Below, piece by piece: positions 1-64,000 of a stretch of 64,000 nt of DNA. Numbering within the stretch: position 1 is the stretch's first letter; each line of letters opens with the position of its first letter. The notes beneath the pieces are model-generated. The model made no database searches. It was not told where the DNA came from and saw nothing but the letters and a program-made list of their open reading frames with translations. Made by a program: the position numbers and the translations under genes. Source of the stretch: an uncultured Naasia sp. (lineage in GTDB: Bacteria > Actinomycetota > Actinomycetes > Actinomycetales > Microbacteriaceae); contig CAJYYA010000010.1 of the NCBI GenBank assembly GCA_913778905.1, positions 372,001 through 436,000 of the forward strand, read 5' to 3'.

Positions 1-255
1 GGGGTCGGGGGCTTGGCTGGACGGTCTCTCCTCGGCGGCACCCGTCCCCACGTGCGGGCGAGCTTCGGAGCGACCCGAAGATGCTGCGGTTCCGGGACTG
101 TCCGCCTTCGATCCGGCCCCCCGAGCCGGGGCCTTCCGAGCGGCGTCCTTCGCGGCGGCACTCTTCGTTGCTCGCGGAGAGACGCCGGCACGAGCAGTGT
201 CGCTGGGCGCCTCCGGCGGCGGCTTGGGGACCTCGAAGCCGACGGGGCGCTTCAC
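1..255 (-). CDS. ftsQ: FtsQ/DivIB N-terminus (partial, runs off left edge)
   Basis: An open frame of 85 codons begins with GTG at 255-253, directly after the murC stop codon (TAG at 258-256), and has no stop before the window edge. It reads VKRPVGFEVPKPPPE and continues as an Ala/Pro/Lys/Arg-rich, low-complexity stretch. That is the expected charged cytoplasmic N-terminus of actinobacterial FtsQ, the bitopic divisome protein; its membrane helix and POTRA domain would lie outside the window. The call rests on position (murC-ftsQ order in dcw clusters) and composition, because the conserved domain is not present here. The stop/start abutment implies translational coupling with murC. Confidence 0.7.
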   Translation of the reverse strand, partial: MKRPVGFEVPKPPPEAPSDTARAGVSPRATKSAAAKDAARKAPARGAGSKADSPGTAASSGRSEARPHVGTGAAEERPSSQAPDP

Positions 256-1665
256 CTAGTGCCCGCTTCCGGACTCGGCGTCGAGTGCCTCGAGCACCTG
301 CGGCACGATCCGATACACGCTCCCGCAGCTCAGCGTCATGACGATGTCGCCGTCGCGAGCCAGCTCGGCGGCGCGTTGCGCGGCCGCCTGCCAGTCCGGG
401 AGGAAGTCGACACGGGACTGGTCGGTGAACTCTCGACTGACGAACTCCCCCGTCACCCCCTCGACGGGATCTTCGCGCGCGCCGTCCACGTCGAGGACGA
501 TCGTGTGATCGGCCATCTCCTCGTAGACGGCCGCGAACTGCGGCGACATCAGCTGAGTCCGGCTGAAGAGGTGCGGCTGGTGAATGGCGATGATCCGGCC
601 GCCACCGACCACGCTGCGCGCGGTCGCCAGCGCGGCGGCCGCTTCGGACGGGTGGTGGGCGTAGTCGTCGTACACCTTGACCCCGCGACGCTCGCCCTTG
701 AGCTCGAACCGGCGCTTCGTGCCGCCGAAAGCGCCGAGAGCGCGGGCGGCCGACTGGCCTTCGAATCCGAGAGCGACCAGCACGGCGAACGCGCCGGTCG
801 CATTGATGGCGTTGTGGCGGCCCGCGACCCCGAGGGTGACCGGGTAGTCGGCGCCCTTCCAGGTGACGGTGAACGTCACCGCATCGGCCGTCACGATGTC
901 GCGCACGCGAACGTCCGCATCGGCGCTCTCGCCGAAAGTGACGACGTTCTTGTTCGAGATGAGCTCGCGGATGCGCTGGGCGCCGGAGTCGTCGGACGAC
1001 AGGATCACGAGCTCGCTGGCCCGGTCCGCGAAGATGCCGAACGCGGCGTCGAACGCCCCGACGCTGCCGTAGTGGTCGAGGTGGTCCGAATCGACGTTGG
1101 TGATCAGCGCGATCGCGGTGTCGTAGAGCAGGAACGAGCCGTCCGACTCGTCGGCCTCGAGCACGAAGAGGTCGCTGGGGCCGCTCGCGGCGCTGGTCCC
1201 GACCGACGAGATGACACCGCCGTTGACGAAGTTCGGCCCCGCCTCCAGCTCGAGCAGCGCGGAGACGATCATGCCCGCCGAGGTCGTCTTGCCGTGCGCG
1301 CCCGCAACCGAGACCACGCGCTTGCCGGTCGTGAGCCACTTGAGAGCCTGCGAGCGGTGCAGGATCGTCAGGCCCCGCTCGCGAGCCGCGACGTATTCGG
1401 GGTTGTCCTCCCAGAGCGCGCTCGTCACGACCAACGTGTCCGCATCCGCGATGTTGGCGGCGTCGTGGCCCACCGAGATGCGAGCGCCCAGATCGCGCAG
1501 CCCCTGCAGGTAGGGACCTTCGTCGCGATCGGATCCGGACACCTGGTACCCGGCCTCCAGGAACATGCGGGCGATCCCGCTCATACCGGATCCCCCGATG
1601 CCCACGAAATGGAGCTTTCCGGGGTCGGCGGGCAAGGTCAGCGAGAGGTCGGGCTTGATCGGCAC
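256..1665 (-). CDS. murC: UDP-N-acetylmuramate--L-alanine ligase MurC
   Basis: MurC adds L-alanine to UDP-MurNAc in the cytoplasm, the first step of stem-peptide synthesis. The 469-residue product starts VPIKPDLSL, followed by the UDP-binding [11 protein letters not shown] motif near residue 20 and the Mur-ligase ATP loop GAHGKTT. Length and domain order are normal for the family. I place the start at the GTG of 1665-1663, 10 bp after the murG stop, because the upstream in-frame extension overlaps murG and has no family similarity. It is part of the minus-strand dcw operon, between murG and ftsQ. Confidence 0.95.
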
Positions 1666-1675
1666 GCGTTCTACC

Positions 1676-2767
1676 CTAGGCTCGCCGCGCCGATGCGGCC
1701 GTGAGGGCGGCCTCGAACAGATCAGCGGTTCGGTCGGCTCCATCGCGCACACCCGTGCGCGCCGATGCCGCTGCCATGGCCGCCACACGGGCGGGCTCGG
1801 CTAAGAGCGGAAGCAGCGACGACTCGACCCAGCCCGGCACGAAGTCGGCGTCGTCCACGAGGAGCGCTCCCCCCGCCTCCACGACGCCGCGCGCATTGAA
1901 GCGCTGCTCGCCGTTGCCGACGGGGTAGGGAACGTACACGGCAGGAACGCCGAGCGCAGACAACTCGCTGACGGTCGCGGCACCGGCCCGCGATACGGCG
2001 AAGTCGGCCACGGCGAGGGCGAGCTCCATCCGGTCGCAGTAATCGAGCATCCGATAGCCGGGCAGGCCCGGGTCGGTGACCTCGGCCCTGCCGCCGACGA
2101 TGTGCAGGATCTGCCATCCGGCGGCGAGGATCCTGCTCGCCGAGGCGTGGACGGTGGCGTTGAGACGACGAGCCCCCAGCGAACCGCCCGTGACGAGGAG
2201 CACGGGCCGCCCCGGGTCGAGATCGAACAGAGCGATCCCCTCGGCGCGGGAGGCGGAACGGTCGAGCATCTCGATCTCCCGTCGCAGCGGCATCCCCACG
2301 AGAGATGCCGCTCGCAGCGGGGTGCCCTCGAAGGCGATGCCGACCGAGTCGGTGAGCCGGGCACCGAGTCGGTTCGCGAGTCCCGGACGCGCGTTCGCCT
2401 CGTGCAGCGCGAGCGGCACTCCCGCGCGTCGGGCGGCCAGGTAAGCCGGAGCGGCCGCGTAGCCGCCGAAACCGGCGACCAGGTCGACGTCTCGGTCACG
2501 GATGGTCGACACGATGCCGCGGACGGTGGCTCCGAAGGCCGAAGGGAATCGCAGCGCGGAGGCGTTAGGCCGCCGAGGGAACGGCAGCCGCGGGATCGGC
2601 ACGAGTTCGTAGCCGCGTTGCGGGACGAGCCGGGCCTCCAGCCCCTCCCGGGTTCCGAGCACGAGCACCTCGTCCTCGGGGTTGCGCCTGCGGAGCGTGT
2701 CGGCGACGGCGAGCAGAGGGTTGACGTGGCCGGCGGTTCCGCCGCCCGCGAGAAGCCAGACGGTCAT
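1676..2767 (-). CDS. murG: MurG, lipid I to lipid II N-acetylglucosaminyltransferase
   Basis: MurG transfers GlcNAc from UDP-GlcNAc to lipid I at the inner membrane face, making lipid II. The 363-residue protein opens with the glycine-rich loop [16 protein letters not shown] of the acceptor-binding domain. The C-terminal half carries the GT28 donor-binding region ([11 protein letters not shown] and the [11 protein letters not shown] motif). Its ATG overlaps the ftsW stop codon in an ATGA arrangement (2767-2764), so translation is probably coupled to ftsW. Confidence 0.95.
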
Positions 2768-4323
2768 GCGGGGCCTCCTCGGCCGGTGCGTCGCGTCGGC
2801 GACGGGAAGGGCGGACGCATCGACGCGGTCGTCGCGTCGTCGCGTCGTCGATCACCTCGCGAGTAGGACAGCACCACCCCGATGGCCAGGAGCGCGACGA
2901 GGAGCGCCGAACCTCCGGCGGAGATGAGCGGGAGCGGAACCCCGAGAACGGGGAACACCCCGAGGATGACGCCGATGTTGACGAGAGCCTGACCTGTGAT
3001 CCAGACGACGATGCCGAGCACGACGAGACGGCCCATGGGGTCCATCCCCGCCCGCGACTGGATGCGGAGCATCGTGACCGCGAGCAGCACGAACAGGATG
3101 ACGACCAGGAGCGCGCCGATGAGTCCCATCTCCTCGCCGATGACGGCGAAGATGAAGTCGTTGTCGGCCTCCGGCAGCCAGGACCACTTGGCCTTGGAGT
3201 TCCCGAGCCCCACTCCGAAGATCCCGCCCGCCGCGAGGGCCCAACGGCCGTGCACGACCTGCCAGCAGTCGCCCAGGTAGTCGGCGTTGCAGCCGCTCAT
3301 CCACGAGTCGATGCGCGAGGTGCGCGAGCTGCTGGCCTGGGAGAGTATTCCGGCCACCGGGATTACGACCGCGAGCATGATGCCGAGGCGACTCAGAGGA
3401 ACACCCGAGAAGAACAGCATCGCGACCACGATGAGGATCATGATGAGCGCGGTTCCGAGGTCCTTGCCGAGCAGGACCAGACCGATCGGCACCGAGACGA
3501 CGAGCAGGGCCGGAAGCAGGACTCGACGCCAGTCGCCCAGGTTGGCCCGGTGGTCGGCGAGCCATCTGCCGAGCCAGAGGATCATGCCGAGCTTCCCGAC
3601 CTCCGCAGGCTGGAAACCGAAACCGCCGACGAGCCGGAGCCAGTTACGGTTGCCGCCGAACTCGTAACCGAGCGGCGTGAACACCAGGAGCTGGAGCCCG
3701 ACGGCAGCGATCAGGAAGACCAGCGCGCCCTTGGTCCACAGACGACTCGGCATGCGCGACACCACCAGCATGAGCGGGACCGCGACCACGGCGATCGTGC
3801 CCTGCGAGGTGAACGATCCGAGGAAGCTCTTGCCGCTGGCCATGGCCTCGACGGAGGACGACGAGAGCACCATGACGAGGCCGAACGCGACGAGGAACAG
3901 CGTGACGCCGAGCAGCACGAAGTAGTCGGCGCTCTCGGCGACCACCGCGCGACCGAGGACGACCCGTGCGGAGAGACCCCGCTCGCCCTTCTCCTCGCCC
4001 TCGCGCTTCGATCCCCCGCGTGCGGCGAAGGGCATGCCGGGCCGCGAGGCCGCCGCCCGGGCGCGTGCGAGGAGCCCGCTGGGCCCCGCGGCGGCGTCCG
4101 AATCCGGGGCCGCCCGGGGAGGTTCTGCCGTCGGACCGGCGGATGACGGGATCCGATTCCCCTGAACGCCGACACGAGTCGCGGTCGGCGTCGTCACCCG
4201 GGGACCGGGTTGGGGAGCGGAGGGCCTCGCCGCCGACGGCCGCCGGTCAGCGGGAGTCTGGCTCGCGGTCGGGCTCTGTCCCGTCGCCTGCATCGGGCGC
4301 CGCACCCGGGGCGTCTCGGTCAT
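2764..4323 (-). CDS. ftsW: FtsW, SEDS-family septal peptidoglycan polymerase
   Basis: FtsW polymerises lipid II into septal glycan strands together with FtsI. The 519-residue protein has a long Pro/Ala/Arg-rich cytoplasmic N-terminus of about 115 residues. It is followed by the multi-spanning SEDS core, with GKDLGTALIM, the RIDSWM region and the C-terminal GVPLPLISAGGSALL motif. I chose the ATG at 4323 because an AAGGGG Shine-Dalgarno sits about 7 nt upstream. That start overlaps the 3' end of murD by 77 bp, a longer overlap than elsewhere in the cluster. A later ATG at 4293 is possible. Confidence 0.92.
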   Translation of the reverse strand: MTETPRVRRPMQATGQSPTASQTPADRRPSAARPSAPQPGPRVTTPTATRVGVQGNRIPSSAGPTAEPPRAAPDSDAAAGPSGLLARARAAASRPGMPFAARGGSKREGEEKGERGLSARVVLGRAVVAESADYFVLLGVTLFLVAFGLVMVLSSSSVEAMASGKSFLGSFTSQGTIAVVAVPLMLVVSRMPSRLWTKGALVFLIAAVGLQLLVFTPLGYEFGGNRNWLRLVGGFGFQPAEVGKLGMILWLGRWLADHRANLGDWRRVLLPALLVVSVPIGLVLLGKDLGTALIMILIVVAMLFFSGVPLSRLGIMLAVVIPVAGILSQASSSRTSRIDSWMSGCNADYLGDCWQVVHGRWALAAGGIFGVGLGNSKAKWSWLPEADNDFIFAVIGEEMGLIGALLVVILFVLLAVTMLRIQSRAGMDPMGRLVVLGIVVWITGQALVNIGVILGVFPVLGVPLPLISAGGSALLVALLAIGVVLSYSRGDRRRDDATTASMRPPFPSPTRRTGRGGPA

Positions 4324-5836
4324 GGTCTGCCCCTTCGTCGTGTGCGGACCCCGCATCGGGAGCCTGGGCCACCATGTCTCTCACCGCGGTGGCGAACTCG
4401 GTTCCACGGTGGCCGTAGTCGTCGAACTGGTCCATGGACGCCGCAGCCGGCGCCAACAGCACCACATCGCCCGCGCGAGCGACCGTGGTGGCCAAGCGCA
4501 CGACCTGGCGCATGACCGTCTCAGTCTCACTCGGGACCACTTCGAGGACGGGAACCTCCGGCGCGTGTCGCTCGAACGCCGCGAGGACCTCGGATCGTTC
4601 CACCCCGATGACCACCGCGGCGCGGAGCCGCGTGCGACGGTCACGGACCAGCGAGTCGATCTCGACGCCCTTGAGCAGTCCGCCCACGACCCAGATCACG
4701 TCATCGAAGGCGCCCAGGGACGCATCGGCCGCGTGCGGGTTGGTCGCCTTCGAGTCATCGATCCAACGCACGCCTGCGTGGGTCGTGACCAGCTCGATCC
4801 GGTGCGGGTCGAGACGGAACTCGGCGAGAGCGCGTCGGATGGCGGGGATCGGCACATCGGCCGCGCGCACGAGGGCACAGGCGGCGAGGACGTTCATCAC
4901 GATGTGAGGGGCCGCGAGACCCGCCGCGGCGAGCTGGTCGACCGTCGTGATCTCGAGCGCCGAATCTCGACGTTCCTCGAGGAACGCACGGTCGACCAGG
5001 ATGCCGTCGACGATGCCGAAGTCGCTCGGCCCGGGGATGCCGAGTCCGAAGCCGATCGCTCGTGCCCCGTCGATCACATCGGCGTCCTCGACCATGGTGC
5101 GGGTCGCGTCGTCGCCGAGGTTGTAGACGCAGGCGACACGGGTGTCGTCGTACACGTGACCCTTGGCCGCGGCGTACGCCTCGCGGGATCCGTGCCAATC
5201 GATGTGGTCATCGGCCAGGTTCAAGCACGCGCTGGCGAGCGGGGATACGCCGCGCATCCAGTGCAGCTGATAGCTCGACAGCTCGACGACGAGGACGTCG
5301 AAGCCCTCGGGGTCGCGGATGGCGTCGAGGACCGGGACGCCGATGTTGCCGCAAGCGGCCACCCGGCGACCATCGGCTCGCAGCATCGCGGCGGTCAGGC
5401 CGACGGTCGTGGTCTTGCCGTTGGTCCCCGTGACGGTGATCCATTCGGCGACGCGCCCTTCGACCTTGTCGCGCAGGCGCCAGGCGAGTTCGATGTCGCC
5501 CCACACCGTGATGCCGAGGCTCGCCACCCGTTCGAGGAGCGGGTTGTCCGGGTGGTACCCCGGCGAGACGATGACGACGTCCGGCGCGAAGGACTCGAGC
5601 GCATCCGCCCCGACGGCGTCATCGTTCTCGAGGGTGAGCGAGGCACCGATGACCTGCGTCAGCTGCACTCGCTCCGAGCTGGCGGACCGAGCGAAGACGC
5701 GGACCTCGCACCCGAGTTCGGTGAGGGTGTCGGCGGCCGAGAACCCGGTCATCCCGAGTCCCAGAACAGCGGCGCGGACGCCCTTCCAGTCGTGGTGCCA
5801 GCTGCGCAGAGCGTCGACGCGGTCGGCCGCCGTCAT
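4247..5836 (-). CDS. murD: UDP-N-acetylmuramoyl-L-alanine--D-glutamate ligase MurD
   Basis: MurD adds D-glutamate to UDP-MurNAc-L-Ala. The protein shows the N-terminal [13 protein letters not shown] nucleotide motif, the ATP loop [11 protein letters not shown] and the central DDHIDWHGS region. The last ~40 residues are an acidic Asp/Ala/Pro tail encoded where the gene overlaps ftsW. I prefer the ATG at 5836, which forms a 4-bp ATGA overlap with the mraY stop, as at other junctions of this operon. A GTG four codons upstream (5848) is the alternative. Confidence 0.93.
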
Positions 5837-6930
5837 CTGCTCAGCCACTCGAGGTAGAAGGTCCCGACACCCGCGGCGGTCAGCAAGCCGCCGATGATCC
5901 AGAACCGCACGACGACCGTCACCTCGGCCCAGCCCTTGAGCTCGAAGTGATGGTGCAGCGGGCTCATGAGGAAGATGCGTTTGCCACGCGTCACCTTGAA
6001 GTACGCCCGCTGCAGGATGACCGAACCGACGACGATGACGAAGAGTCCGCCGATGAGCACGAGCAGCAACTCGGTGCGGCTGAGCACGGCGAGAGCGGCG
6101 AGAGCGCCACCGATGCCCAGGGAACCGGTGTCACCCATGAAGATCTGCGCCGGCGAGGTGTTCCACCAGAGGAACCCGATGAGCGCCCCGACGATGGCGG
6201 TCGCGACGATCGCGAGGTCCAGCGGATCCCTCACGTCATAGGCCTTGTACATCACGTCCGGATCGATCGTCGCCGAGAAGGCGTACTGGTTGTTCTGCCA
6301 GAAGCCGATGATCACGTAGGCGCCGATGGCGAAGATGGAGGCTCCCGTCGCCAGGCCGTCGAGACCGTCGGCGACGTTCACGCCGTTGGAGGCGCTCGTC
6401 ACGATGCCGGCGATCCAGATGATGTACACGATGACCCCCGCGACAGCGCCGAACATCATGACGAAGTCGAAGCGCGTGTCGCGGAAGAGGGAGATCGCTG
6501 TCGTGGCGGGGGTCAGCCCGTCGCGGTTCGGGAACTGCAGGGCGAGCAGAGCGAACGCCGTGGCGACGATGACCTGCCCGAGGATCTTGGCCCAGCCGCC
6601 GAGACCGAGGCTGCGCTGGTTCCGGGTCTTGAGGAAGTCGTCGAGGAAGCCGACGGCCCCGAGCCCCACCATCATGAACAGCACGAGCAGACCGGAGATC
6701 TGGATGGGCTCGGCGCTCGTGATGGTGCCCGTGAAGTATCCGACCACAGTGCCGGCGATGATCACGAGACCGCCCATGGTGGGCGTGCCGTGCTTGGCGT
6801 GGTGGCTGGTCGGTCCGTCCTCGCGGATGAACTGACCCCATTCGATCTTCTTGAACAGCCGGATGAACACCGGGGTCAGGAAGAGGGTGAAGAGGAGCGA
6901 GACCGCCCCGGCTGTCAGAAGCGCTTGCAT
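5833..6930 (-). CDS. mraY: MraY, phospho-MurNAc-pentapeptide transferase
   Basis: MraY moves phospho-MurNAc-pentapeptide onto undecaprenyl phosphate to make lipid I. The 365-residue protein is almost wholly hydrophobic, consistent with about ten membrane helices. It carries [16 protein letters not shown], the aspartate-rich [16 protein letters not shown] loop, and [12 protein letters not shown], and ends with the [13 protein letters not shown] histidine motif. All catalytic motifs are intact. Its start overlaps the murF 3' end by 16 bp. Confidence 0.96.
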
Positions 6931-8336
6931 GACACCAGTTCTCCGAGTCGGTCGCCGAGGAACCGCAGCCCGGCGGAGTTGGAGGACTTCACCAGCACGA
7001 GGTCGCCCGCGCGCAGCATGTCCGCGACCAGGTCGTAGGCCTCGTCGGCGGTCGCGACCCAGCGCGACTCACCGTCCCAGGAACCCTCCTTCTCGGCGGC
7101 GAGGTGCAGACGCTTGGCGCCTTCCCCCACCACGACCAGCTGCGACACGTTGAGGCGCACCGCGAGAAGGCCGATGCGGTCGTGCTCCTCGCCGGAGAGG
7201 TCGCCGAGCTCGGTCATCTCACCGAGGATCGCGATGGTGCGTGTCGCCTCGGTGCCGAGAATGGCGAGCGTCTTGAGAGCGGCGGCCATCGAATCGGGGC
7301 TCGCGTTGTAGGCGTCGTTGATGACGGCCGTGTCGAGGCCGGGCAGGACCTCCATGCGCCAGCGTTCGGCCCGGGTCACGCTCTCGAGGCCGGCCACGAT
7401 GTCGTCGCCACTCACTCCGAGCTCGTGCGCCGCGGTCGCCGCGGCCAGAGCGTTGGTCACGTGATGCTCGCCGAGCACCCGGAACTGCACGGGGCGGGGC
7501 TCCTCCCCCGGCAGCAGCAGCCGGAACGAGGTCCCGCTCGTGTCGACACGCACCGAGTCGGCACGCACGTCCGCCGCCGGGCTCTGACCGAAACGCACCA
7601 CGCGGGCCGCAGTCTTGTCGGCCATGCCGTTCACCCTGGGGTCGTCGACGTTCAGGACCGCGACGTCGGTGGGCTCGAGGTCCGCCACCATCTCCGTCTT
7701 CGTCTTGAGCGTCCACTCGATGCCGCCGAACTCGCCCGCGTGGGCCAGGCCCACCGTCAGGACGATGCCCACATCCGGCTTTGCCATGCGGATGAGCCGG
7801 GTGATCTCGCCCTTGCCCGACGCGCCCATCTCGAGCACGAGGAAACGGGTGTCCTCGGTGAGCTTGAGCATCGTGAGCGGGGCGCCCACCTCGTTGTTGA
7901 ACGACTCGCGCGGGGCCACCGTCGCGCCCACGCGCGAGAGGATCGCGTCGAGCAGGTTCTTGGTCGTGGTCTTCCCGTTCGAGCCGGTGACCGCGGCCAC
8001 CTTGAGGTCACCGCGCTCCCGTACACGACGCACCACATACGTCGCCAGCGCACCGAGCGCCTCGGTCGCGTCCTCGACGACGACCTGCGCCACCGCGATC
8101 TCGAGGGGCCGTTCGACGATCAGGAGCGCAGCCCCGTTCTCGACGGCGGCGGGCGCGAAGAGATGCCCGTCCGTGGCCTCGCCGCGACGCGCGACGAAGA
8201 TGCCGCCGGGCTTTATCTCGCGGGAATCGGTCTCGACGGTGCCGGAGACCTTGGTCTCCGACATGTCCGGGCTGTCGCCGAGTTCCAGCCGACCTCTCGT
8301 GGCCTCGGCGATCTCCGCCAGTGTCAGGGCGATCAC
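6915..8336 (-). CDS. murF: MurF, UDP-MurNAc-tripeptide--D-Ala-D-Ala ligase
   Basis: MurF finishes the UDP-MurNAc pentapeptide by adding D-Ala-D-Ala. The 473-residue product begins [15 protein letters not shown] at the GTG of 8336, which overlaps the murE stop as GTGA. The ATP loop is [10 protein letters not shown], and the later [11 protein letters not shown] motif is typical of MurF. The frame stays open far upstream of this start, but that part is antisense-free noise inside murE and carries no family similarity. Confidence 0.95.
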
Positions 8337-9880
8337 TCTTCGCCTCCGTCCCAGCCCGCTTCGCGCAGGGCCAGACGGGCATCGTCGCGTGCCGAGTAGG
8401 GGTGCTTCACTCCGGAGATCTCCTGGTAGTCCTCGTGTCCGGGGCCCGCGTAGAGCACCGTGTCGCCCTCCCGGGCGAGCGAGATGGCGAGGCGCAGCGC
8501 CTCGCGGGGGTCCGCGACCTCGTGGATCTCGCGCTCGGGAACAGCCGCGCGCGCGGCGTTCACGAGTGTCGTCCGGATCGCGGCGGGGTCCTCGTAGCGC
8601 GGGTGGAAGTCGGTCACGATCACGACATCGGAGCCGCGAGCCGCGATCGCGCCCATGTCGGCGCGCTTGGTCCTGTCGCGATCGCCATCGGCACCGAAGA
8701 CCATGATCAGCTTGCCCGGCGTGAGCGGCCGCAGGGCGTCGAGCGTGTTGAGGAACGCATCGGGGGTGTGCCCGTAGTCGATGAAGACGGTGGGGCCGCT
8801 GTCGCCCGAGACGCGCTCGGCACGTCCGGGGATGTAGACCTGGATGCCGCCGTCGCGACTCAGCGCGTGCTGCACCGCCTCCGCCTCGAAGCCGGCCTCG
8901 ACCAGCATGACGAGGGCCAGCGCGGCGTTCGCGGCCATGAACCAGCCGAAGAGCGGCACGCGGGTCTCGATGACCGTTCCGCCGGGCCCGGTGAGGGTGA
9001 AGTCGGTGTGCAGGCGGTCCTCGACGGTGACCTCGACCCGCCAGTCGGCCTCGACCGTCGTCCCCGTCGCGAGCGTCGTCACCGGCACCCGGCTCTCGTC
9101 GGCCAGACGGCGACCCCACGGCCCGTCGACCGTCACGACGGCCTTGCGGGCGCGATCGGGGTCGAACAGAGCGCGCTTGGCCTCGAAGTACTCCTTCATG
9201 TCGCCGTAATCGTCGAGATGGTCGTGGCTCAGGTTGGTGAAACCGACGACGTCGAAGACCACGCCGTTCACGCGACCGCGGGTGACGGCCTGAGCCGACA
9301 CCTCGATGGCGGCGGCGCGGGCCTCGTTCTCGCGCATGCGGGCGAGGAGTCCGTGGAGCTCGCTCGCTTCGGGCGTCGTGAGCGACGCCGAGACGACCTG
9401 ATCCCCGACTCGACGCTCCGCGGTGGAGCTGAGCCCCGTGCGAACGCCGAGCTGACGCAGCACGGCCTCGAGCAGATAGACGACGCTCGTCTTGCCGTTC
9501 GTCCCGGTCACGCCGAAGGTCAGCGGCGGGTGCTCGTCCGTGCGATAGATCCAGGCCGAGACCTCGCCGAGCGCACCGCGCGGGTCGGCCGTGATGAGGA
9601 CCGGGATGCCGAGGTCGCCTGCGCGGTCCGCTCCGGCTGAATCCGTCAGCAGAGCCGTGGCCCCGGCGTCCCGAGCCTGGCCGGCGAAATCGGCGCCGTG
9701 CGAGCGCGCACCGGGGAGTCCGACATACAGGTCGCCGTCTTCCACAGCCCGCGAATCGAGGCAGACGCCTCGGATCTCCTCGTCGTCGAGATCGCCGCGC
9801 ACGTCGAAGTCGAACACCCGCGCGAGCTCGGCGAGCGAGCGGGGAACGGGATGTTCGGGTCGGATGGTCGAGTTCGTCAG
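8333..9880 (-). CDS. murE: MurE-type ligase adding the third stem-peptide residue
   Basis: MurE adds the position-3 amino acid to UDP-MurNAc-L-Ala-D-Glu. The ATP loop is GTNGKTSVVYLLEA. Where DAP-adding enzymes have DNPR, this one reads DFHPR (8611-8597), so the substrate is probably not meso-DAP. That fits Microbacteriaceae walls, which use Lys, Orn, homoserine or diaminobutyrate, but the substrate cannot be told from sequence. The start is unusual. Family-typical residues IRPEHPVPRSLAELA lie in frame upstream of the first GTG (9817), and the only plausible start for them is a CTG at 9880 with AGAGGA about 8 nt before it. With that start the protein is 515 residues; from the GTG it is 494. 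Confidence 0.88.
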   Translation of the reverse strand: MTNSTIRPEHPVPRSLAELARVFDFDVRGDLDDEEIRGVCLDSRAVEDGDLYVGLPGARSHGADFAGQARDAGATALLTDSAGADRAGDLGIPVLITADPRGALGEVSAWIYRTDEHPPLTFGVTGTNGKTSVVYLLEAVLRQLGVRTGLSSTAERRVGDQVVSASLTTPEASELHGLLARMRENEARAAAIEVSAQAVTRGRVNGVVFDVVGFTNLSHDHLDDYGDMKEYFEAKRALFDPDRARKAVVTVDGPWGRRLADESRVPVTTLATGTTVEADWRVEVTVEDRLHTDFTLTGPGGTVIETRVPLFGWFMAANAALALVMLVEAGFEAEAVQHALSRDGGIQVYIPGRAERVSGDSGPTVFIDYGHTPDAFLNTLDALRPLTPGKLIMVFGADGDRDRTKRADMGAIAARGSDVVIVTDFHPRYEDPAAIRTTLVNAARAAVPEREIHEVADPREALRLAISLAREGDTVLYAGPGHEDYQEISGVKHPYSARDDARLALREAGWDGGEE

Positions 9881-9952
9881 TTCCGGCGTCCTCTTCTACT
9901 GATCGTGGATCCCGCGTGCTGCGAGTCCCTCGGGACTCTCTCGCAGTCGGTC

Positions 9953-11707
9953 TCAGAACTCCGTCGGGATGTCGGGAGAGCTGGACCCCGACGGGACCAC
10001 CCGGTTGGCCTTGAGCACCTGGGTCATCACGTCGCGGAAGATCGGCGCGGTGGCGCCGGACGTATTCATGTTAACCGGGTCGGCCAGGTTGACCGAGACG
10101 ACATACTGCGGGTCGTCCGCCGGAGCGAGACCCGCCATCGAGACGAGATAGCTCTTCGTGTAGCCGCCGTTGCCGTCGGGCTGCTGGGCCGTACCGGTCT
10201 TGATGCCCACCCGGTACCCGGGGATCTCGACCTGGCTCGCCAGCCACCCCTTGGTGGCGACGTTCTCCAGCATGTCGACCGTCGTGCGGGCGGCCTGCTC
10301 CGAGATGACCCGCGTCCCGTCGGTCGAAGGGACCTGCGTCATGGTGCCGTCGGGCAGACGGCAACCGGCGACGAGCGACACGGGCATGCGCACTCCCCCG
10401 TTGCCGATGGTCTGGTAGACGCTGGCCATCTGCACCGCGCTGGTCGTCATACCCTGACCGAACATCGTGGTCAGGTTGGTCTGAGCGTCCCAGTTCGGGA
10501 CACCGTCGGTCACCGATCCGAGGTCGCCGCCGTCCTCGGCCAGGAAGCCCGCGGCCGTGGGCTGCCCCAGTCCGAATCTGGTCATGTAGTCGTACCGCTC
10601 GGTGGCCGGCATCTTGAGGCCGAGCTGCGACATCCCCGTGTTGCTCGACTCCTTGAGCACGCCCGTCGCGGTCAGGTCCAGGGTCCCGTGGAACTCGCTG
10701 TCGTTGACATCGGCTCCGTCCTCCGTCTGCAACCGGTAGGGCGTCACCACCTGGGTCGTGGGCGACACGAGACCGGCGTCGAGGAGCGATGCCATCGTGA
10801 GGGTCTTCTCGGTCGATCCGGGCTCGAAGGGAGCGGTGAACGCACGCGATCCCCACGCGGGGTCGGCGCTCTGCGCCATGGCGTTGACGTTGTTCGGATC
10901 GACGCTGGGGTAATCGGCGACGGCGACGAGACGGCCCGTCTTCACCTCCTGCACGATGATGATGCCCCAGCGTGCGCCGTACTTCTGCGCGTATTTGGCG
11001 AGCGTCTGCTGGGTGTACCACTGCAGGTCGGAATCGATCGTGAGCACGACGTCGTCGCCCTGCTTGGCCTGCTTGGTGACGACCTCGCTGCCGGGGATGC
11101 GGACGCCGTCCTCGCTGCGCTCGTAGACCTCGGAACCGTCCTCACCGGCGAGGCAGGAGTCCTGGCTGATCTCGAGACCGGCCTGGGGCTCGTTCTCGGA
11201 GCCGACGAACCCGGTGAGGTTGCCGGCCACCGCACCGTTCGGATAGGTGCGGGACGGCTGGGCCTTGTAGGTCAGCCAAGGGATCTCGAGCGCGCGGATC
11301 GCCTCGAACGCGGGCACGTCCACCTTCTTGGCGATGTACAGGAAGTCGGAGTCCGCGTTGTCGGTGATCGAGGCGAGGATGTCCGTGGCCGGCACACCGA
11401 GAATCGGCGCGAGTTGCTCGGCCCCCTGCTGAGGCGTCACGCTCTGGTTCTTGACCGCCATCCGCGGCGACGCCTGGATGTCGTACCGCATGACGCTCGC
11501 GGCGAGCACCTTGCCGTCGGCCGCATAGATGTCACCCCGCATCCCGACGACGTCGCTCGAGATGCTGCGCTTGTCGAGCGCCTCCTCGTTGAGTGTCGAA
11601 GCCCGGACGACCTGGATGTCGACGAGTCGGATCACGAAGACCGACACGAGCGCCATGACGAGCAGGGCTCCGAGCAGCAGACGGCGACGGTGGGATCGTC
11701 GGGTCAT
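9953..11707 (-). CDS. ftsI: FtsI / PBP3, septal transpeptidase
   Basis: This class B penicillin-binding protein cross-links septal peptidoglycan in partnership with FtsW. The 584-residue protein has a short Arg-rich cytoplasmic tail and one membrane helix (about residues 10-28), then the dimerisation domain and the transpeptidase domain. The active-site serine is in STEK (Ser298), followed by SSN and KTGT. A strong AGGAGG lies 7 nt before the ATG. It follows ftsL and is separated from murE by about 70 bp. Confidence 0.94.
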   Translation of the reverse strand: MTRRSHRRRLLLGALLVMALVSVFVIRLVDIQVVRASTLNEEALDKRSISSDVVGMRGDIYAADGKVLAASVMRYDIQASPRMAVKNQSVTPQQGAEQLAPILGVPATDILASITDNADSDFLYIAKKVDVPAFEAIRALEIPWLTYKAQPSRTYPNGAVAGNLTGFVGSENEPQAGLEISQDSCLAGEDGSEVYERSEDGVRIPGSEVVTKQAKQGDDVVLTIDSDLQWYTQQTLAKYAQKYGARWGIIIVQEVKTGRLVAVADYPSVDPNNVNAMAQSADPAWGSRAFTAPFEPGSTEKTLTMASLLDAGLVSPTTQVVTPYRLQTEDGADVNDSEFHGTLDLTATGVLKESSNTGMSQLGLKMPATERYDYMTRFGLGQPTAAGFLAEDGGDLGSVTDGVPNWDAQTNLTTMFGQGMTTSAVQMASVYQTIGNGGVRMPVSLVAGCRLPDGTMTQVPSTDGTRVISEQAARTTVDMLENVATKGWLASQVEIPGYRVGIKTGTAQQPDGNGGYTKSYLVSMAGLAPADDPQYVVSVNLADPVNMNTSGATAPIFRDVMTQVLKANRVVPSGSSSPDIPTEF

Positions 11708-11771
11708 CCGGGTCCTCCTGGATCAGCTCTTACGGGCGGGTGCACGCGTGCCGGCACACGCCGTCGACGCG

Positions 11772-12452
11772 TCAGCGAGTCGTGGGTGCCGGGATGCGGC
11801 TGTCAGAAACTACCTGCGCCCCGGACGCCGACCCGGCCGCCGCACCGGAGACGGGCGATGTCTCGGCGGCGGGAGCGGCGGCAGCGGGCACGCCCGCCGC
11901 TGTCGAAGCCGCCGTCGCCGCAGCTGCGGCGTTGGCCGCGGCCTGCGCCTGGTCCGGAGGCAGCTGGGTCACGAGCGGAACGCCCGCGAGGAGTTCGTTG
12001 GCGACCTGCGAGCCGGCAGCACCCATGACACCCTCGCCCCCGGCCGCCGCGGTCGGAGCGCCGACGACGCTCCCGTCCGACATGCGCAGCCATACGGGGT
12101 TGGAGTTCTGCACCATGCCGAGCGCTTCGGCGTTCCCCGCGAGATTCTGCGGGGAGGAGAGGCGACCGAGGTCCTCGCTGAGGTCCTGCACGGTGCGCGA
12201 CTGCTCCTTCTGCGTGGTCTGCAGCGCGTCGATCTGGTAGGCCCCGTCCGACAGAGCGATGCTCAGCGCGAGCTGGGACAGCATGAGCACACCGAGGCTG
12301 GCGACGATGACGACGGCGTAGGCGGCCTTGGGACGCGCCCGACGCTGAGCGCGATCGGGTGCGATCTCCACGATCCTCGGTGCGGGCGCGACCGCCGGCG
12401 ACGGCGTTCCGGGGAGGCTCGAGGGCCGGGCGGTGGCGAGTGCTGAGCTCAT
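11772..12452 (-). CDS. ftsL: FtsL-like bitopic division protein with Ala-rich C-terminal tail
   Basis: The gene sits in the ftsL slot between rsmH and ftsI. The 226-residue product has a basic, Pro-rich cytoplasmic N-terminus (about 48 residues), one membrane helix (AYAVVIVASLGVLMLSQLAL) and a short predicted coiled coil (QIDALQTTQKEQSRTVQDL). The rest is a long Ala/Gly/Pro-rich low-complexity tail. FtsL forms the FtsQLB complex that activates FtsWI. Sequence conservation of FtsL is poor, so the call rests on topology, coiled coil and position. The start is the ATG at 12452, preceded by CAGGA; a longer upstream frame overlaps rsmH and is rejected. Confidence 0.8.
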   Translation of the reverse strand: MSSALATARPSSLPGTPSPAVAPAPRIVEIAPDRAQRRARPKAAYAVVIVASLGVLMLSQLALSIALSDGAYQIDALQTTQKEQSRTVQDLSEDLGRLSSPQNLAGNAEALGMVQNSNPVWLRMSDGSVVGAPTAAAGGEGVMGAAGSQVANELLAGVPLVTQLPPDQAQAAANAAAAATAASTAAGVPAAAAPAAETSPVSGAAAGSASGAQVVSDSRIPAPTTR

Positions 12453-12496
12453 CGGGTGTCCTGACGGGTGGTGGTGCGGCGGGTGGGGTGGCGTGA

Positions 12497-13447
12497 TTAG
12501 CGTTCGCGGATCCGCTCGGCTGCGCGCAGCCGGACGGGAGTGGCACGTGGGTTCTGTTCGATCTCGTCGTCGGACGCACGGCCGGCGCCCTTGACGAGCA
12601 GGCGGAGTTCCGGGCTGTGCTCGGGCAGTTCGACCGGGAGACCGCGCGGGGTCGTCGAGGTGGATCGACGCTGGAATTCGTGCTTGACCAGCCGGTCCTC
12701 CAAGGACTGGTACGACATCACGACGATGCGACCGCCCACGCGGAGGGAGTCGACGGCGTCGGGCAGTGCATCCTCGAGAGCGGACAGCTCGGAGTTCACC
12801 GCGATTCGAAGAGCCTGGAACACGCGCTTGGCGGGGTGGCCGGTGCGCTTGAGCGCGGCCGGCGTGGCATCGGAGATGATCCCCACGAGCTGCTGCGACC
12901 GTTCGATGGGCGCGACCTGCCGGGCCTCGACGATCTTGCGCGCGAAACGGGGGGCGAGACGCTCCTCCCCGTATTCGAAGAAGACCCGACGGAGTTCCGC
13001 CTCGTCCCACTCGGCCAGGATCTGGGCGGCGGTCAGCTCGGCCGTCGAATCCATGCGCATGTCGAGGGGCGCGTCGCGCGAGTAGGCGAAACCGCGCTCC
13101 TCACGGTCGAGCTGGAGTGATGAGACGCCGAGGTCGAGCAGGATGCCGTCGACCGCGCCCCCGGCGTGCTCGTCGACGATCCCGCCGATCTCGTCGTACA
13201 CGGAGTGCACGGGGACGAAGCGGGAGCCGAAGCGCTCGAGGCGCTGACCGGCGATGGCGAGAGCTTCGGGGTCCCGGTCGATCCCGATGACCGTGAGCCC
13301 CTCGAAGCGGGTGAGGAGCGCCTCCGTGTGCCCGCCCATGCCGAGGGTTCCGTCGACGGCGATCGCGCCCGGGCGCGACACGGCGGGCTCGAGGAGCTCG
13401 ATGCACCGGTCCAGCAGGACGGGTACGTGCAGTGAGGAGAAGTCCAT
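12497..13447 (-). CDS. rsmH: RsmH (MraW), 16S rRNA m4C1402 methyltransferase
   Basis: RsmH N4-methylates C1402 of 16S rRNA using S-adenosylmethionine. The 316-residue product has the HVPVLLDRCIELL start and the SAM motif VDGTLGMGGHTEALL. It also has LGVSSLQLDREERGFAY and the C-terminal YQSLEDRLVKHEF motif. It is the second gene of the dcw operon and lies 121 bp after mraZ. Confidence 0.96.
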   Translation of the reverse strand: MDFSSLHVPVLLDRCIELLEPAVSRPGAIAVDGTLGMGGHTEALLTRFEGLTVIGIDRDPEALAIAGQRLERFGSRFVPVHSVYDEIGGIVDEHAGGAVDGILLDLGVSSLQLDREERGFAYSRDAPLDMRMDSTAELTAAQILAEWDEAELRRVFFEYGEERLAPRFARKIVEARQVAPIERSQQLVGIISDATPAALKRTGHPAKRVFQALRIAVNSELSALEDALPDAVDSLRVGGRIVVMSYQSLEDRLVKHEFQRRSTSTTPRGLPVELPEHSPELRLLVKGAGRASDDEIEQNPRATPVRLRAAERIRER

Positions 13448-13568
13448 AAGTGGTCCCAGTCGCTTCCGTGTCCATCGGCCCGTATCGCCCGATCCCCATC
13501 CGTCTCGCCGCCTGGCTCCGGGGAAGTGAGTCAGGATGCGTTCCGGCTGGGAGTCGCACGATGCGGAA

Positions 13569-14009
13569 CTAGAAGAGGTCGGGGATCACCTCCCCCGCCG
13601 CGGTTGCGAAGTCGTCTTCAGTGGCGGACACGTAGGCGTCCCATGCCGCCTGGTCCCAGATCTCGGCGTGATTTCCGGCGCCGATGACCACCAGGTCGCG
13701 CTCGAGGCCGGCGTAGTTGCGAAGAGCGGCCGGAACGGTCACACGGCGCTGGCGGTCGGGGGTCTCGGCGTGCGCGGCCGACAGCAGCAGACGGACGAAG
13801 TCGCGGGTCTGCTTGTTGTTCCCGCTCGCACTGGCGCGCATGCGCTGGTGAACCGAGTCGAACTCGGCAGCGCTGTACACGTACAGGCAGCGGTCCTGAC
13901 CGCGGGTGATGACGATGCCCGATTCGAAGTCGTCGGAGAACTTGGCCGGAAGGATGATGCGGCCTTTCTCGTCGAGCTTCGGGGTGTAGGTGCCGAGCAG
14001 AGTCGCCAT
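13569..14009 (-). CDS. mraZ: MraZ, dcw operon transcriptional regulator
   Basis: MraZ is an AbrB-fold, ring-forming DNA-binding protein that usually autoregulates the dcw promoter. The 146-residue product has two SpoVT/AbrB-like halves: TYTPKLDEKGRIILPAKF at the start and the DRQRRVTVPAALRNY repeat in the second half. The ATG at 14009 has GAGGTG 6 nt upstream. Three 10-bp-spaced GTGGAG-type repeats 48-73 bp upstream are the likely MraZ binding site. Confidence 0.95.
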   Translation of the reverse strand: MATLLGTYTPKLDEKGRIILPAKFSDDFESGIVITRGQDRCLYVYSAAEFDSVHQRMRASASGNNKQTRDFVRLLLSAAHAETPDRQRRVTVPAALRNYAGLERDLVVIGAGNHAEIWDQAAWDAYVSATEDDFATAAGEVIPDLF

Positions 14010-14050
14010 GCGGCACCTCTTCCCCTCGACCTGGAGCCCCTCGCTCCTCC

Positions 14051-14085
14051 TACACCCTCCACTTTACTCCACTCCCCTCCCCAAA
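14051..14085 (-). promoter_or_regulatory. Putative MraZ box upstream of mraZ
   Basis: On the minus strand three hexamers recur with an exact 10-bp period: GGGGAG (14082-14077), GTGGAG (14072-14067) and GTGGAG (14062-14057). One-turn-spaced direct repeats of this kind upstream of mraZ are the known form of MraZ operators. No convincing -35/-10 pair was found around them; TGTACT near 14091 is a weak -10 candidate. Confidence 0.6.
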
Positions 14086-14240
14086 CCCAGTACATCTGCG
14101 AGATCACGGGCGGAAAACACAGATTCCCAGAATGGGTGGATGGGCCACTGATGCCCGGGAAATCGGGCTGCTCCGGTCTTCCTGGGCACGAGTGGAGGGA
14201 AAGGGAGGGATTTCCCGCTGAAGGGCCGTGCGAGCGCGCG

Positions 14241-14275
14241 AAAAAAGGGGCCGACCCGAAGGTCGGCCCCTTTCT
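14241..14275 (-). terminator. Intrinsic terminator of the DUF3040 gene
   Basis: GGGGCCGACC (14247-14256) pairs perfectly with GGTCGGCCCC (14261-14270) around a CGAA tetraloop. On the minus strand it is followed by six T residues (complement of 14246-14241), a textbook rho-independent terminator ending the DUF3040 transcript before the dcw promoter. The rest of 14010-14305 holds only the mraZ upstream region. Confidence 0.85.
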
Positions 14276-14305
14276 CGCCCCGGAGGGGTGGGAAATGGAG
14301 GTGGG

Positions 14306-14689
14306 TCAGCTGTCGCCGTTCTGGCGACGCTCCCATCGGTCGTTCATCTTGTCCATGAAGCCCGCCTGACGTCCGCGGGGTGCACGAGAGGCGGAGCCGC
14401 CTTTGCCACGTGATGCGGCCTTCGGTCGGCGCGGTGATCCCAGTCCGATGAGCACGCCGCCGAACATGACGAGGAAGCCCAGTACGCCGATCAGCGGCTG
14501 TTGCAGCACCACACCGAGGATCAGAACACCGACGCCCGCGAGGCCGAGGACGATGCCGCCGAGCAGCCAGGTATAGCTACGTCTCCCCTGGCCGACGCGG
14601 TTGACGGTCGCCACGAATTCGGCGTCGTTCTGGTAGAGACTGCGCTCCATCTCATCGAGAAGGCGCTGTTCTTGCTCGGAGAGCGGCAT
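14306..14689 (-). CDS. DUF3040 two-helix membrane protein
   Basis: The 127-residue protein starts MPLSEQEQRLLDEMERSLY, the signature of the DUF3040 family. It has two adjacent membrane helices in the middle (about residues 43-82) and a basic cytoplasmic tail rich in Arg/Lys/Gly. The function is unknown; the family is common next to dcw clusters in actinobacteria. The ATG at 14689 has an AGGAGG site upstream. It is divergent from the prenyl synthase gene. Confidence 0.85.
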   Translation of the reverse strand: MPLSEQEQRLLDEMERSLYQNDAEFVATVNRVGQGRRSYTWLLGGIVLGLAGVGVLILGVVLQQPLIGVLGFLVMFGGVLIGLGSPRRPKAASRGKGGSASRAPRGRQAGFMDKMNDRWERRQNGDS

Positions 14690-14797
14690 GTCCTCACTCC
14701 TCCTAGGAGCTGAAGCAGGTGGGAAGCGAGCGATGCTCCTCTTACCCGTGGCAGGAGCCACAGTGTACTCGCGAGCCGGCGGGCTAGGCTAGCTCCC

Positions 14798-15910
14798 GTG
14801 GTTCAGGGCTCGAGACTCATCGATCTTGTTCAGTCACGGCTCGACCGGATGGTCGATGACCGTGAGGAAATCCTCTCCGGTCTCGCGCCGGAGGTGGCCC
14901 CTTTCGCCTCCTATTCAAGGGCTTTTCTCAGAGGTGGCAAACGTTTCCGAGCCCTGTTCTGCTACTGGGGTTGGCGTTCCTCCCAGACCTTCGATCCCCT
15001 CCTCGCCGGAGCGTCCGTCGAACGCGAGCTCGCCGCGGTCATCGACGTCGCCAGCGGGCTCGAGATCTTCCATGCCGCCGCCCTCGTCCACGACGATCTG
15101 ATCGACAACTCGGACACGCGCCGCGGTCAGCCCGCCGTGCACCGACGCTTCGAGAGCCTCCACGACGACAGCGGTTACGTGGGCGATGCGGCTTCCTTCG
15201 GCCGCGGTGCCGCCATCCTGCTCGGAGACATGCTCCAGAGCTGGAGTGACGACCTCGTCGGCGAGGGCATCCGCTCGCTCGAGGATCCCCGCGCGGCTCT
15301 CGCGGCCCGCCGCGAGTTCGAGCGCATGCGTCTCGACGTGACAGCGGGTCAGTACCTCGATCTGGTGGAGGAACGCGCCTGGCCCACTCTCACCGATGCC
15401 GACGCGCTCGAGCGGGCTCGCCGAGTGGTGCTGTACAAGTCGGCGAAGTACTCCGTGGAAGCCCCGCTCGTGATCGGCGCGGCGATGGGGGGCGCGAGCG
15501 ACGAGCAGATCTCCGCCCTGCGCGGCTTCGGCGTGCCCCTCGGCATCGCTTTCCAACTGCGCGACGACCTTCTCGGAGTCTTCGGCGACCCGGATGTGAC
15601 GGGCAAGCCCAGCGGAGACGACCTCGTGGAGGGCAAGCGGACGATGCTCGTCCTGCTCGCGCGCGCGACGATCCCCGCCGGCGCGCGCCGCCTGATCGAC
15701 GACCTCCTCGGCGACCCCGACCTGACGCCCGACCAGATCGAACTGCTGCAGAACACCATCCGTCGAAGCGGTGCCGTCGAACGCGTCGAGCGCATGATCG
15801 GGGACAACGCAGCCCAGGCCCGCGCGGCTCTCAAGGGCGCCCCGCTGGAATCGGGCGCGGTGACCGAGTTGCTCCGGCTCGTCAGCACGGTCACCGACCG
15901 CGCTTCGTAG
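14798..15910 (+). CDS. Polyprenyl (geranylgeranyl-type) diphosphate synthase
   Basis: A trans-isoprenyl diphosphate synthase of 370 residues that condenses isopentenyl diphosphate onto allylic diphosphates. It has the first aspartate-rich motif in LVHDDLIDNSDTRRG, the second in LRDDLLGVFGD, and the GGKRFRALF substrate-binding motif. Product chain length cannot be deduced. The GTG at 14798 lies 7 nt after a TAGGCT -10 hexamer (14785-14790) and has no Shine-Dalgarno, so the mRNA is probably leaderless. In M. tuberculosis the equivalent place is held by idsA2, next to the Rv2175c/pknL pair. Confidence 0.9.
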   Translation: MVQGSRLIDLVQSRLDRMVDDREEILSGLAPEVAPFASYSRAFLRGGKRFRALFCYWGWRSSQTFDPLLAGASVERELAAVIDVASGLEIFHAAALVHDDLIDNSDTRRGQPAVHRRFESLHDDSGYVGDAASFGRGAAILLGDMLQSWSDDLVGEGIRSLEDPRAALAARREFERMRLDVTAGQYLDLVEERAWPTLTDADALERARRVVLYKSAKYSVEAPLVIGAAMGGASDEQISALRGFGVPLGIAFQLRDDLLGVFGDPDVTGKPSGDDLVEGKRTMLVLLARATIPAGARRLIDDLLGDPDLTPDQIELLQNTIRRSGAVERVERMIGDNAAQARAALKGAPLESGAVTELLRLVSTVTDRAS

Positions 15911-15954
15911 GAGCTGCGACCCGAACGGGCCACGCCCCGCCGTCGACGGACGCG

Positions 15955-16293
15955 TCAGGCGAGCGCCTGCGCCACCCGCCGCACCTCGGCTTTCCGGCCC
16001 GCCCGCAGCGCGGCCACCGGGGACGTGCCGAGGCTGTCCTCGTAGTCGAGAAGCCAGTCGACCGCTTCATCGTCGCTGAAGCCGTTGTCGCCGAGCAGGA
16101 CGATGGTGCCGCGGAGATCCCCGAGAGGGCCGTCCCCCTCGACGAACTCGGCGGGGACGCGCTGCACGCCGTCGATGCGAAGCGCGATCAGGTGCCTCTC
16201 CTCGACGAGGCGCCTGACCTTGCCGATGGGCAGATCGAAGCGGGTCGCGAGGTCGGGAAGGGTCAACCACTGTCGCGGGGTGTTCTCACTCAC
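15955..16293 (-). CDS. Rv2175c-like winged-helix DNA-binding protein
   Basis: A 112-residue protein starting VSENTPRQWLTLPDLATRF. The N-terminal half is a helix-turn-helix (LPDLATRFDLPIGKVRRLVEERHL), and the C-terminal half matches the Rv2175c C-terminal domain (GDNGFSDDEAVDWLL). In M. tuberculosis Rv2175c is a DNA-binding substrate of the kinase PknL, encoded next to it. Here a PASTA kinase lies one gene away, so the relation may be kept. The GTG at 16293 has a CATCCT hexamer 6 nt upstream and no clear Shine-Dalgarno. Confidence 0.82.
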   Translation of the reverse strand: MSENTPRQWLTLPDLATRFDLPIGKVRRLVEERHLIALRIDGVQRVPAEFVEGDGPLGDLRGTIVLLGDNGFSDDEAVDWLLDYEDSLGTSPVAALRAGRKAEVRRVAQALA

Positions 16294-16508
16294 TGGTCCA
16301 GGATGCCATCCGCCGCAGGCGATCATCGAAAGACGCCGGGGATCACACCGATCCGCCAGCGCGTTTGTTACATTCCTGTTAACTCCTGTCACACCAGCCA
16401 CGTTGGTTGACTCGTTAACTCTTGTGTGACAGCTTGGGCTATCCGAGCCTCCGCTCGGTGTCATCCCTGCCGCGCGCAGGCTCCGGAAACGGCGAACAGG
16501 AGTGTGGC
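16294..16508. promoter_or_regulatory. Divergent regulatory region with nested direct and inverted repeats
   Basis: The region separates the Rv2175c-like gene from the LysM gene. TGTCACAC (16387-16394) and GTGTGACA (16424-16431) form a perfect 8-bp inverted repeat 29 bp apart. TGTTAC, TGTTAA and TGTCAC recur at 10-11 bp steps (about 16366-16392), and GTTAACTC occurs twice. The stepped repeats resemble sites of MtrA-type response regulators, which control wall-hydrolase genes in actinobacteria; that regulator is an inference. Confidence 0.45.
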
Positions 16509-17639
16509 GTGAGCGCACAGACCGCCCTCGACATCGACGACAGCACTTCTCCCCGTCGCGGACGGCGTTCGGCCGGACGGGTGAGGCCGTTCGCCCGCGG
16601 CATCTTCTCCGCCGTCCCCGTCATGCTCGTGGGTTCCCTGGCGCTCAGCCTCGGCGTCACTCCCGCGGAGGCGGCGAATCGGAAGCCGCAGCGCGAGCGG
16701 CCGGCTCCGACTCCTGAACCCGACACCGCCACGTCGACGGGTCTCGACTTCCAGGCCGCCACTCCCGCCCCGGCGGTCACCGGCTCCTACGAGCTGTCCG
16801 CCACCGGCGCTATCGCCACGGCGCAGTCCCTCGCTCCGTCGGAGTACCGCGTCGTCGAAGGCGACACCGTCAGCGACATCTCCGCGCGATACGGACTCTC
16901 GACGGCATCCGTCCTCGCCCTCAACGGCCTCAGCTGGAAATCCATGATCTTCCCCGGCCAGGTCCTGAGCCTCAAGGCGTCCGCATCGCCCAGCATGCCG
17001 TCCGAGATGCCGCTGACCCGGTACACCATCGAATCCGGCGACACCATCAGTGCGATCGCCGCACGACACGACATCGAGGTCGACACCATCCTGTCCGCGA
17101 ACGGCCTCGGCCGGGACAGCATCATCTTCCCCGGCCAGACGCTTGTGATCCCGCAGATCGGCGCCGCCTCGGTCGGCTCCGCCGTCCAGGTGATAGAGCC
17201 GGTAGCGGCGGTCACGGCTCCCGAATCGTCGATCGGTCTCGACAGCGAGATGTACACCAACGCGGCTCACATCGTGCGAATCGGTCGTGAGCTGGGGGTC
17301 AGCGATCGGGGCATCGTCATCGCGCTGGCCGCTGCCATGCAGGAGTCGACGCTGCGCAATCTGGAGTGGGGCCACCTCGACTCCCTCGGGCTCTTCCAGC
17401 AGCGCCCGTCCATGGGTTGGGGGTCGACGGAGGAGCTCACCGACCCCGAATACTCCATCCGAGCGTTCTATCTGGGAGTCCACGGCGGCGAGTACACCAA
17501 TCGCGGGCTCCTCGACATCGATGGCTGGGAGTCCATGTCGGTCACCGAGGCCGCGCAGGCCGTCCAGATCTCGGCCTATCCCGACGAGTACGCCAAGTGG
17601 GAGTCGGACGCCTGGGCCTGGCTCGGCATCCTCGGCTGA
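16509..17639 (+). CDS. Secreted LysM cell-wall protein with a lytic-transglycosylase-like C-terminus
   Basis: The 376-residue product has a basic N-terminus and a hydrophobic signal segment (about residues 30-58, ending SLGVTPAEAA). A Pro-rich linker is followed by two LysM domains, YRVVEGDTVSDISARYGL and YTIESGDTISAIAARHDI, each ending in an IFPGQ motif. The ~125-residue C-terminal domain contains AAAMQESTLRNLEWG and GLFQQRP, reminiscent of lysozyme-fold enzymes in which the Glu of QES would be catalytic. A role as a peptidoglycan-binding remodelling enzyme is inferred. The start is the GTG after AGGAG; a frame extension upstream is spurious. Confidence 0.85.
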   Translation: MSAQTALDIDDSTSPRRGRRSAGRVRPFARGIFSAVPVMLVGSLALSLGVTPAEAANRKPQRERPAPTPEPDTATSTGLDFQAATPAPAVTGSYELSATGAIATAQSLAPSEYRVVEGDTVSDISARYGLSTASVLALNGLSWKSMIFPGQVLSLKASASPSMPSEMPLTRYTIESGDTISAIAARHDIEVDTILSANGLGRDSIIFPGQTLVIPQIGAASVGSAVQVIEPVAAVTAPESSIGLDSEMYTNAAHIVRIGRELGVSDRGIVIALAAAMQESTLRNLEWGHLDSLGLFQQRPSMGWGSTEELTDPEYSIRAFYLGVHGGEYTNRGLLDIDGWESMSVTEAAQAVQISAYPDEYAKWESDAWAWLGILG

Positions 17640-17745
17640 CGCCGGCCACGGCGGCGCGACGATCTCCCGCCGCCCGCGGCGTCAATTCCCGGCGCGCCGA
17701 GGCCGGCCGTCCCACCGCGCCATCTGACCTTCGTACACTCGATCC

Positions 17746-19677
<1,932 letters not shown>

Positions 19678-19684
19678 CCGCCCG

Positions 19685-19765
19685 CCCGCCCGCCCGCTGA
19701 GCGGAGCGGAGTGCAGGGCTCACGGTGCGCCCGCCCATTGAGCGAAGCGAAATGCAGGGCCCGCA
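19685..19765. repeat. Degenerate copies of the TTGAGCGAAGCGAAA repeat
   Basis: Between the convergent kinase and DAHP synthase genes, two imperfect copies occur (CGCTGAGCGGAGCGGAGTG and ATTGAGCGAAGCGAAATG, each followed by CAGGGC). They resemble the arms of the 67-bp tandem repeat at 59281-59481. Confidence 0.6.
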
Positions 19766-19776
19766 GTCGTCCAGCC

Positions 19777-19813
19777 GAGAAGGGCCCCGGCGAAACCCGC
19801 CGGGGCCCTTCTC
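19777..19813. terminator. Bidirectional hairpin terminator between convergent genes
   Basis: A perfect 16-bp stem, GAGAAGGGCCCCGGCG (19777-19792) with its complement (19798-19813), closes a 5-nt AAACC loop. It lies between the 3' ends of the PASTA kinase gene and the DAHP synthase gene. T-tracts are short on both sides, so termination is inferred from stem strength and position. Confidence 0.75.
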
Positions 19814-19825
19814 CTCATTCGGCGT

Positions 19826-21199
19826 TCACGCGCCGTTGCTGAGCTCCTCCGCGACCAGGAAGGCGAGCTCGAGCGACTGCATGTGATTGAGGCGCGGGTC
19901 GCACAGCGACTCGTACCGGGTCGCGAGAGTCGCCTCGTCGATGTGTTCCGATCCGCCGAGGCACTCGGTCACGTCGTCGCCCGTGAGTTCGACGTGGATG
20001 CCGCCGGGGTGCGTTCCCGCAGCGCGGTGCGACTCGAAGAATCCCTTGACCTCGTCGACGATGTCGTCGAAGCGACGGGTCTTGTAGCCCGTCGGAGTCG
20101 TGACGCCGTTGCCGTGCATGGGGTCGGTGACCCACAGGGGGGTCGCATCGAGCGTCTTGATGTGTTCGAGCAGCGGCGGCAGGGCGTCACGGATCTTGCC
20201 GGCGCCCATCCTCGTGATGAAGGTGAGACGGCCGGGCTCGCGATTCGGGTCGAGCTTGTCGATCAGCTGCTCCATCACCTCGGGCGTGGTCGACGGACCG
20301 AGCTTGATGCCGATGGGGTTGCGGATACGGGAGAAGTAGTCGACGTGCGCCCCGTCGAGTTCGCGCGTGCGCTCGCCGATCCACAAGAAGTGCGCCGACG
20401 TCGCCACAGGGGTGCCGTTGCGGGAGTCGATGCGGGTCAGGGGGCGCTCGTAGTCCATGAGCAGGCCCTCGTGCCCCGTGTAGAACTCGACGCGCTTGAG
20501 CTCATCGAAGTCGGCGCCCGCTGCCTCCATGAAACGGATCGCTCGGTCGATCTCCTTCGCGAGCCCCTCGTACATGGCGTTGGCGGGGTTGCGAGCGAAG
20601 CCCTGGTTCCAGCTGTGGACCTCCTTGAGGCTGGCGAAGCCACCCTGGGTGAAGGCGCGCACGAGGTTCAGGGTCGACGCCGCGGTGTGGTAGCCCTGGA
20701 TGAGTCGCGCCGGATCCGCCGCGCGGCTCTCGGGGGTGAAGTCGTAGCCGTTGACGATGTCGCCGCGGTAGGCGGGCAGCGTCACATCGCCGCGGGTCTC
20801 GGTGTCGCTCGACCGGGGCTTGGCGAACTGGCCCGCCATGCGGCCCATCTTCACGACCGGCATCGACGCACCGTAGGTGAGCACGACGGCCATCTGCAGG
20901 ATCGTCTTCACCCGAGCACGGATCTGGTCGGCGGTCGCACCGGCGAAGGTCTCCGCGCAGTCGCCGCCCTGCAGAAGGAAGGCCTCACCGCGAGCGGCCT
21001 TGGCCAGACGGTCGCGCAGCTGGTCCACCTCGCCCGCGAAGACCAACGGGGGCAGCACGGCCAGTTCGGCCGAGGCCGCCTCGACAGCGGCCGGGTCCGT
21101 CCACGTCGGCTGCTGCTTGATCTCGAGGGTCCGCCAATAGTCGAGGCCGGCCAAGACATCAGGGCTGGCGGACACGACGGTCTCCTGGGAGTCGAGCAC
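19826..21199 (-). CDS. aroG: Class II 3-deoxy-7-phosphoheptulonate synthase (DAHP synthase)
   Basis: Catalyses condensation of phosphoenolpyruvate and erythrose-4-phosphate, the first step of aromatic amino acid synthesis. The 457-residue protein is the plant-like class II form (as Rv2178c), with LLQGGDCAETF, VVKMGRMAGQFAKPRS, the HFLWIGERTR region and WVTDPMHGNG. The GTG at 21199 follows AAGGAAA; the frame upstream of it runs through plsC and is not coding. It is downstream of plsC on the same strand, about 60 bp away. Confidence 0.95.
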   Translation of the reverse strand: MLDSQETVVSASPDVLAGLDYWRTLEIKQQPTWTDPAAVEAASAELAVLPPLVFAGEVDQLRDRLAKAARGEAFLLQGGDCAETFAGATADQIRARVKTILQMAVVLTYGASMPVVKMGRMAGQFAKPRSSDTETRGDVTLPAYRGDIVNGYDFTPESRAADPARLIQGYHTAASTLNLVRAFTQGGFASLKEVHSWNQGFARNPANAMYEGLAKEIDRAIRFMEAAGADFDELKRVEFYTGHEGLLMDYERPLTRIDSRNGTPVATSAHFLWIGERTRELDGAHVDYFSRIRNPIGIKLGPSTTPEVMEQLIDKLDPNREPGRLTFITRMGAGKIRDALPPLLEHIKTLDATPLWVTDPMHGNGVTTPTGYKTRRFDDIVDEVKGFFESHRAAGTHPGGIHVELTGDDVTECLGGSEHIDEATLATRYESLCDPRLNHMQSLELAFLVAEELSNGA

Positions 21200-21258
21200 G
21201 GGGATTTCCTTGCTGTTGAGATGGATGGTCGGGCCGCGAAGGCCCCGGCCGACGCCGC

Positions 21259-21951
21259 TCAGGACGAGGGGGTCGGCTGCTTCACAGAAGTCGCGTAGAC
21301 GTCCACGTATTCCTGTCCGCTCAGACGGGCGAGCTCGTACATGATCTCGTCCGTGATGGAGCGAAGGATGAAGCGGTCGCCTTCGAGGCCCGCGAACCTG
21401 GAGAAATCTAACGGTTCGCCGATGACGATGCCAACACGCCTGACCTTGGGCAGCTTGTGCCCCACGGGCATGGCTTTCTCGGTGTCGACCATGGCGACGG
21501 GGATGACCGGGACGTGCCCTTCGACGATCATCCGCGCGATGCCGGTGCGCCCCCGATAGAGGCGTCCGTCGCGACTGCGGGTGCCCTCGGGGTAGATGCC
21601 GAGGAGTTCGCCACGGCGCAGGACGGCGAGGCCGCTGTTGAGCGCAGCTTCCGAGGCCTTGCCGCCCGACCGGTCGATGGGGAGTTGGCCGGTGGCGAGC
21701 ATGAAATTCTTGACGGCCCAGCCTTTGAGGCCCTTGCCGGTGAAGTACTCGGCCTTCGCGAGGAACGAGATCCGGCGGTCGAGCTCGAGGGGCAGCAGAA
21801 CCGAGTCGATGAACGACAGGTGGTTGCTGGCGAGGATAGCGGCGCCCTTCTTGGGCACGTTCTCGCGACCCGTCACCCACGGACGCAGGGTCCGACGAAG
21901 GAACGGCCCGACGATGATGTCCTTCAGGATCCAGTACACGAACGCGCGCAT
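21259..21951 (-). CDS. 1-acyl-sn-glycerol-3-phosphate acyltransferase (PlsC family)
   Basis: Acylates lysophosphatidic acid to phosphatidic acid at the membrane. The 230-residue protein has the catalytic HX4D motif in NHLSFIDS (block I), KNFMLATGQLPIDR (block II) and YPEGTRSRDG (block III), all intact. The N-terminal hydrophobic stretch should anchor it to the membrane. The ATG at 21951 has GAGGTG upstream. It probably forms an operon with the DAHP synthase gene, as in other actinobacteria. Confidence 0.92.
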   Translation of the reverse strand: MRAFVYWILKDIIVGPFLRRTLRPWVTGRENVPKKGAAILASNHLSFIDSVLLPLELDRRISFLAKAEYFTGKGLKGWAVKNFMLATGQLPIDRSGGKASEAALNSGLAVLRRGELLGIYPEGTRSRDGRLYRGRTGIARMIVEGHVPVIPVAMVDTEKAMPVGHKLPKVRRVGIVIGEPLDFSRFAGLEGDRFILRSITDEIMYELARLSGQEYVDVYATSVKQPTPSS

Positions 21952-22002
21952 GACACCTCTTTCGCAGTGCTACTCAGAGTAGGGGGCCGACGGGCCCGCC
22001 GC

Positions 22003-22995
22003 TCATTCGGAGACGGTACCGGGATGCGGCGTGAAGGCTTCAGGGTCGCCCGGCCGCACGAACTGGGCGCGAGCGAGATCGGCGGCACCGACGACACCCG
22101 CATCGTTGACCAGCTCCGCGATGAGGAAGTCGGGCTCCGGGTGGTATCCGCGAGCCGGGAGGTTGGAGAGATACGCCTCACGGATGGGCTGCAGGAGATG
22201 CTCACCAGCCTGCGCCACTCCCCCTCCGAAGACGAAGATCTGCGGGTCGAGGATCGCCGACAGCGACGCGCATGCCTCGCCGAGGTGGCGGCCGAGACGG
22301 CGCAGCGCAGCGAGAGCGCCGGGGTCCTCGTCCATCAGCAGCGCCGCGACGTCGCCGCCGGTGAGCTCGCCGGCGGCGTCACGGCGCGCTGCGAGCGCGA
22401 GCCCGATCCCACCCGCATCGGCGACCTCGCCGGCCATCCGCAGGAGGGCTCGGCCCGATCCGTACTGTTCGATGCAGCCGCGCGCACCGCATCCGCAGGG
22501 CAGGCCGCCCGGCACGAGGCGCATGTGGCCGAGCTCCCCGGCGGCGCCGAAGCCGCCGCGGAAGAGCGTGTCGTCGTGCACGATGGCGCCGCCGACACCC
22601 GTCCCGATGGTCAGCATGACCATGTCGCTCGCGAGACGGCCGGCGCCGAAACGGAACTCCGCCCAGCCCGCGGCATTCGCGTCGTTCTCGATGAGGATCG
22701 GGCGGCCGAGCCGCTGCTCGAGCTGCTCTCGGAACGGCTCGTGGCGCATGGCGAGATTGGGTGCGTAATAGACGAGCGACTGCGCGGCGTCGATGAAGCC
22801 GGGTGCGGCCGCACCCACGGCGGCGATCTCGCGGTCGAGGGCCAGCTCTTCGACCATCTGAACGACCGCGTCGACGATCGCCTTGGGGTCGGCTGCGGGC
22901 GTAGGGACTCGGCGCTCGTCGAGGATGGTGCCGAGCTCGTCGACCACCGCTCCCGCAATCTTCGTTCCGCCGATGTCGATGCCGATCGAATTCAC
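22003..22995 (-). CDS. ROK family sugar kinase (glucokinase-like)
   Basis: A 330-residue ROK protein without an N-terminal helix-turn-helix, so a kinase rather than a repressor. It has the phosphate-binding DIGGTK motif, the catalytic-Asp region ENDANAAGWAE, GTGVGGAIV, and the zinc-binding CGCGARGCIEQYGSG. Glucose is the likeliest substrate, but sequence alone does not fix it. The GTG at 22995 is 6 nt after TAGGCT (23007-23002), a leaderless arrangement. Confidence 0.9.
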   Translation of the reverse strand: MNSIGIDIGGTKIAGAVVDELGTILDERRVPTPAADPKAIVDAVVQMVEELALDREIAAVGAAAPGFIDAAQSLVYYAPNLAMRHEPFREQLEQRLGRPILIENDANAAGWAEFRFGAGRLASDMVMLTIGTGVGGAIVHDDTLFRGGFGAAGELGHMRLVPGGLPCGCGARGCIEQYGSGRALLRMAGEVADAGGIGLALAARRDAAGELTGGDVAALLMDEDPGALAALRRLGRHLGEACASLSAILDPQIFVFGGGVAQAGEHLLQPIREAYLSNLPARGYHPEPDFLIAELVNDAGVVGAADLARAQFVRPGDPEAFTPHPGTVSE

Positions 22996-23083
22996 TCTGC
23001 GAGCCTAGGCGACGCGTCTCGCCAGACGTCAATCAGAGGTGCCCGGTAGCATCGGAGCACCTACCGGTACCGAAGGAGCTGCC

Positions 23084-24910
23084 GTGAACCAGACGTCAAC
23101 ACCCGCCGCGTCGCCTGCGACCCCTGAGGCCAACGCGACCGACCTGCTGCTCGAGCGCGTGGCGCAGACGCCCGATACCCCTCTCTTCGCCATCCAGCGC
23201 GGTGACGAGTGGGTCGATGTCTCGGCGAAAGAGTTCCTCGAACAGGTCCGAGCTCTCGCCAAGGGCTTCATCGCCTCGGGCATCCAGGCTGGCGACGTCG
23301 TCGGGCTCATGGCCAAGACGCGCTACGAGTGGACACTCGTCGACTTCGCGCTGTGGTTCGCGGGAGCCGTCATGGTCCCCGTGTACGAGACCTCGTCGCC
23401 CTACCAGGTGCAGTGGAACCTGAGCGACGCCGGCGCCGTGGCCCTCATCGTCGAGGGCCCGGAGCAGTTCGCCAAGTTCGACGAGGTGCACCCGGAGCTG
23501 CCCGCTGTCGCCCAGGTGTGGCAGATCGACCGCGGCGACCTCGGAAAGCTCGCCGCGCGAGCGGGCGAGGTGACCGACGAGCTGCTCGAAGAGCGTCGCA
23601 CGAAGGCGGTCGAGTCCGACGTCGCGACGATCATCTACACGTCGGGGTCGACGGGCCGTCCGAAGGGGTGCGTCCTCACCCACGAGAACTTCGTCGAGTT
23701 GACCCGTAACGCGCAGGTGGCGATGAAGGAGCTCATGCAGCCCGGCTCGTCGACTCTCCTCTTCATCCCGACGGCGCACATATTCGCCCGGTTCATCGCT
23801 GTCCTCTCCGTCTACGGCGGCGTTCGCGTGGGCCATCAGCCCGACACGACCAAGCTGCTCCCGTCGCTCGGAAGCTTCAAGCCGACGTTCCTCCTCGCGG
23901 TGCCGCGTGTGTTCGAGAAGGTGTACAACTCGTCCGAGCAGAAGGCTGCGGCCGGCGGGAAGGGCAAGATCTTCGCGAAGGCCACCGAGACCGCCATCGC
24001 CCACTCGATGGCTCTCGACGCTGGCAGGGTGCCCCTGGGGCTCGCCCTCAAGTTCAAGCTGTTCGACAAGCTCGTGTACGGCAAGCTCCGTGCGGCTCTC
24101 GGCGGACGCGTCGTGTACGCGGTGTCGGGGTCGGCGCCGCTCGGGCCTCGTCTCGGCCACTTCTACCGCAGCCTCGGGATCATGATCCTCGAGGGGTACG
24201 GCCTCACCGAGACCACGGCGCCCGCAACCGTGAACCGTGCCACCAAGTACAAGATCGGCACGGTCGGACCGGCCCTGCCCGGTGTCGACGTCCGTATTGC
24301 CGAGGACGGCGAGATCGAGGTTCGCGGCGTCAACGTCTTCCGCGAGTACTGGAAGAACCCGGAGGCGACCGCCGAGGCGTTCCACGACGGATGGTTCCGC
24401 ACCGGAGACATCGGCAGCATCGACTCCGACGGCTACCTGACCATCACGGGCCGCAAGAAGGAGATCATCGTCACCGCCGGCGGCAAGAACGTCTCCCCCG
24501 CCGCGCTCGAAGACCCGCTCCGCGCCAACCCGATCGTCGGACAGGTCGTTGTCGTGGGCGACAAGAAGCCGTTCATCTCGGCTCTCGTGACGCTCGACAC
24601 CGAGATGCTGCCCACGTGGCTGGGCAACAACGGTCTCGACGCCAAGATGCCGCTCGATACCGCGGTCTCCCACCCCGCCGTCCTGGCCGAAGTGCAGCGT
24701 GCGGTCGACACCGCGAACACGCACGTGTCGCGTGCGGAATCGATCCGCAAATTCGCGATCCTCCCCGTGGAGTTCTCGGAGGCGAGCGGCCACCTCACGC
24801 CGAAGCTGAGCATCAAGCGCAATGTGATCCTCGAGGACTTCGCCCCCGAGATCAACACCATCTACGCGGGAACCCACCCGGCGACGGAGGGGATCACCCT
24901 CTCCCACTGA
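23084..24910 (+). CDS. Long-chain acyl-CoA synthetase (FadD15-like)
   Basis: Activates fatty acids to acyl-CoA through an acyl-adenylate. The 608-residue protein has the P-loop-like YTSGSTGRPKG (about residue 185), the GYGLTETTAPATVN motif, GWFRTGDIG, and GRKKEIIVTAGGKNV near the C-terminus. The GTG at 23084 has GAAGGAG 6 nt upstream. It diverges from the ROK gene and shares the Rv2187 position of the mycobacterial locus. Confidence 0.92.
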   Translation: MNQTSTPAASPATPEANATDLLLERVAQTPDTPLFAIQRGDEWVDVSAKEFLEQVRALAKGFIASGIQAGDVVGLMAKTRYEWTLVDFALWFAGAVMVPVYETSSPYQVQWNLSDAGAVALIVEGPEQFAKFDEVHPELPAVAQVWQIDRGDLGKLAARAGEVTDELLEERRTKAVESDVATIIYTSGSTGRPKGCVLTHENFVELTRNAQVAMKELMQPGSSTLLFIPTAHIFARFIAVLSVYGGVRVGHQPDTTKLLPSLGSFKPTFLLAVPRVFEKVYNSSEQKAAAGGKGKIFAKATETAIAHSMALDAGRVPLGLALKFKLFDKLVYGKLRAALGGRVVYAVSGSAPLGPRLGHFYRSLGIMILEGYGLTETTAPATVNRATKYKIGTVGPALPGVDVRIAEDGEIEVRGVNVFREYWKNPEATAEAFHDGWFRTGDIGSIDSDGYLTITGRKKEIIVTAGGKNVSPAALEDPLRANPIVGQVVVVGDKKPFISALVTLDTEMLPTWLGNNGLDAKMPLDTAVSHPAVLAEVQRAVDTANTHVSRAESIRKFAILPVEFSEASGHLTPKLSIKRNVILEDFAPEINTIYAGTHPATEGITLSH

Positions 24911-24930
24911 GGCGCGCGGCGGGAGCCGAG

Positions 24931-25180
24931 CTAGGGCCTCGGTACGCTTCGCTACTCGGCCGGTCTGGGTACGCTCCGCTACTCGACCTTCGGACTTTCG
25001 GACGTCGAGTAGGCCGCCAGGCCGTACCGAGACGGCTCGAGTAGCCGAAGGCGTATCGAGAGCAGACGGAACGGCATCCGGAAGCCAATCCCGTTTCCAG
25101 AACCCGAACTAGGGCCTCGATACGCTTCGCTACTCGGCCGGTCTCGGTACGCTTCGCTACTCGACCTCCGGAAGGGAAAC
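24931..25180. repeat. REP-like palindromic repeat cluster A
   Basis: The 307-bp gap between the convergent fadD and deformylase genes is filled with variants of GGTACGCTTCGCTACTCG: direct copies near 24940, 24968, 25118 and 25146, and inverted ones near 25004 and 25040. GGGCCTCG(A/G)TACGCTTCGCTAC and CGGCCGGTCT are shared between copies. The family also occurs at 48150-48610. No gene or T-rich terminator is visible here. Confidence 0.8.
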
Positions 25181-25217
25181 GAATCACCGCCTTGGCGGGA
25201 GGAAGATCCCTGACGGC

Positions 25218-25709
25218 TCAGAACCAGCTGGATTCGCGGACGGCCCGAAGTGCCTCGCGTCGGCGGTCACGGTCGAGTCGATCGAGATAGACCTTGCCGT
25301 CGAGGTGGTCGGTCTCGTGCTGGAGCGCCTGCGCGAGCAGGCCGTCACCTTCCACGACGATCTCATTGCCGTCGACGTCCAGCCCACGGACCACCGCGTG
25401 CGGATAGCGCAGCACGGGGAACCACAGGTCCGGCACCGACAGGCAGCCCTCGTCGGTCAGGACAGGCTCCCCCGACAGTTCGACGATCTCGGGGTTGATG
25501 ACCACAGCCACCACACCGTCGACGTTGTAACTGAACACCCGCGAGGCCACGCCGATCTGATTCGCCGCGACGCCCGCGCGCCCCGGAATCCGCACCGAGT
25601 CGATGAGGTCGGTGACGAGCCCGCGGACCCGGTCGTCGATGTCGACGACCGGGTCGCAGACGGTCTTCAGGACGGGGTCGCCGAAGATCCGGATGGGGCG
25701 TTCAGCCAC
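25218..25709 (-). CDS. def: Peptide deformylase
   Basis: Removes the N-formyl group from nascent proteins. The 163-residue protein has all three metal-site motifs: GVAANQIG, EGCLSVPD (Cys89) and QHETDHLDG (His131, Glu132, His135). Length is typical of type I/III actinobacterial enzymes. It lies 7 bp after the pyruvate carboxylase gene on the same strand, so the two are probably cotranscribed. Confidence 0.95.
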   Translation of the reverse strand: MAERPIRIFGDPVLKTVCDPVVDIDDRVRGLVTDLIDSVRIPGRAGVAANQIGVASRVFSYNVDGVVAVVINPEIVELSGEPVLTDEGCLSVPDLWFPVLRYPHAVVRGLDVDGNEIVVEGDGLLAQALQHETDHLDGKVYLDRLDRDRRREALRAVRESSWF

Positions 25710-25716
25710 GTATACC

Positions 25717-28700
25717 TCAGCCCTTGACGACGACGATGAGATCGCCGGCCTCGACCTGCTGCGTCGACTGGATCGCGACGCGCTCGACCGTGCCCGCGAC
25801 GGTGGCCGTGATCGCGGCCTCCATCTTCATGGCCTCGATCGTGGCGACGGCCTGACCCGCGGCCACGGCCTCGCCCGGAGTGACCTTGACCGTGACGACA
25901 CCCGAGAACGGAGCGGCCACATGCCCGGGCTGCGACGAGTCCGCCTTCTCCGCCGACTTGATGTCGACGTCGACGCTGCGGTCGCGGATCGCGATCGGAC
26001 GGAGCTGGCCGTTGAGGGTCGTCATGACGCTGCGGACACCGCGCTCATCCGGCTCCGAGATCGCCTCGAGGCCGACGAACAGCTGAACGCCTCGGTCGAT
26101 CTCGACCGTGTGCTCGCTGCCGGGCTCGAGCCCGTACAGGTAGGCGGCGGTGTCGACGACCGACAGGTCGCCGTACTGCTCGCGCACCTGCTCGAAGGTC
26201 GCTGTCGGACCGGGGAAGAGCAGACGGTTGAGGGCGTGGCGTCGAGTCGCGCTGTCACCGTCGAGCTGGGCGCGGTCCTCGGCGGACAGCTCCTCCACCT
26301 CGATGTCCACCTTGCGTCCCTCGAGCACCTTCGAGCGGAAGGGCTCCGGCCATCCGCCGGGCAGGTCGCCCAGCTCGCCGGCCATGAATCCGACGACCGA
26401 ATCGGGGATGTCGAAAGCGCCGGGATTGCGCTCGAATTCCTCGGGGTCGGCGCCGACGGCGGCGAGATGCAGGGCGAGATCGCCGACCACCTTCGACGAC
26501 GGAGTCACCTTCGGGATGCGCCCCAGGATGCGGTTCGCGGCCGCGTACAGGTCCTCGATGAGCTCGAAGCGGTCGGCCAGACCGAGCGCGATGGCCTGCT
26601 GGCGCAGGTTGGAGAGCTGGCCGCCCGGGATCTCGTGGCGGTAGACGCGGCCGGTGGGGCCCGGCAGACCCGACTCGAACGGACGGTATCGGGCCCGGAC
26701 GGCTTCCCAGTACGGCTCGAAGTCCGAGACGGCCTGCAACGAAAGGCCGGTGTCGCGATCGGTGTGCGCGAGAGCGGCGACGAGGGCCGAGGCCGAGACC
26801 TGGCTGGTGGTGCCGGCCATGGCGGCGCTGGCCACGTCTACGGCATCGACACCGGCTTCGCTCGCGGCGAGCAGCGTCGCGAGCTGGCCGCCCGCCGTGT
26901 CGTGCGTGTGCAGGTGCACCGGCAGGTCGAAGCGCTCGCGCAGAGCGGCTACCAACTTGGACGCGGCGTACGGGCGGAGTAGCCCGGCCATGTCCTTGAT
27001 CGCCAGGATGTGCGCGCCTGCGTCGACGATGCGCTCCGCGAGGCGGAGGTAGTAGTCGAGCGTGTACAGGTCCTCGGCCGGGTCGAGCAGGTCACCGGTG
27101 TAGCAGAGAGCGACCTCCGCGACGGTTGTTCCCGTCGCCCGAACGGCTTCGATCGCAGGACGCATCTGCTCGACATCGTTGAGCGCATCGAAGATACGGA
27201 AGATGTCGACGCCCGAATCCGCGGCCTCGCGGACGAAGGCGTCGGTGACAGCTGTCGGGTAGGGTGTGTAGCCGACGGTGTTCCGGCCGCGCAGCAGCAT
27301 CTGGATGGCCACGTTCGGCAGAGCCTCGCGCAGCGCGACGAGACGCTCCCACGGGTCCTCGCCGAGGAAGCGGAGGGCGACGTCGTAAGTCGCGCCACCC
27401 CAGGCCTCGATCGAGAGGAGCTGCGGAGTGTTGCGCGCGACATACGGGGCCACGGCCACGAGGTCGCGGGTACGCACCCGGGTGGCGAGGAGCGACTGGT
27501 GGGCGTCGCGGAACGTCGTGTCCGTGACCGCGAGCTCGGTGCGTGCGCGCAGGTCGGCGGCGAAACCCTCCGGACCGAGTTCGAGCAGACGCTGACGCGA
27601 TCCGCTGGTAGCTTCGACCGACAGGTCGCAGGCGGGCAGCTTCGCCAGCGGGTCGGGTCCGGCGGGACGCGCTCCGTTCGGCTGATTCACCGTGACGTCG
27701 GCGAGCCAGGTCAGGATCTTGGTCCCGCGGTCCTTCGAGCGCGAGGAGTGCACGAGCTCGGGACGCTCCTCGATGAACGAGGTGCTGAGGTCGCCCGCCT
27801 GAAAGGCTTCGTCGTCCAGCACGGCCTGCAGGAAGGGGATGTTCGTGGTGACTCCACGGATACGGAACTCCGCCAGCGCACGGCGGGCGCGCGCGACGGC
27901 GGCCGGGAAGTCGCGCCCACGGCAGCTGAGCTTCGCGAGCATCGAGTCGAAGTGGGGGCTGATCTGGGCGCCCTGCGCGATGGTTCCACCGTCGAGACGG
28001 ACACCGGCGCCACCGGGTGAGCGGTAGGTCGTGATCTTGCCCGTGTCGGGACGGAATCCCTGCGACGGGTCCTCCGTGGTGATGCGGCACTGGAGGGCGG
28101 CACCGCGGAGCGCGATGCGGTCCTGCGTGAGGCCCAGCTCCTTCAGCGTCTGGCCGGCCGCGATGCGCATCTGCGACTGGACGAGGTCGACGTCGGTGAC
28201 CTCTTCGGTGACAGTGTGCTCCACCTGGATGCGCGGGTTCATCTCGATGAAGACGTGCTCGCCCGCTCGGTCGCCCGCCGTGTCGACGAGGAACTCCACC
28301 GTGCCCGCGTTGACGTAGCCGACCGACTTCGCGAATGCGATCGCGTCGCGGTGCAGGGCCTCGCGCAACTCGTCGCTGATGTTCGGCGCAGGCGCGATCT
28401 CGACGACCTTCTGGTGACGTCGCTGCACCGAGCAGTCGCGCTCGAAGAGGTGGACGGTCTCCCCCGACGCGTCGGCGAGGATCTGGACCTCGATGTGACG
28501 GGGACGGACCACCGCCTGCTCGAGGAACATCGTGGGGTCGCCGAAGGCGCTGTCGGCCTCACGCATCGCAGCCTGGAGGGCTTCCTTCAGCTGCGCCGGA
28601 TCTTCGACGCGACGCATGCCGCGTCCGCCGCCACCGGCGACGGCCTTGGCAAAGATCGGGAAGCCGATCTCCTCGGCTGCGGAGAGCAGGTAATCGAGGT

Positions 28701-29118
28701 CCTTGCTGGGCTTCGAAGACTTGAGGACGGGGACACCGGCCGAGATGGCCTGCTCCTTCGCCGTCACCTTGTTGCCCGCGCTGCGGAGAACGCGTGCCGG
28801 CGGTCCGATGAAGGTGATGCCGGCGGCCTCGGCAGCCTCTGCGAGCTCCGGATTCTCGCTCAGGAAGCCGTAGCCCGGGTAGATCGCGTCGGCGCCCGAC
28901 TCCTTGGCGACGCGGATGATCTCCGACACGTCGAGGTATGCCCGGACGGGATGCCCGATCTCGCCGATCTGGTACGCCTCATCGGCCTTGAGTCGGTGCA
29001 TCGAGTTGCGGTCTTCGTAGGGGAAGACGGCGACCGTTTTGGCACCCAGCTCGTAAGCTGCGCGGAAGGCGCGGATGGCGATCTCACCGCGGTTGGCGAC
29101 CAGGATCTTCGAGAACAC
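25717..29118 (-). CDS. pyc: Pyruvate carboxylase
   Basis: Biotin-dependent carboxylation of pyruvate to oxaloacetate, an anaplerotic step. The 1133-residue single-chain enzyme has an N-terminal biotin carboxylase/ATP-grasp domain (KILVANRGEIAIRAFRAAYE, GGGGRGMRRV), a central carboxyltransferase domain (DTTFRDAHQSLLATRVRT) and a C-terminal biotinyl domain with EAMKMEA (Lys1098). Length and order are normal. The GTG at 29118 is preceded by AAGGGA. It diverges from the ParA gene. Confidence 0.96.
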   Translation of the reverse strand: MFSKILVANRGEIAIRAFRAAYELGAKTVAVFPYEDRNSMHRLKADEAYQIGEIGHPVRAYLDVSEIIRVAKESGADAIYPGYGFLSENPELAEAAEAAGITFIGPPARVLRSAGNKVTAKEQAISAGVPVLKSSKPSKDLDYLLSAAEEIGFPIFAKAVAGGGGRGMRRVEDPAQLKEALQAAMREADSAFGDPTMFLEQAVVRPRHIEVQILADASGETVHLFERDCSVQRRHQKVVEIAPAPNISDELREALHRDAIAFAKSVGYVNAGTVEFLVDTAGDRAGEHVFIEMNPRIQVEHTVTEEVTDVDLVQSQMRIAAGQTLKELGLTQDRIALRGAALQCRITTEDPSQGFRPDTGKITTYRSPGGAGVRLDGGTIAQGAQISPHFDSMLAKLSCRGRDFPAAVARARRALAEFRIRGVTTNIPFLQAVLDDEAFQAGDLSTSFIEERPELVHSSRSKDRGTKILTWLADVTVNQPNGARPAGPDPLAKLPACDLSVEATSGSRQRLLELGPEGFAADLRARTELAVTDTTFRDAHQSLLATRVRTRDLVAVAPYVARNTPQLLSIEAWGGATYDVALRFLGEDPWERLVALREALPNVAIQMLLRGRNTVGYTPYPTAVTDAFVREAADSGVDIFRIFDALNDVEQMRPAIEAVRATGTTVAEVALCYTGDLLDPAEDLYTLDYYLRLAERIVDAGAHILAIKDMAGLLRPYAASKLVAALRERFDLPVHLHTHDTAGGQLATLLAASEAGVDAVDVASAAMAGTTSQVSASALVAALAHTDRDTGLSLQAVSDFEPYWEAVRARYRPFESGLPGPTGRVYRHEIPGGQLSNLRQQAIALGLADRFELIEDLYAAANRILGRIPKVTPSSKVVGDLALHLAAVGADPEEFERNPGAFDIPDSVVGFMAGELGDLPGGWPEPFRSKVLEGRKVDIEVEELSAEDRAQLDGDSATRRHALNRLLFPGPTATFEQVREQYGDLSVVDTAAYLYGLEPGSEHTVEIDRGVQLFVGLEAISEPDERGVRSVMTTLNGQLRPIAIRDRSVDVDIKSAEKADSSQPGHVAAPFSGVVTVKVTPGEAVAAGQAVATIEAMKMEAAITATVAGTVERVAIQSTQQVEAGDLIVVVKG

Positions 29119-29203
29119 GCACGTCCCTTCTCGATGAATGGGCGCGGGCGCGCCCTCATCTCTTCTTTAGGTTGTCTCAGACTACTGGCGTACTCTCGTC
29201 ACT

Positions 29204-30028
29204 GTGCATGTCCTGAGTGTGAGCTCCCTCAAGGGAGGCGTCGGCAAGACGACCGTGACCCTCGGACTGGCTTCGGCTGCGTTCGCTAAGGGTCTCAATA
29301 CCCTGGTCGTCGACCTCGACCCGCAATCCGATGTTTCGACCGGAATGGACATCCAAGTCCAGGGTCACCTCAACGTCGCCGACGTTCTGACCTCTCCCAA
29401 GGAGAAGGTCGTTCGCGCTGCGATCGCACCCAGCGGATGGACGCGCGGCCGCAGCGGCAAGGTCGACGTCATGGTCGGCAGCCCGTCCGCCATCAACTTC
29501 GACGGGCCGCATCCGAGCATTCGCGACATCTGGAAGCTCGAAGAGGCCCTGGCGAGCGTCGAGCAGGACTACGAGCTCGTACTCATCGACTGCGCCCCGT
29601 CGCTCAACGCGCTGACCCGCACGGCATGGGCGGCGAGCGACCGTGTCGCCGTCGTCACCGAGCCCGGCCTGTTCTCCGTCGCCGCTGCAGACCGAGCGCT
29701 CCGGGCGATCGAGGAGATCCGCCGCGGTCTCTCCCCTCGTCTGCAGCCGCTCGGCATCATCGTCAATCGCGCTCGCGTGCAGTCACTCGAGCACCAGTTC
29801 CGCATCAAGGAACTCCGCGACATGTTCGGTCCCCTCGTCCTCTCCCCTCAGTTGCCGGAGCGCACGTCGCTGCAGCAGGCTCAGGGAGCCGCGAAGCCGC
29901 TGCACATCTGGCCGGGAGAAAGTGCCCAGGAGATGGCGCGCATGTTCGACCAGCTCCTCGAGCGTGTCATGCGCACAGGCCGTGTCGGCGAGTACGGCGA
30001 GTTGACCGCCAAGGGCGCGCCCGCCTGA
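29204..30028 (+). CDS. Orphan ParA/Soj family ATPase
   Basis: A 274-residue P-loop ATPase with the deviant Walker A KGGVGKTT (10-17), VVDLDPQSDVS and LIDCAPSLNAL. No ParB gene or parS-like cluster lies nearby, so it is unlikely to be the chromosome-segregation ParA. Orphan ParA proteins of this type position protein cargoes or act with growth-pole factors, but the role here is unknown. The GTG at 29204 is 7 nt after TACTCT (29191-29196), a leaderless arrangement. Confidence 0.88.
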   Translation: MHVLSVSSLKGGVGKTTVTLGLASAAFAKGLNTLVVDLDPQSDVSTGMDIQVQGHLNVADVLTSPKEKVVRAAIAPSGWTRGRSGKVDVMVGSPSAINFDGPHPSIRDIWKLEEALASVEQDYELVLIDCAPSLNALTRTAWAASDRVAVVTEPGLFSVAAADRALRAIEEIRRGLSPRLQPLGIIVNRARVQSLEHQFRIKELRDMFGPLVLSPQLPERTSLQQAQGAAKPLHIWPGESAQEMARMFDQLLERVMRTGRVGEYGELTAKGAPA

Positions 30029-30229
30029 TCCTGGTTCGGTCGACGCGCGCGAACGAGAAACGTACCGTGCGCCTCGCTGGCCGGGCCGTTTCGCATCCTG
30101 ACGATCCGCAACCGGTGTCAGCCGAAGTACCGCTGGCAGGAGCGTGACATCTCAGCGACCGTCTCGAGTGAGGTCGTGACAATCCTCAGCGAGGGTTCAG
30201 TCCTTCGGGGTGCCACCTCCGACGACGAA

Positions 30230-30270
30230 ACCGCACGTTGCGGCGGGATGTACTCGCCGGAACGTGCGGT
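30230..30270 (-). terminator. Terminator of the MerR gene, sharing sequence with the hairpin at 61363
   Basis: ACCGCACGTT (30230-30239) pairs with AACGTGCGGT (30261-30270); a second CGGCG/CGCCG block extends the stem with mismatches. On the minus strand the stem is followed by TTTCG. Arms and loop flanks closely match the terminator after the DEAD-box helicase gene. The rest of 30029-30297 holds no gene that I can support. Confidence 0.7.
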
Positions 30271-30297
30271 CTAGGCCGGAACATCCGACCTGAGGGG

Positions 30298-30843
30298 TCA
30301 GGAGACGGCGCGGGCGGCGCGACGAGCCGCAAGCTCATCGGTCGGGTCGCTCGACTGGGTGTCGAGCTCGACCAGACTGTGCTCGACCTCGCGGAGCACC
30401 TTGCCCACCGCGATGCCGAAGACGCCCTGGCCGCGGCTGACCAGGTCGATGACCTCGTCGTCTGAGGTGCACAGGTAGACGCTGGCGCCATCGCTCATCA
30501 GAGTGGTCTGCGCGAGGTCGTTCACGCCGGCTTCGCGGAGCTGATCGACAGCCGTGCGGATCTGCTGAAGCGAGATACCGGTGTCGAGGAGGCGCTTGAC
30601 GAGCTTGAGGACGAGGATGTCGCGGAAGCCGTAAAGACGCTGCGTTCCGGAGCCGGCGGCACCGCGGACAGTCGGTTCGACCAGTCCGGTGCGAGCCCAG
30701 TAGTCGAGCTGGCGGTAGCTGATACCGGCTGCACGAGCGGCGACGGCGCCACGATAGCCCTCGTTGTCGTCGAGGGTGGGCATGCCGTCCGTGAAGAGCA
30801 GCCCGAGGTCGTAGCGGTCTTCGCTACGGCTGATTCCACTCAT
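30298..30843 (-). CDS. MerR family regulator (Rv1830-like)
   Basis: A 181-residue MerR-type regulator. The winged helix is in GISYRQLDYWARTGLVEP with the wing at GSGTQRLYGFRDILVLKLV, followed by a short dimerisation helix. No metal-binding cysteines are present. It matches the second MerR gene that accompanies odhI/garA and ftsR in actinobacteria; its targets are not established here. The ATG at 30843 has AGGAAGG upstream; the extension upstream of it is not conserved in character. Confidence 0.87.
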   Translation of the reverse strand: MSGISRSEDRYDLGLLFTDGMPTLDDNEGYRGAVAARAAGISYRQLDYWARTGLVEPTVRGAAGSGTQRLYGFRDILVLKLVKRLLDTGISLQQIRTAVDQLREAGVNDLAQTTLMSDGASVYLCTSDDEVIDLVSRGQGVFGIAVGKVLREVEHSLVELDTQSSDPTDELAARRAARAVS

Positions 30844-30963
30844 GCGGAGCTGCCTTCCTGGCTGCAATGGTGTCTGAGGCGACGTGTCAACGGTATCGAC
30901 CGCACCCCCTGCGGGCAACGACATCCGCCTCAGAGCTTCGGCGTGTCGCGATTCAGGCGGCGC

Positions 30964-31662
30964 TCAGCCGCTCATCCGCTGGAGTGCGGCTCGCACCAAA
31001 CCGGTGCGCACCACATCGAGATGGGATGCGAGCTCCAGCGCCTCTTCGACAGCCCGCGCCCTCGCCCCCGGATCGCGACGGTGCGCGGTCGGCTGCACCG
31101 CGCTCTCCACGAGGCCCGCCTCGCGCTCCGCCGAGGCACGCACGAGACGGAGGTGGCGGGGCTCGATCCCCACCCGGCGGAGCTCGACGAGCGACTTGAG
31201 GACCGTGAGCGAGGTCTCCGGGTGGAGATCGGCCGCCGGCAGCAGGCTGGCGCTCACGGCGTCGTCGAGGAGCGTGGCGGTGGAACCGCTCTCGGCGAGC
31301 AATTCGTCGCGTGTGAGGCGTCGATCACCCTCGAGGAGCGTCGACTCCTCGGGGTCCGCACCCGGCCACGACGGCGAACGCCCCGAATCGAGATCGGCGA
31401 GGTAGCCGCGGATGATTTTGAGCGGCAGATACTGGTCGCGCTGCAGGGTCAGGATCAGACGCAGCCTGTCCAGATCCTCGGTCGAGAACTTCCGATAGCC
31501 GGATTGCGTGCGCGCCGGCGACAGCAACCGCTCATCTTCGAGGAACCTGACCTTCGAAGGAGTGAGGTCGGGGAACTCGGGCTTCATCTTGGCCAGGACC
31601 TGGCCGATGTTGAGCAGCGGCGCGACCTGGGGTCGATCGTCGCGAGCGGGCAGTGCCGACAC
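30964..31662 (-). CDS. ftsR: FtsR-like MerR family regulator (Rv1828-like)
   Basis: A 232-residue protein with the N-terminal MerR winged helix (LLNIGQVLAKMKPEFPDL, KVRFLEDERLLSPAR, GYRKFSTEDLDRLRL) and a longer C-terminal effector-type domain without cysteines. Its place directly after the FHA gene matches C. glutamicum FtsR, an activator of ftsZ, and M. tuberculosis Rv1828. The GTG at 31662 starts 1 bp after the FHA gene stop, indicating one transcript. The symbol is given from synteny and similarity. Confidence 0.85.
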   Translation of the reverse strand: MSALPARDDRPQVAPLLNIGQVLAKMKPEFPDLTPSKVRFLEDERLLSPARTQSGYRKFSTEDLDRLRLILTLQRDQYLPLKIIRGYLADLDSGRSPSWPGADPEESTLLEGDRRLTRDELLAESGSTATLLDDAVSASLLPAADLHPETSLTVLKSLVELRRVGIEPRHLRLVRASAEREAGLVESAVQPTAHRRDPGARARAVEEALELASHLDVVRTGLVRAALQRMSG

Positions 31663-31663
31663 G

Positions 31664-32170
31664 TCAGCGAGCCGCGCTGTATGCGAGATCGTGACGCGAC
31701 GCGTAGAACGTCAAGCGGAACTTCCCGACCTGCACCTCAGCGCCGTCGCTGAGCAGGGCGGTGTCGATACGGACCCCGTCGTAGTAGGTGCCGTTCAGAG
31801 AACCGAGGTCCTTGACCTCGAAGGCGGTGCCGTGGCGCACGAACTGGGCGTGCTTCCGCGAGACCGTGACGTCGTCGAGGAAGATGTCGGCGGTGGGGTG
31901 ACGGCCCGCGATCGTCTCGTCGGCGTCGAGCAGGAAGCGGGCTCCGGTGTTCGGTCCCCGGCGCACGACGAGGAGCGCGGATCCCGTGGGCAGAGCCGCG
32001 ATCGCCGCCTGCTCCTCCGCACCGGAACGCTGGTCGAGCGCGTTGATCTGAGCCACGAACTCCTCACCGAGCGACGCCGTCGTGTCGACGGCCGGCTCCT
32101 CTCGGCGGCGGTTCTCGGCACGGGTGGCCGGGTCTTCGCCCGAAACGCCCTTGTCTTGCTCAGTCACCAT
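31664..32170 (-). CDS. garA: OdhI/GarA-type FHA domain regulator
   Basis: A 168-residue FHA protein. The N-terminal tail holds the Thr-Thr pair in VDTTASLGEEF (Thr30-Thr31), equivalent to the kinase-target ETT motif of GarA/OdhI. The FHA domain follows, with AGRHPTADIFLDD, VSRKHAQF and LGSLNGTYYDG. In relatives the unphosphorylated protein inhibits 2-oxoglutarate dehydrogenase, and phosphorylation by PknB/PknG-type kinases turns it off. The ATG at 32170 has GAGGAGG 6 nt upstream and overlaps the end of the phosphatidyltransferase gene by 11 bp. Confidence 0.92.
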   Translation of the reverse strand: MVTEQDKGVSGEDPATRAENRRREEPAVDTTASLGEEFVAQINALDQRSGAEEQAAIAALPTGSALLVVRRGPNTGARFLLDADETIAGRHPTADIFLDDVTVSRKHAQFVRHGTAFEVKDLGSLNGTYYDGVRIDTALLSDGAEVQVGKFRLTFYASRHDLAYSAAR

Positions 32171-32822
32171 GACGACCTCCTCGGCTGTCCACATTATCCG
32201 AAACGGAATGCGACTCGCCGACCGGAGCCCGCACGAGGGCTGAGGCCTGCACCGCGTACCGGATGCCGGCCCACCAGTAGAGGAAGGTCCCCCAGATGGC
32301 GAACGCCCACCCGATGGGCCCGGCGACGGGTGCCAGAACGGGGAACGCCACCACCAGAACGATGATGGGCAGCGCGTAGAAGAGGCAGAAGGTCGCCACC
32401 TTGCCGAGGCGACTCACCGGCAGCGTTGCGGCGCGTCCCGAGGCCCTGAGGCGGGCGGCCACCGCCACGAGGAGCAGATCGCGCCCGACGATCAGGGCCA
32501 CGAGCCACCAGGGAATCGTGCCCCTCAAGGCGAGAGCGACGACGGCCGCCACGATGTAGAGCCTGTCGGCGGCCGGATCGAGGACCTGCCCGAGGCGCGT
32601 GACCTGTCGCAGCCGACGGGCCAGGTAGCCGTCGAGGAAGTCGGTGACAGCCGATGCCACGAGCACCAGCAGGGCCTCGACATCGAGGCCGGCGAGGAGC
32701 AGCGCAAAGAAGACCGGGACGAGCAGCAGACGCACGGAACTGAGGATGTTCGGGACGGTGACGATCCGGTCGGAGATCTCGGCAGCGCCCGGGGCGGCAC
32801 GCCCGTCGGTCTCGGATCCCAT
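32160..32822 (-). CDS. CDP-alcohol phosphatidyltransferase (PgsA-like)
   Basis: A 220-residue integral membrane enzyme of phospholipid head-group synthesis. The family signature DGYLARRLRQVTRLGQVLDP continues into AAD, giving the required DGxxAR...G...D...D pattern. Several hydrophobic helices surround it. The product is most likely phosphatidylglycerol phosphate, as for pgsA2 of the same mycobacterial locus, but the alcohol acceptor cannot be told. The ATG at 32822 is preceded by TAAGAT and the 12-bp palindrome AGATCCGGATCT. Confidence 0.88.
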   Translation of the reverse strand: MGSETDGRAAPGAAEISDRIVTVPNILSSVRLLLVPVFFALLLAGLDVEALLVLVASAVTDFLDGYLARRLRQVTRLGQVLDPAADRLYIVAAVVALALRGTIPWWLVALIVGRDLLLVAVAARLRASGRAATLPVSRLGKVATFCLFYALPIIVLVVAFPVLAPVAGPIGWAFAIWGTFLYWWAGIRYAVQASALVRAPVGESHSVSDNVDSRGGRHGD

Positions 32823-32907
32823 AGATCCGGATCTTATCCGGACGGCTCGATCCGTCTCCGGGGGCGATGGACGGCGGATTGTCGGAGGCGAGGAGCATGA
32901 TCCCCTC

Positions 32908-34056
32908 ATGCGCCGTTCCATCGTCCCGCCCTATCTCCTCTCCCGGATCGCCGACGACGGCGGGCGGTACGACAGGCATGCCGCCGCTCGTGCAGCCCGG
33001 CGCACTCTCGCGGAGACCGCTTCGCTGAAGGAGCAGCGGATGGCGCTGCACCCCGCCTCGCTCTCCCCCGGCACCGCCGGCGATCGGCGTCGCACCGCAC
33101 TGGCGGATCGGACGTCGACGCCAGCTCAGCACCCCGCGCCGACACGGACGATCAGTGACGCCGGCAGCGAGGAACGACTGCCGGGTGAAGTCGTGCGGCG
33201 CGAAGGACAGTCGCCGATCGGCGACTCCGCCGCGGACGAGGCCTACGACGGGCTCGGCGCCACCTTCGCGCTTCTCGCCGACGCATTCGGACGGGACAGC
33301 ATCGACGGCAGAGGCCTGCCGCTCGACGCGACCGTGCACTACGGCCGGGACTACGACAATGCGTTCTGGGACGGTGCACGGATGGTGTTCGGCGATGGCG
33401 ACGGCGAGGTGTTCCGCCGCTTCACCGTCTCGCTATCGGTCATCGGGCACGAGTTGGCTCACGGCGTGACCCAGTTCACCGCCGGCCTGGAATACGAAGG
33501 GCAGTCCGGCGCACTCAACGAGTCGGTCTCCGACGTCTTCGGAGTCATGGTCGAACAGCATGCTCGCGGGCAGCGCGTCGACGAGGCCGACTGGCTCATC
33601 GGGGCCGGCCTCTTCACCGACGAGGTGCAGGGACGCGCTCTGCGGTCGATGAGCGCACCGGGCACCGCGTACGACGACGACATGCTGGGGCGCGATCCGC
33701 AGCCCGCCCACATGGATCTCTATGTCGAGACGGACGACGACAACGGCGGTGTCCACATCAACTCGGGGATCCCGAACCGGGCCTTCCATCTCGCTGCGAC
33801 GGCCATCGGCGGGACGAGCTGGGAGGGTGCCGGCCGGGTCTGGTACCGGGCGCTCACCTCTGGAACGGTCCCGGTTCGAGCTGATTTCGCTCTTTTCGCC
33901 GGAATCACCTGGGCCACGTCGCGTGAGCTGTTCGGATCCTCTGCACGGGAGGCCGAAGCGGTGGCGGACGCCTGGCGGACCGTCGGCGTCGAGCCGCGAC
34001 ACGCTCCGGAGGAGACGGGCGATAGGGCTCGACGACGCGGAACGAACGCGCCATGA
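32908..34056 (+). CDS. Protealysin-like M4 metalloprotease
   Basis: A 382-residue thermolysin-family zinc protease with HELAH (181-185) and the third ligand Glu205 in GALNESVSD. The N-terminus carries PPYLL, the marker of the short protealysin-type propeptide, and there is no signal peptide, so it is probably cytoplasmic or exported non-classically. The next gene encodes an emfourin-like inhibitor and overlaps it by 4 bp. The ATG at 32908 is taken because it directly precedes the PPY motif; GAGGAG lies about 13 nt upstream. Confidence 0.9.
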   Translation: MRRSIVPPYLLSRIADDGGRYDRHAAARAARRTLAETASLKEQRMALHPASLSPGTAGDRRRTALADRTSTPAQHPAPTRTISDAGSEERLPGEVVRREGQSPIGDSAADEAYDGLGATFALLADAFGRDSIDGRGLPLDATVHYGRDYDNAFWDGARMVFGDGDGEVFRRFTVSLSVIGHELAHGVTQFTAGLEYEGQSGALNESVSDVFGVMVEQHARGQRVDEADWLIGAGLFTDEVQGRALRSMSAPGTAYDDDMLGRDPQPAHMDLYVETDDDNGGVHINSGIPNRAFHLAATAIGGTSWEGAGRVWYRALTSGTVPVRADFALFAGITWATSRELFGSSAREAEAVADAWRTVGVEPRHAPEETGDRARRRGTNAP

Positions 34057-34292
34057 TCACCGTTCGTGTCATCCGGAGCGGTGGCGTGGCGGGCATCACC
34101 CGGGAGTGGACCATCCTGCTCGACGAGGACGACTGGAATCGCCTGCTCGATGAAGCACCCGAGCCCGACAGAGGCCGAGCCGATCGTTTCGTCTATCGGG
34201 TCCGGGCGCTGCGTCATGAGGTGGTCATCCCCGAATCGCGACTCGAAGGACCGTGGCGCGACCTGGTGGAGCGTGCGAGAAGCACCGGCTGA
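34053..34292 (+). CDS. Emfourin-like inhibitor of the adjacent M4 protease
   Basis: A 79-residue protein whose start, MITVRVIRSGGVAGITREW, matches the emfourin (M4in) family, small inhibitors encoded beside protealysin-like proteases. The ATG overlaps the protease stop (ATGA at 34053-34056), so the two are translationally coupled, as expected for an enzyme/inhibitor pair. Inhibition of this particular protease is inferred from family and context. Confidence 0.8.
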   Translation: MITVRVIRSGGVAGITREWTILLDEDDWNRLLDEAPEPDRGRADRFVYRVRALRHEVVIPESRLEGPWRDLVERARSTG

Positions 34293-34306
34293 CAGGCCCG
34301 AGACGC

Positions 34307-35215
34307 TCACACCAGGGCGTCGAGCAGTCCCCAGAGACGCATCGGCGAGAGGATCGACGCGCCGCGACGCTCGGCCTCGGCAGCCAGCGCACGGTCGGCT
34401 GTCACCAAGATCGCATCGGGGGCGGGTTCGCCTCCGAGGTAGTCGAGGATCGCGCTGTCGCCGTCCTCATGCGCGCGTTCGACCACGACACCGGGCCTGT
34501 AAGCGGCGGCATCGCGCGCCTCGCCTTCGAGCACCAGACGCACCTCGGGCCACCAGTGGGTGTGCGGCAGTTGGAGATCGGCCGCGGGGACACCGGCCTG
34601 CACGAGCAGGGCGAGCCGGTCGGCGAGGCGTTCACTCGCTCCGGGCCGATCCTTCCACCAGCCGTCGGGACGGGCGCCGACGACATTCGCCGCGTCGACC
34701 ACGAGCACAGGGCGAGCGGCGAGAGCCGGCCGCAGGCGCGGCCAGGACTCCACCAGGCCGGGGTGGAGGTCGAGGGACGCCACCTCGCCGACAGGTACCC
34801 AGGCGAGCTCATCGCTCTCGGCATCGCCGATCACGGGCACGAAGGCATCCTGAACCGACGCGACGACCGTCGTGTAGTGCCAGGGAGAGAGGTCGAGCCG
34901 ACTGGTGAAGCGCACACGGAGTCGGTCCGCGGGGACTCCGGCCTCCTCATGGGCTTCGCGGACGGCACCCTCGACGGCCGACTCGTCCTCGTGGCGGGCC
35001 CCACCGGGGAGGCCCCAGGTGCCGCCGAAGTGGCTGTAGCCGGCGCGCTTCTGCAGGAGGACGCCCGCGGGCGACACCAGCAGAAGACCCGCGGCCCCGA
35101 AGGTTCCCCAGAACCGACGGCCGTCCGGCAGCTGGACCCACGCGTCACCGGAACCCAGCGGTCGCCGGGCATGCGCACCGGGAGCGGCCGATACAGACGT
35201 CTTCGGATCATCCAC
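34307..35215 (-). CDS. NUDIX hydrolase fused to an NYN/PIN-like domain
   Basis: A 302-residue two-domain protein. The N-terminal part has an intact NUDIX box, GARHEDESAVEGAVREAHEE (72-91), completed by AG. The C-terminal half (about 167-302) begins VLVVDAANVVGARPDGWWKD and ends with ILVTADRALAAEAERRGA, the pattern of NYN/PIN-like RNases with their conserved acidic residues. Substrates are unknown; the pairing suggests nucleotide or RNA-cap-like turnover. The GTG at 35215 lies 17 bp from the divergent S4 gene start, and AAGACT ends 6 nt upstream, so the mRNA is probably leaderless. Confidence 0.85.
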   Translation of the reverse strand: MDDPKTSVSAAPGAHARRPLGSGDAWVQLPDGRRFWGTFGAAGLLLVSPAGVLLQKRAGYSHFGGTWGLPGGARHEDESAVEGAVREAHEEAGVPADRLRVRFTSRLDLSPWHYTTVVASVQDAFVPVIGDAESDELAWVPVGEVASLDLHPGLVESWPRLRPALAARPVLVVDAANVVGARPDGWWKDRPGASERLADRLALLVQAGVPAADLQLPHTHWWPEVRLVLEGEARDAAAYRPGVVVERAHEDGDSAILDYLGGEPAPDAILVTADRALAAEAERRGASILSPMRLWGLLDALV

Positions 35216-35232
35216 CGGCTTAGTCTTCCACC
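35216..35232. promoter_or_regulatory. 17-bp divergent promoter with overlapping -10 elements
   Basis: Only 17 bp separate the GTG of the NUDIX-NYN gene from the ATG of the S4 gene. TAGTCT (35221-35226, plus) and AAGACT (35227-35222, minus) overlap, each ending 6 nt before its start codon. There is no room for a Shine-Dalgarno on either side, so both mRNAs should be leaderless, and the -35 regions must lie inside the opposite coding sequences. Confidence 0.65.
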
Positions 35233-35661
35233 ATGGCCTCAGCGCGAGATGGATCCGGGAGCGTGCCCACTGGGTCGGCCGAGCGCGTCTCGGTCCGGGT
35301 GGACAGCTGGCTCTGGGCCGTTCGTCTGACCTCGACGCGTGCGGCCGCCACCGCCGCGGCTCGTGCAGGCCATGTGCGCATCCGCGGCGAGCGGGTGAAG
35401 GCGTCGGCCCCCGTACGGATCGGCGACGAGGTACGGCTGCGGGTCAACGGATTCGACCGCATCGTCATCGTTGAGCGGCTCATCGTCAAGCGCGTCGGCG
35501 CGCCCGTCGCGGCCCAATGCCTGACCGACCTCACTCCCCCGCCGCCACCGCGAACGAGTGTCCCCGTCGCGGTGGTGCGGGACCGTGGCGCCGGCCGCCC
35601 GACCAAGCGCGAACGCCGCGAGATCGATCGCCTGCTCGGCCGCGACACCGACCAGCACTGA
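35233..35661 (+). CDS. S4-domain RNA-binding protein (Hsp15-like)
   Basis: A 142-residue protein with an S4 RNA-binding fold: VRVDSWLWAVRLTSTRAAATAAARAGHV, split here across helix 1 and helix 2, then VRIRGERVKASAPVRIGDEV. The C-terminus is basic (GAGRPTKRERREIDRLL). E. coli Hsp15 of this family binds stalled 50S subunits carrying nascent chains; the same role is plausible here. The ATG is leaderless by TAGTCT spacing. Confidence 0.88.
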   Translation: MASARDGSGSVPTGSAERVSVRVDSWLWAVRLTSTRAAATAAARAGHVRIRGERVKASAPVRIGDEVRLRVNGFDRIVIVERLIVKRVGAPVAAQCLTDLTPPPPPRTSVPVAVVRDRGAGRPTKRERREIDRLLGRDTDQH

Positions 35662-35684
35662 ACGTCCTGCGAGTCCATCGCGGA

Positions 35685-35954
35685 TCATTCGTAGACGCGC
35701 GTCAGCCGCCATCCCGTCGGGCATTCCGCCTCGACGATCTCGAACATCAGGGACATCCCCGACGGGGTGGTCCCCTGGAAGCGCCACCCGACGACCCGTC
35801 TCGCGGCATGCGTGAGTTGCGGCGCCCACGTCTCCTCGCTGATGGGCGTCGGCTCGTCGGAGACTCGATACCGCACGCCGTCCCACACCAGACGAGCCGG
35901 CACTCCGCCGACCATCCACACGGCGACCTCGGCCGCGAGTGTCCCGATTCCCAT
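35685..35954 (-). CDS. Small SOS-controlled protein, DUF6504-like
   Basis: An 89-residue protein starting MGIGTLAAEVAVWMVGG, with ARLVWDGVRYRV in the middle and the ending GWRLTRVYE. The layout resembles DUF6504 proteins, which usually accompany the ImuA/ImuB/DnaE2 mutasome genes; none of those is nearby. The ATG at 35954 is preferred over one at 35972 because AGGAG lies 8 nt upstream of it and the earlier ATG sits in the operator. A perfect LexA-type box lies 19 bp upstream. Biochemical function is unknown. Confidence 0.72.
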   Translation of the reverse strand: MGIGTLAAEVAVWMVGGVPARLVWDGVRYRVSDEPTPISEETWAPQLTHAARRVVGWRFQGTTPSGMSLMFEIVEAECPTGWRLTRVYE

Positions 35955-35972
35955 GGTCACCACTCCTGACAT

Positions 35973-35994
35973 TCGAACATGTGTTCGAATGCTA
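35973..35994 (-). promoter_or_regulatory. LexA/SOS box with adjacent -10 hexamer
   Basis: TCGAACATGTGTTCGA (35973-35988) is an exact match to the actinobacterial SOS operator TCGAACNNNNGTTCGA, and the palindrome extends to ATTCGAAC/GTTCGAAT. On the minus strand TAGCAT (35994-35989) abuts it, so bound LexA would cover the transcription start of the small DUF6504-like gene. The Pr6Pr gene starts 63 bp away on the other strand and might also be affected. Confidence 0.88.
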
Positions 35995-36056
35995 GACCCG
36001 TGGGATCCGACACGCCAGGGGAAGCGGACAAGTCCGGGGAACTACCCTTGACTCAC

Positions 36057-36692
36057 ATGGCTCGGGTGACGATCGGCTGCGTCCGACTCGTGCTCGCGGG
36101 AACCGGCATCGTGGCGCTCATCGCCCGCTTCCTCTACGGCCAGACCTTCAGAACGTTCCAGTCCATCGACTTCTTCGGCTATCTGACGGTGCAGAGCAAC
36201 ATGGCCGCCGTCGTGATCGCGACCCTGGCGGGCATCGTCGCTCTGCGAGGCCGCACCGAATCACGAGCCCTCTCGACGGCACGTGCCGTCGTGACGAGCC
36301 TCCTGCTCGTCGCGGGGATCGTCTTCGCACTCATGGTTCTCCAGGCACCAGCGGCCGGCTACCGCATCGACGTGCCGTGGTCGGACCAGATCCTGCACTT
36401 CGTCCTGCCCGCCGCCACCCTCGCCGACTGGGTGCTCGCTCCGGGACGGCAGCGGGTGCGATGGCGTTCGCTCGGCATCACCCTCGGCTACCCGGTGGTA
36501 TGGGGCGTCGCCACGCTGATCCGCGGAAGCATCGTCGGGTGGTATCCCTACTTCTTCCTCGATCCGGCTCAGGCGGGCTACCCGACGCCCTTCATCCTCT
36601 TCTCGGCGGCGGCGCTCGGACTCTTCGCCGCGGTACAGGCGTGCCTGGTCGGCATCGGTCGGCTGCGCAGCCCCTTCGCCTCGGGGCCGTGA
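36057..36692 (+). CDS. Pr6Pr family six-helix membrane protein
   Basis: A 211-residue protein with about six membrane helices, including FFGYLTVQSNMAAVVIATL early and the DQILHFVLPAATLADWVL motif mid-protein, matching the Pr6Pr (FAR-17a/AIG1-like) membrane family. The function is unknown. The ATG at 36057 lies 8 nt after TACCCT (36043-36048), close to the leaderless arrangement seen elsewhere in the window. It converges with the amine oxidase gene 13 bp downstream. Confidence 0.82.
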   Translation: MARVTIGCVRLVLAGTGIVALIARFLYGQTFRTFQSIDFFGYLTVQSNMAAVVIATLAGIVALRGRTESRALSTARAVVTSLLLVAGIVFALMVLQAPAAGYRIDVPWSDQILHFVLPAATLADWVLAPGRQRVRWRSLGITLGYPVVWGVATLIRGSIVGWYPYFFLDPAQAGYPTPFILFSAAALGLFAAVQACLVGIGRLRSPFASGP

Positions 36693-36705
36693 GGCGATGA
36701 AGCCG

Positions 36706-38130
36706 TCAGGATGCGGGAGGGGCCGCCAGTTCCGCGAACGGTTCGAGACTCCTCTGCACGGCCGCCGCGACGCCGGTGTCGTCGAGTTGACCGAGCGCGG
36801 ACGCCTGATCCCCCGCCACCGTGCCGACGAGGATCGGGGCTCCCGTCGATGGTTCGAGGTTGAGCCAATCGGTGATCGGGAGGTCTGACCCGACCACCGC
36901 CCAGCGCTCGGCATCGGTCTTCCAGAACGCGGTGTCGAACCGCACCCACACGGTGTCCACGACGCCGACCCCCAGGTCGGCCACCGCCGTCCGATAGCCA
37001 AAGGGAAGAGCCGGCTGGAACGCGATCCCCTGCTCCTTGAGAACTCCGAGCGGCACGGTGACGACCACGCGGTCGACATTGAGCGATTCACCGGTGACGA
37101 GCCGGATGCTCACGCCGGAGTCGCTGTAGCTGATGGCGGTGACGGCGGTCGCGAGCCACACCTTGAGGTCGGCGAGGGCGGAACTAACGACGGTGGCGTA
37201 GCGCCCGGTGACCCGCTCGGCATCGGGCGCAGGGTTCTGCGCGGCGCCGTACCAGGAGGAGAGGGACGCCGCCGAGGCCCCCCGGGCGACGCCGACGCTG
37301 CGCCGCAGTTCCGTCTCGAGCCAATCCGCCGGTGTGGGCGGATCCCCGGCCGAGTCGAGATCGCCTGCTCCGGACCCGGTCAGGGCCGCCTCGAGCGAGG
37401 CGTCGCGCGACTGCTGCTGCGCCCAGGCGATCGCATCCGCGACCGCACGCTCGCCCCGATCGGAGAAGGCCGTCTCGGCGGGCGCCGAGGAGATGTAGCG
37501 GACGTCGGCCGCGATGGAGCGCCGGGATACGTCCAAGGCCGCGAGGCGATCCGAGATGGCCGACCCGTCGCGCGGCGCCCATCCCGACCCCAGCTCGACG
37601 GGCACGGGCCAGGCGTCCAGAGCACGGGTATCGACGCGGCCTCCGACACGGTCGCGAGCCTCGATGACGGTGACCTCGAGGCCGTAGTCGTTGAGTCTCG
37701 ACGCGGCAGCCGCCCCCGCGAAACCGGCCCCGATGACGGCGACGCGCTCGTTCTGGCCGGCTACCGACGCAACCTCGGCGGCCGCGCGGATGCCGGACTC
37801 CCAGGCGCCTTCGACGGTGCCGGGCGACTCGTCGCTCGTCGCCTCGCCCGCGAAATAGACCCGTGCGCCCAGCGGCTGCCGCAGGGTGGCGCGCAGCGCA
37901 GGCGACCCTCCGACCGCGATGAAGCTGTGCGATCCTCGCGCGAACTCGTCGGCTCCCCACGAACTGCGGAGTACCTCTGACGGTGTCGGAACGAGACTCG
38001 GCGGCAACGTCGCCGCAGTCCGGGTCGGGGAGGGTGCCGGCTCAGGTGTGGTCGGCGTGCATGCGGTCAGGACGAGTGTCGCGGCTCCGGTCGCGGCACC
38101 GACCAGGAAGTTGCGCCGTGAGAGTGCCAT
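36706..38130 (-). CDS. Exported flavin amine oxidase with circularly permuted domain order
   Basis: A 474-residue protein with a twin-arginine/lipoprotein signal (SRRNFLVG, lipobox LTAC with Cys24). The FAD-binding Rossmann motif VAVIGAGFAGAAAASRL (130-146) and EARDRVGGRVDT come only after a block (about 56-120: RSSWGADEFARGSHSF, VYFAGEATSDESPGTVEGAW). In ordinary flavin monoamine oxidases that block forms the C-terminal end of the FAD site. The protein stops soon after SLEPFAEL, just where that block would normally follow. All parts of the fold are present, so a permutation is likelier than a truncation. Substrate unknown. Confidence 0.83.
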   Translation of the reverse strand: MALSRRNFLVGAATGAATLVLTACTPTTPEPAPSPTRTAATLPPSLVPTPSEVLRSSWGADEFARGSHSFIAVGGSPALRATLRQPLGARVYFAGEATSDESPGTVEGAWESGIRAAAEVASVAGQNERVAVIGAGFAGAAAASRLNDYGLEVTVIEARDRVGGRVDTRALDAWPVPVELGSGWAPRDGSAISDRLAALDVSRRSIAADVRYISSAPAETAFSDRGERAVADAIAWAQQQSRDASLEAALTGSGAGDLDSAGDPPTPADWLETELRRSVGVARGASAASLSSWYGAAQNPAPDAERVTGRYATVVSSALADLKVWLATAVTAISYSDSGVSIRLVTGESLNVDRVVVTVPLGVLKEQGIAFQPALPFGYRTAVADLGVGVVDTVWVRFDTAFWKTDAERWAVVGSDLPITDWLNLEPSTGAPILVGTVAGDQASALGQLDDTGVAAAVQRSLEPFAELAAPPAS

Positions 38131-38194
38131 GCTGCCCACCACCCTATGCGGATCCGTCCGATGACGGGCTCGACGGCGCGCGCCCGGAGAACAA

Positions 38195-38232
38195 CGATGC
38201 CCACCTGCGCGAAGAACGCGCGGTGGGCATCG
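38195..38232 (-). terminator. Terminator of the cold-shock gene
   Basis: CGATGCCCACC (38195-38205) pairs with GGTGGGCATCG (38222-38232), with an inner GCGCG/CGCGC stem and an AAGAA loop. It lies about 40 bp past the cold-shock stop codon, and the minus strand continues TTGTTCTCC. Confidence 0.7.
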
Positions 38233-38270
38233 TGTCAAGCATCATCCGTCCGCACTGCGGACGGGGAGTC

Positions 38271-38474
38271 TCAGATGACGCGGATGTTGGCGGCCTGCGG
38301 GCCCTTGTTTCCGGGGGTCACCTCGAACTCGACGCGCTGGTTCTCCTCGAGCGAGCGGAAGCCGCTGGCCGCGATGGCGGAGTAGTGCGCGAACAGGTCG
38401 GGACCCTGGTCATCGGGAGCGATGAAGCCGAAGCCCTTTTCGGAGTTGAACCACTTGACGACGCCAGTAGGCAT
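38271..38474 (-). CDS. Cold-shock protein (CspA family)
   Basis: A 67-residue single cold-shock domain that binds single-stranded RNA/DNA. It opens [18 protein letters not shown] (RNP1 KGFGFI); RNP2 reads LFAHYSAI rather than the commoner VFVHFSAI. It is preceded by a long probable 5' UTR with a hairpin, as usual for csp mRNAs. Its upstream region is shared with the divergent FKBP gene. Confidence 0.95.
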
Positions 38475-38498
38475 ATCGATCTCTTTCGTTTCTTGTTG

Positions 38499-38521
38499 CG
38501 CCTCGTGAGTTCCACGAGGCG
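38499..38521 (-). promoter_or_regulatory. Hairpin in the probable 5' UTR of the cold-shock mRNA
   Basis: CGCCTCGTG (38499-38507) and CACGAGGCG (38513-38521) form a 9-bp perfect stem with a 5-nt loop, 25 bp upstream of the cold-shock start codon. Structured leaders regulate csp mRNAs in other bacteria; a regulatory role here is inferred. The remaining part of 38475-38715 is relatively AT-rich and should hold both divergent promoters. Confidence 0.45.
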
Positions 38522-38715
38522 GGTGTCACGCTGACTTCGCGTCCAAGAAACGCTGCCTTCGTCCACTCCCCCGGAGGAAGCGACCGGAACCGGCGCCTTC
38601 TAGATACACAACCCTCAACACAACTGCATAGGAAACGATACAGGCCAGCGGGCCGGACGGCCAGAGACTTCGCCTAAAGTGAGCGGGTTTGTTCATCTAT
38701 TCGGAAGTTGACCGC

Positions 38716-39696
38716 GTGCTCTCTCGCCCTCTCATCGCCATCGCCGCAGCCGCGACACTCGCCCTGAGCCTCGCCGCATGCTCGGGCGACGCCCCGGCTC
38801 CGACCGACACAACGGCCGCAGCGGACACGCAGACCGTCGTGGACGTCTGCGCGACCCCGTCCGGAGACGCCTCGAATTCCATCAAGGTGTCGGGCGACGC
38901 GGGTGCCGCTCCCACCGTGACATTCGACAAGGGCATCGCTCCGTCCGAGACGCAGCGCACGATCATCACCGAGGGCACCGGGGCGGAGCTCCCCTCCGGC
39001 GGGAGCGCCGAGGTGCACTACGCCATCTACAACGGCACCACCGGCGAGCTCATCGAGGCGTACGGTTTCGACGGAACGCAGAAGCCCGCCGTGTTCGCGG
39101 CCGACGTCACTCAGCTTCTCCCCGGTCTCGCGAAGACCATCGGTTGCCTGAAGGAGGGCACGCGTGTCGCGTCGGCCATTCCCGCCGCCGAGGCGTTCGG
39201 CGAGCAGGGCAATGAGCAGATCAAGGTCGGAGCGACCGACTCGATCGTGGCTGTCATCGACATCGTCTCGGTGATCCCGACGCGCGCCACCGGCGTCGAC
39301 CAGCCCGCGCCGGAGGGTCTGCCCACCGTCACGCTCGCGGACGACGGCGAGCCGAGCGTGACCATCCCCCAGACCGATGCGCCGACGGAATTCCAGCTCG
39401 GCGTCCTCAAGAAGGGCGACGGAGAGGTGGTCCCGGCCGGCGCGACCGTCACCGTGCAGTACTACGGCGTCAAGTGGAGCGACGGTCAGGTTTTCGACTC
39501 GAGCTGGCAGCGCGGCGCCCCCGCCTCGTTCTCTCTCAGCGCGGTGGTGCCCGGCTTCACGCAGGCCATCGAGGGCCAGACCGTCGGCTCCCAGGTCGTC
39601 GCGGTCCTGCCGCCGTCGGTCGCCTACGGCGGAACCGACAACGCGCTCGCGAACGAGACGCTCGTCTTCGTCATCGACATCCTCGCGGCCAACTGA
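38716..39696 (+). CDS. FKBP-type peptidyl-prolyl isomerase lipoprotein, two domains
   Basis: A 326-residue exported protein with a lipoprotein signal, SRPLIAIAAAATLALSLAAC, whose Cys would be lipidated. Two FKBP-like domains follow. The second is canonical (VTVQYYGVKWSDGQVFDSSW, VVPGFTQAIEGQTVGSQ, LPPSVAYGG), while the first is more divergent and may be inactive. It probably helps fold exported proteins. I take the GTG at 38716, which places the signal peptide at the N-terminus; a TTG at 38689 is the alternative. Confidence 0.88.
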   Translation: MLSRPLIAIAAAATLALSLAACSGDAPAPTDTTAAADTQTVVDVCATPSGDASNSIKVSGDAGAAPTVTFDKGIAPSETQRTIITEGTGAELPSGGSAEVHYAIYNGTTGELIEAYGFDGTQKPAVFAADVTQLLPGLAKTIGCLKEGTRVASAIPAAEAFGEQGNEQIKVGATDSIVAVIDIVSVIPTRATGVDQPAPEGLPTVTLADDGEPSVTIPQTDAPTEFQLGVLKKGDGEVVPAGATVTVQYYGVKWSDGQVFDSSWQRGAPASFSLSAVVPGFTQAIEGQTVGSQVVAVLPPSVAYGGTDNALANETLVFVIDILAAN

Positions 39697-39712
39697 CCCC
39701 TGATCCCGCCGA

Positions 39713-39752
39713 CAGCGGAAGCCGGTCGCCCTCGGGCGGCCGGCTTCTGCTG
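39713..39752. terminator. Bidirectional terminator between FKBP and YbaK genes
   Basis: CAGCGGAAGCCGG (39713-39725) pairs with CCGGCTTCTGCTG (39740-39752), and the inner CGCC/GGCG pairs extend the stem to a CTCG loop. It lies 17 bp after the FKBP stop and 36 bp from the convergent YbaK stop. Confidence 0.75.
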
Positions 39753-39787
39753 TTCGAGGGACGACGATGGCGCCCGCCCCCTCCCGA

Positions 39788-40282
39788 TCAGCGGCCGATG
39801 GCCGCCACGACCGCCGAGCAGACCGACACGAGATCGGCGGGGGCGATCTCGATCTCGAAACCACGCCGCCCGCCCGACACGAAGATGGTGGGGAACGTCA
39901 TCGCGGACTCGTCGAGAGCTGTCGGGAGGCGGGTCTTCTGACCCACCGGGCTGATGCCACCGGCGATGTAACCGGTTCTGCGCTCCGCCTCCCGCTGATC
40001 GGCGAGCTGCGCCTTCTTGCCGCGGAGCGCATCGGCGAGGGCCTTGAGGTCGAGTGAGCCGGAGGCGGGAACGACACCCACGGCCAGCTTCCCGTCGAGC
40101 GAGACGACGAGCGTCTTGAAGACTCGGGCGGGGTCGAGACCGAGCGCCTCCGCCGCTTCCGTCGCGTAACCGGCCGCCCGCGGGTCGTGTGTATAGGACA
40201 CCGTGGCGAAGGAGATGCCGGCGGCGGTCAACGCGGCGGTCGCGGGCGTCGCACCTTTCGCCGGGCCTGGGGATCGTGCCAT
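39788..40282 (-). CDS. ybaK: Cys-tRNA(Pro)/Cys-tRNA(Cys) deacylase YbaK
   Basis: A 164-residue YbaK/EbsC protein that hydrolyses mischarged Cys-tRNA(Pro). It has PARVFKTLVVSLDGKLAVGV, with the conserved catalytic-type Lys in FKTL, and TGYIAGGISPVGQKTRLP with the GGISP loop. The ATG at 40282 lies 6 nt after TAGCCT (40294-40289), a leaderless arrangement. Confidence 0.93.
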   Translation of the reverse strand: MARSPGPAKGATPATAALTAAGISFATVSYTHDPRAAGYATEAAEALGLDPARVFKTLVVSLDGKLAVGVVPASGSLDLKALADALRGKKAQLADQREAERRTGYIAGGISPVGQKTRLPTALDESAMTFPTIFVSGGRRGFEIEIAPADLVSVCSAVVAAIGR

Positions 40283-40308
40283 GACGCGAGGCTATCGCGA
40301 GGACGGAC

Positions 40309-42039
40309 TCACGCCTCGTCCACCATCAGCTCCTCGCGCACCTCGCGGCGAAGCACCTTGCCGAGCAGGGACTTCGGAAGGTCGTCGCGCAGGACTATGC
40401 GCTTCGGGACCTTGTAGCCCGCCAGCCGGGTGCGGCTGTACTCGCGGAGCGCGGCCTCATCGGCTCCCGCACCGTCCCGCAGGACGACCGCAGCGACGAC
40501 CATCTCACCGCCGTCCTCCCGCGGAAGTCCGACGACCGCAGCCGCCTCGACATCGGGGTGACTGAGAAGTGCCCCCTCCACCTCGGACGGCGAGACGTTG
40601 AAGCCGCCCGTGATGATGAGCTCCTTCCGGCGGTCGACGATCGTCACGAACCCGTCGTCGGCGACCGTCACGATGTCTCCGGTGCGCAGCCATCCTCCCG
40701 GAAGCAGCGTCTCGGCCGTCTCGCTCGGACGGCGCCAGTAGCCGCCGAACACCTGGGGTCCGCGCAGAAGCAACTCCCCCGGTCGGCCGCCGCCGACATC
40801 GATCGTCGGGTCGTCCGGGTCGACGACCCGGATCTCCGTGCTCGGAAACGGTACGCCGACGGTGCCCGGACGGCGGCTCGGGCCGATCGGGTTGCCGAGG
40901 GCGACGGGCGAGCTCTCGGTCATGCCGTACCCCTCGACCAGGAGCCCTCCGGTGGCCTCCTCCCAGCGGGACACGGTCGCGACCGGCAGGTTCATCGCGC
41001 CCGAGATGGCGAACCGCACGCTCGAGAGATCGACGCCGCGGGATGCGGCCGACCGGACGAGCTGGTCGTAAATGGGCGGAACGGCGGGCAGGAACGTCGG
41101 CGGCGACTTCTTGGCGGCGTCGAGCACCATCGACGCGTCGAAGCGGGGGAAGAGAACGAGGCGTGCGCCGATGCTCATGGCGAATGTGAGGCACAGCGTG
41201 AGTCCGTAGGCGTGGAAGAACGGGAGCACGCCGTAGAAGATCTCGGCCCCCTCCTCGAGTCCGGGCACCCAGGCACGCCCCTGCACGGCATTTGCGTGCA
41301 GGTTGCGATGGCTGAGGATGGCTCCCTTGGGCACCCCGGTCGTTCCGCTGGTGTACTGCAGAAGAGCCGTGTCCGAGGCGTCGGGATACGGGTGCTTGCG
41401 GCTGAGGCGTCGACCCTCGACGAGGTCCTTCCACTCGACGATTCCACGGGTGCGGGGACGGGCGGTCATCGCGGCCCGCGCCTCCCGGGCTTTCCTGACG
41501 GGGAGACGCAGGGCGAAACGCTTGCTGAACGGCAGGGCTTCCGAGATGTCGACGGCGACTATGCGGGCCGGTCGGACGTCCTTCGGGAACTCGGCGACGG
41601 TGTCGGCGATCTTGTCCCACACGATGGCGACCCGGGCTCCGTGATCCTCGAACTGATGGCGCAGCTCGCGGGCGGTGTAGAGCGGATTGTGCTCGACGAC
41701 GACGCCGCCGATGCGGAGCACGGCGTAGAACGCGATGACGTGCTGAGGGGCGTTGGGCAGGACCAGCGCGACCCGGTCACCGGCGGTCACACCCGCGCGG
41801 CGCAACCACTCGGCGGCACGCGCGATCAGGTCGCTCAACTCGGAATAGCGCGTCTCGGCGCCGAAGAACTCGAGCGCCACACGCCCATGGAAGCGCGAGG
41901 CCGCATCTTCCAGCATCTGAGGGAGCGAGGTCTGCGGGATCTCGATGCGGTCGGGTACCCCTGGCGCGTAGGCGGCCAGCCAGGGGCGGTCGGAGAGGGA
42001 CGGGGCGGAAGGCGTCTGGTGCGGCGTCTCGTCGGTCAC
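40309..42039 (-). CDS. Long-chain fatty acid--CoA ligase (AMP-forming)
   Basis: A 576-residue ANL-superfamily adenylate-forming enzyme with [11 protein letters not shown] (229-239), [10 protein letters not shown], the GWLRTGDI motif, and the C-terminal [13 protein letters not shown] with its catalytic lysine. Fatty acids are the probable substrates. It is distinct from the FadD15-like gene at 23084. The GTG at 42039 lies 6 nt after TACTGT (42051-42046), so the mRNA is probably leaderless. Confidence 0.92.
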
Positions 42040-42116
42040 TCGACGACAGTACAAAAGCCACCATGGGGTTGCCCGAGGCCCGGCCCGGCGTCCGGCGTCG
42101 GTCGTAGGATGCCGAC

Positions 42117-42401
42117 ATGGAGCTGGAGTTCGACCACGACACCGATGCCAAGCGCTACGTCGTCCGGAAGGACGGCGAGATGGTGAGCGCTCTCGACTAC
42201 GCGCTGAGCCCGACGGCGGTCTCGTTCACGCACACGTTCACTCCCCCGCCGCATCGCGGCCACGGGTACGCCGCCGACCTGGTCGCCTTCGCGGTCGACG
42301 ACGTCGAGAAGAACACCTCGCTGAGCATCCGACCGAGCTGCTGGTACGTCGGTCAGTGGTTCGACCGGCACCCCGAGCGGTCCGGCCTCCTCAACCGCTG
42401 A
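42117..42401 (+). CDS. Small GNAT-fold N-acetyltransferase (YjdJ/Gtn10-like)
   Basis: A 94-residue protein comprising little more than the acetyl-CoA-binding core: [16 protein letters not shown] gives the RGHGYA loop, and [13 protein letters not shown] lies near the end, as in the compact YidJ/YjdJ class. The substrate is unknown. The ATG lies 6 nt after TAGGAT (42105-42110), a leaderless arrangement. Confidence 0.85.
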
Positions 42402-42445
42402 CGGTCCACGACCGGAACGATCACCTACGACGACGGAAGCGACGA

Positions 42446-42886
42446 ATGCCTCTCACCGGAGAATACGAGCCGAGCACTTCCCCCTGGGCGCGTGAACAAG
42501 CCGAGATCTACGAGCGGACCGACGGGGCCGAGGGCAACGACATGCAGGGCCGTCCCGTCATCATCCTGACGTCGGTCGGCGCGAAGTCGGGCAAACTGCG
42601 GAAGACGGCTCTCATGAGGGTCGAGCATGACGGCGAGTATGCGGTGGTCGCCTCCAAGGGCGGAGCACCCGACAACCCGGCCTGGTACTACAACCTCATC
42701 GCCCAGCCGCACGTCGAACTGCAGGACCTAGCGGTCACACGCGACTACACCGCCCGGGTCGTCGAGGGCGAGGAGCGGGCGAAGTGGTGGGCTCGCGCAG
42801 TCGCGACCTGGCCGCAATACGACGACTACGTCACTCGGACCGACCGGGAGATCCCGGTGTTCGTGCTGACGCCGAAGAACGACTGA
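42446..42886 (+). CDS. Deazaflavin (F420)-dependent nitroreductase family protein
   Basis: A 146-residue DUF385/Ddn-family protein with [40 protein letters not shown] and the HVELQ strand, the family's cofactor-binding signature. Relatives use F420H2 to reduce quinones or nitro compounds; the cofactor here is inferred. The ATG at 42446 has GGAAG upstream. It stops 3 bp before the phosphatase gene, which should share its transcript. Confidence 0.9.
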
Positions 42887-42889
42887 CGC

Positions 42890-43513
42890 GTGGAGTATTC
42901 ACCGCTCGCACTCACCGCTTCGACGAAACCGCACCTCGTCCTCGTCCGGCACGGCGAGACCGAGTGGAGCTCCACCGGACGCCATACCGGGCTGACCGAC
43001 ATCCCGCTCACGCCTCTGGGCGAGGAGCAGGCCCGTGGTGCCGGAAGCATCATCGCCGACTACGACTTCGGACTCGTGGTCTCGAGCCCGCTCAGCCGGG
43101 CGCTGCACACTGCGGCGCTCGCCGGTCATCCGGAGGCGACGCCGATGCCCGAGCTCGTCGAGTGGGACTACGGCGGGTTCGAAGGCCTCACGACACCGGA
43201 GATCCGCGAACGGACGGGCGATGAGTGGGTCGTCTGGCAGGGGGTACCCTCCGGAGAGACCCCGGGCGAGGATCTCGACGCCGTGCACGCTCGCGCGCGG
43301 AAGGCCCTCGACGCCCTGCTCCCCACGCTCGAGGCCGGCCGGGACGTCCTGGTCTTCTCCCACTCGCATTTCCTCCGCGTCCTCGCGTCCGTCTGGTTGG
43401 GGACCCCCGACGCCGGTTCGCGCCTCTTCCTCGGCACAGGTTCGGTCAGCGCTCTCGGTCGCGAGCACGGCACGCCCGTCGTCGCGGCGTGGAACATCGC
43501 ACCCCGAGCCTGA
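42890..43513 (+). CDS. Histidine phosphatase family protein (phosphoglycerate mutase-like)
   Basis: A 207-residue branch-1 histidine phosphatase with the catalytic motif LVLVRHGETEW near residue 19, SSPLSRALHT, WDYGGFEG and the second histidine in VFSHSHFLRVLA. The substrate cannot be predicted; the family includes phosphatases of sugar phosphates and acid phosphatases. The GTG at 42890 is 3 bp past the preceding stop, implying coupling. Confidence 0.88.
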   Translation: MEYSPLALTASTKPHLVLVRHGETEWSSTGRHTGLTDIPLTPLGEEQARGAGSIIADYDFGLVVSSPLSRALHTAALAGHPEATPMPELVEWDYGGFEGLTTPEIRERTGDEWVVWQGVPSGETPGEDLDAVHARARKALDALLPTLEAGRDVLVFSHSHFLRVLASVWLGTPDAGSRLFLGTGSVSALGREHGTPVVAAWNIAPRA

Positions 43514-43681
43514 CCCACCCGTCCCGGCATGATCTCCACGCTCGCGGCCGCACCTGCGTGCCGCATGTCGCTTGCATGGCAAGCACCGGAGAGTGCGCAC
43601 GGCATCCCCTGTGGATCGTCCAGGCTCCGGCGGTAGCGTCGAGATCGGCTCGTGTTCAGGGATTCAAGTGAGGAGCCATGC

Positions 43682-44266
43682 ATGTCTGACGACCCTCGGA
43701 CGAAGGTCGATCGGTATCGACTCGGATTGCCCGTCGAAGGCGACGAGACGCCCGATCCGGCAGATGGCGTTCCGGCGGCGCCCACCGCCGAGCAGCGAGC
43801 CGCCTTCGTGGAGGTGTCCATCCAGCAGGCCATGCGCCGCGGCGATTTCGACGACCTCCGCGGGCGAGGACAGCCGTTGCGGGAACTTGGCAGAGGCCAT
43901 GACCCCGACTGGTGGATCCGGCGCAAGATCGAGACCGAACGCCTCACCGGCCTCGGCCCGCCGGCTCTCACTCTGCGTGTCGAGGCGAAGGAACTGCACG
44001 AAGTCATCGACCGCCTGGGTTCCGAGCACGCGATCCGCGAACATCTCGACGACTTCAACCGCCGCGTCATCGAGGCGCGTAGACAGCTGCTCGGCGGACC
44101 TCCCGTGGTGACCGCCACGAGGGACATCGAAGAAGAACTCCGGCTCTGGCATCAACGACGCTCACAGCGCGACGAGCGGTTGCGCGCCGAACATGCCGCC
44201 GAGGAGGCACGCCTGTCGCTCATGACCCGGCGCGAGCGACGACGGTACCTTCGCGGAGGCAGTTGA
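43682..44266 (+). CDS. DUF1992 (DnaJ-family domain) protein
   Basis: A 194-residue, highly charged protein. The central part matches DUF1992: SIQQAMRRGDFDDLRGRGQP, then LGRGHDPDWWIRRKIE and a long helical C-terminus rich in Arg/Glu. The function is unknown; in other bacteria the domain is found with J-domain co-chaperones, but no J domain is present here. The ATG at 43682 has GAGGAG upstream. Confidence 0.85.
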   Translation: MSDDPRTKVDRYRLGLPVEGDETPDPADGVPAAPTAEQRAAFVEVSIQQAMRRGDFDDLRGRGQPLRELGRGHDPDWWIRRKIETERLTGLGPPALTLRVEAKELHEVIDRLGSEHAIREHLDDFNRRVIEARRQLLGGPPVVTATRDIEEELRLWHQRRSQRDERLRAEHAAEEARLSLMTRRERRRYLRGGS

Positions 44267-44282
44267 ACGCTCGCCTCCGGCC

Positions 44283-44843
44283 TCAAATCTGCCAGAAGTC
44301 GGGGTGGTAATCGCGGCTCTGCGGGCGCGGCGCCGCGGGGACGCCGACCAGTAGCGATCGCTCGGGCGCGTCCTGCAGAACGACCGCCCCCGCACCCACG
44401 ACGCTGTCCGCACCGATCACGAGCGGACCGAGGATGGTCGCGCCTGCTCCCACGACCACGCGATCACCCAGTGTCGGGTGTCGCTTGCCTTTCTCGGCAC
44501 TCGTGCCGCCCAGGGTCACACCGTGGTAGATCATCACGTCGTCTCCGACGTCCGCTGTCTCGCCGATCACGACTCCCATGCCGTGATCGATGAAGAATCG
44601 ACGGCCGATGGTCGCCCCGGGGTGGATCTCGACACCCGTGAGGAACCGAGCGAACTGCGCGAGCGCTCGCGCGGGAAGTCGGAGATTTCGACGCCACAGA
44701 CGGTGGGCCACGCGATGCGCCCACACCGCGTGCAGACCGGAATAGATCAGTCCCACTTCGAGCGAGCTGCGCGCCGCCGGATCCCGGCGGCGCGCCTCGG
44801 AGATGTCCTCACGGACTCCCAGCCCGCGACCTCTTCTGGTCAA
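44283..44843 (-). CDS. cysE: Serine O-acetyltransferase CysE
   Basis: Forms O-acetylserine from serine and acetyl-CoA, feeding the neighbouring CysK. The 186-residue protein has the left-handed beta-helix repeats ([55 protein letters not shown]) and the catalytic-His region DHGMGVV. The start is uncertain. The TTG at 44843 follows the cysK stop by 2 bp, whereas AAGAGG 7 nt upstream of a CTG at 44822 (giving [14 protein letters not shown]) suggests initiation there. Confidence 0.92.
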
Positions 44844-44845
44844 GC

Positions 44846-45781
<936 letters not shown>

Positions 45782-45911
45782 GAGGCGGCCCTGCCTTTCA
45801 TGCGGATGCTTGGGGTCCTCGTGAGGATACTGGGCGTCGTCTGCGCGAAGACGAATTGTGACGCACTCGTCAGAGGTGCCTCGACGCGGCCGCCCTCAGC
45901 CCGGGACGGAC

Positions 45912-46052
45912 TCAGAAGGGTTCGAGCACGGCCACCGAGCCGTGGGCGGTGCACGACAGTCCCATGGCGAGGTGCTGACCGCTGAAGACGGGCACGGCGC
46001 TCAACGCCTCGCCGCAGTCGGGGCAGTAGCTGGTGGCACCGTCGTCTTCCAT
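45912..46052 (-). CDS. 46-residue zinc-ribbon-like small protein
   Basis: A short protein starting MEDDGATSYCPDCGEALS, with a second half GQHLAMGLSCTAHGSVAVL. The CPDC pair and the later C-x2-H pair could coordinate one zinc ion. The start is the ATG at 46052, 6 nt after TACTTT (46064-46059) with no Shine-Dalgarno, matching the leaderless pattern of this window. A longer frame begins at 46115 but lacks start signals. No function can be assigned. Confidence 0.5.
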   Translation of the reverse strand: MEDDGATSYCPDCGEALSAVPVFSGQHLAMGLSCTAHGSVAVLEPF

Positions 46053-46193
46053 GACTTGAAAGTAGGAGGCCGAGGTTTCGTTCTGGTTGACGACAACCAG
46101 GGATGAACTGTGCACCGTCTCGCAGGAAGCTGAGAGCCCTGGCGGCGCCCTTGTTCTCGGGTGCCGACCAGGCTCTCTTCATAAGGTGGCCAG

Positions 46194-47318
46194 GTGATGT
46201 TCAGGAAGAGCGATTCCCCGTCCCCGGCCACCGAGACCGCACGGCCTCTGGAGGCCCGCTGGCTCGACGCGCTCGGTCGCACGAGCTTGAGAAGCCTGCA
46301 GGTGCTGATCGTCATCGCTCTCGCTGCGGTGGCGATCTTCGCCGGTGTCCAGCTCAAGCTCGTCGTCATCCCGGTTCTCATCGCCGTCATCCTCGCAGCC
46401 GCCTTCTCCCCCCTGGTGATGTTCCTGCGTCGCCACGGCTGGGCGCCCATCCTCGCGACATGGACGGTGCTGATCGGTGCGGTCGTCGTCCTGGGTGGCA
46501 TCGGGTTCCTCATCGTCAACGCCGTTCGCGGCCAATGGGATGCTCTTCGCGACGCCGCGGTGAAAGGGTTCCAGAACCTCACCGATTTCCTCGCCTCCAA
46601 CAACCTCGTAGCGCAGATCGACACCGGCGCGATCGTGAAGCAGGCGGAGGATTTCCTCACCAGTTCTCAGTTCGGCTCCGGAGCCATCGCAGGTCTCTCC
46701 GCTGCCGCCGAGGTCATTACCTCGCTCGTACTCATCGTGGTGCTGCTGTTCTTCTTCCTCAAGGACGGCGACGTCATCTGGCGGTTCTTCCTGAAGCCGT
46801 TCCGCGGCGAGGCCCATGAGCGGGGCGAACGGGTCGGCCGAGTCGGCGTCCGCACGCTGGGCGGCTACGTCCGGGGCACCGCCACGATCGCCCTCGTCGA
46901 CGCGGTGTGCATCGGTATCGGCCTGTGGATCCTCGGCGTCCCGCTCGCCCTCCCCCTCGCGGTTCTGGTGTTCTTCGGCGCCTTCATCCCGATCGTCGGA
47001 GCAACACTCACCGGTGTCCTCGCCGCGCTGGTCGCTCTGGTCCTCAACGACTTCACGACGGCTCTCTGGGTCACGGCAATCGTCATCGGCGTGAACCAGC
47101 TCGAGGGGAACTTCCTGCAACCCGTCGTGATGGCCCAGTCGCTCAAGCTCCACCCGCTCGTGGTCCTCGTGGCACTTACCGCGGGAACCATCCTCGGCGG
47201 CATCATCGGCGCGGTCCTGTCGGTGCCCGTCGCCGCCGTGGCGTGGGCCATCATCAAGACGTGGAACCCCGACGGCGTCTACGCCGACGGGGCCGGCCGC
47301 GCGGCGAAGCGGACCTAG
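46194..47318 (+). CDS. AI-2E family (UPF0118) membrane transporter
   Basis: A 374-residue permease with about eight membrane helices and a soluble segment between the third and fourth. The family signature FGAFIPIVGATLTGVLAALVAL is split across helices in the C-terminal half, followed by NQLEGNFLQPVVM. Members export autoinducer-2-like molecules or act as cation antiporters; the substrate is unknown. The GTG at 46194 lies 6 nt after TAAGGT (46182-46187), a leaderless arrangement. Confidence 0.9.
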   Translation: MMFRKSDSPSPATETARPLEARWLDALGRTSLRSLQVLIVIALAAVAIFAGVQLKLVVIPVLIAVILAAAFSPLVMFLRRHGWAPILATWTVLIGAVVVLGGIGFLIVNAVRGQWDALRDAAVKGFQNLTDFLASNNLVAQIDTGAIVKQAEDFLTSSQFGSGAIAGLSAAAEVITSLVLIVVLLFFFLKDGDVIWRFFLKPFRGEAHERGERVGRVGVRTLGGYVRGTATIALVDAVCIGIGLWILGVPLALPLAVLVFFGAFIPIVGATLTGVLAALVALVLNDFTTALWVTAIVIGVNQLEGNFLQPVVMAQSLKLHPLVVLVALTAGTILGGIIGAVLSVPVAAVAWAIIKTWNPDGVYADGAGRAAKRT

Positions 47319-47436
47319 CCGCGCCGGTGTCCGCTGACCCGACGCCGAGCGAAGCCGGGGCATACTGTCCCGCGGGCGATCGAGCCCGTTGACGCCGCGC
47401 CACCGGGTTCGGCCACCGAAGGGGACGACGACACTC

Positions 47437-48111
47437 GTGCGCATCGTGAGCTACAACCTGCGAGAGAACGCCGCCAGCGGTGAGCTGACAGCTCTCGCGA
47501 CGGATCACGACATCGATATCCTGTGCCTGCAGGAGGCGGACAGCACCACGCTGCCCGAACGCGTCGAGCACATGGTCCTCGCGGACGCGACCCGGAACAA
47601 CCGCCTCGGGCTGGCCGTCTACGTGCGCGACGAGCGCTTCGAGGTGAAGGCGACGAAACTGCTGGCGCTCAAGAAGTCGCTGCACGACCGCGTCATGGCG
47701 CCGGCTCACGAGCGGTTGCTCGCCGTCCATCTGTTCGACCGGGTGCGTGATCGCGACGTACTCGTGGGGTCTTTCCACGCCGCTCCGCTGACCGCTTCGA
47801 ACTCGCTACGCCGCAAGCAGATCGCGGCAGCCCACGACGGGATGCGCGCCCTCGCCCCCGGGCTGCCGGCCCTCATGGTCGGCGACTTCAACTACCCGTG
47901 GTTCATCAACGGCCTCGAGCGCCGGCTGGCCACGGAGGGTTTCCGGTTGCACCGCAGCACGGAGCCGACCTATCTCCGGTACAGGTTCTTCTCCGGGTAC
48001 TTCGACTTCGTCACATCGACCGGGTACCGGGTCGACCGGGTGGATGTGCTCCCGGCCGGCGCTTCGGACCACCGGGCGATCTCGTTCGAGGCGCATCTCA
48101 CCACCGACTGA
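47437..48111 (+). CDS. Endonuclease/exonuclease/phosphatase (EEP) family protein
   Basis: A 224-residue EEP-fold metal-dependent phosphoesterase. It opens VRIVSYNLRENAASG, with DILCLQEAD giving the metal-binding Glu, LMVGDFNYPWF the catalytic Asp-x-Asn, and GASDHRAISFEA the terminal Asp-His pair. No signal peptide is present. The substrate may be nucleic acid or phospholipid; it cannot be told. The GTG at 47437 follows GAAGGGGA at about 12 nt; the in-frame TTG at 47389 is less likely. Confidence 0.88.
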   Translation: MRIVSYNLRENAASGELTALATDHDIDILCLQEADSTTLPERVEHMVLADATRNNRLGLAVYVRDERFEVKATKLLALKKSLHDRVMAPAHERLLAVHLFDRVRDRDVLVGSFHAAPLTASNSLRRKQIAAAHDGMRALAPGLPALMVGDFNYPWFINGLERRLATEGFRLHRSTEPTYLRYRFFSGYFDFVTSTGYRVDRVDVLPAGASDHRAISFEAHLTTD

Positions 48112-48139
48112 CCCGGACGGGCGCAACGCCCTGCGCTGA

Positions 48140-48627
48140 CCCGGGTGGGGCCTCCCTACGCCTTCGGCTACTCGATCGTGGGCCCCGCGTACGTTGAGCA
48201 CGAGGGACTCGGTACGCGGCGCTTCGCGGCCTCCGGAACCTTTTCGGACGTCGAGGAGCGAAGCGTACCGAGGCGGCTCGAGGAGGCCGCCAGGCCGTAC
48301 CGAGAGCAGACGAGACAGTATCGGCGCAGCCGATTCCACGCGCTCGCTCCGAGGTAGGGCCTCGATACGCTCCGCTACTCGACCCCCGCAACCCGGGTCA
48401 GCGGAGGCTGACGCCTGTGGCACGCATGGCGGCCGCCGGAACCTTCCCGGACGTCGAGTAGCGAAGCGTACCGAGACGGCTCGAGCAGGCCGCCAGGCCG
48501 CACCGAGAGCAGACGAGACAGTATCGGCGCAGCCGATTCCACGCGCTCGCTCCGAGGTAGGGCCTCGATACGCTCCGCTACTAGGCCGGTCTCGGTACGC
48601 TTCGCTACTCGACCTCCGCAACCCGGG
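48140..48627. repeat. REP-like repeat cluster B with tandem duplication
   Basis: The 516-bp gap between convergent genes is filled by variants of the TACGCTTCGCTACTCG palindrome family seen at 24931-25180. A block starting CGAGAGCAGACGAGACAG occurs at 48301 and again at 48504. A second duplicated block, CCGCAACCCGGGTCAGCGGA, lies at about 48386 and 48616, and includes the desaturase 3' end. No gene is supported in this stretch. Confidence 0.85.
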
Positions 48628-49746
48628 TCAGCGGAGACTGACACCTGTGGCACGCATGGCGGCCGCCGGCGGGCAGTCGAACGGGTCCGCCGCGCCGATA
48701 CCGACCTTGTGGAGGTAGCGGACGACGATCGCGTAGGACTGCACCAACGAGGTCTCGACGTAGGGGATGTCGAGTCGACGGCAGTGCTCGATGACGATCG
48801 GGCGCACCTTCTTGAGATTGACGCTCGGCATGTTCGGGAACAGGTGGTGCTCGATCTGGTAGTTCAGGCCGCCCATGATGGTCGGCATCCCGAAGCCGGA
48901 GATGTTGCGCGAGGTGAGTACCTGGCGGCGGAGGTAGTCGATGTTCTGGTCGGCCGGGATCAACGCCATGCCCTTGTGGTTCGGCGCGAAGGAACCGCCC
49001 ATGTAGAGGCCGAAGGCGAACACCTGCACGACCAGGAACACCGACCCGATGACCGGCCCCAGCAGTGAGATGACCAGAACGGGGAAGCCGATGAGGCGGA
49101 TCGCGAGCAGCGTCGCCTCGACAGCACGGTGCTTGACGGGCTCGGCACCGAGAACGGCCTTGGCCGACATCACGTGGAGGTCGAGACCCGACAGCATGAG
49201 GATCGGGAAGAAGTAATACCCCTGCTTCGCGGTCAGCCAGCGCTTGATGCCGGTCCGCGCTTCGGCGTCCTCTTTGACGAACGCGATCGCCCCGGGGGCG
49301 ATGTCGCCGTCCTTGCCGATCTTGTTGGGGTTCGCGTGGTGTCGCGAGTGCTTGTTCATCCACCAGCCGTAGCCGAGGCCGACGACCATGTTCGCGACGA
49401 TGCGGGAGAACCATTCGCCGCGCTTGCCCGACTCGAACATCTGGCGGTGTGCGGCGTCATGCGTCAGGAAGGCGATCTGCGTGAGCACGATCGAGAAGTA
49501 GACGGCCGTCAGAAGCTGCCACCAGGTCTGCCCCAGTGCGACGAGCAACGCGAACCCGATGCCGAGGGCGACCACGAGGACGGCGCATCTTGCGGCGTAC
49601 CACCCGGGCCGACGCTCGAGCAGACCCAGCGCCTTGACCTCCTTGGTCAGGGCCGTGTAGTCGCTCGCGTGAGAACTCTGGCCGCGGCCGACCGCGGTCT
49701 TGCGGGGGGAGGTGGTGCGGAAGCCGACGGGGGCGGTGGCTGTCAT
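48628..49746 (-). CDS. Membrane fatty acid desaturase
   Basis: A 372-residue acyl-lipid desaturase with all three histidine boxes: HDAAH (96-100), HSRHH (133-137) and QIEHH (297-301). The last has the Q of front-end-type desaturases, but there is no cytochrome b5 domain. Two hydrophobic hairpins flank the boxes. It is encoded right after a NarL/DesR-type two-component pair on the same strand. The ATG lies 6 nt after TAGCGT (49758-49753), so it probably has its own leaderless promoter. The last 13 codons are duplicated downstream. Confidence 0.93.
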   Translation of the reverse strand: MTATAPVGFRTTSPRKTAVGRGQSSHASDYTALTKEVKALGLLERRPGWYAARCAVLVVALGIGFALLVALGQTWWQLLTAVYFSIVLTQIAFLTHDAAHRQMFESGKRGEWFSRIVANMVVGLGYGWWMNKHSRHHANPNKIGKDGDIAPGAIAFVKEDAEARTGIKRWLTAKQGYYFFPILMLSGLDLHVMSAKAVLGAEPVKHRAVEATLLAIRLIGFPVLVISLLGPVIGSVFLVVQVFAFGLYMGGSFAPNHKGMALIPADQNIDYLRRQVLTSRNISGFGMPTIMGGLNYQIEHHLFPNMPSVNLKKVRPIVIEHCRRLDIPYVETSLVQSYAIVVRYLHKVGIGAADPFDCPPAAAMRATGVSLR

Positions 49747-49804
49747 GCATCCACGCTAGGTTCGCGTTTCGCGCCGAGCCTCCCCCGCTGGAGCCGTCTT
49801 CCGT

Positions 49805-50491
49805 CTAGTCCCTGCGTAGGGGGTCGCGGCGGATCACGGGCACGACCAGGCCGTTCTCGTATGCCGCCACCACGGCCTGCGCACGATCCCGGAGCCCGAG
49901 CTTGCCGAGCACCTTGCTCACATGCGTCTTCACGGTCTGCTCGGCGATGACGAGGTGCCGGGCGATCTCCGAGTTGGAGAGCCCGCGGGCCACCTCGACG
50001 AGCACTTCACGCTCCCGACCGGTGAGGGTGTCGAGGGTCGGCGTGGTGTCGCGCGGGACCGTCGACACGGCCGCGAATCCCTCGATGACCCGTCTCGTCA
50101 CGCTGGGGGCCAACAACGCCTCGCCCTGGGCCACGACCCGCACCGCCGACACCAGTTCCTCGGGAAGCGCGTCCTTCAGGAGGAATCCGCTGGCGCCCGC
50201 GCGGATCGCGTCGAAGACGTACTCGTCGATGTCGAACGTGGTGAGCATGATGACGCGCACCGGTTCGCCGTCGAACGCGGCGATGGCCCGGGTCGCCTCG
50301 ATACCGTTCATGCGCGGCATGCGCACGTCCATCAGGATGACGTCGGGGCGCGTCTCTCGAGCCACCTCGACCGCCTCCGCCCCGTCGGCGGCCTGACCCA
50401 CGACTTCGATGCCGGGCTGCGCCCCCAGCAGGGCGGTGAAGCCGGCCCGCACCATGCTCTGGTCGTCGGCGATCAGGACACGGATGCTCAC
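49805..50491 (-). CDS. LuxR/NarL-family response regulator
   Basis: A 228-residue regulator with an N-terminal receiver (VLIADDQSMVRAGF, phospho-acceptor Asp55 in LMDVRMPRMNG) and a C-terminal LuxR-type helix-turn-helix (LTGREREVLVEVARGLSNSE, IAEQTVKTHVSKVLGKL). Its GTG overlaps the histidine kinase stop as GTGA, so the two form an operon. The gene directly downstream is a desaturase, suggesting a DesR-like target; this is an inference from context. Confidence 0.93.
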   Translation of the reverse strand: MSIRVLIADDQSMVRAGFTALLGAQPGIEVVGQAADGAEAVEVARETRPDVILMDVRMPRMNGIEATRAIAAFDGEPVRVIMLTTFDIDEYVFDAIRAGASGFLLKDALPEELVSAVRVVAQGEALLAPSVTRRVIEGFAAVSTVPRDTTPTLDTLTGREREVLVEVARGLSNSEIARHLVIAEQTVKTHVSKVLGKLGLRDRAQAVVAAYENGLVVPVIRRDPLRRD

Positions 50492-51768
50492 GTTCGCTCG
50501 ATCTCTGCCAGGGCGCTGGCGCGCAGGGGTACGGTCGCGTCCACCAGGAAACCGCCATCCGGAGTGGGTCCGGCCTCGATGGCCCCGCCCACGCCGGCGG
50601 CTCGCTCGGACATGTTGATGAGCCCCATACCCGTGCCCGCGATGCCTTCGGCCTCGGGGTTGCGTGCGGCCTCACGGCCGAGCCCGTTCTCGACGGTCAG
50701 GCGGAGACTCGCTCCGACGATACGCGCCGAGACGAGCACCCGGGATCCCGGAGCGTGCCGCAGCGCGTTCGCCAGGGCCTGCTGCGCGATCCGATAAACG
50801 ACGAGACCCGCGACGGGGGAAACCTCCCCCAACTCCGTCGGCGCGAGCCACACGTCGACATCGACGTCGGCGCCGGCTCGGCGGGTCTGCTCGACCAGTT
50901 CCGGGATGTCGGCCAGGGATGGTTGGGGCGCCTGCTCGACGTCCGGATCCGCCCGCAGGACGCCGAGCAGATCCCGCATCTCTCTCATCGCTTGCCTGGA
51001 CGCGGCGGCGATCTCGTCGAACTCGCCAGCAGCCGCCTTCGAGATGTCGTCGTGACGAAAGGCGGCCGTCGAGGCCTGAACCGTGATCACGGACAGACTG
51101 TGGGCGACCACGTCGTGCAGCTCGCGAGCGATGCGGGCCCGGTCTTCGGCGACGACGCGGCGGGAGTACTCCTCGTTGCTCACTCGCCGTTCGCTGATCA
51201 GCTGCTCGCGGATGTCGTTCCACTGCGCGAGGGCTCCGGCGATGATCTGCACACCGCCGCAGACGGCCGCGAAGACGACGAGCGAGACCGACGTCGACTC
51301 GTAGTGCTCGGGGCGCGGCAACGAGATGAGCGACGACACCACGATCGAGAGGATCCAGAACGCCACCGAGAGACGCAGCGATCCGCGGAACGAGACGATC
51401 GCCCCGATCATCGCCTGCGTCACGATCAGGACGGGCCACCACGGCCAGGGCGTCGGGTCGACGAACGACTCCGCACTGAGAGTCTGCAGGGCGGCGACGG
51501 ACGCGATCGAGAACATCGTGGCGAGAGTCGGCCGGCGGACGGCGAGCGCGATGCAGCCGACGTGCCCGAGGGTAAAACCGAAGGCGAGTGCCACGGGCAC
51601 GCCGTATTCCTGCACCCCGATGGCCGACTCGATCGGCACCAGGGTCACGGTGGCGACGGCGGCGAGCAGGAGGAGAGCGGTCGCGGGATCGACGCGGGCG
51701 ATCCCATCGCGAACCGTCCGAAGCGCACGACGGAACCGCCTGTCGGTGACCGGCTCGTCGTTCGTCAT
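50488..51768 (-). CDS. Sensor histidine kinase (HisKA_3, DesK-like topology)
   Basis: A 426-residue kinase. The N-terminal ~185 residues form five or six membrane helices with almost no extracellular domain. The HisKA_3 dimerisation motif RIARELHDVVAHSLS (phospho-His218) and the HATPase region with NALRHAPGSRV and GTGMGLINMSERA follow. Sensing within the membrane, with a desaturase gene nearby, recalls B. subtilis DesK. The ATG lies at 51768, 6 nt after TACACC. Confidence 0.92.
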   Translation of the reverse strand: MTNDEPVTDRRFRRALRTVRDGIARVDPATALLLLAAVATVTLVPIESAIGVQEYGVPVALAFGFTLGHVGCIALAVRRPTLATMFSIASVAALQTLSAESFVDPTPWPWWPVLIVTQAMIGAIVSFRGSLRLSVAFWILSIVVSSLISLPRPEHYESTSVSLVVFAAVCGGVQIIAGALAQWNDIREQLISERRVSNEEYSRRVVAEDRARIARELHDVVAHSLSVITVQASTAAFRHDDISKAAAGEFDEIAAASRQAMREMRDLLGVLRADPDVEQAPQPSLADIPELVEQTRRAGADVDVDVWLAPTELGEVSPVAGLVVYRIAQQALANALRHAPGSRVLVSARIVGASLRLTVENGLGREAARNPEAEGIAGTGMGLINMSERAAGVGGAIEAGPTPDGGFLVDATVPLRASALAEIERT

Positions 51769-51861
51769 CCTTCAGGTGTACCGCACTCGGCTCCGATGGG
51801 GGGCACGGTCGACCTCGGCGTGTGAGTGGATGGCGGCGAGAAGATTCCCGTGCCCCTCATC

Positions 51862-53076
51862 TCACCTGAGGACGGCCCACCCGTGCGGCGGTACTTCGCC
51901 GCCGTGCAGACGCCCCTCCACGAGTTCGGCGTCCGCCGCCCCGTCGACCTGCAGGGGCGAGTCGTCGATGTTGAGCGCGACGGTCAGTCGGTCGTGGCCA
52001 CCCGATACCTCGAAGACGAGCGAGGTGTTGGTGAGCGCGACCACCCGCGACCGCGCGGTGTGCAGCCACGGGTGGCGCCTCCGGAGCCCGATGAGCCGGC
52101 GATGCACCTCGAGCACCGTCTCGTCGCCGTCCACGTCGAAGGGCGAGTCGGGGAACTCGGGGCGGATGGCGTCGTCGCCTCCGACCCGCTCCTCCTTCAC
52201 CGCTTCGAAACCGTATTCGTCTCCGGCGTACACGGCGGGGGTCCCGCCGAGGGTGAAAAGCAGGACGAGTGCATGCTCGCGGTGCCGGGCATCCGGGATG
52301 CGCGTGGCCAGCCGCGACACGTCGTGGTTGCCGACGAATGTGTAGGGCACGAAGGCATCGAGGAACCCGTTGTGCCGCTGCAGAGCCCAATCGAGCTCGA
52401 AGAGGTTGCCGTCTGCGATGCCGTGCCACACGGCCTGCCAGAGCTCGTACTGGGTGACGGCGTCCATACCGGACCGCTGCACGATGTCGGCGTAATCGCC
52501 GTGCAGGACCTCGCCCACGATGTACGCGTCGGGGTGAGCTTCGCGCACCCGCGGCAGGACCCGGGCCCAGAAGGCGGGGTCGACCGAGTAGGCCGCGTCG
52601 AGGCGCCACCCGTCGGCTCCGCGCTCGAGCCAGTGATTCATCACGCTGACCACGAGATCGACGGTGGCGGGGTTCTCGTGTTCGAGAGCGCGGAGGCCCT
52701 CGTGTCCCTCGAAGACCTCGTCCGCCCGGATCAGCTCGGGGCTGACGAACTCGGGACCCACATGGTTGAAGACGCCGTCGAGCAGAACCCGGACGCCCTT
52801 CTCCTTCGCCGCCGCGAAGAGCCGGACCAGATCAGCCTCATCCCCCAGGCGCGGATCGACGCGGAAGTAGTCGATGGTGTCGTACCCGTGGGTCGACGAC
52901 TCGAAGACGGGTCCCAGCGCGAGGCCGTTGGCTCCCAGCGAGAGGACGTGGTCGAGCCACCCCTCGATCCGGCCGAGGCGGTGGGCCGCGCCGCGGTCCT
53001 CACCCGTGGTGTCGGCGCCGACGAAGCCCAAGGGGTAGGCGTGCCACCAGATGACGTGTTCGGTCCACTCGCGCAT
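51862..53076 (-). CDS. GH13 alpha-amylase family enzyme, cytoplasmic
   Basis: A 404-residue glycoside hydrolase family 13 protein without a signal peptide. Conserved regions are DGVFNHVG (I), DGWRLDAAYSV with nucleophile Asp160 (II), VGEVLHG with acid/base Glu189 (III) and FVGNHDVSR with Asp252 (IV); the catalytic triad is complete. The length is short for an amylase with all accessory domains. Likely substrates are intracellular alpha-glucans or maltodextrins. The ATG lies 6 nt after TAGGGT (53088-53083). Confidence 0.88.
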   Translation of the reverse strand: MREWTEHVIWWHAYPLGFVGADTTGEDRGAAHRLGRIEGWLDHVLSLGANGLALGPVFESSTHGYDTIDYFRVDPRLGDEADLVRLFAAAKEKGVRVLLDGVFNHVGPEFVSPELIRADEVFEGHEGLRALEHENPATVDLVVSVMNHWLERGADGWRLDAAYSVDPAFWARVLPRVREAHPDAYIVGEVLHGDYADIVQRSGMDAVTQYELWQAVWHGIADGNLFELDWALQRHNGFLDAFVPYTFVGNHDVSRLATRIPDARHREHALVLLFTLGGTPAVYAGDEYGFEAVKEERVGGDDAIRPEFPDSPFDVDGDETVLEVHRRLIGLRRRHPWLHTARSRVVALTNTSLVFEVSGGHDRLTVALNIDDSPLQVDGAADAELVEGRLHGGEVPPHGWAVLR

Positions 53077-53113
53077 TCGGCGACCCTATGGGGGCCCGGC
53101 TGAGCCCTTCCCC

Positions 53114-53609
53114 TCAGATGCGGGCCTCCGCGTCGGATCGCGAATTGGTCGAGTGAGATGGACGCGGTCGGCGCACAGATCGGGCGAGGAGCGCGGTGAG
53201 GACGATGACGGCGATCAGCCCGCACGCCGCGAGGGCGATCCCCGCGATGCCGATCCCGAAGCCGCCGGAGAGCACGGCCGCCGCCGAGAAGACGATCGCC
53301 CCGCCGCCCAGCACCACACCGGCGGCTCGCATCAGGATGGCCAGGGCGCCATCCTGACGTACCCGCCCGGTGTAGACCATTCCCCGCCACCAGGACGATC
53401 GCGACGTAGGACGCAGCGACCACCGCGAGACCGGCCGCCGACCACACGGCGCGCGTCTCGGCCTCGCATCCGGGAGGGGCGGGATAGACGGCAGGGCACA
53501 CCGAGGCGAGCGAGCCGGCCTGCAGGAGCGCGACGACGCCGATGATCGCGAGAGCCGTGGCAGCTACCAGTCGGACGGGTAGGGAGATGCCTCGACGGTC
53601 ATGATCCAT
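53114..53609 (-). pseudogene. Four-helix membrane protein interrupted by a +1 frameshift
   Basis: The 5' part (ATG at 53609, MDHDRRGISLPVRLVAAT) encodes two membrane helices with a Cys-bearing loop (CPAVYPAPPGCE). The 3' part, in the next frame from 53380 (MVYTGRVRQDGALAILMRA), encodes two more helices and a basic tail ending at 53114. Removing one A from GGGGAATGG near 53380 joins them into one reading frame of about 164 residues. Whether this is a true mutation, a sequencing error, or two overlapping genes is undecided. The function is unknown. Confidence 0.6.
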
Positions 53610-53654
53610 GCCCCACGGTATCCAGCCGAGCGCGCGGGCGGAACCCGCGGGCGA

Positions 53655-54338
53655 TCAGCCCTCGTGAGGGCGGATCCCAACGGCGGGGAGGAGGATGCCG
53701 TCGATGACGCCGATGAGGAAGTCGCGGTCGAGCGCCCCGTGCTGCAGCAGCAACCGGTAGGCGGCCATGGAGGGCACGAGCATCGAGAGGGTCTCGACAT
53801 CGACATCGGCCCGGATCTCCCCCCGCTCGATGGCCCGCCGGATGAGGATGCGGTTCGCGGCGGCGCGGGGTTCGACGAAGGCCCCGCGTACGGCCTCGGC
53901 CAGCTCGGGGCTGCGGCTGATCATCGAGATGAGCCCGGACACGATGTGCATCTTGCGCTCGCCCTCCGCAATGGAGGGCGGTCGGACCAGGGCGACGAGA
54001 TCACCCCGCAGCGTCCCGGTGTCGGGGAGATTGGCCGGGTCCAGCTCGTCACGCTTCATGCAGGCGACGGCGTCGATCACGAGGTCAGACTTCGAAGCCC
54101 AGCGCCGGTAGAGCGTCGCCTTACCCGCCTTCGCCCGGGCGGCGACCATGTCGATCGTCATGCCGTCGTATCCCGTCTCGGCCAGCACGTCCAGAGCGGC
54201 ACCGAGGATCTCCGGATCGCGCGAGTGGTCCCTCTTGCGCCCCAGCTTCATCGGGACGACGGCCTGGGCGGCCTCACCCGGGATGAGCTCCCTCGTCGGA
54301 ACCGACACCGTCGTCGCTCGTTCCTCTGTGTGATCCAT
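53655..54338 (-). CDS. TetR family transcriptional regulator
   Basis: A 227-residue repressor with a 40-residue N-terminal extension, then the TetR helix-turn-helix (ILGAALDVLAETGYDGMTID, followed by ARAKAGKATLYRRWASKSDL). The C-terminal ligand domain is of the TetR_C_11-like kind. It diverges from an MFS exporter gene across a 66-bp gap with paired palindromes, so it most likely represses that exporter. The ATG at 54338 lies 7 nt after TATGAT (54351-54346). Confidence 0.9.
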   Translation of the reverse strand: MDHTEERATTVSVPTRELIPGEAAQAVVPMKLGRKRDHSRDPEILGAALDVLAETGYDGMTIDMVAARAKAGKATLYRRWASKSDLVIDAVACMKRDELDPANLPDTGTLRGDLVALVRPPSIAEGERKMHIVSGLISMISRSPELAEAVRGAFVEPRAAANRILIRRAIERGEIRADVDVETLSMLVPSMAAYRLLLQHGALDRDFLIGVIDGILLPAVGIRPHEG

Positions 54339-54345
54339 ACGGATC

Positions 54346-54397
54346 ATCATAGTTCTGAAACTTTGCGTATCCGGAACTGGTCAGTTTCGTATATGTT
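54346..54397. promoter_or_regulatory. Divergent tetR/MFS promoter and operator
   Basis: Two -10 elements face outward: TATGAT (54351-54346, minus) and TATGTT (54392-54397, plus), each 7 nt from its start codon. Between them lie AGTTCTGAAACT (54351-54362) and AACTGGTCAGTT (54375-54386), both AGTT/AACT palindromes, within a wider GAAACT...AGTTTC inverted repeat (54357-54362 and 54383-54388). These are candidate TetR binding sites. Confidence 0.6.
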
Positions 54398-54404
54398 CTC
54401 GTCC

Positions 54405-55916
54405 ATGTCCTCGACTTCACCGTCCGTCTCCCCCGCGGCCGCCCCCTCCTCTCGCCGCTGGTGGACCCTCGCCACCGTGGGCCTGGCGCAGCTCATGGTC
54501 GTTCTCGACGCCACCGTGGTGAACATCGCCCTCCCCTCCGCTCAGGCCGACCTCGGCTTCTCCGACGGCGACCGCCAGTGGGTCGTCACGGCCTACTCCC
54601 TCGCCTTCGCGAGCCTCCTGCTCCTCGGAGGAGGCATCTCCGACCTGATCGGACGGAAGCGCGCATTCGTCATCGGGCTCATCGGTTTCGCCATCGCCTC
54701 GGCGATCGGCGGCGCCGCCGACAGCTTCGGCATGCTGATCGCCGCCCGAGCGCTCCAAGGTGTGTTCGGCGCCATCCTCGCGCCCACGGCGCTCGCCGTT
54801 CTGACGACCACCTTCACCGTTCCCAGGGAGCGCGCCCGCGCGTTCGGCGTCTTCGGCGCGATCGCCGGCGCGGGCGGCGCGGTCGGTCTCCTCCTCGGCG
54901 GCTACCTGACCGAGGCCCTCGACTGGCGATGGAACCTCTACATCAACGTCGTCATCGCGGCCTTCGCGATCATCGCCGGCCTCGTCTTCATCCCGCGCCT
55001 CGAGCGCGTCGGCGAGCGCCCCAAGCTCGACGTCCCCGGGACCCTGCTGGTCTCGGCCGCGCTCTTCGGGCTGGTCTACGGATTCGCCAACGCCGAGACC
55101 GACGGCTGGGATTCGCCGCTCAGCTGGGGGGTTCTGACCGGCGCCGTCGTCCTGCTGATCGCGTTCGTCCCCTGGCAGCGCCGTGCCGCCCACCCTCTGC
55201 TGCCGCTCCGGATCGTCATGGACCGCAACCGCGGCGCGTCCTACCTCGCCGTCCTCATCGCGGGTCTCGGCATGTTCGGCGTCTTCCTCTTCGTCACCTA
55301 TTACCTGCAGGTGACGCTGGAGTTCACGCCCATCCAGACGGGTCTGTCATTCCTCCCGATGATCGCCATGCTGGTCCTGGCGGCCCAGCTCGGCACGAAC
55401 ATCTTCATCCCCCGCTTCGGACCGAAGATCCTCGTGCCGATCGGGATGCTGCTCGCCGGCACGGCGATGATCCTCTTCACACGCCTCGACCTGGACAGCA
55501 GCTACGTCGACGTGCTCCCGGCTCTGATGGTCATGGGCTTCGGGATGGGCACGATCATGCCGGCCTCCATGCAGACGGCCACCCTCGGTGTCGATCGGCA
55601 GTTCGCCGGTGTCGCGTCAGCGATGGTGAACACGAGCCAGCAGGTCGGCGGATCCATCGGCACCGCGCTCCTCAACACGCTCGCCGCCACGGCCGCGACG
55701 AACTACATCACCGACAACGGCGGCCCCTCCCAGTCGGTCGTCGCCGAGGCAGCCGTGCACAGCTATTCGGTCGCCTACTTCACGGCAGCCGCGTTCTTCG
55801 CCTTCGGCGCCGTCCTCACGGCGCTCATGTTCCGTCGCCGCGGCGACGGCCCGTCGCTCGCTCACCACGCGGCTCCTGCCGCGGCGGGCGAGGAAGCCCC
55901 CGTCATGGCGCACTGA
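54405..55916 (+). CDS. DHA2 family MFS drug exporter
   Basis: A 503-residue major facilitator with about 14 membrane helices. It carries the DHA2 motif LDATVVNIALPSAQADL in helix 1, GGGISDLIGRKRAF in the 2-3 loop, and the antiporter motif GAIAGAGGAVGLLLGG in helix 5. Such proteins export drugs or dyes by proton antiport. The divergent TetR is its probable repressor. The ATG at 54405 fits the -10 spacing; an ATG at 54393 is an alternative. Confidence 0.92.
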   Translation: MSSTSPSVSPAAAPSSRRWWTLATVGLAQLMVVLDATVVNIALPSAQADLGFSDGDRQWVVTAYSLAFASLLLLGGGISDLIGRKRAFVIGLIGFAIASAIGGAADSFGMLIAARALQGVFGAILAPTALAVLTTTFTVPRERARAFGVFGAIAGAGGAVGLLLGGYLTEALDWRWNLYINVVIAAFAIIAGLVFIPRLERVGERPKLDVPGTLLVSAALFGLVYGFANAETDGWDSPLSWGVLTGAVVLLIAFVPWQRRAAHPLLPLRIVMDRNRGASYLAVLIAGLGMFGVFLFVTYYLQVTLEFTPIQTGLSFLPMIAMLVLAAQLGTNIFIPRFGPKILVPIGMLLAGTAMILFTRLDLDSSYVDVLPALMVMGFGMGTIMPASMQTATLGVDRQFAGVASAMVNTSQQVGGSIGTALLNTLAATAATNYITDNGGPSQSVVAEAAVHSYSVAYFTAAAFFAFGAVLTALMFRRRGDGPSLAHHAAPAAAGEEAPVMAH

Positions 55917-55925
55917 CCGCACGCA

Positions 55926-55975
55926 CCGCCCGTTCGCGAGGACGGCGAACGGCGGGCGGAACCCCTTCCGGTTCC
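55926..55975 (+). terminator. Hairpin pair after the MFS gene
   Basis: CCGCCCGTTCGC (55926-55937) pairs with GCGAACGGCGGGCGG (55945-55959) with a 3-nt bulge, followed by a second small hairpin, GGAACC/GGTTCC (55958-55963 with 55970-55975). It starts 10 bp after the stop codon. There is no long T-tract. Confidence 0.55.
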
Positions 55976-56051
55976 GTCCGCTGTTCTCTTCTGCGTACAC
56001 CGTGCTCGTCACCCGGACGGCCGCGCCTGAGGTCGTCCCTACGATGGACCG

Positions 56052-56828
56052 GTGACGATCACGGCAGCAGCAGACGGTTCCGCGCTCGGCAATCCCGGCC
56101 CCTCAGGGTGGGCCTGGTACATCGACGACGACAACTGGGCCGCCGGCGGCTGGAAGCACGGCACGAACAACATGGGCGAGCTGAAAGCCGTCCTCGAGCT
56201 CTTCCGCGCGACCGCCCACACGGGCGAAGACCTCCTCGTGCTCTGCGACAGCCAATACGTCATCAACTCGATCACCAAGTGGATGCCGGGCTGGAAGCGA
56301 AAGGGCTGGAAGAAGGGCGACGGCAAGCCCGTCATGAACGTCGACCTCATGAAGGAGATCGACGAGGCCCTCCGCGGTCGCACCTACCGTTTCGAGTGGG
56401 TCAAGGGGCATGCGGGGCACGGTCTGAACGAGGCGGCCGATGTCCGCGCTCGCGCCGCGGCCGAGGCCTATCAGCGTGGACGGGCGGTTCCCGAAGGGCC
56501 CGGCTATGGCGGGACGGGATCGACGTCCACGCAGGTGGCATCCATCGACGACGCCCCGTCTGCCGAGGTGGTCGGCGCAACAGGCGACGCAGGTGGCGCG
56601 GCCCGACCGCCGCACGAGGTCGTGACGGCGCCCGGCGCAACCGCGAGCCCCGCTTTCCTGGACGCACGCCCGGTGTCGACCGAGGCGTCGCTCTTCGATT
56701 TCGACGAGATCCCGGACCCGCTCCACGAGGTCGTCCTGCAACTCACCGAAGAGGAGAATCGCCGACTCATTCAGCGGGCGCGAGCCGAGGGCGTGAGCCC
56801 CGAGGATTTGCTACGCCGACTCATCTGA
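56052..56828 (+). CDS. RNase H with a C-terminal extension
   Basis: A 258-residue protein. The first ~140 residues are an RNase HI domain with DGSALGNPGPSGWAW, NNMGELKAVLELFR, LVLCDSQYVINS and KGHAGHGLNEAADVRA, so the DEDD metal-binding residues are all present. The next ~100 residues are a low-complexity linker ending in a charged helical segment (LTEEENRRLIQRARAEG, SPEDLLRRLI) of unknown role. It removes RNA from RNA-DNA hybrids. The GTG lies 6 nt after TACGAT (56040-56045). Confidence 0.9.
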   Translation: MTITAAADGSALGNPGPSGWAWYIDDDNWAAGGWKHGTNNMGELKAVLELFRATAHTGEDLLVLCDSQYVINSITKWMPGWKRKGWKKGDGKPVMNVDLMKEIDEALRGRTYRFEWVKGHAGHGLNEAADVRARAAAEAYQRGRAVPEGPGYGGTGSTSTQVASIDDAPSAEVVGATGDAGGAARPPHEVVTAPGATASPAFLDARPVSTEASLFDFDEIPDPLHEVVLQLTEEENRRLIQRARAEGVSPEDLLRRLI

Positions 56829-56974
56829 CGGCGGGCCGCTAGCTGGGCCTCCCCTGCGACATGTCCGGGCAAGCGGTGGGCAAACACCCGGGCCGGGCCG
56901 ATCCACAACATCTCGGTGGCACCGTGGAAGGACGGCACGAGATCTCGTGCGCCCGATCGGAAGGACGCCACACC

Positions 56975-57553
56975 ATGGCTGAACAGCTCACCGGCACCAA
57001 GGCCCTCTTCATCTCCACCAACTACGGCATCGAGCAGGACGAGCTGGTCGTACCCCTCAATTCGCTGCGCGATCAGGGCGTCGACACGACCGTCGCGGCG
57101 GTGAAGGACGCACCCATCGAGACGCTCGTCGGCGACAAGGATCCGGGCGACAAGGTGACCCCCGTCACCACCCTCGCCAACGTGTCGGCAGACGACTTCG
57201 ACATCCTCGTCATCCCCGGCGGCACCATCAACGCAGACTCCCTCCGCACGGAGAAGGACGCGGTGGAGCTCGTCAAGGCGTTCAAAGCGGCAGGCAAGCC
57301 GATCGCCGCGATCTGCCACGGCCCGTGGCTGTTCGCCGAGGCAGACGTCGCCAGGGGCAAGAAGCTCACCTCCTACCCCAGCCTGCAGACGGACCTGCGC
57401 AACGCCGGCGCCGAATGGGCCGACGAAGAGGTTCGCGTCTGCGACCACGAGGGCTTCGTGACCATCACCTCTCGCGACCCCGACGACCTCGACGCCTTCG
57501 TCGGCGCCGTCTCGAAGGTACTCGCCGGATCGACGGAGCCGGTCAACGCCTGA
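56975..57553 (+). CDS. DJ-1/PfpI family protein (class I glutamine amidotransferase fold)
   Basis: A 192-residue PfpI-type protein with the nucleophile elbow AAICHGPWLF (Cys114, His115) and the conserved Glu20 in NYGIEQDEL. Members act as proteases, glyoxalases or deglycases in stress protection; the activity here is not predictable. The ATG at 56975 follows GGAAGGA. It is followed after 48 bp by a NUDIX gene with its own promoter. Confidence 0.9.
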   Translation: MAEQLTGTKALFISTNYGIEQDELVVPLNSLRDQGVDTTVAAVKDAPIETLVGDKDPGDKVTPVTTLANVSADDFDILVIPGGTINADSLRTEKDAVELVKAFKAAGKPIAAICHGPWLFAEADVARGKKLTSYPSLQTDLRNAGAEWADEEVRVCDHEGFVTITSRDPDDLDAFVGAVSKVLAGSTEPVNA

Positions 57554-57601
57554 TCCTGGTCATGAGAACCGAGGTCGGGGGTCGTCAATAGGGTGGAACC
57601 C

Positions 57602-58096
57602 ATGGCGACCCCCGATTTCATCCTGGCCCTTCGCGAGAAGATCGGGCACATGCCCCTGTGGTTGACCGGGGTCACCGCCGTCGTCACGCGTGGCCACGGA
57701 CCAGACCTCGAGGTGCTGCTCGTGACCCGTGCCGACACGGGCGCGGTCACCCCGGTGACGGGCATCGTGGATCCCGGCGAGCACCCCGCTACCGCCGCGG
57801 CCCGGGAGACACTCGAAGAAGCGGGAGTGCGCGCGCGTCCGGTGAGGATGGCCGGCGTCGGTGTCACCGACCCGATGACCTATCCGAACGGCGACCGCAG
57901 CCAGTACATCGACCTGATCTTCCGCCTCGAATACCTCGACGGCGACCCGTGGCCCGCCGACGGTGAGAACACCGCCGCGGGGTGGCACCGCCTCGACGCG
58001 CTGCCCGAGATGACCGATGAGATGCGGCGGCGGATCGAGACGGCTCTCGCGGAATCCCCTGCGGCGGCGTTCGAGTTCTCCGAGCCCTGGTCCTGA
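57602..58096 (+). CDS. NUDIX hydrolase
   Basis: A 164-residue protein with an intact NUDIX box, [20 protein letters not shown], completed by AG. An N-terminal segment ([18 protein letters not shown]) is typical of an actinobacterial clade of housecleaning NUDIX enzymes. The substrate is unknown. The ATG at 57602 lies 7 nt after TAGGGT (57589-57594), a leaderless arrangement; the GTG three codons earlier overlaps the -10 and is unlikely. Confidence 0.9.
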
Positions 58097-58224
58097 GCCG
58101 CTCGACGGAACGCCCCTCTCACCTCGCGCCCATCCTTCGTCGATCTCTCGCCCAGCAGGGATCCCGTAGCCTCGCACCCGTCTCTACGGACGATCTCTCG
58201 TCCGTGCTGTTCTTTGGAGCCCTT

Positions 58225-59268
58225 TTGCGCACTGTCAACGCTTATGCCGCCCCCTCCGCCACGGAGGACCTCGTCCCCACGACCATCGAGCGCCGCGATG
58301 TCGGACCGAAGGACGTGGAGATCGAGATCGCTTACGCAGGGATCTGCCACTCCGACATCCACACCGTCCGCGGCGACTGGGGCCCGCAGCACTATCCGCT
58401 CACCGTCGGCCACGAGATCGTCGGTGTCGTGACCGAGGTCGGCGCCGAGGTCTCCAAGCACAAGGTCGGCGACCGTGTCGGCGTGGGCTGCATGGTCAAC
58501 TCCTGCCGCGAGTGCGAGAACTGCAAGGCCGGCGAGGAGCAGTACTGCCTCAAGGGCAACACCGGAACCTACGGCGCGAAGGACCGCGACGGATCCATCA
58601 CCCAGGGCGGATACTCCACCCACGTCGTCGTCGACGAGGACTTCGTGCTGCGCGTGCCCGAGTCGATCAGCTACGAGTCGGCCGCTCCCCTGCTCTGCGC
58701 GGGCATCACCACCTACTCGCCGCTCGCCCACTGGAATGCGGGCCCGGGCAAGAAGGTCGCGGTCGTCGGCATGGGCGGGCTCGGCCACATGGCCGTCAAG
58801 ATCGCCCACGCCATGGGTGCCGAGGTCACCGTCCTGTCGCAGACGCTCAGCAAGAAGGAGGACGGCCTCAAGTTCGGCGCCGACCACTACTACGCGACCA
58901 ACGACGAGCAGACCTTCAAGGACCTGCGCAACACGTTCGACCTCATCATCAACACGGTCAGCGCGCCGATCGACCTGAACTCGTACTTCAAGCTCCTCAC
59001 GCTCGACGGCACCTTCGTCAGCGTCGGCGCCCCCGGCGAGCCGCTCCCGGTGACGGTCTTCACGCTGTTCAGCAACCGTCGCTCGTTCGCCGGCTCGACC
59101 ATCGGCGGCATCCGCGAGACGCAGGAGATGCTGGACTTCTGCGCCGAGCACGGCATCGAGCCCGAGACCGAGCTCATCGAAGCGAACCAGATCAACGACG
59201 CCTACGAGCGCGTGCTCAAGTCGGACGTGCGCTACCGCTTCGTGATCGACGCGAAGACCTTCGCCTGA
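58225..59268 (+). CDS. Zinc-dependent NAD(P)-linked alcohol dehydrogenase (YahK-like)
   Basis: A 347-residue medium-chain dehydrogenase that reduces aldehydes or oxidises alcohols. Catalytic-zinc ligands are Cys41 (GICHSD), His63/Glu64 (VGHEIVG) and the later LLCAGIT Cys. Structural zinc is held by Cys94, Cys97, Cys100 and Cys108, and the cofactor loop is [11 protein letters not shown]. The start is set at the TTG of 58225 (LRTVNAYAA), which has GGAG 5 nt upstream and gives the family-typical N-terminus; an upstream GTG at 58204 adds seven unusual residues. Confidence 0.9.
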
Positions 59269-59280
59269 TCCATCCCGTCG

Positions 59281-59481
59281 CGCCCATTGAGCGCAGCGAG
59301 ACGAAGAGGCCCTTCATTTCGCTTCGCTCAATGGGCGGGCGCACCCTCGCCCGTTGAGCGAAGCGAAACGAAGAGGCCCTTCATTTCGCTTCGCTCAATG
59401 AGCGGGCGCACCCTCGCCCGTTGAGCGCAGCTGAACGAAGAGGCCCTTCATTTCGCTTCGCTCAATGGGCGGGCGCTCCCC
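59281..59481. repeat. Three tandem copies of a 67-bp palindromic repeat
   Basis: Copies start at 59281, 59348 and 59415, an exact 67-bp period. Each has arms TTGAGCG(A/C)AGC and GCTTCGCTCAA around AAGAGGCCCTTCATT, so each unit folds into a hairpin. The array fills the gap between the alcohol dehydrogenase and DEAD-box genes and ends about 35 bp before the helicase -10 element. Confidence 0.88.
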
Positions 59482-59528
59482 CAACGGGGCGGAGCGCGGC
59501 GGCGACCAGGGCGGATACCCTAGAACCC

Positions 59529-61340
59529 ATGTCTTCTGTAGAGCCCACCGCGCCCGAAACCACCGAAGAGGGCGCCGAGGTCCAGAAGTTCGACACCCTC
59601 GGCCTGTCCGATCCCGTCCTCAAGGCCCTGAAGGATGTGGGCTACGAGACCCCGTCCGCCATCCAGGCCGCCACCATCCCCCCGCTTCTCGAAGGCCGCG
59701 ACGTCATCGGCATGGCGCAGACCGGCACCGGCAAGACCGCCGCGTTCGCGCTGCCGATCCTGTCGCAGCTCGACACCGCCCAGCAGACCCCGCAGGCGCT
59801 CGTGCTGGCGCCGACCCGTGAGCTCGCCCTCCAGGTTTGCGAGGCCTTCGAGCGTTACGCCGCACACCTCCGCAATGTGCGCGTCCTCCCCGTCTACGGC
59901 GGCCAGGGCTACGGCACCCAGCTGTCGGCGCTCCGTCGAGGCGTCCACGTGGTCGTCGGCACGCCGGGCCGCATCATGGATCACCTCGAGAAGGGCACGC
60001 TCGACCTCTCCGAGCTGAAGTTCCTGGTGCTCGACGAGGCCGACGAGATGCTCAAGATGGGCTTCGCGGAGGACGTGGAGACGATCCTCGCCGAGACGCC
60101 CGCCGAGAAGCAGGTCGCCCTCTTCTCGGCCACCATGCCCGCGCAGATCCGCCGAATCTCGCAGCAGTACCTCCGCGAGCCGCAGGAGATCTCGGTCAAG
60201 ACCAAGACCACGACGTCGGCGAACATCACGCAGCGCTACCTGGTCGTGTCGTACCCGCAGAAGGTCGACGCGCTCACGCGCATCCTCGAGGTCGAGAATT
60301 TCGAGGCCATGATCGTCTTCGTTCGCACGAAGAGCGAGACCGAGACCCTCGCCGAGAAACTGCGCGCACGCGGATACTCCGCCGCCGCCATCAGCGGCGA
60401 CGTCGCCCAGGCCCAGCGCGAGCGCACGGTCAACCAGCTGAAGGCGGGCAAGCTCGACATCCTCGTCGCAACCGATGTCGCGGCCCGCGGGCTCGACGTG
60501 GACCGCATCACGCACGTCGTCAACTTCGACCTGCCGATCGACACCGAGTCCTACGTGCACCGCATCGGTCGCACGGGCCGCGCCGGCCGCACGGGCGACG
60601 CGATCAGCTTCGTCACCCCGCGCGAGCGTCGGATGCTGACGTCGATCGAGAAGGCGACCCGGCAGACGCTCACGCAGATGCAGCTGCCGACTGCGGAGGA
60701 CGTCAACGCGACGCGTCTGACCCGCTTCGACGACGCCATCACTGCCGCCTTGTCGCAGTCGGATCGAGTCGCCCGCTTCCGCGACATCATCGCCCACTAC
60801 GTCGAGCACCACGACGTGCCCGAGGGTGACGTCGCGGCCGCACTGGCGATCGTCGCTCAGGGCGAGGAGCCACTGCTGCTCGACCCCGAGGCCGAGCGTC
60901 GTGCCGCGCGATTCGATCGCGACGAGCGCGAGTCCCGTCGCACCGAGCGCGGATCGTCGGAGGGCGGGTTCCGTGAGGACCGCGAGCGTCGCCCGCGCCC
61001 CTCGAACTCGAACCTGGTCAAGTACCGCGTCGCGGTGGGCCGCCGCCACAAGGTCGAGCCGCGCCAGATCGTCGGTGCTCTCGCCAACGAGGGCGGCCTC
61101 AAGCGCGAGGACTTCGGTCAGATCGACATCCGCCCCGACTTCTCGCTCGTCGAGCTTCCCGCGGACCTGCCGGGCGACGTGCTCGACCGCCTGTCGGGCA
61201 CCCGCATCAGCGGTCGTCTGATCGAGCTCCGCGTCGACCGCGGCGCCCCGGGCAGCCGCAACAAGTTCGCGAACCGCGACTCCGACGGCGGCGACCGCGA
61301 CTCCTCCGATCGCCCGCCCCGCAAGCCCCGCCACAACTGA
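59529..61340 (+). CDS. DEAD-box RNA helicase (DeaD/CsdA-like)
   Basis: A 603-residue ATP-dependent RNA helicase. It has the Q motif (Phe21 to Gln46), Walker A AQTGTGKT (63-70), DEAD (169-172), SAT, and HRIGRTGRAGR in the second RecA domain. After an Arg/Glu/Ser-rich linker, a C-terminal DbpA-like RNA-binding domain (KYRVAVGRRHKVEPRQIVGA) and a charged tail follow. It is probably involved in ribosome assembly or cold adaptation. The ATG lies 7 nt after TACCCT (59516-59521). Confidence 0.94.
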   Translation: MSSVEPTAPETTEEGAEVQKFDTLGLSDPVLKALKDVGYETPSAIQAATIPPLLEGRDVIGMAQTGTGKTAAFALPILSQLDTAQQTPQALVLAPTRELALQVCEAFERYAAHLRNVRVLPVYGGQGYGTQLSALRRGVHVVVGTPGRIMDHLEKGTLDLSELKFLVLDEADEMLKMGFAEDVETILAETPAEKQVALFSATMPAQIRRISQQYLREPQEISVKTKTTTSANITQRYLVVSYPQKVDALTRILEVENFEAMIVFVRTKSETETLAEKLRARGYSAAAISGDVAQAQRERTVNQLKAGKLDILVATDVAARGLDVDRITHVVNFDLPIDTESYVHRIGRTGRAGRTGDAISFVTPRERRMLTSIEKATRQTLTQMQLPTAEDVNATRLTRFDDAITAALSQSDRVARFRDIIAHYVEHHDVPEGDVAAALAIVAQGEEPLLLDPEAERRAARFDRDERESRRTERGSSEGGFREDRERRPRPSNSNLVKYRVAVGRRHKVEPRQIVGALANEGGLKREDFGQIDIRPDFSLVELPADLPGDVLDRLSGTRISGRLIELRVDRGAPGSRNKFANRDSDGGDRDSSDRPPRKPRHN

Positions 61341-61362
61341 CCAGATCGGATATTGCGGCTGT

Positions 61363-61410
61363 GACCGCACGTTCCGGCGAGTGTTGCTCGCCGGAACGTG
61401 CGGTCTTTCT
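61363..61410 (+). terminator. Strong intrinsic terminator after the helicase gene
   Basis: A perfect 19-bp stem, GACCGCACGTTCCGGCGAG (61363-61381) with its complement (61387-61405), closes a TGTTG loop and is followed by TTTCT. It starts 22 bp after the stop codon. Its sequence closely matches the hairpin at 30230-30270. Confidence 0.92.
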
Positions 61411-61466
61411 CGTACCGCGACGCAGCGCCCCGTATCCGTTCAGCCCGCGTCTCTAGGCTGACTCGC

Positions 61467-62258
61467 ATGACTCGTCGCCCCTCCGAGCCGATCTACTCCG
61501 CCGCCGTCGCGGCGGGCCGCACCCTGTTCGCGGCTCTCCGCATCCGCCGTCGCGGGTTCGGTCTCGAGAACATCCCCGCCGAGGGCGGCGCGGTGTTCGC
61601 CATGACCCACTTCGGCTACATGGATTTCGCTCTCGTCGAGTGGCAGACGTGGCTGCACAATCGCCGGCGGGTGCGCTTCATGGCGACCAAGCGCGCGTTC
61701 GACAAGCCGATGGTCGGATTCCTGCTGCGCGGGATGAAGCACATCGAGGTCGACATGTCGGCGGGGGCATCCGCCTACGCGGCCGCCGTCGAGGCCCTGC
61801 GGCGGGGCGAGATCATCGGCGTGTTCCCGGAGGCGGGTGTGAGCGCGAGCTTCACGGTGCGCGACCTGAAGTCGGGTGCCGTGCGCCTGGCCGCCGAGGC
61901 CGGTGTGCCTATCGTCCCGGTCGCCGTGTGGGGTGGTCATCGTCTGATGACCAAGCGTCAGAAGATCCGTCTGCGCGACCGGTTCGACGTGCCCGTGGGC
62001 ATTTCGTTCGGGTCGCCGATCATCGTCACACCCGAGTCATCGGTGCGCGACGAGACGGATGCGCTGAGATCGATTCTGCAGACGCTGACGGACGCTCTCC
62101 AGAGCTCATATTCCGTGGCCGGTGCGGGCAAGTGGTGGCAGCCGCGGCACCTCGGCGGCACCGCACCCACGCAGGAGGAGGCCGCCGCGGCCGACGCCGA
62201 ACGTGATCGCCGACGGGCGGAAGCCGCAGCCGCGGCCGCCGCGAAGCCCGGCGTCTGA
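61467..62258 (+). CDS. Lysophospholipid acyltransferase family protein (PlsC-like)
   Basis: A 263-residue acyltransferase with the HX4D motif in MTHFGYMDF, VGFLLRGMKHIEVD and the FPEAGVS block III variant (EAG rather than EGT). A C-terminal Ala/Glu/Arg-rich tail is extra. It probably acylates a lysophospholipid or related glycolipid, different from the PlsC at 21259. The ATG at 61467 lies 7 nt after TAGGCT (61454-61459). Confidence 0.88.
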   Translation: MTRRPSEPIYSAAVAAGRTLFAALRIRRRGFGLENIPAEGGAVFAMTHFGYMDFALVEWQTWLHNRRRVRFMATKRAFDKPMVGFLLRGMKHIEVDMSAGASAYAAAVEALRRGEIIGVFPEAGVSASFTVRDLKSGAVRLAAEAGVPIVPVAVWGGHRLMTKRQKIRLRDRFDVPVGISFGSPIIVTPESSVRDETDALRSILQTLTDALQSSYSVAGAGKWWQPRHLGGTAPTQEEAAAADAERDRRRAEAAAAAAAKPGV

Positions 62259-62294
62259 GGCAGCCCGCACGCCTTCTACTTCTCTGTTCCAACG

Positions 62295-62334
62295 ACATCG
62301 CCCGTCCGCCTCTGGAGAGACGGACGAGCGATGT
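62295..62334. terminator. Bidirectional terminator between acyltransferase and BCCT genes
   Basis: ACATCGC (62295-62301) pairs with GCGATGT (62328-62334), and CGTCCG (62303-62308) with CGGACG (62321-62326), separated by one C/A mismatch. It lies between two convergent stop codons (62258 and 62352). Confidence 0.75.
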
Positions 62335-62351
62335 GGTGGCTCGGAGGCTGA

Positions 62352-64000
62352 TCAGCCCTCGTTGCGCCCGGGGGTGTGGGCGAGAGCGTCCGGGAGGTCG
62401 GCTACCGTCTCCGCCCCGGGCTCGGCGTGTTCGGACCTCGCCGCTGTGGGCTGATCCTCGCCTCTATCTACCGAGCGCTTCAGCTTCAGCTTGAGTCTCG
62501 GCAGCAGCCCGCGCGCAGCGGGCTGTTCGACCTCCAGCCCGTAGAAATCTCCGACCTGTGACAGCAATGCCGCTCTGCGGGCCCGATCGTAGGCGCGCCG
62601 CTCCCGCCCGAAGGCGATGATCGTCGACCAGCACATCGCGAGCATGATGACGCTGAACGGCAGGGCGATGATGATGGCCGCCGTGCGCAGGGCCACCAGT
62701 CCGCCGGCGAGGAGGAGGGCGGTGGCGAGGACCGACGTCGCGACCGCGAAGAACACGCGCACCCACCGGACGGGCTCGGTGTTGCCACCCGACGCGAGCA
62801 TGCCCATCACGAGCGACCCCGAGTCGGCGGACGTCACGAAGAAGATCGCGATGAGGAGGATCGCTCCGATCGTCAAGGCAGCTCCCGCGGGCAGAGGCTG
62901 GATGAGCGCGAACAGCGACCCTTCGACATTTACCGATCCGTCTGCGCCGACGAGACCACCGCTGCCGTAGAGCTCTCGGTAGATGGCGGATCCGCCGAGC
63001 ACGCTGAACCAGAGGAACGTCACCATGGTCGGGACGAGGATGACGCCCATCACGAACTCACGGACGGTGCGGCCCCGCGAGATGCGGGCGATGAAGATGC
63101 CGACGAAGGGCGCCCACGACATCCACCAGCCCCAGTAGAACGTCGTCCACGCGCCCTGCCAGGCTGTCCCCTCGTCACCCGAGAAGGCGCTGACGGTGAA
63201 GGAGAGACCTATGAAGCTCTGCAGGTAGTTGCCGATCGACTGCACGAAGTCGCGGAGGAGGAACTGGGTCGGCCCGACGAACAGCAGGAAGATCACGAAT
63301 ATGGCGGCGAGGATCAGGTTGGCGTTCGACAGCCATTTCATCCCCTTCGCCACTCCGGAGAGCACCGAGAAGAGGACGGCCGCCGTGATGACGGCGATGA
63401 TCACGATGTTGACGAAGGTCGAGGCGGTGATGATGCCCGCGCTCTCGAGTCCCGCACTGATCTGCAGCACGCCGAGACCCAGCGAGGTCGCGACGCCGAA
63501 CATGGTGCCGACGAGGGCGACAACGTCGATCAGGTTGCCCCATCCGCCCTTGACGCGGTCGCCGAGGAGCGGTTCGAGAGTCCAGCGGATCGAGGCGGGG
63601 CGTCCGCGGCGGTGGATCGCGTAGGCGAGTGCGACACCGACGACCACGTAGATCGACCAGGCGTGCACGCCCCAGTGGAGGAAGGTCTGCGAGAGGGCCT
63701 GTTGGGCGAGCTGCGCCGGGGTTCCGGCGACGCCGGGTCGAGGCGACGCGAAGTGGCTGAGCGGCTCGCTCGCGCCATAGAAGACGAGGCCGATGCCCAT
63801 TCCGGCTGCGAAGAGCAGCGAGAACCACGAGCCGAGGGAGAACTCGGGGGTGTCGTCATCCTTGCCGAGCTTGATGTCGCCGTGACGCGAGAACCCGATC
63901 CAGAGGCAGAAGCCGACGAAGAAGGCGGCAATGAGCACGTAGTACCAGGCGAAGTTCGCGACGATCCAGGTCTGGACCGATCCGAACGTGCTCTCCGCGA
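62352..64000 (-). CDS. BCCT family osmolyte transporter (5' end beyond right edge)
   Basis: At least 549 residues of a betaine/carnitine/choline-type transporter; the frame stays open to the window edge (reading STFGSVQTWIVANFAWYY), so the N-terminus is missing. The family signature FYWGWWMSWAPFVGIFIARI followed by SRGRTVREF is present, as is GMGIGLVFYGASEPLSHF. About twelve helices precede an ~80-residue cytoplasmic tail rich in basic and acidic residues, which in BetP relatives senses osmotic stress. Glycine betaine is the likeliest substrate, but not certain. Confidence 0.93.
   Translation of the reverse strand, partial: AESTFGSVQTWIVANFAWYYVLIAAFFVGFCLWIGFSRHGDIKLGKDDDTPEFSLGSWFSLLFAAGMGIGLVFYGASEPLSHFASPRPGVAGTPAQLAQQALSQTFLHWGVHAWSIYVVVGVALAYAIHRRGRPASIRWTLEPLLGDRVKGGWGNLIDVVALVGTMFGVATSLGLGVLQISAGLESAGIITASTFVNIVIIAVITAAVLFSVLSGVAKGMKWLSNANLILAAIFVIFLLFVGPTQFLLRDFVQSIGNYLQSFIGLSFTVSAFSGDEGTAWQGAWTTFYWGWWMSWAPFVGIFIARISRGRTVREFVMGVILVPTMVTFLWFSVLGGSAIYRELYGSGGLVGADGSVNVEGSLFALIQPLPAGAALTIGAILLIAIFFVTSADSGSLVMGMLASGGNTEPVRWVRVFFAVATSVLATALLLAGGLVALRTAAIIIALPFSVIMLAMCWSTIIAFGRERRAYDRARRAALLSQVGDFYGLEVEQPAARGLLPRLKLKLKRSVDRGEDQPTAARSEHAEPGAETVADLPDALAHTPGRNEG

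Follow-up and report, generated by a model that had tools for sequence, protein, structure and literature searches.

The window analysed here, a stretch of 64,000 nucleotides from an uncultured Naasia sp. (Microbacteriaceae), contains a gene for a predicted flavin amine oxidase in which the parts of the chain appear in an unexpected order. In the initial annotation, the block that normally closes the FAD site at the C-terminus was placed at residues 56-120, ahead of a Rossmann motif at residue 134, and a circularly permuted, exported enzyme was proposed. These positions hold, and the question raised by the locus is whether such an order is natural and inherited, and what it may imply for the activity and location of the protein. 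Each segment of the fold is present once, the order is rotated, and the cut and join are shared with homologues, and on these grounds the window protein is almost certainly a natural circular permutant.

Organisation of the gene and its product

The front block spans SWGADEFARGSHSF...VYFAGEATSDESPGTVEGAWESGIRAAAEV and is placed after the tether, and the Rossmann motif VAVIGAGFAGAAAA follows the short linker (Table 1). Searches for promoter or terminator patterns in 35700-38700 and for Rfam matches in 35500-38700 found none.

Table 1. Features of the permuted oxidase locus, in window positions.
Feature	Position	Strand	Details and basis
Circularly permuted flavin amine oxidase gene (predicted)	36706..38130	minus	474 aa, ATG at 38130, stop 36706-36708; reading frame and profile matches
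Signal, residues 1-24, with twin-arginine motif SRRNF and lipobox LTAC	38059..38130	minus	Sequence; both patterns in 24/24 proteins of alignment A1
Pro/Thr/Ser-rich tether, residues 25-43	38002..38058	minus	Sequence and alignment A1
Canonical C-terminal FAD block, now first after the tether, residues 44-121 (345-422 in the canonical profile)	37768..38001	minus	Pfam, PDB and profile matches
Short linker from old C-terminus to old N-terminus, residues 122-129 (about 8 residues)	37744..37767	minus	Alignments
Rossmann part (N-terminal in canonical order) with the middle part, residues 130-463 (1-341 in the canonical profile)	36742..37743	minus	Profile matches
Thr393, aligned with the Lys that contacts the flavin in LSD/PAO enzymes	36952..36954	minus	LSD2 alignment and A3 column
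Pr6Pr-family membrane protein, convergent neighbour	35979..36692	plus	NF038065, E 3.8e-37; stop codons of the two genes 13 bp apart

Evidence for a permuted order

The window protein exceeds the gathering cut-off of the PF01593 (Amino_oxidase) model (174.2 bits against 19.8, E 7.7e-51) and remains within a known superfamily, with the match falling in two stretches. In a Pfam search of its own genome, the segment matching PF01593 366-442 (E 4.9e-17) precedes those matching 1-85 (E 8.9e-11) and 214-380 (E 4.1e-22), an arrangement other than the canonical one, in which the Rossmann part comes first and the FAD block last. Annotation with profiles reports such a protein as 'Amino_oxidase' in two stretches, and the rearrangement is thereby hidden. 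Among NCBIfam models, none of the best 25 of 42 reached its own cut-off for the window protein, and a search over the A1 proteins gave the same kinds of models.

In a PDB search, residues 46-122 match the C-terminus of LSD2, and residues 126-166 and 302-459 match earlier parts of the same protein. The best solved relatives by sequence belong to the LSD/polyamine oxidase (LSD/PAO) branch, and include LSD1/LSD2, spermine oxidase and maize polyamine oxidase (PF01593; 4gu0 at E 2.4e-32, 7oxl and 1b37). These enzymes possess the same blocks and FAD motifs as the window protein, but in canonical order and with a lysine where the window protein has Thr393. A paralogue in the same genome (L002/L006; G000 C1:202044-203441, a frame of 488 aa) is also canonical in order, matching PF01593 1-443; it has no signal that could be seen by reading, and is 30% identical over residues 126-462.

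Against a canonical profile of length 424, built from 32 canonical-order relatives, the native protein is split at position 341/345, with profile 345-422 at residues 44-121 and profile 1-341 at residues 130-463. When the block is put back, profile positions 1-422 are matched in a single stretch (268.5 bits), whereas an arbitrary reordering used as a control again breaks into two stretches. Taken one at a time, the 32 canonical proteins give a median best-stretch score of 58 bits with the native and 108 bits with the reordered protein; one relative (L165) is matched in two stretches even by the reordered protein. Whole-sequence sums fail to tell the orders apart: they amount to 260.6 for the native protein, 268.8 for the reordered one and 253.8 for the arbitrary control, and the control even has slightly the highest sum against certain single proteins (e.g. 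L002). The evidence for permutation is therefore the colinear single stretch and not the whole-sequence sum.

A six-frame scan of positions 34001-40500 found the C-block, the N-block and the middle block once each below E 1, with E-values that are not independent, as the block profiles include the window protein. Taken together with the single-stretch match, this indicates that nothing is missing and nothing is doubled, in agreement with the initial annotation, in which all pieces were said to be kept once. Chance is excluded by the Pfam E-values and by the homologues described below. From the alignments, the moved residues 44-121 would close the FAD site in the permuted protein as they do in canonical order.

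Homologues and their distribution

The gene is matched in all nine genomes of the genus, in one piece in eight of them and split into two frames in G001. Among 398 genomes of the Microbacteriaceae, 152 give matches with E-values of 1e-20 or lower, a number that includes some canonical paralogues. In at least 133 of the 398, the match begins at residue 5 or earlier and extends beyond residue 150, and thus crosses the junction; this count, made by reading of the rows, is a lower bound because four candidates were scored per genome. By the same reading, junction-crossing matches occur in 31 of 85 genera.

Outside the family, a junction profile (A2, residues 48-168) gave junction-spanning matches in 4 genomes in the order search (396 genomes), 14 in the class search (394) and 4 in the phylum search (296), these searches overlapping in the genomes covered. 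Of the 22 genomes, 21 (all but G804) were fetched, and the C-block precedes the N-block in all 21. A weaker match with an internal stop, in G1222, proved to be a locus of canonical order (L090), and a search centred on this genome (11 genomes) returned only its own match. G739 has one weak junction-profile match (profile 25-121), also with a stop inside.

Sampling beyond the window's phylum was through plasmids and one genome-contig scan using patterns from the window protein itself. The scan gave eight loci, two of them permuted (L045 in Yonghaparkia, a member of the Microbacteriaceae, and L046 in Microcella) and six canonical in order or partial. For plasmid carriage, tblastn searches with three junction slices returned 87, 2 and 11 records, none with one place covering 80% of the query, and a megablast search with one junction slice, in a mode unsuited to this purpose, returned no match. 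When the junction profile was run against PDB sequences, none of the best stretches in the best 60 of 181 sequences crossed the junction. Among the matches listed in the open-licence literature (title and start of abstract), no permuted amine oxidase was found.

As judged from these comparisons, the permuted order is a conserved natural rearrangement rather than a one-off or an error. The initial annotation had called for a search for homologues with the same order, which are thus abundant, and had regarded the protein as unusual; as a one-protein oddity this does not stand, since the order recurs across the phylum.

Origin of the permuted order

From a single contig, an assembly error, a frameshift or a chimaera would be conceivable, in which a canonical gene lost its C-block by frameshift and has a foreign block in front, and two family copies are indeed broken into two frames (L021/L022 in G001 and L136 in G226), as pseudogenes or through sequencing error. 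However, the same order is found in the 133 or more family genomes and the 21 fetched loci outside the family, and the six frames nearby hold no second block, which together make an artefact extremely improbable. The specific case raised in the initial annotation, a second C-terminal copy lost through a local frameshift, was looked for in those frames and is rejected on the same evidence.

The positions of the cut and the join bear on the number of events. In 37 permuted sequences from all clades, canonical profile positions 340-351 mark the end of the N-terminal part (330 in L098), and the front block starts at 341-351, save for six sequences that reach upstream to 317-337; L078 has a gap within the N-terminal part. 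There is one common cut region, and the linkers are short. By reading, 26 of 32 canonical relatives have at most about 21 residues beyond the block, and in canonical relatives with no signal (e.g. L156-L158, L160 and L161) at most about 10 residues precede the Rossmann strand, as would fit if the old termini lie near each other in the fold.

A tree of 38 permuted sequences, set in canonical order, and 32 canonical sequences leaves room for the permutation to have arisen several times, independently and at the same loop, in separate actinobacterial lineages. In the maximum-likelihood tree, the permuted forms fall in four clades and four changes are needed; the bootstrap range is 3-5 changes, and a single permuted clade is present in 0 of 200 bootstrap trees. 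The deep branches are weakly supported, however, and a single clade is not rejected (AU p 0.122, or 0.135 without L104-L107). The same cut region in all clades, with similar linkers, favours one event, so that several origins are a minority possibility. A tandem-duplication intermediate, that is, a frame with two C-blocks, was not found among the fetched loci.

Export and anchoring

The initial annotation placed a Tat/lipoprotein signal in front of the protein, and both motifs are indeed present, as they are by pattern in all 24 A1 proteins, which are all from the window's family. At the 21 permuted loci outside the family, reading of the N-termini gave 16 Tat-like starts, 7 of them with a lipobox-like cysteine, and no signal at L092 and at L104-L107, a permuted clade for which the starts were chosen by script. 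The window protein is very probably an exported lipoprotein.

Six of the 32 canonical-order relatives (L080, L081, L151, L152, L154 and L159) also have Tat-lipoprotein-like starts by reading. These actinobacterial oxidases have the same blocks as the window protein, but the signal stands before the Rossmann strand and the C-block comes last. Export thus does not stem from the permutation, and the earlier suggestion that permutation could alter export finds no causal link, given these relatives and the signal-less permuted clade L104-L107. What the permutation does change is where the anchor joins the fold, namely at the loop of the cut and not at the Rossmann strand. That this moved anchor point alters substrate access, as was also suggested, is a guess.

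The Pr6Pr neighbour and other surrounding genes

The gene convergent with the oxidase belongs to the Pr6Pr family, a name that was not found in the open-licence literature. At 38 loci from the window's family (L108-L145), Pr6Pr is tail-to-tail with the oxidase in 35; of the others, L118 and L138 come from contigs some 3 kb long, and at L137 Pr6Pr is absent. The 3' ends of the two frames overlap in 28 of the 35 (including L136, in which the oxidase frame is broken), and in L114 the genes are 795 bp apart. L126 (7273-7989) and L113 (6646-8598) each have a second Pr6Pr-like frame, which flanks the oxidase gene on its opposite side.

A wider set comprised 76 permuted genomes covered by both searches. 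The best listed Pr6Pr match was taken for 72 of them, leaving out G020, G046, G211 and G224, which have partial oxidase matches only (the listed match in G224 being on another contig). Pr6Pr is convergent with the oxidase and within 1.1 kb in 70 of the 72 and on another contig in two (G052 and G182); it is convergent in all 70 entered genomes that have both on one contig. The Pr6Pr family was detected in 186 of 239 genomes, and four genomes without the oxidase were included for a fairly strong match (E 3.2e-35 or better), while many more have weaker ones. Because Pr6Pr is so widespread, the point is its position and not its mere presence. A search for Pr6Pr at 22 loci outside the family and at L137 found none. 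On the basis of this linkage, a working partnership of the oxidase with Pr6Pr is reasonably probable.

In an alignment of 24 Pr6Pr sequences, Thr70 and His140 are invariant. AIG1 and ADTRP are threonine hydrolases of fatty-acid esters, with a dependence on Thr and His (PMC8123165). The neighbour scores below the cut-off of the Far-17a/AIG1 model PF04750 (12.8 bits against 24.5, E 0.083) and is thus not assigned to it, and the model is matched at E 1 or better in 3 of the 24 members. A likeness of Pr6Pr to AIG1 may be suggested as a lead only.

Only in the genus (L141-L145) are the window's other neighbours found again together; elsewhere single ones turn up in scattered cases (e.g. FKBP at L111 and L125, S4 at L114 and L130). 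The window also contains an M4-type metallopeptidase-like frame (32644-34056, plus strand) with a HELAHG motif, which we take to be a sign of this type; homologues are found near the oxidase in L140, L142 and L143. Crude gene calls were obtained at 16 of the 17 loci tried, 16 of the 17 being outside the family (L137 gave no gene calls, and L106 was centred on the wrong frame), and no recurring neighbour outside the family was found except a glycosidase-like frame at L104 and L105. At these two loci (5027-7084 and 9242-11281, respectively), a signal-less permuted oxidase is tail-to-tail with a large glycosidase-like frame, as read from its first residues.

Active site and possible chemistry

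In an alignment of 46 permuted proteins (A3), G134, G136, G139, E157, G163, G164, R165, A94 and G95 are invariant. G134/G136/G139, E157 and G163-R165 correspond to the Rossmann GxGxxG motif, the acidic ribose residue and the GGR motif. These intact motifs point to FAD binding and to a preserved fold, and the window protein is likely to be an active flavoenzyme. Family membership makes an amine a somewhat favoured prediction for the substrate.

In LSD/PAO enzymes, a lysine contacts the flavin N5 through water. In the PDB alignment, Thr393 of the window protein aligns with this lysine in LSD2, and the A3 column contains K in 23 of the 46 rows, T in 13, S in 3, V, A and R in 2 each, and L in 1. 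The 18 rows from outside the family have 17 K and 1 R, and the 28 rows from the family have 6 K. Among 76 permuted rows placed on a tree, 22 have K and 54 have another residue (T/V/S/L/A/R/Q), all 54 being from the family. The fewest changes at this position number 7, and well-supported branches force at least 4, with losses and regains pooled in this count. The lysine was probably lost more than once within the window's family. With a threonine in its place, full oxidase chemistry of the window protein is doubtful; the reaction with oxygen may be weak, with electrons passing to another acceptor, and the protein may not share the chemistry of amine oxidases.

It is possible, if rather unlikely, that the permuted protein is no longer an oxidase at all, and that the Lys-less members are dehydrogenases whose electrons go to an acceptor in the membrane or in solution, perhaps together with Pr6Pr. 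The repeated changes at the lysine position, its retention outside the family (with arginine in the one exception) and the linkage to a membrane protein would all fit. Against this, Lys-bearing family members (e.g. L124, L127, L131 and L132) share the Pr6Pr neighbour, Pr6Pr shows no recognised redox motif (in NCBIfam and Pfam it matches only NF038065 and, below threshold, PF04750), and oxygen reactivity need not vanish by lysine loss alone. An inactive or structural descendant kept for binding could also have lost the flavin-contacting lysine, but the invariance of the FAD-binding residues across the permuted proteins makes such a pseudo-enzyme improbable.

Proposed explanation and implications

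Taken as a whole, the evidence is best explained if the protein is a true circular permutant of natural origin that belongs to the LSD/PAO branch and works outside the cell; a probability of roughly 0.8 may be given to this reading. The last 78 or so canonical residues, the segment that closes the FAD site, would be encoded first and joined by about eight residues to the old N-terminal Rossmann strand, and the chain would end where that block formerly began. A plausible route, of which no intermediate was seen, would begin with a Tat-exported gene being duplicated in tandem and in frame; the surplus sequence at the 5' and 3' ends would then have been lost, while the signal stayed in place. The protein would then fold with FAD in the cytoplasm, pass through the Tat system in the folded state and be held outside the membrane by a lipid anchor attached through the loop of the cut, not through the Rossmann strand, and the anchored protein would oxidise an amine there.

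LucY, which we take to be a MurB-type flavoprotein with a fold different from that of the window protein, offers a comparison in which permutants were engineered, whereas the window protein is a natural permutant. Ten permutants of this FAD protein were made, of which none was brighter than wild type and four were poorly expressed (PMC4408115).

A broader proposal can be put forward tentatively, and is rather less likely to be right than wrong. Here the permuted lineage would be ancient and phylum-wide; in the window's family it would be membrane-anchored and mostly Lys-less, and would work with the tail-to-tail Pr6Pr, a multi-pass membrane protein and itself possibly AIG1-like with its invariant Thr70 and His140, as a two-gene surface system and not as an ordinary amine oxidase.

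A large FAD enzyme that was permuted naturally, and that persists in many lineages alongside relatives of canonical order, offers a ready-made natural test of how important the order of the chain is for flavin loading, Tat export and orientation at the membrane. The convergent Pr6Pr gene and the loss of the lysine in most of the family members examined point to a specialised surface function, and Pr6Pr, an uncharacterised membrane family, gains a genomic partner.
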